The notes below the pieces were generated by a model. It was not told the origin of the DNA, made no database searches, and saw only the letters and a program-made list of their open reading frames with translations. 36,683 nt of DNA from a virus, in IMG/VR virus record IMGVR_UViG_3300024516_000005, positions 1-36,683 of that record; one strand, 5' to 3'. A program made the translations under genes and the position numbers. This document shows positions 1-36,683 of the stretch, one piece after another; the stretch's first letter is position 1; every line of letters begins with the position of its first letter.

Positions 1-99
1 ATAGATATACTTGACTTACTTAATATATAAAAGACGATTATGAGGAAAGAAAGAGAATTACAAGTGTACATGAGGAAAGAGGTGAGAAACATGAAATAT
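1..99. repeat. Terminal direct repeat, left copy
   Basis: The first 99 bases are identical to positions 36585-36683. This shows the contig closes into a circle of about 36,584 bp. The odd length of 99 is typical of a k-mer overlap left by a de Bruijn graph assembler, so the repeat is probably an assembly overlap and not a biological terminal repeat. It holds the -10 box (6-11) of a promoter whose -35 box is at 36568-36573, and the start of a leader peptide gene. Confidence 0.95.
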
Positions 100-129
100 A
101 AAAGAATCGACAGACTTCAAGAGAACTAG
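40..129 (+). CDS. Leader peptide, 29 residues, basic
   Basis: A 29-residue Lys/Arg/Glu-rich peptide with possible starts at 40, 70 and 91. The sequence ATGAGGAAAGA occurs twice (40 and 70), and a purine-rich AGGAAAGAGGTGAG sits before the ATG at 91. The stop codon TAG (127-129) lies inside the 5' arm of a strong intrinsic terminator (123-148). A ribosome finishing the peptide would therefore cover that arm, an arrangement known from attenuators. A promoter (36568-36595, continuing across the circular junction) lies just upstream. No family recognised; a role as a regulatory leader and not a functional protein is an inference. Confidence 0.45.
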   Translation: MRKERELQVYMRKEVRNMKYKRIDRLQEN

Positions 130-148
130 ACTAACTAGTTCTTTTTTT
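123..148 (+). terminator. Intrinsic terminator after leader peptide
   Basis: Perfect 7-bp stem GAACTAG/CTAGTTC with loop ACTAA, followed by seven T residues. The leader peptide stop codon is within the 5' arm. A second hairpin, ACCATCTC/GAGATGGT (152-159/172-179), follows directly but lacks a strong U tract. Confidence 0.85.
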
Positions 149-201
149 ATTACCATCTCAGTGATGTCAGGGAGATGGTGTTTATTAATCTCTAAAAAAG
201 A

Positions 202-229
202 TTTGCAAATATAAATTATTGAGTATAAT
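202..229 (+). promoter_or_regulatory. Promoter for small RNA (TTTGCA-N16-TATAAT)
   Basis: The -10 box TATAAT is at 224-229 and TTTGCA at 202-207 is 16 bp upstream, the spacing seen in most promoters of this genome. The -35 box sits in the 10-bp palindrome ATTTGCAAAT (201-210). The predicted transcription start, about 236, coincides with the first base of a 9-bp RNA stem. Confidence 0.7.
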
Positions 230-235
230 ATGAAT

Positions 236-350
236 GCTCTTAGACGAGCTTTAGAACTGTGAGAGGATTTGAAGTTTGTCTAAGAGGTTAAAACATAAAC
301 TGTTTCTTACCCTATGCACCCTCTCACTTAAGTGCAAAGGGTATTTTTTT
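236..350 (+). ncRNA. Structured small RNA with kissing-loop terminator, about 115 nt
   Basis: A self-contained transcription unit with its own promoter and terminator and no convincing reading frame. A 9-bp stem CTCTTAGAC/GTCTAAGAG (237-245/278-286) encloses a 32-nt loop. The 3' end is a terminator hairpin of 11 bp plus one mismatch (308-319/332-343) with a 12-nt loop and seven T residues. GTGAGAGG (259-266) in the first loop is perfectly complementary to CCTCTCAC (320-327) in the terminator loop, which allows an 8-bp kissing interaction. I do not recognise a known RNA family. Confidence 0.65.
308..350 (+). terminator. Intrinsic terminator of the small RNA
   Basis: TACCCT-A-TGCAC pairs with GTGCA-A-AGGGTA around the loop CCTCTCACTTAA; T tract at 344-350. 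The loop is complementary to 259-266. Confidence 0.9.
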
Positions 351-360
351 GTATCAATAG

Positions 361-699
361 TTACTAGGTATAAACTAGAGGTTAGTCCATAAATAACTTA
401 CACTGAGTGGGAATGCGTGTATCGCAACTAATGACAAGTGCTAAATTAAGTCGCAGGGGTGTAAGGCTAGTAAACAAACAATATACGAATATGTTTAAGA
501 CTAGTTAAGTATAGATGTTTTGGTTCTTATCAAACAGACTATAATCTATTTAAGATAGATGAGTGGTTGTGACTAACTCTTTAAGTTTCCTCCTTTAGTT
601 TTATAGGGGTTTTACTAAAGGCAGGATTTAACTAGACACTGCACAAGACCGAATATATTAATTAAATCTATAGTTAATTATAAAAAGTCCTAAAAAGAT
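361..699 (+). other. Structured non-coding region upstream of early operon
   Basis: No credible gene in about 340 bases. Several stems can be drawn: CTTACAC/GTGTAAG (397-403/459-465) inside ACTAG/CTAGT (374-378/467-471); TATAG-TGTTT/AAACA-CTATA (510-542); and a 12-bp hairpin TCCT-CCTTTAGT/ACTAAAGG-C-AGGA (588-626) whose 5' arm contains TTTCCTCCTTTAG, resembling the 16S rRNA anti-Shine-Dalgarno tail. Weak -10-like boxes (369-374 and 540-545) lack good -35 partners. It may be a further RNA, a leader or a replication origin. No tRNA cloverleaf is visible. Confidence 0.35.
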
Positions 700-727
700 T
701 TGACTTTGTAGGATAAAAGAATATACT
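700..727 (+). promoter_or_regulatory. Early operon promoter (TTGACT-N16-TATACT)
   Basis: TTGACT (700-705), 16 bp, TATACT (722-727). This is one of the closest matches in the window to a housekeeping-sigma promoter. It precedes the long run of small early genes that begins at 758. Confidence 0.8.
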
Positions 728-757
728 GTAGTTACATTAATAAATAACTAACTACTT

Positions 758-1051
758 ATGACTACTGCAAATATAATTGAATTTCTAAAAATACAATCTG
801 TTTACGATAACAAAGTAAGTGAATTAAGTATTGAGTTAAATGAAATAGCAATACAGTATCCATCTAAAATGGGTGGCGTAAGTGATGAAGGAAGAAAGTT
901 AGAAACATATCAAACAATAATTAAAGAGTATAACTATAATTTCAATTTACTAAGAAAATTTAACTGATTAGATAGCTCTAAAAAAGCAATTAAAGCAATG
1001 GGTAGATTATGATTTATGGCAAGAAAAGAATTAAGAGAAAGCATTATTTAA
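758..1051 (+). CDS. Hypothetical early protein, 97 aa
   Basis: First gene of the early operon. One in-frame TGA (965) is read as glycine, extending the frame from 69 to 97 residues, ending in TAA. It is charged and predicted mainly helical; residues about 10-65 could form a helical hairpin. No family recognised. Confidence 0.75.
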
Positions 1052-1063
1052 TAAATAAAATAA

Positions 1064-1213
1064 ATGAAAGATATTAGAATAAGAAACACTCCTGAATTTG
1101 AGGAGAATATAAATATAGTTAAAGAATATTATGATATAAAGACTACTAGTAAAGTTATAAGGCAGGCAATAAAAGATTGTGCGACAGTAGCCAAACATAA
1201 TTATTTACAATAA
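1064..1213 (+). CDS. Small ribbon-helix-helix-like protein, 49 aa
   Basis: The N-terminal pattern I-R-I-R-N-T-P-E-F, followed by a helix and then I-K-T-T-S-K-V-I-R-Q-A-I, resembles the beta-helix-helix layout of small ribbon-helix-helix DNA-binding proteins (antitoxins, copy-number regulators). The length also fits. It lies second in the early operon, where a transcriptional or replication control role would make sense. The assignment rests on pattern alone. Confidence 0.6.
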   Translation: MKDIRIRNTPEFEENINIVKEYYDIKTTSKVIRQAIKDCATVAKHNYLQ

Positions 1214-1220
1214 AAGTAAT

Positions 1221-1382
1221 ATGAAGAAACACTTATTAAAATATTCCTTATTCTATATGCTTTTATTATGAATGATAATATCAAAAACATTTGATTATGA
1301 TAGAATAAGCCAATTACAATTTATGATTTATATCATAATTATAGAATTATCTATTATTAGAAATATGGATTTAAACACATAG
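1221..1382 (+). CDS. Small membrane protein, 53 aa
   Basis: Two hydrophobic stretches (about residues 9-20 and 33-46) joined by a polar segment suggest two membrane passes. TGA at 1269 is read as Gly17. Function unknown; early membrane peptides of phages can act in superinfection exclusion, but nothing here shows that. Confidence 0.6.
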
Positions 1383-1406
1383 TAAGATATTAATAACTTA
1401 TAAATT

Positions 1407-1958
1407 ATGATTGAATATAGAATCGTAAAAGCTGATAACTCTATTCTCCCTCAGATGTGAAAGAATAATTGGCAGTTAATACAAATACTAGATAACAAGA
1501 TGTATTTCTCTAAACAAGTAAAGCAAGAATATAATGCAACTATCTGAGACAAGAACAAAGAATGGCTAGAGTTCAGAACTAAATACAAAGAAATAAAAGA
1601 CTCTTGATTAAGTAGTAACGCATTAATAGTAAAATACAACAAGCTAACTAAGGAATGACTACATACGTCTATTATGAATAATTTAGATGACTATGCTAAA
1701 CACTTAGAAGCTCATAAAAAGAAAGAATACTGATTAATGGCTCAGACTTATATAAATCAAGAAAGATACAGGGATAATTGGGAAGTAGTAAAGGTAGACT
1801 TCTGAAAGAAGTGGATCAATGATTTATTAAAAGAAAGATGATTTACTATCGAGGTATGTGATAATATAATAGGGGAAGTAAATGCTTGGGAAGTAAAACA
1901 AAAAAACGAGATGACTAGCTGAGTATTAGAAAATATAATTAAATACGTATTATGATAA
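1407..1958 (+). CDS. Replication-initiator-like protein, 183 aa
   Basis: The segment near residues 119-128, G-L-M-A-Q-T-Y-I-N-Q-E-R-Y-R-D, resembles the 'TWLNQERW-D' motif in the C-terminal domain of many phage replisome organizers. The preceding helical stretch, with K-Y-N-K-L and alternating Lys/Leu, fits that domain as well. Ten TGA codons are read as glycine, including the last sense codon. It stands in the early operon before nuclease and recombination genes, which suits a role in starting phage DNA replication. No helicase-loader ATPase motif is visible. Confidence 0.5.
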
Positions 1959-1973
1959 TAGTTTAATTTAATA

Positions 1974-2291
1974 ATGATAACGGGTATGAAAAATGAACCA
2001 TTAATATTTACAGTAAAACAATCTCTCTTTAATGAAGAGGTAAATAATTTCTTTTGACAAAGTATAGCAGAAATGTGTAACAGAGCATCTATTGATAGAG
2101 AAAAGTGGTTGAGAGATAATGTATGAAATTGGAAAAGATTACCAAAATTTATTATAAAAAGAATATTTCATCTTGATATACATATTCAAGATACATCTAA
2201 GAATAGAGAAAAATATATATTAAGAAGATTTTGAAAAGTAATAGCTGAAAAGACATTTTGCTCTTGGTATTCTGATGTATTGAATGATTAA
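1974..2291 (+). CDS. Hypothetical protein, 105 aa
   Basis: Basic protein rich in Lys/Arg and aromatics with three TGA-glycine codons. An alternative start is at 1986. It contains K-R-L-P-K-F-I-I-K-R-I-F-H and Y-I-L-R-R-F-G-K-V-I-A-E, which look nucleic-acid-binding, but no family is recognised. Confidence 0.6.
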
Positions 2292-2359
2292 TTTAACCAA
2301 ATAGAGAACAAGAAACTTTATAATATATAAGAGAATAGAATAATTAATAAAAATGAATT

Positions 2360-2563
2360 ATGTATAAACTATTAAAAGAAATTTATAAAAAAAGAAAAGA
2401 AATGTGATGAACAGATTTCCAAGCTAGAATTTGTACTAAGTGGTTCTATATGCAACATAAAGATATGTTTATAAAACAATTAAACTATGATATCAGAGAA
2501 GAATTTAATAAAAGAATGATGGAGTTTGAAGCTAAACATATGGTAAGGATTAATAATTTATAA
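2360..2563 (+). CDS. Hypothetical protein, 67 aa
   Basis: Strongly basic helical protein with two adjacent TGA-glycine codons near residues 16-17. An overlapping ATG at 2353 would stop after four codons, so the start at 2360 is preferred. Confidence 0.55.
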
Positions 2564-2573
2564 TAAAAGGAAT

Positions 2574-2747
2574 ATGGAGGCTATAGATAATTTATTACAT
2601 CGTAAAGTCCATGTAAAATGATGGAATAAAGCTTGTGTATTTAGATTAAGGATAATAGAAGATATGTATGCTATTATTGAAACAAAAAGGGGTAAAAAAT
2701 ATAAAGTAAATAAAGAGTTAATATATCCTATTAATAATAACAAATAA
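2574..2747 (+). CDS. Hypothetical protein, 57 aa
   Basis: Short basic protein with a beta-rich middle (R-K-V-H-V-K-G-W-N-K-A-C-V-F-R-L) suggesting a small barrel. It lies 10 bp after the preceding gene. Family unknown. Confidence 0.55.
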
Positions 2748-2751
2748 AACT

Positions 2752-2919
2752 ATGAAAGAAGAAAAATTTTACTATTGAAAGTATCATACAACAGAACAAG
2801 AACCTGAAAGAATGATATGGATATGACCTATCACAAAAGAAGAAATGAAAGAGGATTTTGATGAATTTAGACATAATAAATATACTATTAATGGCTATAA
2901 GAAACACTTAAGTAATTAA
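2752..2919 (+). CDS. Hypothetical protein, 55 aa
   Basis: Acidic/aromatic small protein. TGA codons give Gly9 and Gly25, the latter in W-I-G-P-I-T-K-E-E. It lies four bases after the previous stop, consistent with one transcript. Confidence 0.55.
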
Positions 2920-2933
2920 CCACTATATAAACT

Positions 2934-3095
2934 ATGAAAGAACTAATAGAAGCAAGAATTAAAGAAATTCAGGGAACAAGAAGAGAATATGGTACTATTA
3001 TTAGTACGGATTCAACACAAGCATTGAACCATGCACATAGATTTAGAGATATTCTAGAAATAGAATTTTTACACGAATTACTAGATAACTTATAG
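2934..3095 (+). CDS. Hypothetical protein, 53 aa
   Basis: Helical small protein with no TGA codon. The pattern A-R-I-K-E-I-Q-G-T-R-R-E-Y-G near the N-terminus is not diagnostic. It is five bases before the HNH gene. Confidence 0.5.
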   Translation: MKELIEARIKEIQGTRREYGTIISTDSTQALNHAHRFRDILEIEFLHELLDNL

Positions 3096-3099
3096 TTAT

Positions 3100-3417
3100 A
3101 TGCACGAATCCTTTTTTAAAGAATGAAAGAAGAAGAAAAAGAGTAAATGACGCAAAGCTTTATTTAGTAAAGAGACTAAAGTACAGATATTTGAAAGAGA
3201 TAAGCACTGTTTATTCTGTCCTGATGCAATACAAGACTATCACCATATATTCTATGGATGAAACGCAGAGTATTGAGAGGAGAGAAACAATGTAGATAAA
3301 TGAGTTTGACTCTGTAGGCATCATCATGAACTTATCCATCACTTTACAGATTGATCTAGTCAGAGTATAAGAGAACAATGTATTAGATACTTAAAAGAAT
3401 ATTATGAAAGAAAATAG
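3100..3417 (+). CDS. HNH endonuclease, 105 aa
   Basis: The core reads F-E-R-D-K-H-C-L-F-C-P (about residues 37-47), then Y-H-H-I, N-N-V-D-K-G-V-G-L-C-R-H-H-H-E. This gives the two zinc-binding CxxC-like pairs and the H-N-H metal centre typical of HNH nucleases. A Lys-rich N-terminal tail may bind DNA. The stop overlaps the start of the RusA-like gene, indicating translational coupling. Likely role: nicking or cutting DNA in replication or recombination; the target cannot be told. Confidence 0.8.
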
Positions 3418-3784
3418 AATTAAACTAATACTTCCACTTCCTCCATCAGTAAATGAATGTTTCAGATGATATCCAAAGAGAGTAAAAACAGATAAGTATA
3501 AAAACTGGCTCTCAGAGGCTTGAAATATTATCAGAGATAAAATGTACAATATTAGTGGTTCAGAATGGTTAGAAGCTAAAGTAATAGTATATACGGAACT
3601 GTTTTACAAGAATTGAAACAAGAAGAAACAAGACTTGGATAACTTCCTCAAACCTACCTTTGATTGTTTATGAGAATATATCCCCTGATTTAAGGATGAA
3701 TATATAGTAAAGATAATAGCAACTAAGGTTGATAGTGATAGAAAAGAAATAGAAATAGAGATTAAAGAAATAATTAATAACTAA
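3404..3784 (+). CDS. rusA: RusA-like Holliday junction resolvase, 126 aa
   Basis: The protein starts with a beta strand and L-P-L-P-P-S-V-N, as in RusA-family resolvases. It carries the acidic core K-K-Q-D-L-D-N-F-L-K-P (D77, D79), F-D-C-L-G and F-K-D-E, matching the family's metal-binding aspartates. The length is close to the usual 120-130 residues. RusA cuts four-way junctions; in phages it resolves recombination or replication intermediates before packaging. It overlaps the HNH gene by 14 bp and shares the early region with a Rad52-like annealing protein. Confidence 0.85.
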
Positions 3785-3791
3785 ATAAAAA

Positions 3792-3914
3792 ATGCTTACA
3801 ATGAAACAGAACTTTACTAAGAAACAACGCTTAGAAATGATAAACAAATTAAATAAAGATAAAACCCTTACAGATAAAGAGAAGAGTTTTCAAGAATTTT
3901 TAATAAAGGAATAG
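3792..3914 (+). CDS. Hypothetical peptide, 40 aa
   Basis: Small basic helical peptide; an internal Met at codon 4 is an alternative start. Its tight placement between neighbours suggests it is real. Unknown function. Confidence 0.5.
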   Translation: MLTMKQNFTKKQRLEMINKLNKDKTLTDKEKSFQEFLIKE

Positions 3915-3917
3915 ATT

Positions 3918-4346
3918 ATGGAAAATATAAAAGAAAGAAAAAGTCACTATGAAACATACTGCCATATGGTAGATGAAGATAATAGATTATCTTACTCATG
4001 ATGGTATTCAACACTAGGTATTTGATATAAAGATTATGAAGATATGCTCACTTATATAATGCAAAAGAATAGACCTCAAACAAAAGCATTCATTGAATAT
4101 AAAGAACTATGTACAGACTGTGAACCTTTTGATTTACAATGATTTAGAATGTATTTCACTAAAGATAAAAAAACAATAGAAGAAATATATGAGATGACAA
4201 AAGCGAACCCATACATATATAGATCACACATGACACACTTAAAACCACTTAAAAAAGTAAGTAAAACAAGCAGTAAAAACAGAGAAACTAAACTACAACA
4301 AAGATTAAGACTTAAGCGTATTGAATTATGACACATACTAATATAA
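3918..4346 (+). CDS. Hypothetical protein, 142 aa
   Basis: Moderately charged protein with a basic C-terminal tail (about residues 105-135). Four TGA-glycine codons are needed to keep it open. The stretch K-E-L-C-T-D-C-E-P contains a C-x-x-C pair. It overlaps the next gene by 19 bp. A helix-turn-helix is possible near T-I-E-E-I-Y-E-M-T-K-A-N-P-Y, but this is weak. Confidence 0.6.
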
Positions 4347-4504
4347 AAGTAAACGATAGTCTTAAATTATTTATGAATAGCTTATATAAGAACCATGAAT
4401 GACTATATGGACCAGATAAAAAATACTTATCAGAGCCTTTCGATGAATATGATAAGATTTATATAAAAGAAATAAACTGCATTAAATACGGGTTTGTTAA
4501 GTAA
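4328..4504 (+). CDS. Hypothetical protein, 58 aa
   Basis: Starts inside the end of the previous gene (ATG overlapping its last codons). Last gene before a promoter-bearing gap. No family recognised. Confidence 0.5.
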
Positions 4505-4513
4505 AAGAAAAAG

Positions 4514-4543
4514 ATAATTGCATAATAACTTGCAATCTGTAAT
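4514..4543. promoter_or_regulatory. Operator copy 1 (ATTGCA-N8-TGCAAT)
   Basis: A 30-bp segment matches 6961-6990 with a single mismatch. It contains the 20-bp inverted repeat ATTGCA-N8-TGCAAT, whose right arm overlaps the -35 box TTGCAA. Such spacing suits an XRE/CI-type dimer, and the XRE gene at 6722-6964 ends next to the second copy. Confidence 0.7.
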
Positions 4544-4557
4544 AAAAAGAATATACT
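4530..4557 (+). promoter_or_regulatory. Promoter of the recombination operon (TTGCAA-N16-TATACT)
   Basis: TTGCAA (4530-4535), 16 bp, TATACT (4552-4557). It precedes the genes at 4645-6717 (Rad52-like, Gp157-like). Its -35 box is within the shared operator, so repression by the XRE protein is likely. Confidence 0.8.
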
Positions 4558-4558
4558 T

Positions 4559-4636
4559 GAGTTATCAAATGAGATAAACAGAAACAAACTGACTGGTTAA
4601 CATCTGCTTCTATCTAAATTGATTAACTCTTTATTT
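4559..4636 (+). promoter_or_regulatory. Structured leader, possible attenuator
   Basis: Just after the promoter, GAGTTATCAA (4559-4568) can pair with TTGATTAACTC (4619-4629) with one bulged base, enclosing about 50 nt. TTTATTTTT follows. This looks like a transcription attenuator ahead of the recombination operon, though the U tract is interrupted. Confidence 0.4.
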
Positions 4637-4644
4637 TTAAATAT

Positions 4645-4866
4645 ATGATTATGAAAAAGGAAGATATAATAAATGAAATGCAATTAGTTATAGATTGAGC
4701 GAATATGGAACTATCTAGATTAACTGATGCTCCAGAAGATGAGGAAAGAAAAAGAATAGTAAATATGCTTATAGCTAGACAAATGCAATCAAAATATGAT
4801 TTTATTGATGCTTATAATGATGCTAAAGAAAGAAGAGCAAAAGAGGATTTAGATGATAATAAATAA
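4645..4866 (+). CDS. Hypothetical protein, 73 aa
   Basis: Acidic, helical. Alternative start at the second ATG (4651). First gene of the second early operon. Function unknown. Confidence 0.55.
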
Positions 4867-4869
4867 GAG

Positions 4870-5451
4870 ATGGAAATTAAATTAATAGATGATGATATGG
4901 TTGGAGAATTAAAAGCTCCTTTACCTGCAGAAGCTGTAACTCAACATCCGACTAAAACATATTTATCAAGCATTAAAGCTATTTATGTATTAGAAAGATT
5001 AAATGAAGTATTCTGAACGGGTGTATGGACTATTAAAACAGATCAAATATGAGAAGAAAAAAAAGGGATGGTAGTAGTTAAAGTAATATTTGAAATACCT
5101 ACTTACTGAGTTTATTATGAATGTTTCGGTTGAAATGATAATTGATGAGAAAATAATAAGAATTTTGATCTATGAGACGCATATAAATGAGCTACAACAG
5201 ATGCAATTACTAAAATATGTAGTTATATGGGTATTTGAATGGATGTATTTAAATGAAAGCAAAAATGATGAGCTAGTAAAACACCTCAAAAAGATGTATA
5301 TGTAATGACTCAAAAAGATGTAGAAATATGGGAAGGTAAGATATACGGAAAATCAATTTACTTGAATTGAGAAAAGAAAACAATTAGTGATGAGCAAATA
5401 ACTAAGTTAAAAGCTCATGAAAAATATGTAGAATTACCCCCTAAAAAATAG
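4870..5451 (+). CDS. Rad52-like single-strand annealing protein, 193 aa
   Basis: The N-terminal half reads H-P-T-K-T-Y-L-S-S-I-K, then R-L-N-E-V-F-G-T-G-V-W, then a beta hairpin, and L-G-D-A-Y-K-G-A-T-T-D-A-I-T-K with Y-M-G-I-G-M-D-V-F-K-G (from about residue 101). These are hallmarks of the Rad52/Rad22 family of phage annealing proteins, which bind single-stranded DNA and pair complementary strands. Many conserved glycines are TGA-coded, so the gene is invisible under the standard code. It sits beside a Gp157-like gene and not far from RusA, forming a recombination module. Confidence 0.85.
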
Positions 5452-5454
5452 ATT

Positions 5455-5526
5455 ATGTATACTGAATTTTGAATCGAAGATTACGACCAATGGTTAGAAG
5501 ATAACGCACCTATGAATAATTACTAA
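5455..5526 (+). CDS. Hypothetical micropeptide, 23 aa
   Basis: Short acidic/aromatic frame packed between Rad52-like and Gp157-like genes with a 3-bp gap on the left. Accepted mainly because it fills the space; it could be spurious. Confidence 0.3.
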
Positions 5527-5537
5527 TAACAAATAAA

Positions 5538-5975
5538 ATGACAACAATAACTACACAATGAATAGTAGATAAATTAAATTCTATAACTATAGAATCGTTA
5601 AATAAAAAAGCAGATCTTGCTAATAAAAAAGAGGAATTAACAAGATTAGATCTATATAATGATATTCAGGATTTAGAACAACAAATAAGAGATTTAGGGA
5701 AAGAAGATAATGACATAAGAGAACAATGAAAGCAATTACTTATAGATAGTTGAGTTAAAAAATTTGAATCATTAAATGGAACTACTATACAATTGAATAA
5801 AAAACCTTGAAAATTAATAATTTGAGATGAAGATAATATTTGAGATGAATATAGAAAAATCAAAACAACAACTACAATAGATAAAAAAGCAGTTAAAGAG
5901 GATATTTTACAATGAGTAATTATAGAATGAGTTTATATTGAAGAAGACTACAACTTAGTGATTAAGCATAAATAA
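5538..5975 (+). CDS. Siphovirus Gp157-like protein, 145 aa
   Basis: A coiled-coil N-terminal part (about residues 15-70) is followed by the segment V-K-K-F-E-S-L-N-G-T-T-I-Q-L with K-K-P-G, then a Lys/Asp-rich D-K-K-A-V-K-E-D-I-L-Q-G and I-E-G-V-Y-I. This order matches the Gp157 family found beside phage single-strand annealing proteins. Eight glycines are TGA-coded. Exact biochemical role unknown; probably an accessory of recombination. Confidence 0.7.
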
Positions 5976-5981
5976 AATAAT

Positions 5982-6302
5982 ATGACAACTTTTGAACATA
6001 TCCCAGAAGAAATACAAAGAGTATGAAAGCTCTATGCAATTGCAAAAGCAAACTTTGAAATGTTAGACGAAAGTAAGAAATCAGTATTAGCAATAGAAGC
6101 ATCTAAAGCAAAAGGAAGTGAAGCAGCAAGAAACAGAGAAGCTAGATGTACAGATACATTCAGAGAATATCTAAAATGAGTACAGAGTGCTAGACAAACA
6201 GAGCTTGAATATAAATATCAGATAGACTGATTACAAATGAAATTCGAGTATTATCGTTCTTTAAATAGCTTAAAGAAAAAGGAGATGAGTAATTTTAATT
6301 AA
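5982..6302 (+). CDS. Hypothetical helical protein, 106 aa
   Basis: Entirely helical, Ala/Glu/Lys-rich; R-N-R-E-A-R-C-T-D-T and S-A-R-Q-T-E-L-E-Y-K-Y-Q-I-D-G-L-Q resemble small helical proteins found next to phage recombination genes. Six bases separate it from the Gp157-like gene. Family uncertain. Confidence 0.6.
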
Positions 6303-6315
6303 TAATTATAATAAA

Positions 6316-6717
6316 ATGGAGATTATAATAGCATTAGTAATAGTATTAGTAATATTATTTGTAGGTTACAGTATAATACTAATTAGAAGAAATAATAAAA
6401 TAACAACAGAAAATGAAGTTTTATTAGCAAGTAAAATAGATTTAGAATTTGCAAACTTAAATAAACAACAAGTTATTAGCCAACTAGAAGCAAAACAATC
6501 AGATATGTTCGATATAACAAACGAACAAGAGAAAGAAATAATTGAACTAGAAAGAGAAGAACATAATATGCAAACAAATAGAAACTATTACAGAAAAGAC
6601 AGAAATGAAACTAGAAAAGAATTAGAAGAATCAATAATCATTCTGACTAAAATAAGTGTAGAGACTAAAAACAAAGAACATATTGAAGCAATAGATAAAT
6701 TTATATTCAAAAAATAA
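6316..6717 (+). CDS. Membrane-anchored coiled-coil protein, 133 aa
   Basis: Residues 2-24 are a strong transmembrane segment; residues about 30-120 form a charged coiled coil. This topology resembles i-spanins, but its position before the repressor and the lysozyme-like gene is the only supporting context and no partner o-spanin is seen. No TGA codon occurs, so it is open even under the standard code. Confidence 0.7.
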   Translation: MEIIIALVIVLVILFVGYSIILIRRNNKITTENEVLLASKIDLEFANLNKQQVISQLEAKQSDMFDITNEQEKEIIELEREEHNMQTNRNYYRKDRNETRKELEESIIILTKISVETKNKEHIEAIDKFIFKK

Positions 6718-6721
6718 ACAA

Positions 6722-6964
6722 ATGAACTGAATCCCAATAAAAATAAATAGTAAAAAAATAGAAATGATTAGAGATATGCTCTGATTTACTCAGGAAGAAA
6801 TAGCAGATGAAATATGATTAAAACATAGAGCATATGCATATAATTTAGAAAAATGAACTATGAAACCTGAACGTATAAAGTTATTAGTTAAAGTGTTAAA
6901 CATCAGGACAGAGAAGTTAATTAGGTTATTTAAAGAGATAAAAGAAGAGGATATTATTATATAA
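6722..6964 (+). CDS. XRE-family HTH repressor, 80 aa
   Basis: I-E-M-I-R-D-M-L-G-F-T-Q-E-E-I-A-D-E-I-G-L (about residues 14-34) followed by Y-N-L-E-K-G-T-M-K-P-E-R-I is a textbook Cro/CI helix-turn-helix with the recognition helix and E-K-G-x-x-x-P turn. It is a single-domain protein like Cro. The operator repeat ATTGCA-N8-TGCAAT starts right at its stop codon and again at 4514, suggesting it controls promoters at 4530 and 6977. Three conserved glycines are TGA-coded. Confidence 0.85.
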
Positions 6965-6990
6965 TTGCATAAAAACTTGCAATCTGTAAT
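6961..6990. promoter_or_regulatory. Operator copy 2 (ATTGCA-N8-TGCAAT)
   Basis: Matches 4514-4543 at 29 of 30 positions. The inverted repeat occupies 6964-6983 and overlaps the -35 box of the promoter at 6977. It starts within the stop codon of the XRE gene. Confidence 0.7.
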
Positions 6991-7004
6991 TAATATGATA
7001 TACT
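6977..7004 (+). promoter_or_regulatory. Promoter of the lysozyme-like gene operon (TTGCAA-N16-TATACT)
   Basis: TTGCAA (6977-6982), 16 bp, TATACT (6999-7004), the same boxes as at 4530-4557. A leader of about 40 nt precedes the ATG at 7054. Confidence 0.8.
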
Positions 7005-7053
7005 TAGAGAGTAAGGTAAATAACTTACATACTTTAATAAATAAAAACAATAC

Positions 7054-7821
7054 ATGACAAATACAAAAACAAAATTAATAGCATATGCAGAAGAGAATAA
7101 AAGGGAAACAGACAGGGTATTAAATATTGGGGCATGAGTTATATTATTTATGGGAATGATATTCGCTATAAGTATAGCTAGTGTAACTCCAGTTGATGCA
7201 AATAATGCATTATGTGAAAATCTATATAGAACAAATATAGAAGAAGCTAAAAGATTAGGATGTGATTTGAATGCAATAGAGAAAGATATAATGAGAGTAA
7301 AGAGGTGAGAATTACCTAAAGATTTAAAGACAAGTGTAAAATACTGAAAATATAATCAATCAGTCATTGTATATGAAAATCAAGCACAAGAAATGATTGA
7401 TAGAGGATTAAGTAAAACAAGAATACTAGATTTACTTACTCTGAAAACAATGGAATGTAATAAATATAACTGAGATTGTGAATGATTTAGTTGATGAGAT
7501 TATTGACCATTCCAAATTAACCAAATACATAGAGAACAATATAATGAATCATATAAATATAAGAAAAATAAAGATTGGGCAGGATTATATAATTATCAAT
7601 TAACTTACGCTAATAAATTAGTACAAGGTTATATGGATTGAAATTGTAGCTGGGAAAATGCAAGAATCTATAAAAGAGAATGAGAAACAACTAACGAGAG
7701 AAGGTATAAATGCGTGGCTATAAGTTACAATGGTAGTCCGAGATACAAACATACTTACGCAGAGTTAGGATGGCTTAAAAGGCAAATAATTAGTGATTAT
7801 ATGTTTAACAACTTTTTTTAA
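7054..7821 (+). CDS. Membrane-anchored lysozyme/transglycosylase-like protein, 255 aa
   Basis: Residues about 24-44 form an N-terminal transmembrane or signal-anchor segment. The C-terminal domain has L-L-T-L-K-T-M-E-C (E134 as candidate catalytic Glu) and G-D-Y-G-P-F-Q-I-N-Q-I-H (about residues 148-159), the G-x-x-Q-I-N signature of lysozyme-like/SLT folds. It probably cuts peptidoglycan from the outer side of the membrane, as an endolysin or a cell-entry enzyme. It heads its own transcript under the duplicated operator. In a parasitic CPR host it could also act on the wall of the neighbouring bacterium; that is speculation. Confidence 0.7.
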
Positions 7822-7841
7822 TTTAATAATAAAATAATAAT

Positions 7842-7997
7842 ATGACAATATTAAGAACATATTTAAAAAATAGAAAAAAAGAATTAAATGAGCTATTAGG
7901 AAAATTTGATTATCAAACAGATAAAGAAAGATTAAATGAATTAGAACAATTAGAGAAATTTATCGAACGAGTAAAAGTTGAAGTTAATAACCTATAA
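7842..7997 (+). CDS. Hypothetical coiled-coil peptide, 51 aa
   Basis: Lys/Glu/Leu-rich, probably one long helix; no TGA codon. Function unknown. Confidence 0.5.
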   Translation: MTILRTYLKNRKKELNELLGKFDYQTDKERLNELEQLEKFIERVKVEVNNL

Positions 7998-8003
7998 GAT
8001 AGT

Positions 8004-8132
8004 ATGAAAGAAAGAATTAGACGATTAGAAGAAAGAAAGAAATTCTTCACTATGTGGTATTACAGAAACCCAGAAATATGTTGAATACAATTAACAGAGA
8101 TAGAGAGGAGACTTAATTTATTAAGAAAGTAG
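8004..8132 (+). CDS. Hypothetical peptide, 42 aa
   Basis: Basic helical peptide with R-R-L-E-E-R-K-K-F-F-T-M-W-Y near its start; the stop is one base before the next ATG. Unknown function. Confidence 0.5.
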
Positions 8133-8133
8133 T

Positions 8134-8316
8134 ATGAATAAAGTTGAAGAGTTAATAGAGGAACAAACAAGTGTAATGGTACTAAAAAGTACACTCTTAC
8201 ATATAGATAAAAAGAAAAATACTTGTAATCCTGAACAAATAAAACAATTAGAGCAAGTACAGGAGAATATAAGAAAGAGAGTAGACTTATTAACGAAATT
8301 ATTATGAGAGAAATAA
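8134..8316 (+). CDS. Hypothetical helical protein, 60 aa
   Basis: Two predicted helices with a polar linker (H-I-D-K-K-K-N-T-C-N-P). Overlaps the YopX-like gene by 13 bp. Unknown function. Confidence 0.5.
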
Positions 8317-8696
8317 AATATCAAGCGTGGAATTGAAAGGAAATTATTATACATTCTTCTTTAGTGAATTGTTTAACAAGGCATCATACGCCGATATTAC
8401 CCATATTATTATGATGAGAAAAACATATTACTATTATTGATGGTATACCAAAAGAAGAATGGAAGCTTAGAGAATACACATGACTCAAAGACAAGAATGG
8501 TAAAGAGATATATGAAGGGGATATAATTAAGTGAAGAGTTACTGACAAAAGATGTATTGATTGACATATGATTGTTGAAAAAGAAAGAATATCTAATGAT
8601 TTTACAGATGTATATTGATATGATACTTTATGTGAGTTATGAGAAGTAATAGGCAATATATACGAAACCCCTAATTTTTTAAATAAAAACAAATAA
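8304..8696 (+). CDS. YopX family protein, 130 aa
   Basis: R-E-I-K-Y-Q-A-W-N-G-K-E at the start, Y-T-G-L-K-D-K-N-G-K-E-I-Y-E-G-D-I-I (about residues 58-75) in the middle and E-V-I-G-N-I-Y-E-T-P near the end are the defining YopX elements. Length fits the family. YopX proteins are frequent in phages of Gram-positive bacteria and have no settled function. Nine glycines are TGA-coded. Confidence 0.85.
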
Positions 8697-8872
8697 TGGA
8701 AAATTTTTCACCAGATATTATTCATAAATCCGTTACAGTTAATGACTTAAGGAATAGTTTAAAAAAAGACTATATAGAAAATAGAGATAAAAAAGATATT
8801 CCTTATTGTTGAAGTGAAGCTATTAAAATTAAAACAGATGTTTACAGGACTTTATTACTTGAATTAGTTTAA
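8696..8872 (+). CDS. Hypothetical protein, 58 aa
   Basis: Start overlaps the YopX stop (TAATG), implying translational coupling. Charged, mixed fold, one TGA-Gly. Unknown function. Confidence 0.5.
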
Positions 8873-8874
8873 TT

Positions 8875-9114
8875 ATGAAACTTAATGAACAATCAACTGA
8901 ATATTTAAATTCAGAACATGAAAGATTAGAAGAGAATAAAGATTTTCATGAATGAGATGAAATAATGCTAGAAGCTATAGATATAGCTCAGGTTAAAATA
9001 ATGGACATTCTAATGGAAAGAAAGAAACAAAAGGAAATGAATGAGGAGATAGATCATGAGATTGATGATAGAAGTTGATTCAATGATGTATTAGTAGGGA
9101 ATATTAGTATTTAA
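8875..9114 (+). CDS. Hypothetical acidic protein, 79 aa
   Basis: Glu/Asp-rich, helical, two TGA-Gly codons. Very acidic small early proteins may mimic DNA, but nothing specific is seen here. Confidence 0.5.
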
Positions 9115-9132
9115 TTTTTAATAAAAAATAAC

Positions 9133-9345
9133 ATGTATAAAATAACAATAGAGAGAGTAGAAGAAAAGGAAGTTATAAAAGAAGAATATCAGATGATTAA
9201 AAGAAAAGAATGACCTGATGACAAAGATAAATGGGGCTATGTTTCTATACCAAATATTCAAGAGGTAACGACAGAATTATATTCACAGAGTATCGAAAAA
9301 GATAGTTTTGATATAAAAAATAAAAAAGGTTATAGATGCTTTTAA
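9133..9345 (+). CDS. Hypothetical protein, 70 aa
   Basis: Beta-leaning start (Y-K-I-T-I-E-R-V) and a central G-P-D-D-K-D-K-W-G-Y-V-S-I. It resembles no family I can name. Confidence 0.5.
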
Positions 9346-9364
9346 TCAGTAATATAAAACAGTT

Positions 9365-9595
9365 ATGGTAAGACCAAGGATTATTATAGAAGAGTGAGAT
9401 GTATTCGGTAAATTAACAATAATAGAAGAACTAGATCAAAAAAAAGAAGTAAGATATTTTGATTGTAAATGTGATTGTTGAAGGATTACTTCAGTTGCAT
9501 TAACTAATCTTAGACAATTAAAAATAAAATCTTGCTGATGCTTACAAAAAGAAATAGTAATAAAGAATAATAAGAGAAGAAAACACTTAACATAA
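9365..9595 (+). CDS. Stand-alone zinc-binding module of AP2/HNH-type phage proteins, 76 aa
   Basis: G-D-V-F-G-K-L-T-I-I-E near the start, F-D-C-K-C-D-C-G in the middle and L-K-I-K-S-C-G-C-L-Q near residue 60 form a Cys4-type zinc knuckle. The same module is fused to an endonuclease-like domain in the gene at 11559-12161. Here it ends after a basic tail with no nuclease part, so it is either a free DNA-binding module or a remnant. Confidence 0.7.
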
Positions 9596-9600
9596 AAACT

Positions 9601-9780
9601 ATGGAAACAACTAATAAAAGACTAAGAATACAAGACATAACAGAATCTAATGATGTCCCGAAACTACAAAAACTACATGGGAAACTTGATATCATAAGAA
9701 CTCATAATGTTTATTATATAATTGAGTTAGAAGCTTTCAAGAAAAAGATAAAGGAACAAATAGATATTTTATTAAAATAG
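9601..9780 (+). CDS. Hypothetical protein, 59 aa
   Basis: Small mixed-fold protein without TGA codons, basic at its end. Unknown function. Confidence 0.5.
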   Translation: METTNKRLRIQDITESNDVPKLQKLHGKLDIIRTHNVYYIIELEAFKKKIKEQIDILLK

Positions 9781-9784
9781 AATT

Positions 9785-9994
9785 ATGAGCAATTTTACAA
9801 AAGAAGTATGAGAGGATAAATGGTATTGTATAGATGATCACTTTTGAAATCATAGATATTGATATGTTAAGATGACACAAGAAGAAAAAGAATCTGATAG
9901 TGCTTGGTTGTCATTTAATATTGAATGAAGAGAGGTTTTGAATGGTGAAAAGTTTAGTGAAATAATCTTGAAAAATAGCATTAAATCATTATAA
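9785..9994 (+). CDS. Hypothetical protein, 69 aa
   Basis: Aromatic-rich, with D-K-W-Y-C-I-D-D-H-F-G. Five TGA-Gly codons. Its last 27 bases overlap the promoter at 9968-9995. Confidence 0.5.
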
Positions 9995-9995
9995 T
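9968..9995 (+). promoter_or_regulatory. Promoter of the 10-kb structured RNA (TTGAAA-N16-TATAAT)
   Basis: TTGAAA (9968-9973), 16 bp, TATAAT (9990-9995). The predicted start, about 10002, falls at the first base of a palindromic stem. Confidence 0.8.
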
Positions 9996-10238
9996 ATATA
10001 GGCTATCTAGATAGCAGTGTAATGGGAAGTCTCCTTTCTTCCTGTTACACATTCATGATAGAATGAGTAGAAATTCTTGTTCTGTCACCATAAAGTGTAG
10101 GCAGTAAGCACTATAAACACCTCCAGAAATCTCGGGCTGTCGAGTAAGTGCAAGGGCTACACTATAAAGAGGCTCTATATGAACAAACGTAGGGAAATCT
10201 ATCGTTTATTCACCATACAAACTTAGGAGATACAAGAT

Positions 10239-10313
10239 ATGCAAAGTTCGATAAACAAACAAAAGAGAACAACTAACAAGAAACGAAGAAGACGCAGAAA
10301 AAGAACTAAGTAA
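10239..10313 (+). CDS. Arg/Lys-rich micropeptide, 24 aa
   Basis: AGGAGA lies 8 bases before the ATG, one of the clearest Shine-Dalgarno sites in the window. About half of the 24 residues are Arg or Lys, concentrated in the second half, so the product should bind nucleic acid or membranes. It is the only frame in the structured transcript starting near 10002. The frame could be chance in a purine-rich stretch, but the ribosome site argues otherwise. Confidence 0.5.
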   Translation: MQSSINKQKRTTNKKRRRRRKRTK

Positions 10314-10321
10314 GTAAAAAC

Positions 10322-10350
10322 TGAACTATTGGGAAATCCCTAATAGTTCA
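10322..10350 (+). terminator. Hairpin, probable weak terminator
   Basis: TGAACTATT-GGG pairs with CCC-T-AATAGTTCA around loop AAAT: 12 bp with one bulge. The following sequence, ACACTTT, is a poor U tract, so termination may be partial or the hairpin may act as a 3' stabiliser. Confidence 0.55.
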
Positions 10351-10378
10351 ACACTTTAAAATTTAATAAAAGGAAAAG

Positions 10379-10612
10379 ATGGAAGATAAAAAAAGAATTG
10401 TAGATTATGTAAGATCTCTTGATGTCTTAACAGAATACCAACAAGAAAAGATTATAAAATTACATATAGAAAAAAAGAATGAAGAGAGGAATGATTGATA
10501 TAAAGAATGAGTAGAATATGTGAGACGAGTTAAAGAAAGTGAATTAGCAGAAGAACTTGTTGAAGATTTAATGGATTTAGTAGAAAGGGTGAGAGAAATA
10601 AAAAACAGATAA
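10379..10612 (+). CDS. Hypothetical helical protein, 77 aa
   Basis: Charged coiled-coil-like protein preceded by AAAGGAAAAG, a fair ribosome site. Function unknown. Confidence 0.6.
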
Positions 10613-10842
10613 ACTAAGAGGGTTAAACTCCCTCTATAAATATATAGGATGGAGTACGTAAAGAATAAGTTATTGGATAGTTTGATACACTAGAAAAACA
10701 AAGCACCCAATATTAAATACTGACTTTTATAACAGCAACTTGTAAGTCTTAGAATTAATCAACTAAGCATCACTTAAATTGGTTATAAATAAACCCAGCT
10801 TACTCATTGCATATTCCCTTTTATATATTTAAGAATAAAAGG
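10613..10842. other. Non-coding gap
   Basis: About 230 bases without a credible gene. A 6-bp hairpin AGAGGG/CCCTCT lies right after the upstream stop, and CTTAG/CTAAG can pair further on. A 14-codon frame from 10649 has GGA before it but is otherwise unsupported. No promoter with the usual boxes is evident. Confidence 0.5.
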
Positions 10843-11103
10843 ATGAAATGATTATACGCATGATATGTATGTAGAAAATGTAATACATGAAAGAATCATG
10901 ATATGAATAGAATAAAATTACCATATAATATGGAAGAGACACAAAGAAAAAGATATTGATCTAGCATATGTGATAGTTGTAAAATAACAGTACTGAAAGA
11001 AAATGAACTAGAACTCATTCATAAATTAGAGGAAGAAAGAGAAGAACTTATAGATAAAATTGCTATAATAAATGGACACCTTACTAATATAAAATACTTA
11101 TAA
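10843..11103 (+). CDS. Small zinc-finger-like protein, 86 aa
   Basis: C-R-K-C (residues 10-13) and C-D-S-C (about 43-46) form two CxxC pairs spaced as in a treble-clef or zinc-ribbon fold; a helical C-terminal tail follows. Preceded by AAAAGG. It could be a transcription or DNA-binding factor; partner unknown. Confidence 0.65.
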
Positions 11104-11104
11104 G

Positions 11105-11554
11105 ATGAACAAAGAACTACTAAGACATATAGAAATACTAAAGACAGTACCAGAGATTAAAGAGAGTATTGAGGAATTGAAATTTGGGTGTGTTATAAAA
11201 TGGGACTTATGATATTTAAAATATTTATGAGAATTTACTGATTTTTCAGATTATGGGAATTGAGAATTATTACATAAGTTTTTAAGGGAAAGTTGATGAA
11301 CTTTTGAATGTAATCATCTACCAAAAACTGCAGAAATCATATGACAAATATCCGAAAGGTATTTAAGAATGTTTTGTAAGGAAAATCAAATATCATTTAA
11401 TTATTGACATAATTGTTTAAGGTTATGAATTGTTTGAAGTTGAATAAATACTCCGAGATATAGTGATTCAAAACCCTACATGGAACAATCAGAAGAGTTC
11501 TTTAAGAAACTAAACGATTGGATTTGCAAGGAGTTTTCTATTGATATAAATTAA
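11105..11554 (+). CDS. Hypothetical protein, 149 aa
   Basis: Starts one base after the zinc-finger gene. Mixed alpha/beta with several Cys and His residues and twelve TGA-Gly codons. No motif recognised. Confidence 0.6.
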
Positions 11555-11558
11555 AATT

Positions 11559-12161
11559 ATGAGAAAAGAATTGATTATTAAAATATGAGATAGATATAAT
11601 CATCTACTAATAGTAAAAGAATTATCACCAGTAATTACTACGCAGAAGATTAGAAGATTTGAATGTAAATGTGATTGCTGAAATACAATAAATGTACAAT
11701 TGAATAATTTAAGGAGTAATCAAACTAAATCTTGTTGATGCTTAAGAGTAAAAAATTCTTGATGAATTACTCATAGTATGAGCAGAAGTAAAATATATCA
11801 TTGTTGGAGTAATATGAAAGATAGATGTATTAACTCTAAAAATAAAAGATGGAAACATTATTGAGGACGCTGAATAACTTATGACAAAAAATGGGAAGCC
11901 TTTGAATGATTTTATGAAGATATGTGAAATGATTATAATAAATGATTAACTCTCGATAGAAGAGATAACGACTGAATCTATAATAAAGAGAATTGTCGTT
12001 GGATCACAAATGATAGACAACAGAGAAATAAATCTAATAACAGAATATACAAATGAAAATGTATAACCGAATGGTGCGAAGAATTATGATTAAATAGGAA
12101 TACAATTTATAGCAGAATAAATATATCTTGAAAAACTATTAAAGAAGCATTATGATTATAG
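11559..12161 (+). CDS. AP2/HNH-type homing endonuclease-like protein, 200 aa
   Basis: The N-terminal zinc module F-E-C-K-C-D-C-G ... K-S-C-G-C-L is followed by I-Y-H-C-W-S-N-M-K-D-R-C, Y-G-G-R-G-I, F-Y-E-D-M-G, L-T-L-D-R-R-D-N-D-G-I-Y and E-N-C-R-W-I-T (residues about 85-155). This is the conserved core of a large family of phage mobile-endonuclease-like proteins. A C-terminal helix-turn-helix-like tail follows. Free-standing homing nucleases of this kind spread by cutting related phage genomes. Nineteen glycines are TGA-coded, so it is fully adapted to this code. Confidence 0.8.
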
Positions 12162-12191
12162 AAGAGGAATTTAAAATTAATAAATAAAAGG

Positions 12192-12554
12192 ATGAAAACA
12201 ATAAACCCAGAACTGAGTAAGAGATTAGCTCCTTATTTGGAGGATGTAGAGACAGATCATGTTTTAATGGAAAATGTATTTTGAGATTATGTCCTATGAG
12301 ATGAGATATCTATGTGAACATTCAATCCAAAATGAGATAAATATAAGACTCTAACATTAGAAGAAGCTATTGATTTTATGCCTAGAGATATTTTGAATTG
12401 AGAATTAATGTTTAGTAAATATTCCTGTAGGTATGAAAATGCTTTATTAGATTGAAATCCTTGATTATTAATGTTTAATTGAAAAACTCTCCTACAAGCA
12501 ATAGAAAAGATGCTAGAATATTTACTTGATCAATGATTATTATGAAAGGAATAG
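12192..12554 (+). CDS. Hypothetical protein, 120 aa
   Basis: Acidic alpha/beta protein with ten TGA-Gly codons, preceded by AAAAGG. The next gene starts within its final codons. Unknown function. Confidence 0.6.
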
Positions 12555-12865
12555 AACAATACATAGAGTTTGCTATTAAGAATGGGTATGGATGAATAAA
12601 TAAATACCATTTCAATGGAGCTGATATAGAAGAGATACATATGAATGATGACTGAAGACCTTGGAATATAAGTACAACATATATCATCACAAGCAAGGAG
12701 TATTTAGAATCTGTTGCTAGAGGGATTACAGATCGAATGATATTAGGTTGAGAGAAAACATATACATCAGAGTTTTTAGACTTATTAACTCATACGCAAG
12801 CTATAGCTATTAGAGACAATAAGCTACCAGAATATATAAATAACTTACTCCCATGAAAACAATAA
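12542..12865 (+). CDS. Hypothetical protein, 107 aa
   Basis: Overlaps its neighbours on both sides by 13 bp, which points to translational coupling. Contains Y-I-I-T-S-K-E-Y-L-E-S-V-A-R-G. Unknown function. Confidence 0.6.
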
Positions 12866-13137
12866 TAACAAGAACTATACATCATTTTAATCCAATAAGA
12901 TGAACCACGAATAGTAAAATAGATGCAATATCTCTTTCATTGGATATATGAATTAGTGCTAGGGGTATAGAATCTAGTAATACATATATCAGTCGGACAA
13001 ATTGTGTTTATGAAGCTGAAGATCAGGAAATAGAAGAATTAAAAGAGATAAAATTAGATTTTTGGATAGATGAATTTTGAGTCTATCATAGGAATAAAAA
13101 GGATGAACAATGATGTAATACAAATATTTATAAATAA
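12853..13137 (+). CDS. Hypothetical protein, 94 aa
   Basis: Starts within the previous gene. Beta-leaning N-terminus and acidic C-terminal half. Unknown function. Confidence 0.55.
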
Positions 13138-13148
13138 CTTACTATGAG

Positions 13149-13424
13149 ATGACTAAGCAAGAAAAGATAGATGCTATATATGATAGCGATAAAATAGCAG
13201 GTAGATTCTGGGGAAATAGATTAGAGATTAATCTAAATGAAGTGTTATCAATGTTATATAATTGGCAAAGTTGAGAATGGAAGGTATTTGAAGAAAATTC
13301 ACAATTCCCTCAAATTATACTTAAAGTATGTGATTTATATGAAAATAAAAGAAAACCAATAGAAGAACAATCAGAAGAATGTATCTCGTATATTTTTAAC
13401 TTACTTAATGAATGAAAGCAATAA
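13149..13424 (+). CDS. Hypothetical protein, 91 aa
   Basis: Acidic helical protein with R-F-W-G-N-R-L-E-I-N-L-N-E-V-L near the start. An ATG at 13144 gives only eight codons, so 13149 is chosen. Last gene of the middle region. Confidence 0.6.
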
Positions 13425-13436
13425 AGAAACCCTGTA

Positions 13437-13464
13437 TTGTAATTTGTAATTAAATGAATATAAT
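13437..13464 (+). promoter_or_regulatory. Promoter of basic micropeptide unit (TTGTAA-N16-TATAAT)
   Basis: TTGTAA (13437-13442), 16 bp, TATAAT (13459-13464). Predicted start about 13471, leaving a 22-nt leader before the ATG at 13493. A terminator at 13571-13596 closes the unit. Confidence 0.75.
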
Positions 13465-13492
13465 GAGAGTACTTAATCTTAACTATATTATT

Positions 13493-13564
13493 ATGCCGAG
13501 CGATACAGTAAAAGAAAGAAAGAAAAACCTAAAAAGAAAAACTAAGGTAATTAGAAGAAAATAA
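13493..13564 (+). CDS. Basic micropeptide, 23 aa
   Basis: A 23-residue peptide with 12 Lys/Arg in a unit that has its own promoter and terminator. In-frame ATGs at 13454 and 13463 lie in or before the promoter -10 box, so 13493 is the likely start. Similar in size and charge to the peptides at 40 and 10239. No family recognised. Confidence 0.5.
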   Translation: MPSDTVKERKKNLKRKTKVIRRK

Positions 13565-13570
13565 TAACTT

Positions 13571-13596
13571 AAAAGCAGGAGAAATCTTGCTTTTTT
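13571..13596 (+). terminator. Intrinsic terminator before late genes
   Basis: AAAAGCAGGA/TCTTGCTTTT stem (one G-U pair) with GAAA tetraloop and six T residues. It separates the early/middle region from the head genes. Confidence 0.9.
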
Positions 13597-13613
13597 GTAT
13601 ATTTAGGTATAAT
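13587..13613 (+). promoter_or_regulatory. Late promoter (TTGCTT-N15-TATAAT)
   Basis: TATAAT at 13608-13613 with TTGCTT (13587-13592), or CTTGCT with 16-bp spacing. The -35 box overlaps the 3' arm of the upstream terminator. It precedes the head-gene operon and its structured leader. Confidence 0.65.
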
Positions 13614-13619
13614 AGATAT

Positions 13620-13692
13620 ATAAAACACACATAATAATAAATAGTGGGGGAGTATGTGTGTTGTATCCCTCACTTACTTTTTTAAACACACA
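13620..13692 (+). promoter_or_regulatory. Late-operon leader with pairing terminator loop
   Basis: A terminator-like hairpin AGTGGGGGA/TCCCTCACT (13643-13651/13666-13674, one G-U pair) is followed by TACTTTTTT. Its 14-nt loop carries TATGTGTGTT (13653-13662), perfectly complementary to AACACACATA (13624-13633) just upstream, near the predicted transcript start. A second AACACACA (13685-13692) lies next to the start codon at 13696. Alternative pairings could switch termination or translation of the head operon. Confidence 0.6.
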
Positions 13693-13695
13693 ATC

Positions 13696-14073
13696 ATGAC
13701 AGCACACGAATCAAAAGAGAATTACGTAATAGAAGCTATTACAAATAATGAATCAAAAGCAAAAGACATCAAAACAGAAACAAAGCCTAATTGAGATATG
13801 ACATTCTTATTCAAGGTAGGAAGAAAAAAACAAAAAATAGAGTTAACAAACTTAGAATATGAAATGGCAATGGCAAAGACTAAAAAGCCTTTTGTAGAAC
13901 CTATGCAAAAATACCTCAAAGAACTAGATGAAGCTACTTCAGCAGTAAGAGAGAAATACAAAGACTTCCTAGAAGATTACACAGAAACAGTCTCAAGAGA
14001 AACGGAAGAATTTGTAGTAAAGAAGATTAACGCTTATTTTAGCTTAGAGGATGATCTAGGTCTGATGAAATAA
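13696..14073 (+). CDS. Hypothetical late protein, 125 aa
   Basis: First gene of the late operon; helical and charged, with one TGA-Gly. An in-frame ATG at 13654 would add 14 residues encoded by the leader hairpin, but that is unlikely. Its position before the terminase genes is common for small packaging-associated proteins, but no family is recognised. Confidence 0.65.
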
Positions 14074-14076
14074 ATT

Positions 14077-14493
14077 ATGAGCAATTGAAAACAAGCATTT
14101 AAGCATTGAATGTCTAATACAAAAATATACAATGTATGGAAGCAAGTAAAGGTAAGGTGTTATAATAAAAATTCTAGTCGTTATAGCTCATATTGAGCTA
14201 GATGAATAATTGTTTCTTCCGAATGGCATGATTTTCAAAATTTTTACAGAGATATGTGACCTACTTATAAAGAAGGGTTAACTCTTGATAGAACAGATAA
14301 TAATTGAAACTATTGTAAGGAAAATTGCAGGTGGGTAACATATAAAGAGCAGATGAGAAACACAAGAAGAACACTCCTATATAAATGAAAATGTGCTAAA
14401 GATTGGTGTATGGAACTATGAATTAACTATTCCACTTTTACTACAAGAATTTATAAAGGTAAAACATTAAAGGAAGCATTAGAATTAATATAG
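14077..14493 (+). CDS. AP2/HNH-type homing endonuclease-like protein, 138 aa
   Basis: Has the same core as the gene at 11559 but without the zinc module: H-G-M-S-N-T-K-I-Y-N-V-W, R-C-Y-N, Y-G-A-R-G-I, F-Y-R-D-M-G, L-T-L-D-R-T-D-N-N-G-N-Y and E-N-C-R-W-V-T, then a helix-turn-helix-like tail. It sits as an insertion among head genes, a typical place for a free-standing homing endonuclease. Confidence 0.8.
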
Positions 14494-14509
14494 TATTAAC
14501 TAAATAAAA

Positions 14510-14815
14510 ATGGAAGATTTAAGAGAATTACATAAGTTAAAGTTTGGTAAGTATCCATCATCACAAATGAAGGAAGAAACACTTATTGCAAAGCTTAAAG
14601 AAAATATACCTGTATTAGTAAAAGATGAACCTAAAAAAGAAATACATGCTGAAGTAATATCAGATATACATTTCATAAATAAAAAAGAACCTGCAATGAC
14701 TACTATAGAAAATATGGTTACTAAAGTAATTGTACCTATAGAAGATAAAACAGTAGTTAGAATGACTACAAGAAGAAGAAACTGGTTAAAAAGACAAGAA
14801 GCACTTAATAAATAA
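14510..14815 (+). CDS. Hypothetical protein with HeH/SAP-like N-terminus, 101 aa
   Basis: D-L-R-E-L-H-K-L-K-F-G-K-Y-P-S-S-Q-M-K-E-E-T-L-I-A-K-L (within residues 3-30) resembles the short helix-extended-loop-helix segment found in small phage head proteins. The rest is low-complexity and ends in a basic R-R-R-N-W-L-K-R. No TGA codon. Confidence 0.55.
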   Translation: MEDLRELHKLKFGKYPSSQMKEETLIAKLKENIPVLVKDEPKKEIHAEVISDIHFINKKEPAMTTIENMVTKVIVPIEDKTVVRMTTRRRNWLKRQEALNK

Positions 14816-14821
14816 AAACAT

Positions 14822-15031
14822 ATGTTAGACTGGTATAAAGTATGAAATCTATGCTTTGATACAAAAGAGCAATGAGAAAAAGCAATAAAGAACTTTGAAT
14901 ACAAACAAAGAAACAATGAATTTGTAATAGAAGCTAAAGACTCCATATGAATGAGAGATTTATGGTTCAATACAGAAAAAGAAGTAAAAAACTTTATAGA
15001 TACAGCTAAGGTAGAATTAGATAATAAATAA
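14822..15031 (+). CDS. Hypothetical protein, 69 aa
   Basis: Small alpha/beta protein with F-D-T-K-E-Q-G-E-K-A-I-K-N-F. Position next to the terminases; unknown function. Confidence 0.55.
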
Positions 15032-15037
15032 TATGTT

Positions 15038-15463
15038 ATGATAGAAACAAAGAGATCAGATAAGAAAACTGATTCAAATACTCAAAAAACTGTATGAAGA
15101 AATACAGATAGGACAGAAGAGTGTGTAAGTAAATTAGAAGAGATATTAAGAATAGATTGAACTGTAAAGGAAGCTTGTAGTTATGCTAATATAGCAAGAA
15201 CAACATATTATGAATGGCTTAAAGTAGACGAGTTATTTAAGAACAGAATGGAGGATGCCTCAGAATACGCATTTATAGTAGCTAGAAAAACAATAAATAA
15301 GGCAATAAGAGAATGAGATGGAAAGCTCGCATTAGATATAATGAGAAGAAGAGATAAGAGATATAGAGACAAATCTGATAATAATATGACATGAACAGTG
15401 TCATTATTGCAATTACATGGTGAAACAGTAGAAAATGATGAAAATTGAGATGACTCAGAATAG
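15038..15463 (+). CDS. terS: Terminase small subunit, 141 aa
   Basis: I-D-G-T-V-K-E-A-C-S-Y-A-N-I-A-R-T-T-Y-Y-E-W-L (about residues 39-61) is a helix-turn-helix as in TerS DNA-binding domains. Then A-R-K-T-I-N-K-A-I-R-E-G-D-G-K-L-A-L-D and R-R-D-K-R-Y-R-D-K, also usual for the family. The acidic tail may contact TerL. It lies 25 bp before the large subunit. TerS recognises phage DNA and starts packaging. Confidence 0.8.
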
Positions 15464-15488
15464 CCATTAACTTAACTATCTGTACCGT

Positions 15489-17027
15489 ATGAATCAAATT
15501 AAACAAACAAACAAAGATATTATAAATATATGGTCTAAATCGCCTACTAAATTTATAAAAGCGATATGGTGATTAACGCCTCAGAAGATCCTTCCTAAAA
15601 ATAAGGATTTTTATTTGTCTGTATTAAAAAGAGCTGAAACAGATGATAATATCTTATGAGAATTAAAGAATGATATGTTTGAACCATTTAAAAAAGGTCA
15701 ACAGATAACATGGCAACAAGCATTAATTATAAGATCATTAGAAAGAGCTGTAAATTGAGAATGACGACGTAATATATCTATTAGAACATGACATGGTATA
15801 TGAAAATCAAATATAATGAGTAAAGTTATAATTTGGTTTCTTTTCTGTCATTATAAATCTAAGATATGATTAACTGCACCAGATGCACAAACACTTTACG
15901 ATGCTCTATTCTCAGAGGTAGGTAAAGCATTATGAGATATAAAGAAGGAGGAGATTAAATCAATGTTCGATAAGACAACAGATTATCTAAGAGTTGTATG
16001 AGCTGAGGATGATTGGTTTGCTCGTTGTAAAACAGGTAAGAAAGAAAATCCAGAAGCATTAGCTTGATTGCACGCAGATAATATTATGTTGATAGGAGAA
16101 GAAGCTTCATGAATACCAGAAGAGATATTTACATCATGACAATCAAATCTTACTTGAGATTTAAGTATATTTATATTGATATGAAATCCTCTTAGAAATA
16201 TAGGATTCTTTTATGAAACATTTGGCGATCCAGATTGGGCAAATTTACATTTTGATGGTGAACAAAGCCCTATTACATGAGATTATCCATCAAGGATATC
16301 TAAAAAGTATGGTAAAGATAGTGATGAATATAGAAGAAGAGTATGATGACATTTTCCAAGAGAGGATATACTTGACACGAAAGGTTATGTTCAATTAATA
16401 ATGAAAGATGATATAAAGAAACAAGCGTGACTTCACCTGTATTGAGAGAGAAAAATGTTATGAGTAGATTGTGCCTGAGCATGAAAAGACCTTACTACAT
16501 GGGTGTTAAGAGATAATATATGATCTGTTATAGTATGAAGTGAAAAGATAAGTGATCCACAGAGTATAGCAACCAAGACTCTTACATTAATGAAACATTT
16601 CTGAGTAGAGGCAAATGATGTTATTATTGATAATTTCTGAGCAGGAGCAAACGTATGAATGCTTTTAGCTAAGGTTTGATATATGCCAAGACCTATATAT
16701 GTGTGAGAGAAAAAAATATGAGGTAAGGAAATAATAGAGGATGGTCAAAAGATGTTAAATCTAAGATCATTACTTTATTGGAGAGCAAAAAAATGGATAG
16801 AATGATGAGGAATATTAGATGAAAATGAATCATGGAAAGAATTAGAACATATTAGATATAAAAGGAATCTAAATGATCAAATACAAATAATGAGTAAAGA
16901 AGAGATGAGAAAGGAATGATATAAAAGTCCTGATTTTGCAGATGCTCATAGTTTAACATTCATTGAAACAGATTTGAGTCCTAAAGATGATTGACCTATA
17001 AACTTTGATTATTCATGAGGATTATAA
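15489..17027 (+). CDS. terL: Terminase large subunit, 512 aa
   Basis: The Walker A loop R-T-G-H-G-I-G-K-S (residues 99-107) and Walker B M-L-I-G-E-E-A-S (200-207) define the packaging ATPase. The nuclease domain has the metal-binding acids D327 (G-V-D-C-A-G), D381 (I-I-D-N-F) and D485 (D-F-A-D-A-H). TGA encodes G101 and G105 of the ATP-binding loop, the clearest proof of the glycine code here. The protein pumps DNA into proheads and cuts it. It is of usual length and precedes the portal gene. Confidence 0.95.
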
Positions 17028-17031
17028 AAAC

Positions 17032-17059
17032 TTGCATTAATGCTTAATATCCGTATATT
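17032..17059 (+). promoter_or_regulatory. Promoter before portal (TTGCAT-N16-TATATT)
   Basis: TTGCAT (17032-17037), 16 bp, TATATT (17054-17059). The palindrome GCATTAATGC overlaps the -35 end. The leader contains ACACACATACACAA, like the AC-rich leaders at 13685 and 19011. Confidence 0.6.
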
Positions 17060-17103
17060 AAATACAACTACACACATACACAATTAAACTATAACTTAAG
17101 TTT

Positions 17104-19011
17104 ATGACTGTAAAACCAAGACTTCCGATTTCGGAAAGTGAGATAATCACACAAGTACAACAAGAAAGACAACTATGAGTTAATTATGTCGACCAAAAAA
17201 GACAACTATTCCTTGAAAGATTACAGTTATATACAAATATAGCAGAACAAGGTGGTAAATGAGATAAAGTATATGTAAGAGCTATTCGTTCTACTATGCT
17301 TACTTTAATGAGTCTGTACTATTCAGATGAAATCACAATCAATTTTGCTGGTAGACAGTTATGAGATGATGAATTAGCAGATAATTATAATAATCTTGCT
17401 GTTTTCGACTATGAAGAAATGAACATGGAGAAGTTAACTTATGATGTTCAATGGAATAGATTATTTTATTGAGTAGGTATAAGAATATTTGATCATTGGG
17501 ATGAAGTAAGAAATGTTCCTGTTTATAGATCAGTTGATCCTATTAGTTGGATTCCTGATCCATTAGGATATATAGACAATCATAGATTTCATTGATTTGA
17601 ACTAGAAGTATTAGATCATGATTTAACAACGGATATTTACTTTAATGTTGATAAAATACTTCCTTCTGAATCAGAAAGAGAAACAAGAAAAAGACAACAA
17701 CTTCAACAATCAAGACAATTAAATGGTGGAAGCTTACAAACAGACGCTCAACCTATTTATGGAATATATAATCATTATACAATCATAAAAGGTAAAAAGT
17801 ATTTAGTTACTTTAGCTAATGATCAAACTCTTCTTATTAGATTTGAGGAAGTTAAGCCAGTATATGAAGAAGAAAAGAAAGATGAATCACTCATTAAGTT
17901 TCCAGTTATACTTAATCATTATGAACCATTCAAAGATGATCCATTTGGTATATGTATTCCTGATTTATTAGAAGATAAACAAAGAATAGAACAATTATTC
18001 TTGAATTTAAATAGAATTAAAGCAGAACATGAGGCTTGGGGAGATACTTTCCTAGTTGATACATCTGCAATTAAGAATCTAAATGATTTAAGACAACACA
18101 CTCAAGGTCCTAAATATGTAAGAGCTGATCTTAGCAAAAATGCTAATCCTATTAGGGAAGTAGAAAGAGGAAGAATCAAACAAGACTCACTCAATATGGC
18201 TCAAATAATTAAAGCTCAATGAGCTGCTGATATTTGACTAGATGAAAGAGCTATAGGTTGAACTCCTGAAAGAGGGATAACTGCTACAGAGAATCAAAGA
18301 ATACAAAGAAACCAGAATGTTAAACTTGTTCTTAATAACAAAATTAACCAATGGGGTGAAAAAGATTTCTGGAGAAACTGGTTAAGAGCATATTATGAAT
18401 TTTTTCCATTCAATGGTGAGAAGAATATTATGTTACAAAACTCTTTCGGTAATGTAATACAATCAATTAAAAGAAAAGACATAGACACTTGAGCAAATAT
18501 TGATATTAAAATCATCAATAAGAGCGAAGATGAAGCATTAAAAGAACAAGAGAAAGCTGGTTTACTTGTCGTAGCTGATTTAGTATTAAATGATCCTACA
18601 TCTCCAATTATCAGTAAGACATTTGCAAAAAGAAGTATTGCAAAAGCTAATAGCTTAGATAAAGACAAAATATCTGTATTATTCCCTGCTAGTATTGAAG
18701 AAATGCAAGCAAAACTTGATCTTGAGTTACTCAATAGAGATATGGAAGTAGCTGATATAGAAGACCTTGAAGAAGATCATATGACTTATATCGTTGTTTA
18801 CGGTAAAGCAATGGATACAGATGCAAGAAATACAGCTATACAAGCAAGAAGAGAAGCATTTATATTAAGCTGACAAAGTAGAAAAGAACAAGTTCCTGAA
18901 CAATGAGGATGAGTTTTATGATCTACAGCAGCTCAGTTTACTAATGCAGCTATACAACAGTCATCAGGTTGACAGGAAGCAGCAAGTTTAGCAGATGTAA
19001 CTACTCAATAA
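17104..19011 (+). CDS. Portal protein, 635 aa
   Basis: Identified from position between TerL and scaffold/capsid, from size and from sequence style: an acidic/Gln-rich N-terminus, the segment Y-R-S-V-D-P-I-S-W-I-P-D-P and a helical Gln/Ala-rich C-terminal end. Portal proteins form the dodecameric ring through which DNA enters and leaves. About 14 glycines are TGA-coded against about 22 GGN. P22-like portals are similar in length. Confidence 0.75.
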
Positions 19012-19021
19012 CACACACATT

Positions 19022-19309
19022 ATGGTAAAAGCACAACAATTAACAGCAGAACAAAAGATTATATGAGATATGCAAAGATTACAAGCTTCTAAATGATGGA
19101 AGTATGTAATCAATGCTTTACAAGAAGATAAAGACCGTTTAATTAAACAACTTGTATATGATTTTAAATGAAAAGATATAGAAAAAGAATACAGTGAAGC
19201 TGATATTTGGAGGTATAGAATAGAACTTATAGAAGATTTAATCTTAATGCCGCAAAGAATTAAAGAAGAATATGATCCTGTTATAGATATAGACTCTCAA
19301 CGTATGTAG
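19022..19309 (+). CDS. Hypothetical head-region protein, 95 aa
   Basis: Helical protein between portal and scaffold-like genes, starting 10 bp after the portal stop in an ACACACAC context. Perhaps a head completion or portal-associated factor. No family recognised. Confidence 0.6.
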
Positions 19310-19310
19310 A

Positions 19311-19358
19311 GAGTACTCATTAAATAAATGACGATTTATCTAATGAGCAACTCTTTAT
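19311..19358 (+). terminator. Probable terminator between portal and capsid units
   Basis: GAGT-CTCATTA-ATAAA can pair with TTTAT-TAATGAG-ACTC (19311-19353) with small bulges around loop TGACGA; TTTATAT follows. The U tract is short, so it may give partial termination. Confidence 0.55.
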
Positions 19359-19405
19359 ATATCGCAGATTAAACTGCATAATAAATAATTTTTAATAAAG
19401 AAAAC

Positions 19406-19963
19406 ATGACACACGAAGATAGCCAAGACTCAGGCACAAATGAGAACGAAGTAGAAGAAGAAGTAATTGAAGAAACGACTGAGGATACTCAAGAAGATTC
19501 TGAAAATGAAACTAAGGCTGCTAAAAGTAAATCCAATGTACCTAAAATATTAGCAGAAAGAAATAAATACAAGGCAGAAGCTGAAAGATATAAATCTGAG
19601 GCTGAGTCTAAAGAATTTTCACAAGAGCAAGTTCAGGATATGATAAACGCTGCTATGGCAAATAGAGAAGCTGATAATCTCAAGAATCAAGAAAGAAATA
19701 ATTTCCTTGAGACTTATGGAGAAGAAAATCTATGAGCTGTAGACGCTGTATTACAAGAACATGAATCACTTTCTTATGAACAAGCTGCTACTATTGCAGG
19801 AATTGGGGTTACTAAACAAAGCAATCCTAATAAATATAGTTTTGCAGGAAATACTCCAGCCTCTATAAAGAAAGCTAAAACTACTCAAACTTTGTCCGAT
19901 GATGAATTAAGAGCAAGTCTAGTCGATCAATTCCAAGACGCTGGATATAGAAATGCACACTAA
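19406..19963 (+). CDS. Scaffold-like protein, 185 aa
   Basis: A very acidic Glu-rich N-terminus (residues 1-40), a coiled coil (about 50-110) and a short basic/polar C-terminus, immediately before the capsid gene, are the usual profile of phage scaffolding proteins. One TGA-Gly codon at 19733. It would shape the prohead and leave or be degraded on maturation. Confidence 0.75.
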
Positions 19964-20004
19964 TAAAATGGATTGTTAATTTATTAACAATAACCATTAT
20001 AATC

Positions 20005-20949
20005 ATGGCAACTACTACAACGTGAAATATAATGACTTCAGGTTCTTTATGAGAATTTATACAAAGAGAAGCCATTAGAAACTTTGAAGCATCTTTATTC
20101 TTCAAACAAACAGGTAAAATCGTTTCACTTCCTTTCGGAATGAATAAATATACTTTCCCAACAGTTGATAAGAAAGATGGAGCAGCTATTCAGTTAACAG
20201 AAGGTGTTACACCATCTGAAACTTCTTTCACATTAACAAATGTTGAAATTACTCTAGCTCAATTTGGTTCTTTCGCACTATTATCTGATGTTGTTATGAC
20301 TGACTCACCAGTTAATGCTGTTCAAGAAGCTGCATTTGAATTAGGAAGAGACCTTGCGAATAAAGCTGATGCTATTATTCAAGAAGCTATTGATGGAGGT
20401 ACTAATGTTATCTTTGTAGGTCAAACTTCAAGAGCTGCAATTACTGCTACTGACATTCTTACTGCTAGAGATTTAGCACAAGCAGTATCTGGACTTAAAG
20501 CTAATGATGCTCCATTCTTTGATGGACAATCATATGTTGCTATTATGCATCCTGATGTTGCATTTGATTTACAACAAGAAACAGGGACTGGTACATTTAT
20601 TGATTTAAATAAATTTACTGACGGTAATGCCATTAAACCTCTTAAAGGTGAAATGGGAACATTATTCGGTGCTAGAGTTGTTGCATCTTCAAATGTACAA
20701 TTCTTCGCTGATGCTGGTGCAGGTAGTGTAGATGTTTACCCTACTTACGTAGTTGGTAGAGATGCTTACGCAACTGTTATGGCTGGTGGAATGGAAACAT
20801 TCATAAATGGTCTAGGTAGTGAAGGTTCAGCAGATCCTTTACATCAAAGACTTTCTGTAGGTGGTAAAGTTAGACTAGCTTCTGCTATTCTAAAAGATGA
20901 TGCACTTTTCAGAATTGAATCATCTAGTTCATTAGGTGCTAACGTATAG
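20005..20949 (+). CDS. Major capsid protein, N4-gp56-like, 314 aa
   Basis: G-E-F-I-Q-R-E-A near residue 16, then P-F-G-M-N-K-Y-T-F-P, L-T-E-G-V-T-P, V-E-I-T-L-A-Q-F-G-S-F, L-S-D-V-V-M-T-D-S-P and G-R-D-L-A-N-K-A-D-A-I fit the N4-gp56 family of HK97-fold capsid proteins. It builds the icosahedral shell. Glycine use is striking: 29 GGN and only 2 TGA codons, both within the first 16 residues. A strong terminator follows. An ATTGTTAA/TTAACAAT hairpin (19972-19991) stands before the start. Confidence 0.85.
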
Positions 20950-20962
20950 TCACTTAACCATT

Positions 20963-20986
20963 AAGAGAGATTAACTCTCTCTTTTT
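20963..20986 (+). terminator. Intrinsic terminator after major capsid gene
   Basis: AAGAGAGA/TCTCTCTT with loop TTAAC and a run of T. It would set a high level of capsid transcript relative to downstream tail genes. Confidence 0.9.
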
Positions 20987-21045
20987 GCTTTATTTATCAA
21001 TACTGGTAGATAGAGCAGAGAGAATTTAATAATTAATTATTCATC

Positions 21046-21747
21046 ATGGATGTTAATACAGCTAGAGATTTATGAAGAACTTTAACACACACTGATTCTG
21101 ACCAGATAACAGATGCACAAGCATTACAATACTTAAATATTGTTTATCATAATATAGCAAATGCTATAATGGAAATAGATGAAGATTATTTCTGGGATAT
21201 ATTCACTACAAGTACTGTACTTGATCAAAATGAATATACTTTTTCTATTGCATCATCTACTTCTCCTTGAATGAAGAAAATACAAAGAATACAGATTAAA
21301 TGGGTTGCTACGGATGATTTTCAATCATTAATACCTTCTGATACTCTTGCAAGCTATCCAACCTCTACAGATAGAATAAATACTAATTTTTCTACTTCTG
21401 AAGGTTTCTTTGATATAAAAGATGGAAGTTATTTTATATATCCTGCTCCTGCTGAGGCTGTAACTGATTGAATAGAGGTACAGGCTACGACAACACTTGT
21501 TGATTTGATTGCATGAGGGGCTGAAACGACAGTATTTCCAAGAAATAGTGAATTAAGAGACTATCATCAATTACTTTCTATTTGAATGAAACAATACATA
21601 TATAGTCAACAAGGATTAACGAGTGATAAGAATGATTCTATTAATGAATATAAAGCAGCATTAGACGATATGCTTGAGACTGTTAAGGATAGATTCTTTA
21701 ATCCAGTTGTAGCAGTATTACCAAACTCAATAAATCTTAAAAACTAG
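21046..21747 (+). CDS. Head-tail adaptor protein, 233 aa
   Basis: N-terminal helices (A-R-D-L-G-R-T-L, A-L-Q-Y-L-N-I-V-Y-H) followed by a beta insertion and a C-terminal helical part, directly downstream of the capsid gene, match the common adaptor/connector layout of podovirus-like genomes (P22 gp4- or T7 gp11-like role). It would dock below the portal. Assigned by layout and position. Confidence 0.65.
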
Positions 21748-21750
21748 AAT

Positions 21751-23184
21751 ATGGCTAAAATAACTTATCAATGATTTGAAAAATGAATATCAATAGATGA
21801 CTATACTACAAAAGCTCATCAAGTTTTATTCAGTACTTGACTAGATTTAAACAGTGATACTTATTCGGTACAATTAGAAGCTAAACTCACAGAATGAATC
21901 ACTACTAACTGAAAAGATATGGAAGGTTGGTTTTATGTTGAAGATTCTGGATGAAATAGAACAGCAGTAGCAGCATGAGAATCATGACAAGTATATAAAG
22001 TTACATGAACTAATGACACTCCAGACTTTACATTTGCAGATGGTAGATTAGTACATAATACAATAAATGTATGAGGATTTGTTTATTATATAAGATGATC
22101 AACTTCAAGTGCAGTTCGTATAGGTAAAATGGATGAAAACAATACATGAATTACATGAGTTACAGAAACACTTTCTACTACATGAGATACGATCCCTACA
22201 TGAACATTAAGAAGTACATATCCTGTATACAATTTCAATGATGAGATACTACTGATTGGGATTTGATGAACATTAATGACACTAGATTCAAATGATGTTG
22301 TAATTAATTTTGAAATATTTTCAGATGCTATAGTGGGGATAGAAAAATCATGAAGCCAATTTAAAATATATTCAAGTAATTGACAAGTATCATTCTGGTC
22401 TTTTGGAGCTTCTAGTATAAATGAATCATACCAAGTCAATGATTTCATCAGATGATCAATAAACAGAGGTTGAGTAGACTTTATGGTGTCTGGTTTTAAT
22501 CCGGATCAAACTAATATAAGCTTAACTTCTTGATATCAAGCTCCTATTATCGCTTTTAAATATGATAGTGATAGGTTAACCGTACCAAAGTTTAAAACAG
22601 TAATGGACAGGCCTACTCAATTAGCTAGAATATGAGATACAATATATTTTACTAATGAAGATGACACTAATAATCAATCATTATGGAGTTATGGGAATAA
22701 ACAGAGAGCATTATGAGATGCTTTTCAAGAAATAGTACTTCCTCATCCTACAAATGGTAGAATAAAGAGTCTATTTGGATTTCAATGACCTTGATTAGAC
22801 ACTATACATATGGGCGTTATAATAAATGGTACAAGACAGATAGCAAAATATGAAATAGGTTGAACAAGGCAGACAACATGACATATGATATTAAATACTT
22901 TAGACTGATGAGATAGAACAGTTAAAAAGAAAATAAGAAGAATATTTGTTACTACGAGTTGAACTTCTACAGATAATCCTATAAAAATAAGCGCTAGTTA
23001 TAATCAATGAGCATTCGTAGATATAAGAACAATCACTTCAGGTTGAGATTCTACCAGAACTATAATTTCAGAACATACTGAAAGCTGGATTGACGTTAAC
23101 TTTAGAATAGATTTAACTGATTGATGAACTGGAACTCCTAAGTTTCATTGAATGAGAGTAGTTTATGATATAATTGAAGACTAA
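21751..23184 (+). CDS. Tail hub/needle-like beta-propeller protein, 477 aa
   Basis: Long beta-rich protein with repeated turns such as F-N-D-E-I-L-L-I-G-I-G-G-T, G-D-T-I-Y-F-T-N and W-S-Y-G-N, which look like propeller blades. It sits just after the adaptor, where podoviruses encode the tail tubular or stabilisation protein. Rich in TGA-Gly. Exact family not identified; could instead be a tail spike base. Confidence 0.55.
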
Positions 23185-23669
23185 TGGCAAAAGAAAAAGA
23201 ATTTAAACCAGATTTCCTTAAAGAAGAAAGCTTTGAATCTGATATACCATGATTATGACCTGAGATGCTTGATACTGATGCAAGTGTAAGATGAAGTTGA
23301 TCATGAAAAGTAGAAACTCTTACATTTACTAGAGCCTCTTCTGTATGAACATGAGATCAATCATTTACTTGATTTTCATTTACTCCTACTCATTATACAA
23401 TATTAGCGTGGAGAGACGCAACATGATTAGAGTGTATATCTCATGCTTGAATAGACGCTGATTGAACTCAATGGTGAACTAGTATAAGACCGAATTGAGC
23501 TTCTCAGATAGAAAGTGCTAATACAACAAGTGTATTTAGGGTATTCTTTACCAATGCTTGAGGTTGAGATACAAGAGCAACCCATGTAAGTTTAGATTCT
23601 GGTTGAATAACAGTTAATGTTGCTGCATCAGCTGAAAACATTAAACTTACTATAACTTGTTATTGATAG
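23184..23669 (+). CDS. Small beta-rich tail protein, 161 aa
   Basis: Starts in the TAATG overlap with the previous gene. The pattern S-V-G-T-G-D-Q-S-F-T-G-F-S-F-T-P-T-H-Y-T-I-L-A-W-R resembles the 'G-x-Q-x-I-x-G-x-G-F-x-P' beta domain common in phage tail or decoration proteins. Most glycines are TGA-coded. Confidence 0.55.
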
Positions 23670-23684
23670 AAAAATACATATACT
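23657..23684 (+). promoter_or_regulatory. Promoter before the 841-aa protein gene (TTGTTA-N16-TATACT)
   Basis: TTGTTA (23657-23662), 16 bp, TATACT (23679-23684). It overlaps the end of the preceding gene and leaves a leader of about 20 nt before the ATG at 23710. Confidence 0.7.
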
Positions 23685-23709
23685 TTAATTAATAACTCAC
23701 CTGAAAAAA

Positions 23710-26235
23710 ATGGTAGTAAAAGATAAAACATGAGCAGGAAGTCTTTTAGAAGAAGAAACTAAAAAAGTTACTTGAACTAGATGAACTGCTACATCAACAA
23801 CTCCTTTAATCAAAAGTACAGAAGTAATTGAAGAAGCTCCTATTGAAGAAGTCCAAATAGAAGAAACTGCTCCTTTACAAAGGCCAACAATAGAATGAGC
23901 TGAGCCTTTAATTAAAAGTACTGAGGTAGTTGAACCAGCTCCTATTGAAGAAGAAGTTCCAGTAGTAGAACCTACAGTTACTCCAAAGCCTTCTGTTAAA
24001 AGAACTAAAGTAGCTGCTGAAGAAGTTCCAGTAATGGAAAAACCTACTCCTATAGAATCAGCAGAAGATATCAAATCTAAACAATTAGATATTCAAGCAA
24101 AAGAAGATGATCAAATTACAAAGGATCAAGAAAAAACAATTAATTCTTTTACTTTAGCTGTTCAATCTGGTAACTTAGAAGAAGCAAGAGATTTAGCTAT
24201 TAAGAATCCTGATTTAAGAGGAGTATTTAATAGTTCTATCAGAGCTACATTATGAAATAAATCTAATGTAGAATTTTTTAGTAAATTCAATTGAGCTTCA
24301 AATGATGAAATGAAATCAGCTGCTGAATCAGGTGATCTTGTTGTATGAAGTAAACAATATAATCTATTACCAGAAGAACAAAGAAGAAGATTTGAACAAT
24401 TCAATAAATTAAACGCTTCTAAAAGAACTGATTTCGCATCAGACAACGCTAATATTATTTCATTAACAGATTTATGAGAAAAATCACAATGATTACCTAG
24501 TTTTGATTTAAGGGCTAAAATAGAAGAAGCAAGAAATAATCCTGAGTTACTTCAAACAAGAACAGACTTAGAATCACTACAAAATGAAATAAATGAGTTT
24601 GATGATGCTCTAGAATCATTAGAGGATGATATTATAGATACCAATCCTAAACTCCCTAGAAGTGCTATCCTTGCATTAGTATCTAGACAATCTAAAGATA
24701 TAATTAGAAATAAGAATACTAAAGTAAATCAATATAATGCTAAACTAGGTACTTATAAGGATTTAAAAAGTGATATTGATATGGAACTCAAAATATTACA
24801 ATTTGAATCATCACAAGAAAAAGAAATATATAAAACTAATCTTGCTATATTTGAAAAAAGAAGAGGTGAGATGAGAGAAGATGAAAAACTTGAATTTTTG
24901 GCAGAAAATAAAAAGATAGCAGCAGATAATCAATTAATAAGACAAAAAGAATTAGCTGAGTTTAATTCTAGTTTAAGAGAGAATAATAATACATGAGGTA
25001 AATATATAGATAATGGGAAATGAGATATAATTTATGTTAAGGATTGAAGGGAAGTAAGTGTTTTAACTTGATTATGAAAATCTGTATGAACTAGTGAGGA
25101 CGATAACTATTCTTATCAAATCAAAACTAATGAGGATGGCACTCATACTGTATTCTGATTACCTAAAAAAGGACAGAATATATTCCAACAAACATTTGGT
25201 GCTACATGAGAAGAGTCTACAAGCTGGATTAAATGAGTATGACAAGGGAATATAACTTCTTATTGATGATCTCATGATAGATTTGAATGATTAGATATAG
25301 ACGGTAATATATGAGACCCTGTATCTCTTCCAATATGAGGAAAAGTTAAAACTATGGTTAATCATCCTTTATATTGAAGAACAATGATAATCTCTACTGA
25401 GGATTGATGAGAAATAAGATTCTCTCATATGGATGAGTTTTTTATTAAAGTTTGAGAAACACTTACTAAGTGAAGTATTATATGAACTATAGGTAATACA
25501 GGTAATGTGCTTAAATTAGATTGAAATAAACCAAGTGCAGCAGAATTAAAAGCATGATTTGGTTCTCACTTAGATATTGTTAGTAAAGATTCAGATGGAA
25601 AAACGAGAAGTGCTAAACAAACTGAAGAATATCTTAATAATCTAGGTATAGAAAAAAAAGAGGTTAGCGATAAACTCTCAAGAGATCAGCAAATTTTCTT
25701 TAATCAACAACAAACTAAGTTTAAATCAGACCCACAAGTAAAAGCATTTGAATCTGCGTTAGCTTCTGGTTGAGACTTAATCAGATCTTTAGATTCTGTT
25801 AGCTGACCATGAGATGTTGCTGCTATATTCCAATTTATGAAAACTCTTGACCCTGCTTCTGTAGTAAGAGAAAGTGAATTTGCAGTTGCTGCTAATACAG
25901 CATGAGTTACAGCTAAGCCATGACTACTATTATGAAGAATATCAGAAGGTCTATTATTAAACGATATACAAAGAAAAGAATTTTGAAGACTTGCATTTGA
26001 ATTTATTAAGAATAAAGGTAAGTTATATGATATAAAATATGATGATATGGCTAGAGTTCTCGCAAATTCTGATATATGATGAACAAATCTACCAACTAGA
26101 ATAACAGACTTAATATGAGATTTCAAAACTAATGATATAAAAGAGATTAGCTGAAATAAGACTTATACATCTAATACTTGATTTCAGTGGGATTCTACAT
26201 GAATAAAAGATACACAAAATAGCTTCTTTAAATAA
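23710..26235 (+). CDS. Large virion protein with degenerate M23 peptidase domain, 841 aa
   Basis: The N-terminal 110 residues are a Pro/Glu-rich linker with two imperfect P-L-I-K-S-T-E-V repeats. A long coiled coil spans about residues 240-430. A LytM/M23-like domain follows at about 510-640: F-E-G-L-D (D529), G-D-P-V-S-L-P-I-G-G-K-V, R-F-S-H-M-D (H573), G-x-x-I-G-T-I-G-N-T-G and G-S-H-L-D (H620). The usual first His ligand is Phe here, with H522 three residues before it, and the final HxH is H-L-D. A helical C-terminal part (650-841) completes it. Likely ejected with DNA or part of the tail, loosening peptidoglycan at entry. Confidence 0.7.
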
Positions 26236-26248
26236 TAAATATATAAAC

Positions 26249-29122
26249 ATGGCAACTTGAAACTTTCTAGTAGATATATGATTACAAGAAGAGGTAGCAA
26301 CACAAGCTCCTGCATGAACATTTAGTAATCAAGCTCCATATCTACAAGATATACAAAATATAGTACAACCAACTATTAATGTACCTGAAATAGCTGAACA
26401 AGAAATTGATTTGGCTAGTTTGGGTTTACAAAATATGGAAGAATTCCAAATGATGGTTGAGATAAAAGAACAATGATGAAGTTCGGATGATTTTAGAGAT
26501 ATACTATCTCAAGTAAGATCTGATAAAGTAGAATCAGTTAAAATAGAAGAACCAACAGATATAGAATGATTCGATATTTGAGTAACTGCATGACAAGCTA
26601 TTAGTGAAACAGCTAAATGATTTAAATTTCAATCTGAAGTAGATGATAACATAGTAGAATCTGGACTAAAGTTCTTAGGGAATTTACCTGCTAATACAGT
26701 CCAAATAGCATGAGATTTAATCTCAGTTGCATCTAACCCTGTATGAACATTTAAAAGCATACAAACTTTATCAGATTCATTAGTACAATCGGGGCTTAAT
26801 AAATTATTCTTAGACGAATGAGAAGAAGTATTCTCATCTGAAGAAGCAAAAGAATTAAGTTGAGTACTTTCACAGGAATTAAATAAGATAGCTAACGAAC
26901 CTTGAAGAATAAAAGAATTATTAGTAGAAAATCCTGCTGATGTATTACTTGCAGTAACTTGAGGATTATCAATAGCAAAGAATGTAGCTAAATCTAAAAA
27001 TCTTACTTGATTAGCTGCTAAACTAGAAACAGCTGAAAGATTGACTAATCCTATTAGAATACAAGCTGAAGCACTTAAATGATTATGAATATGAGTAAAG
27101 AAATGAGCTGCATGATTAAGTGAAAAACTAATAGATACAACACTTAAGCTAAAACCTAGTGATATTAAGAGAATAAAAAAAGCTCTTCCAGCTAACCAAT
27201 CTCCTAGTAAATTTCTAATAGAAAAAGGTATTATAGATGACGTAAAAGCTTTAGATTGACAAGAAGGTATCGTAAATAAACTACAAGAATTTAACACAGA
27301 TTCATTTAATAAACTTAATGATGCTGTAAAATCAGCCAAATGAGTATTTAAAAGTGATGAAGTATCTGCATGATTAAAAGCATTAAGTGATGAGTTTGAA
27401 TGAGTAGCTTGAATGGAAAAGAAATTTAATGAAATACAAACTCTAATAACTAAAGCTGATACAACATGATTAACACTTAGAGAAACTCTACAAGTTAAAA
27501 GAGAAATAGATAATGCTTTAAACTTATTTAAGATTACTTGAGACTTAAAAGCATGAGCTACTAAACAATGACTTGGTAATATAAGAAGTTGAATAAGAAC
27601 ATTTATTGAAGAAGAAGCAAGAAGGCAAAATCTACCAGATATAAAGAATCTTTCAAATGACGTAAGAATATCGAGAGGTATAAAAGACGCATTAGTAGAT
27701 AGACTAGAAACATCTGGTAAAAATAGAATAATATGATTATCTGATATAGTAGTATGAGGTTGAGCATTCGCTTGAACTGATTTATGAACAACGATTGCAA
27801 TATTAGTAGGTAAAAAGATTATAGAGAGTCCTGCATTTAAAATAGCAGCTACTAAAACTCTATGATTACCTAAAAAGATAGTTAATAAATTAGATGATTT
27901 AAAATCATTAACAAAACAAGAAGGTCTTTCAGTATCTAATGCTGTAAAAGAGTACGCTACAAGTAGATGAGCTAGTATAGTAGACGACATAGCTGATAAA
28001 GTATGAGCTAGAAGTAAGTTTATAGATGAATCAACACAGTTTGATTTACTTAAAAAATGAGATATAAAACAATCCAAAGCTATAGCTGCTGAACAAAAAG
28101 CATTAAAAGCTGAAAAAGCATTCACCAAAGCAGAAAAAGCAGAACAAAAGATATTAAGAGAATGAGTTTTAGAAGAAAAGGGTTTAGGTAAGGTGAAGGC
28201 TACCAAGAGTGCCGTAAAGAAAATTGATCCTGATAGAAAATTAATAGATTTACCAACTGAAGATAGTTGATTTAGATTTACTAATTCAATATGAGAAGAG
28301 TTCTGATCTAGAAGTTCTGTTTTTAGTAGAAAAAAGGAATTCTGAAGAATGCAACCAAAAAATATCTTTAAAAAAGATGACCTAATAGAAATTATAGATG
28401 ATCTTTTCATTGATTTATGAAACGTTAATTTTCTGTTAGCACAGGTTAAAAAATTAAAGAATATATTACCAGAAGATGCAGCAAAATTAACTGGATGAGC
28501 TGTTCAGAAAAAGAAGATACAAAGTCAGATAGCATGACTTAGAAAAGCAGTAGATGAGTTCTCTAAGTCTGAATTAATAGCAGGACAAATTAAAAACTCT
28601 AAAATTGCATTCAGATGATGAACTAAAAGATATAATGAATTCTTAGCTGAAAAGTTCTGACAAGGTGCTTGAGGTGATCTAGCTTGACCATGAGTATATA
28701 TGTCAACAAATTTTGATGTAGCAAAATGATATGCAGATTTTGCAAGTAATGTATCATGAGATAAATGAATTATTATGAGAGTATTGATTCCTAAAGATAT
28801 GAATATAGCAACTTATGTATGAAGTCAAACGGAAGAAGGAATAAAAGCAGCTGCTAATGCTGCTAGGGCTCAATGATTTAAATGATTGAGATACCCGACA
28901 TCTCAATTAAAAAGACATAAATGAGCAACAAGATGAGCAGTAGATTATGTTATATTTGATCCAAAAGATGCTAAAATAATCAGCGATCTTGCACAGGATA
29001 GATTCTGAGTAATTATATGAAGATGAATGATGGAAAATATCTTAAAATGATGAGTTATTATTTGAGGTCTTGCAACATGATGATGAATAGCAGTTGCATG
29101 AGCCGAATTATTTTCTAAATAA
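26249..29122 (+). CDS. Giant internal virion protein with ADP-ribosyltransferase-like C-terminus, 957 aa
   Basis: One uninterrupted frame of 957 residues once TGA is glycine. The first 780 residues are mainly helical, typical of internal proteins ejected by podoviruses. From about 785, I-A-F-R-G-G-T, then G-P-G-V-Y-M-S-T-N-F-D-V-A-K-G-Y-A (about 812-828) and a later D-Y-V-I-F-D-P follow the layout of the PARP/ADP-ribosyltransferase fold (R..., G-x-G-x-Y-x-S/T, A-x-x-Y). A Gly-rich hydrophobic tail ends it and could insert in membrane. If active it would modify host proteins at entry. The catalytic Glu is not certain. Confidence 0.6.
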
Positions 29123-29127
29123 ATATT

Positions 29128-29292
29128 ATGAATTTCTTTATTATAACATTATGAATAATCTGATTATATTTACTTATATACTTCTTATATTTTGCAGTAA
29201 AAGATAATAAAAGAAGTATAACTATCGCAATAACATATATTATTGTTATAGGAAGTATAATACACTTATTACAATATCTTGTAACTTGATAA
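29128..29292 (+). CDS. Small two-pass membrane protein, holin candidate, 54 aa
   Basis: Hydrophobic segments at residues 3-23 and 32-50 with a charged K-D-N-K-R-S loop. Size and topology suit a class II holin, but its position among tail genes away from the lysozyme-like gene leaves this open. Confidence 0.55.
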
Positions 29293-29294
29293 TT

Positions 29295-29492
29295 ATGCCT
29301 AGACCAATCCCAAACACTTCTTACACTACAAGGAGTTCTCCTTCTACTGAATATGAAAGACCCAGATTCATAGAAGGTAATATATTATGTGACATAGCAT
29401 TCATAACTTTAGTAGATATATCATGAGAAAGACTAGCTACATCTGAAATATCTTCTACACTTATACCTAAGATTACAACAACATATACTTAA
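29295..29492 (+). CDS. Hypothetical protein, 65 aa
   Basis: Pro/Ser/Thr-rich start, short beta-like end. One TGA-Gly. Two bases after the membrane protein stop. Unknown. Confidence 0.5.
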
Positions 29493-29509
29493 AATTTAAT
29501 TATAATATT

Positions 29510-30319
29510 ATGGTAAAAAGAGTAACAAAAGACCTGCTCGGTAAAAGTGCTATTGTAGATGATGATAAATTTGCTATCTCAGATAGTCAAGATTTACTTG
29601 ATGCATGAGACCCTGAGTCATGAAATTTAAAAAGAATAAGTTGGTGAGAACTAAAAGACTTATTTATTAATAACACTGTTACCTTTGTTGTAACTACTGC
29701 CTTTTTATCTTGAGAAATCATTGATATAACTGATGGAACTTGAGCAACAGCATGAGTAACAACAAGAACAATATGAGATACAGGGGATATAATAACTTTA
29801 TGATCTGCGGCATCAGTATTTAATGCAAATGCTTCTTTTAGAGTAATTGACAATAAAACAACTGCTTTAAAAGATACAGATGTTATATGGGATTCTTCTA
29901 CATCTTTTCATTTTATAAGACCATTAGAAATTTGAGAATGGTTTATTATAGAAGATGGTACAAGTTCATGAGGTGGTACTATATGAGATACTACAATAGA
30001 AGGTACATTAGATGTAACATGAGATACAACTCTTCAATGAGATGTAACAATCACATGAGACATTACTAAATCATGAAGTACCGTATGATCTGTAATTACA
30101 TATGTTGATGATTCAGGTTGAGATAGTACAATTAATTTACCAACTGCTGTATGATTATTAAATCAGTCTTTTACTTATATAAGAACTGATACAAGTATAA
30201 ATACAACAACTATTGATGCTAATTGAACTGAATTGATCAACAATAGCCTTACTTTTACATTTTGAAAAGGAGAATCCGTCACAATAATTAGTGATGATTC
30301 AAATTGGTTTATTATATAA
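29510..30319 (+). CDS. Tail fibre protein with beta-solenoid repeats, 269 aa
   Basis: A globular N-terminus (virion attachment) is followed by repeats of the form G-T-L-D-V-T-G-D-T-T-L-Q-G-D-V-T-I-T-G-D-I (about residues 165-185), the classic short fibre repeat that folds as a trimeric beta shaft. The end domain has I-N-L-P, T-I-D-A-N-G-T and D-S-N-W-F-I-I as in many fibre tips. Most repeat glycines are TGA-coded. Confidence 0.75.
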
Positions 30320-30329
30320 CTACAAAAAT

Positions 30330-31511
30330 ATGTCATACCTACCATGATTAAACGTAACACAAGTACGTTCTATTGATGATTTTCCTGCTGCTGTAGCAGG
30401 AGTAATAACTTTACCGACTGGTACTTATAGTCTTCAAGCAGTTATAGTTACTTGAAATAGATTCGTTATACCAGATGGAGCTGTAGTACAATTAAGAGGA
30501 TTAGATGCCTTTATAGGTTGAATAGTATATACATGAACATGAGATATGTTCACTTTTAGTGATATACTTTCACTCAGTTTTACTGAGACATTTATGACAT
30601 GTCCTACTGCTAGTAAATTATATAATGTTACTAATGCTACATTAAGTTTAGCTCAAATATTTATAATTAATACAGCTATATTTGATGTAGCTGATTGGTG
30701 ATCTATTGAAAAAGTTACACAGTTCACTTGATATTTTAATGCATTTACTGATATAGGTAATTGAATAGTTCTTGATTGAGTTGATATAATTTCATTTAAT
30801 CAAATTAATGTAGATTTATGGAAAGATAATACTACATCAATGTTTACCGTTGATTGAACTACAACTAGTTTTAATATGAGTAATGTAACATTTTGAACTA
30901 AGACAAATGAAACAGTTTTTGACTTTAAATCAACTTTAGTTGTATGAGCTGCTACAATAGTATGATGTACTTATGATCAAACTTGATGATGAGATTTATT
31001 TGCAGCATGAAGTAAAGACCAAACAGATGTTAATTTAAATTTCAGTGCTAATTCTAATATGCCAAGGAGTATTGTATTTGGTAATATGAATATTTCTAGT
31101 ACTGAGACAGTTGCGATTGCTTCCACTTGAGTTCCTGTAGTAGTTAATGATACTACTACATCAGGAACAAATATATGGACAGAATTATGAAATACATCTA
31201 GATTTACATTTGATTCTTCTTTAGGAAGATTTACTTATACAGGAATAGAAGATATTGTACTAAATGTAATTACTAGTTCATCAGTGCAAAAGTCATGAGG
31301 ATGAGCTGATATAATTTCTACATTAATTGCTAAAAATGGAACTGCAATCGCTGAAAGTATATCTACAGCACAAAGCTCAACTCCTACGAGTTTAGTTAGT
31401 ATAGCTGATGTATCATTAGTTACATGAGACTTTATAGAATTAATGGTACAGAATGATTCTACTACAACAAGTATAGATATAGATGTAAGTAATTTTATAG
31501 CTAGAGGTTAA
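30330..31511 (+). CDS. Beta-helical receptor-binding/tail spike-like protein, 393 aa
   Basis: Ser/Thr/Asn/Val-rich throughout, with I-T-L-P-T-G-T-Y near the start and rows of short strands such as F-N-M-S-N-V-T-F and N-I-S-S-T-E-T-V, suggesting a beta helix. C-terminal D-F-I-E-L-M-V-Q-N resembles the jelly-roll end domain of fibre proteins (TNF-like). Probably contacts the host surface. Enzymatic residues not identified. Confidence 0.6.
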
Positions 31512-31532
31512 TTTATAATTAAATATTAAACT

Positions 31533-31667
31533 ATGATATCTGATATAGAAAAGAAAAAAGCTGCTAGAACAGCTCTAGAAGAATCTTGTACTGAATACTG
31601 AGAATCTTTTACAAGTTGAGATTCAGCAGCTGATTTATGTACAAAGATAAATCCACATATTACTTAA
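31533..31667 (+). CDS. Hypothetical peptide, 44 aa
   Basis: Small, with two Cys residues; possibly a fibre-associated factor by position. Unknown. Confidence 0.45.
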
Positions 31668-31679
31668 TAAATAAATACT

Positions 31680-32198
31680 ATGACATTAATTAAAAAGAAT
31701 CAAATAGAGGCATTTAATAAAAGTGATGTTTGATTATGAAATGTAGATAATGTTGCGGATGCCTCTCAAACATCTACTTGAGCTTTAAATGCTTGAAGTA
31801 TCTCATCTGGATTCTGAAATATAGATAATGGAACATCTACATTAAGTACATGAAATACTACGATAAATTGAACTATTAGAGCTATTGAATGATTAGAAAC
31901 AAATAATCAAACATGAACTACTTATACATTAGTAATATGAGATGCTGGTAAGGTTGTTACTCTTAATAATGCTGCTGCAATTACTCTCACAATTCCAACT
32001 AATGCTTCAGTTGCTTTTGTTATATGAACAATCATAAATTTTGAACAATTATGAGCATGACAAGTTACATTTTGATGAGCTTGAGTTACAATTAATTCTA
32101 AATGATGAAATTTAAAATTTACTGCACAATTCAGTTGATCTTATTTAAGAAAAACAGCTACTGATACGTGGATATTAGTATGAGATTTATCTGCTTAA
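31680..32198 (+). CDS. Tail fibre protein, 172 aa
   Basis: L-G-N-V-D-N-V-A-D near the start is a phrase common in phage fibre attachment regions. The C-terminal domain has A-I-T-L-T-I-P, G-T-I-I-N-F-E-Q-L-G-A-G-Q-V-T-F, V-T-I-N-S and T-W-I-L-V-G-D-L, matching the small beta-sandwich fibre end domain seen also at 29510. Mostly TGA glycines. Confidence 0.7.
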
Positions 32199-32208
32199 CT
32201 AAAAAAAT

Positions 32209-32937
32209 ATGTATAATGCAATGATGTGAGTTTATGCTAATCAAGAAGTAGTAGTTTGACCATTTGATTGACATGCCACATTAAATAATAATATAGTTTC
32301 TTATTGGAAATCTGATACTAATTGAAGTTTTCTAGATGCTACTCCAAGTTGAAATGATGGTACTATAAACTGAGCGACTTTTACTGCTAGTTGAAAGATT
32401 AATTGAGCATATGATTATGATTGAATTAATGATTTCGTAGAAGTTGCAGATGATGCTTCATTAGATTTTGGTTGATGAGATTTTACTTTTTCTTTTTGGA
32501 TTAATCCAGATAATGTAACACAAAATAACAAATGATTAATAGGTAAAAGAGATGGGACTGTATGAACTAATGCTGGATATAGTATAAGACAATTTACAAC
32601 TAATATATTTGTAAGAACATTTGATGGTACAAATAATGTAGATAATACTATTACAACATGATTGACATCAGGTTCATTTCAATTTATAACAGTTACATTT
32701 ACATGATGAGGAAATGTAGAAGTATTCAGGAATGCTGTTTCAAAATGAACTTGAAGTATTGCCACTGTATGAAGTATGGATTTCGCTACTGCATTATTTA
32801 TATGAGCGGAAGAAATGGCATGAGCTTGATCAAATTTTTATGATTGAAAACTTGATGAAATTGCGGTTTGGAGTAGAGTATTAACAGGAACTGAAATAAC
32901 AGACTTATACGCTAGTTGATCGTGACTTCAGTACTAG
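32209..32937 (+). CDS. LamG/concanavalin-like fibre protein, 242 aa
   Basis: G-A-Y-D-Y-D-G-I-N-D-F-V-E-V (about residues 66-79), A-S-L-D-F-G-G-G-D-F-T-F-S-F-W-I-N, a central F-I-T-V-T-F-T-G-G-G and Y-D-G-K-L-D-E-I-A-V-W-S-R-V-L-T-G-T-E-I near the end are the signature of LamG/concanavalin-A-like sugar-binding domains. It likely recognises a host glycan. Of 33 glycines 25 are TGA, so nothing of it is visible in the standard code. Confidence 0.8.
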
Positions 32938-32958
32938 AATATATATTAATATAAAAAT

Positions 32959-33318
32959 ATGAAAAAATATATCACATGGAAAAGTAAAAAAATTAATGAT
33001 AATTATTTTACTCATCCTAATACTTCGAACAGAGCATCTAATGAATCTAACTGAGATATAATATTTACAGAAACTTCATATAAATCTATTGATTGACGTT
33101 ATATGTCTTTTGTAGAACATGATGGAGCTTTACCACAAGCAAGACTAGATTCTTTAATGATAATGGATGCTGATTTTGAATTTACATCTGTAACAGAGGA
33201 ATCAATGAATGCTGATTTATTGGAAGCTTATTGAACAACTGAATGACCTTGATTGGTACAACCTATGGTTAGTGTAAGTAATTTTGTTTTTACTGATTTA
33301 AGACCAAATGAAATATAA
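32959..33318 (+). CDS. Hypothetical tail-region protein, 119 aa
   Basis: Mixed fold; follows the LamG-like gene and overlaps the next gene by 11 bp. It may be a fibre accessory or chaperone. No family seen. Confidence 0.55.
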
Positions 33319-33718
33319 AGAAGTTCTTTCCCCTACAAAGTATTGAAACTTAGGTATCAAGCATTCTATTCTACAGGATCAAGATAAAATACTCAGTTTT
33401 GAAGAATGAGAGTTTAAGATATATGATATAAGCTATTTAAACAATCGAAAAACAGTAAATACTATGAATATACCTAAAATAGATTTCAAACGTTATAAGG
33501 GGCTAAAATTAGAATGATTCACGTGCTTTGAAGCAATAGAATATATTTATCGTATAGAATGAATTAAAATGAATACTTGAAGATTAAAACAATACTTAAT
33601 TTTGATTTGAATTGGTATACTTATATTACTTTTCTGAATATGGTTTGGTTCAAGTTTACCAAATGATATACAAGCTTTTATAAATGATCCAATGACTATA
33701 TTTTTTGAAATTGATTAA
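33308..33718 (+). CDS. Single-pass membrane protein, 136 aa
   Basis: Soluble N-terminal part of about 95 residues and a transmembrane helix at about 97-114 (L-I-L-I-G-I-G-I-L-I-L-L-F-G-I-W-F). Could belong to a lysis or exclusion cassette. Unknown. Confidence 0.6.
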
Positions 33719-33720
33719 TT

Positions 33721-34158
33721 ATGATACTCAATGAAAAAACTCTAAAAAGAGAACAACTACTAAAGACTAAAACTTATGATGAATTAACTAAATCAGACAT
33801 AAGGTTTTTAGAAGCTCAAAAAGCAATAAATTGAGTATGAGCTGAGTGGCAAGGACCTATAGTGAGATATATACTCACTAAGGTCTTTTGTTTTCTTGAG
33901 TATAAACGTCATGATTTCACAACATGGAAGGGATGAACATTAAAAGATTTCCATAAATCTAATTATTGATTACTCAAGTATAGTTTCATTTCTATGGCCT
34001 ATGATTTCAGCGTTATGCATAGAAAATATAAACGGAGTAAGATATGGAGAACCCCTTTATTTGTCTTAATAGCTATGATTAAAACTTGTCTTATAATATA
34101 CGCTTATATAATATGTGAATCTGATGTTTGAAAGAAGGCTTTCAACTTCCACAAATAA
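33721..34158 (+). CDS. Membrane-associated hypothetical protein, 145 aa
   Basis: Basic soluble part with a hydrophobic stretch at about residues 112-130 (F-V-L-I-A-M-I-K-T-C-L-I-I-Y-A-Y). A strong terminator-like hairpin lies inside the coding sequence (33854-33894). Unknown function. Confidence 0.55.
33854..33894 (+). terminator. Terminator-like hairpin inside a gene
   Basis: GACCT-AT-AGTGAG pairs with CTCACT-A-AGGTC around ATATATA, followed by TTTTGTTTT. It is within the gene at 33721-34158. It may reduce expression of everything downstream or be an accident of coding. Confidence 0.5.
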
Positions 34159-34160
34159 AA

Positions 34161-34188
34161 TTGCAATTTACCTTATTTAATGTACTAT
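34161..34188 (+). promoter_or_regulatory. Possible promoter (TTGCAA-N16-TACTAT)
   Basis: TTGCAA at 34161-34166 within ATTGCAAT, 16 bp, TACTAT at 34183-34188. The -10 box is imperfect. It precedes the cassette of small membrane proteins from 34217. Confidence 0.5.
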
Positions 34189-34216
34189 AAAGACAAATAC
34201 CCCTAAAACTTCTGAA

Positions 34217-34618
34217 ATGAAAGATTGTGTAACTAAAGCTGAAATGCTTGAATACTGAAAAGAGATCGTCGATAAAGAACAAGAATTAAGACATGATCAA
34301 GCTAAAGTTTTTCAACAAACTATATTAAAATGATCTGAAAGAGTTGATATGATATATGAAAAAATAGAAGATCATAGAACGGAACTTGCTTTAGTTAATC
34401 AACAACAAGGAAATATGCAAAAGGATATAGATAAAATCGCAGATTGAATAGATTTAATAAATTGAAAATTAGATAATTTACCGAAAACTTTTGCAACTAA
34501 AGAAGAACATGGTAATAACTCAAAAAGAATTAAATCAATTGAAAACGGTATATGGTGGTTTATATGAATAGTTTGAGTTGCTATAGTTTGAGCTGTTTTA
34601 AAATTAATACTTATATAA
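34217..34618 (+). CDS. Coiled-coil protein with C-terminal anchor, XhlA-like, 133 aa
   Basis: Residues 1-105 are helical coiled coil; residues about 113-133 are a transmembrane helix (W-W-F-I-G-I-V-G-V-A-I-V-G-A-V). This resembles haemolysin XhlA-type holin-associated proteins of phage lysis cassettes. The next gene starts one base after its stop. Confidence 0.6.
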
Positions 34619-34801
34619 ATGAAATTACGAATTGCATGGGAAATATTACTCCTACTTACTATGATACTTGTTCTAGTATCTCTATGGTCTTGAGTAAAAG
34701 TAGATGTACAACTAGACCCTAAAGAAAAAGAAAGACTTGAAAGAATTGAGTTTTGAATGAATAAAATAGCAGACCAATTATATATAGATTTAGCTGATTA
34801 A
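34619..34801 (+). CDS. Small membrane protein, 60 aa
   Basis: N-terminal transmembrane helix (about residues 7-24, L-L-L-L-T-M-I-L-V-L-V-S-L-W) and a charged tail. Potential holin or spanin component in the cassette with 34217. Confidence 0.6.
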
Positions 34802-34810
34802 TAATAAACT

Positions 34811-34981
34811 ATGCCACTTACAAGAGAAGATAAAATAAAGAAATTAAAAGAAGCTATTAAAAAGAGAGCTAAAGACAACCAACCTCTTAAAAGAGCTTCA
34901 CCAGTTCAAAGAGCAAACCCAAATAGAAAGAAATGACTTTTAAGACTAGCTAAAACTAAAACTAAAAAGACTAATTCTTAA
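34811..34981 (+). CDS. Small very basic protein, 56 aa
   Basis: Lys/Arg in more than a third of positions, ending in a Thr/Lys-rich tail. Could bind DNA in the virion or RNA. Unknown. Confidence 0.55.
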
Positions 34982-34991
34982 TTATTAGATT

Positions 34992-35069
34992 ATGGATTTT
35001 CAATATATCCTATCAATAATCACAGCAATAATATTAGTACGGGCTTATTTTACTTATCCTTATTTTTAG
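34992..35069 (+). CDS. Hydrophobic micropeptide, 25 aa
   Basis: Almost wholly one membrane segment (I-L-S-I-I-T-A-I-I-L-V). It fills a gap with 3-10 bp spacing to neighbours. May be a lysis peptide; could be spurious. Confidence 0.4.
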   Translation: MDFQYILSIITAIILVRAYFTYPYF

Positions 35070-35072
35070 ATT

Positions 35073-35675
35073 ATGATTACAGAATTTAGGAAGATTAATG
35101 ATATTGCATTATTTTCAGCTGTTAATCAGTGAGATGATGAAAAGAGCAGAATGTATTGTACTATATACGCTCCCTTCATTAACGCTAAATACAATTGCTG
35201 AATACAATTCACAGAACAAGATATATATGAAGTAGCTTACAGACAAATACAGAAATGACTTCTAAGTGAATCTAACTGAGGAAAGATATCAGACTGAGTT
35301 TATGCAGTATTAGAATACCTAGAAGAAAAGCATTGAAGGAAATTCAATCTAACTATCTCTAAATCAGACACAGAGGTGCAAGACTGGCTCTCTCGTTGAT
35401 TTGCAGTTGAAATAGGTATAAAGGTTAATTCTCAATGGTTTCCAGACTTACAAGACGGTAAAATAGATAGATTTCAAGACTATGTAAATTATAGATGAGA
35501 CATAGGTCATGCAACTACAATCTACAGATGGATCGGAAGATGAGATGAACTTGCTTCTGATTACTGAAGAGAAGGTTTCTTAACATCATATGTAACTACT
35601 AAATGTACTTTTGAGGCTGATATAAAAGAAGTATTAGAGGATATAGAAATGAACACTAAATATATAATACATTAG
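35073..35675 (+). CDS. C39/papain-like cysteine peptidase-like protein, 200 aa
   Basis: M-Y-C-T-I-Y-A-P-F (C29) near the N-terminus and G-H-A-T-T-I-Y-R (H146) in the C-terminal half sit where the Cys and His of C39/papain-like enzymes would lie; R-G-F-A-V-E-I-G-I-K-V-N and D-L-Q-D-G-K-I-D fit the beta part. Phage relatives are found late in structural modules and may cleave peptidoglycan peptides or process virion proteins. Activity is inferred. Confidence 0.5.
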
Positions 35676-35710
35676 GAATAACAACATATATAAATATAAT
35701 GGAGGTATAA

Positions 35711-35755
35711 ATGTTTGTATCTCCTACAACAAGTATTTATCTATACTTTACTTAA
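35711..35755 (+). CDS. Leader micropeptide with strong Shine-Dalgarno, 14 aa
   Basis: GGAGG (35701-35705) lies 5 bases before the ATG. The 14-codon frame stops at the start of a terminator hairpin (35754-35789), the layout of a leader peptide. The ribosome site can pair with 35718-35724. Confidence 0.4.
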   Translation: MFVSPTTSIYLYFT

Positions 35756-35789
35756 AAGGCATTAATTGTAGGAGATTAGTGTCTTTTTT
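35754..35789 (+). terminator. Terminator with loop complementary to upstream leader
   Basis: AAAAGGCATTAAT pairs with ATTAGTGTCTTTT (13 bp, two G-U pairs) and a T run follows (35784-35789). The whole 8-nt loop TGTAGGAG (35767-35774) is complementary to CTCCTACA (35721-35728). Confidence 0.8.
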
Positions 35790-35801
35790 GCTATTAAAAT
35801 T

Positions 35802-36377
35802 ATGAAAGAAATTTGGAAGGATATTAAGGATTATGAGTGAATTTATCAAGTAAGTAATCTATGAAGAGTTAAGTCTCTCGCTAGAGAAAGATATAATTGA
35901 AAATGATACTACATTCAAAAAGAAAGAATTTTATCATTATGAAAATCACATAATATATACCTAAGAATTAACTTATCTAAAAATTGATTATTAAAAATAT
36001 TTGCAGTACATAGGTTAGTATGACAAGCATTTCTTTGATTGAATATAGATGATTCAAAAACTTTTGCCTGTCATAGAGATGAGACGTTAGTTAATTGATT
36101 ATTAGATAATTCAAAAGATAATTTGTGGCTATGAACTCATTTAGACAACATGAAAGACAAATGAAGAAAATGAAGAAGTACATATAAATGAATATTTTGA
36201 ATAGATAATCCATTTTCTAAAAAAGTTAATCAATATAATTTAGAATGATGATTTATAAAACTTTGGCATTCAATAAGGGATATTGAAAGAGAATTATGAA
36301 TAGCTAATCAAAATATTTCCAAAGTATGTAAATGAAAAAGAAATCATGCTTGAGGTTTTATTTGGAAATATACATAA
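35802..36377 (+). CDS. NUMOD4/HNH homing endonuclease, 191 aa
   Basis: E-I-W-K-D-I-K-D-Y-E-G-I-Y-Q-V-S-N-L-G-R-V-K-S-L (start to residue 26) is the NUMOD4 DNA-binding module. Next comes an HNH-type core with V-H-R-L-V, A-C-H-R-D and D-N-L-W-L-G-T (about 70-115). The C-terminal V-N-Q-Y-N-L-E-G-G-F-I-K-L-W and I-A-N-Q-N-I-S-K-V-C-K-G resemble the NUMOD1/IENR helix-turn-helix. Free-standing homing endonuclease; mobile passenger of phage genomes. Confidence 0.85.
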
Positions 36378-36389
36378 TATCAATATAAT
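36362..36389 (+). promoter_or_regulatory. Promoter of terminal small RNA (TTGGAA-N16-TATAAT)
   Basis: TTGGAA (36362-36367), 16 bp, TATAAT (36384-36389). It overlaps the end of the homing endonuclease gene. Predicted start about 36396. Confidence 0.75.
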
Positions 36390-36395
36390 AGATAC

Positions 36396-36534
36396 ACGTT
36401 AGTTTTAAACCTAAGTCGCCGTACAAAGGAACAAAAACTAATGAAGGTATCTCCTATCTCCTCTATCTAAAACCTAGTTGTATGAAAAAGAATCCTGCCT
36501 TAGGAACTTTGCCCTATATATTAGGGCTTTTTTT
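36396..36534 (+). ncRNA. Structured small RNA with CU-rich segment, about 139 nt
   Basis: No credible gene. A 5' stem TTAGTTTT/AAAACTAA (36399-36406/36434-36441) encloses a loop with CCTAAG, which could pair with CTTAGG (36499-36504). Between the 5' stem and the terminator lies an apparently single-stranded TATCTCCTATCTCCTCTATC, complementary to Shine-Dalgarno-like purine tracts. It ends at a strong terminator. No known family recognised. Confidence 0.6.
36511..36534 (+). terminator. Intrinsic terminator of the terminal RNA
   Basis: GCCCTA/TAGGGC with loop TATAT and seven T residues. Confidence 0.9.
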
Positions 36535-36567
36535 AGTTAATCTTCACAAACAATTCACATTACCCCC

Positions 36568-36595
36568 TTGTCAACTTAAAATATATAGATATACT
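36568..36595 (+). promoter_or_regulatory. Promoter of leader-peptide unit across the junction (TTGTCA-N16-TATACT)
   Basis: TTGTCA (36568-36573), 16 bp, TATACT (36590-36595, equal to 6-11). In the circular genome it drives the leader peptide at 40-129 and any read-through past 148. Confidence 0.8.
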
Positions 36596-36683
36596 TGACT
36601 TACTTAATATATAAAAGACGATTATGAGGAAAGAAAGAGAATTACAAGTGTACATGAGGAAAGAGGTGAGAAACATGAAATAT
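36585..36683. repeat. Terminal direct repeat, right copy
   Basis: Identical to 1-99; marks circular closure of the contig. Confidence 0.95.

What the first reader, a model, noticed from the sequence alone, without database searches (positions are those of the whole stretch)
15783..15809. TGA is read as glycine throughout: a phage of Gracilibacteria/Absconditabacteria
With TGA as glycine the genome becomes about 75 packed genes. The terminase P-loop reads G-H-G-I-G-K-S, with both outer glycines encoded by TGA, while TGG is used normally for tryptophan. TAA and TAG still act as stops, with the next start close by. Established knowledge: code 25 is restricted to these CPR lineages. Complete phages of these hosts are poorly described.
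Basis: partly seen in the sequence, partly recalled or inferred. Interest (0 to 1): 0.85.

Follow-up and report, generated by a model that had tools for sequence, protein, structure and literature searches.

The report
Phage reading stop codon as glycine
This is an apparently complete small tailed-phage genome in which the usual stop codon TGA means glycine, so it almost certainly infects the odd tiny bacteria (Gracilibacteria or Absconditabacteria) that share this code; such phages have been reported before, so it is a good new example rather than a new kind of thing.

Summary
Confirmed. The window is a whole IMG/VR record (36,683 bp, exact 99-bp end repeat, so circular or complete). ORFs of at least 60 aa cover 28% of it under code 11 and 83% when TGA is read through.

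TGA means glycine, not tryptophan. In the terminase, TGA columns aligned with six standard-code phage terminases hold Gly 75 times and Trp 0 times; Gly beats Ala by 16 log units and Trp by 40. Two relative lineages in IMG/VR (82-85% identical capsid and portal, also TGA-dense) swap TGA with GGN at 118 aligned positions and with TGG at one.

No tRNA is encoded, so decoding must use a host tRNA-Gly(UCA). By published surveys only Gracilibacteria and Absconditabacteria have this code. The host was not tested directly: their genomes and spacers were out of reach.

Code-25 phages of these hosts are already published (PMC10746230, PMC13059738), so this is a new member of a known kind.

Two additions: the major capsid gene avoids TGA (2 of 31 Gly codons against 71% elsewhere, p=2e-13), suggesting the reassigned codon is disfavoured in a highly expressed gene; and one sister lineage carries CGG at a Trp position, hinting at a second reassignment (one site only).

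The parts
1..36683 (+). complete phage genome, code 25
   Evidence: ORF cover 28% (code 11) against 83% (TGA read); record is the whole virus contig
1..99 (.). end repeat, identical to 36585-36683
   Evidence: exact 99-nt direct repeat
36585..36683 (.). end repeat, identical to 1-99
   Evidence: exact 99-nt direct repeat
15783..15809 (+). terminase P-loop RTGHGIGKS with TGA at 15789-15791 and 15801-15803
   Evidence: sequence; both TGA columns Gly in six homologues
15489..17027 (+). terminase large subunit, 512 aa, 35 TGA
   Evidence: phrog_5902 1e-37, phrog_2 1e-25; tblastn to phage terminases
15038..15463 (+). terminase small subunit
   Evidence: phrog_4102 5e-12
17104..19011 (+). probable portal, 635 aa, 14 TGA / 22 GGN
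   Evidence: position between terminase and capsid; 82-85% identical in relatives; no family match
19406..19963 (+). probable scaffold protein
   Evidence: position before capsid, acidic and coiled; conserved in relatives
20005..20949 (+). HK97-type major capsid protein; 2 TGA / 29 GGN
   Evidence: phrog_1357 6e-49, PF25209 over cut-off; codon bias p=1.8e-13
23710..26235 (+). virion protein with M23 peptidase domain, 45 TGA
   Evidence: PF01551 1e-11
31680..32198 (+). tail protein, C-terminal domain shared with Gordonia phages, 20 TGA
   Evidence: phrog_8780 4e-25; about 50% identity; TGA columns Gly, no Trp
32209..32937 (+). concanavalin-like lectin domain protein, 25 TGA
   Evidence: PF13385 5e-20
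3404..3784 (+). RusA-like Holliday junction resolvase
   Evidence: PF05866 3e-11
4870..5451 (+). Rad52-like annealing protein
   Evidence: PF04098 4e-5, over cut-off
5538..5975 (+). Gp157-like protein
   Evidence: PF05565 3e-11
35802..36377 (+). NUMOD4/HNH endonuclease; motif YE-TGA-IYQVSNL-TGA-RVKSL
   Evidence: PF07463 2e-14; sequence

Best explanation
The window is the complete genome of a tailed phage (Caudoviricetes) written in genetic code 25: TGA = glycine, TGG = tryptophan, and TAA and TAG = stop. The phage encodes no tRNA. Its mRNAs are therefore decoded by a host that supplies a glycyl-tRNA with anticodon UCA and lacks a release factor acting on UGA, that is, a Gracilibacterium or Absconditabacterium. 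TGA is the commonest glycine codon in most genes (about 70%). In the major capsid gene it is avoided and replaced by GGT/GGA, most likely because a single tRNA-Gly(UCA) reads TGA more slowly or less accurately and this gene is under translational selection. Shown: the code, the lack of tRNAs, the relatives and the capsid bias. Inferred: the host, its tRNA and release-factor state, and the reason for the bias.
For: ORF cover 28% under code 11 against 83% with TGA read. TerL TGA columns in six standard-code homologues: Gly 75, Ala 18, Trp 0; 12 of 17 well-conserved columns are Gly. Summed log-odds over TerL and a tail protein: G +25.3, next A +4.2, W -34.6; in TerL, controls recover G for GGN, W for TGG and R for AGR. 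Close relatives in IMG/VR are also TGA-dense (code 11 0.09-0.42, TGA read 0.74-0.92). TGA<->GGN exchanges: 30+18 with lineage B and 18+52 with lineage C, against one TGA<->TGG. No tRNA in window or relatives. TGA=Gly in prokaryotes is reported only for Absconditabacteria and Gracilibacteria (PMC8629427). Capsid bias: 2 TGA / 29 GGN, p=1.8e-13, with capsid preference for ATT, GTT and TTC; kept in lineage B (2/29), relaxed in C (8/23).
Against: No host genome, CRISPR spacer or prophage link was found; the one bacterial-genome scan returned only a distant capsid relative in a Clostridiales genome. TGA share does not track Ile/Val codon choice across genes (Spearman -0.04), so the translational-selection reading rests on the capsid gene, with the portal as a weaker second case.
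Confidence: 0.9

Rival explanations
1. TGA encodes tryptophan (code 4), as in Mycoplasma or Spiroplasma phages.
For: Gives exactly the same open reading frames; low G+C (28-33%).
Against: No Trp among the residues in TGA columns of TerL or the tail domain; W is -34.6 against G +25.3. TGG is used at a normal frequency and sits on Trp columns. One TGA<->TGG exchange against 118 TGA<->GGN.
Confidence: 0.01
2. The phage infects a standard-code host and recodes TGA itself, with its own suppressor tRNA, as some large gut phages do.
For: Phages that differ in code from their host exist (introduction of PMC10746230).
Against: No tRNA found by ARAGORN or Rfam models in the window, nor by ARAGORN in the relative loci. 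TGA is in early and late genes alike, not confined to late genes.
Confidence: 0.05
3. The capsid gene is poor in TGA not because of translational selection but because it was acquired from a standard-code phage and its GGT codons (two changes away from TGA) have not yet been converted.
For: Capsid homologues are in standard-code phages at about 30% identity; lineage C has converted 7 more sites.
Against: The bias is shared by lineages that have diverged to 85% protein identity, while portal glycines switch freely between the same genomes; the capsid also favours ATT, GTT and TTC.
Confidence: 0.3

Closest known systems
Code-25 phages and prophages of Absconditabacteria and Gracilibacteria (Liu et al. 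2023, PMC10746230)
   Same: High density of in-frame TGA, almost no gene annotations under code 11, tailed-phage genes, IMG/VR contigs
   Different: Those were tied to hosts by CRISPR spacers; this one is not. Whether this very record is in their list could not be checked (their tables are held elsewhere)
RSA-ATP1, complete 39,071-bp code-25 phage of Absconditicoccaceae (PMC13059738)
   Same: Similar size, circular, code 25, RusA-like and HNH genes, tailed-phage morphogenesis genes
   Different: RSA-ATP1 carries four tRNAs including tRNA-Gly(TCA); this phage has none.
IMG/VR relatives: lineage B (L011-L014, L041) and lineage C (L015-L017, L052-L053, L059)
   Same: 82-85% identical capsid and portal proteins, same gene order from portal to tail, same code
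   Different: Mostly fragments; lineage C has a different terminase large subunit and a gene matching phage endolysin families
Bacillus megaterium phages Pony/Page (capsid) and Gordonia phages Reyja/Nubi (tail domain)
   Same: Homologous capsid (about 30%) or tail domain (about 50%)
   Different: Standard code, other hosts

Membership tests
Genetic code 25 (SR1 and Gracilibacteria) | TGA encodes glycine | tested here: met
   TerL and tail-domain column tallies and TGA<->GGN exchange
Genetic code 25 (SR1 and Gracilibacteria) | TAA and TAG remain stops | tested here: met
   50 ORFs end in TAA (38) or TAG (12), with the next start close by
Genetic code 25 (SR1 and Gracilibacteria) | TGG remains tryptophan | tested here: met
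   TGG columns in TerL favour W by 12 log units over the next residue
Genetic code 25 (SR1 and Gracilibacteria) | tRNA-Gly with anticodon UCA available and no RF2 in the decoding cell | not testable with these tools
Caudoviricetes (tailed phage) | terminase and HK97-type capsid | tested here: met
   PHROG and Pfam matches
Caudoviricetes (tailed phage) | portal protein | tested here: inconclusive
   assigned by position only; no family match, model too poor (pLDDT 34.5)
Phage of Gracilibacteria/Absconditabacteria | spacer match, prophage or host-gene link to these bacteria | not tested
   genome scan returned no such genome; the genome set could not be centred on these clades
Code-25 phage with its own tRNA-Gly(UCA), as RSA-ATP1 | tRNA-Gly(UCA) gene in the phage | tested here: not met
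   no tRNA in the window

The most novel reading that the evidence does not exclude
This phage group shows that the reassigned TGA is a second-class glycine codon in its host, purged from the most expressed gene although it dominates elsewhere, and it hints that the phages track a further, CGG-to-tryptophan, reassignment in some Gracilibacteria. Phage codon choice would then be a readout of how far each reassignment has gone.
Probability: 0.25. Interest if true: 0.6.

Novelty: new member of a known kind. Interest (0 to 1): 0.42.

Why it matters
Phages of code-25 bacteria are read wrongly by standard pipelines: with code 11 most of this genome's genes disappear. A complete genome with two relative lineages gives a clean set for measuring how a virus uses a reassigned stop codon. 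The capsid gene's avoidance of TGA makes testable the idea that a reassigned codon stays less efficient even when it is the commonest choice.

Tried and rejected
TGA = Trp: rejected by column tallies and codon exchange. Phage-encoded suppressor tRNA: none found. Host by genome scan with the capsid alignment: one distant Clostridiales hit only. Centring the genome set on Patescibacteria by name, or drawing relatives of a virus record: not possible. Portal against annotated phages: no match. Window terminase against its close IMG/VR relatives: no match, because lineage C carries a terminase of another family. Structure models of portal and tail protein: confidence too low to use (pLDDT 34.5 and 39.5), so the virion type (short or long tail) stays open. 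A genome-wide link between TGA use and Ile/Val codon choice: none. Nucleotide similarity of 15489-23184 to named phages: none.

Full report
What was checked. The window is a complete IMG/VR virus record of 36,683 bases with an exact 99-base direct repeat at its ends, the usual mark of a circular assembly or of terminal redundancy. ORFs of at least 60 aa cover 28% of the genome under code 11, 83% when TGA is read, 37% when TAG is read and 66% when TAA is read; only the TGA reading puts most ORFs (42 of 51) on one strand together with high cover and long ORFs. Over 50 called ORFs there are 518 TGA, 94 TGG and 239 GGN codons, with TAA (38) and TAG (12) as stops.

What TGA means. Reading TGA as Gly or as Trp gives the same ORFs, so homologues must decide. 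I masked TGA as X and aligned the terminase with six standard-code phage terminases (found). TGA columns held Gly 75, Ala 18, Arg 13 and so on, and no Trp; of 17 columns with a clear majority 12 were Gly, including both P-loop columns. The C-terminal domain of a tail protein (31680-32198), about 50% identical to Gordonia phages, gave Gly 15, Ala 8, Trp 0. Scoring all 20 residues over these columns gave G +25.3, A +4.2, S -1.7, W -34.6. As controls in the terminase, GGN columns gave G, TGG gave W and AGR gave R. At 35802 a NUMOD4-family protein reads YE-TGA-IYQVSNL-TGA-RVKSL; from general knowledge of that motif both TGA sit where glycine is expected.

Relatives. Scans of IMG/VR with the capsid and portal found two related lineages: B (L011-L014, L041; 85% identical capsid and portal proteins) and C (L015-L017, L052-L053, L059; 82%). 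Both are TGA-dense and poorly readable under code 11. With TGA again masked, TGA codons of the window face TGA or GGN far more than any other residue. TGA<->GGN exchanges number 30+18 with B and 18+52 with C, against a single TGA<->TGG. This evidence comes from synonymous change and does not depend on distant homologues.

How it works. No tRNA gene was found by ARAGORN or by Rfam models at E<=1 in the window, nor by ARAGORN in seven relative loci. The phage must then borrow the decoding tRNA from its host. Among prokaryotes TGA=Gly is reported only for Absconditabacteria and Gracilibacteria (PMC8629427), where the UGA-decoding tRNA-Gly(UCA) is the expected partner. The host is therefore inferred with fair confidence but was not tested.

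Uneven use. TGA is about 70% of glycine codons outside the capsid gene but 2 of 31 in it (p=1.8e-13) and 14 of 36 in the portal (p=1.7e-4). The capsid gene also prefers ATT, GTT and TTC where the other genes prefer ATA, GTA and TTT, which points to translational selection in a highly expressed gene (high expression of a capsid gene is general knowledge, not measured here). In lineage B the capsid is again 2/29, in lineage C 8/23, while portal glycines switch freely (C 30/9). Across genes TGA share does not follow Ile/Val codon choice, so this is a capsid effect, with the portal as a weaker second case, not a genome-wide gradient. Slow conversion of an imported capsid gene is a live alternative.

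A possible second reassignment. At portal alignment column 132 lineage C has CGG where the window and B have TGG. CGG=Trp has been predicted for Absconditabacteria (with CGA) and for some Gracilibacteria (PMC8629427). It is one site, one mutation away from TGG, and the window's own CGA codons sit in arginine-like contexts (judged by eye), so this is only a hint. If CGA is arginine, the fit is better with Gracilibacteria than with Absconditabacteria.

Relation to the known. Code-25 phages of these bacteria, spacer-linked and in IMG/VR, were described in PMC10746230, and a complete one with its own tRNA-Gly(TCA) in PMC13059738. The present genome belongs to that known kind; it differs from RSA-ATP1 in having no tRNA. 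No close relative was found among 50,697 annotated phage records at the DNA level over the 15489-23184 region.

Noticed in passing
15038-17027; L053:1698-3901: The terminase large subunit differs in family between the window and lineage C although the neighbouring portal and capsid are 82% identical: a modular swap.
   Followed up: partly
whole window, gene starts: Only 2 of 63 ATG starts have a Shine-Dalgarno-like motif; upstream regions are A/T-rich with A at -3 (46/63) and T at -1 (39/63), suggesting SD-independent initiation.
   Followed up: partly
4514-4558 and 6961-7005: 45-nt repeat (89%) with a sigma-70-like promoter (TTGCAA ... TATACT) overlapping an inverted repeat ATTGCA...TGCAAT; the second copy directly follows an HTH regulator gene (6722-6964), so a repressor operator/promoter pair is plausible.
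   Followed up: partly
28499-29122: C-terminus of a 957-aa probable virion protein weakly resembles ADP-ribosyltransferase domains (ART-PolyVal E=0.003, below the curated cut-off).
   Followed up: partly
3100-3417, 11559-12161, 14077-14493, 35802-36377: Four HNH or homing-endonuclease-type genes in a 37-kb genome; 11559 and 14077 share PHROG families and a 49-nt repeat (12046/14378).
   Followed up: no
9995-10378, 10613-10806, 13425-13653: Stretches without convincing ORFs in an otherwise packed early region.
   Followed up: no
L053:3971-5869, portal alignment column 132: CGG in lineage C where the window and lineage B have TGG (Trp); may reflect a CGG=Trp reading or a plain Trp-to-Arg change.
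   Followed up: partly
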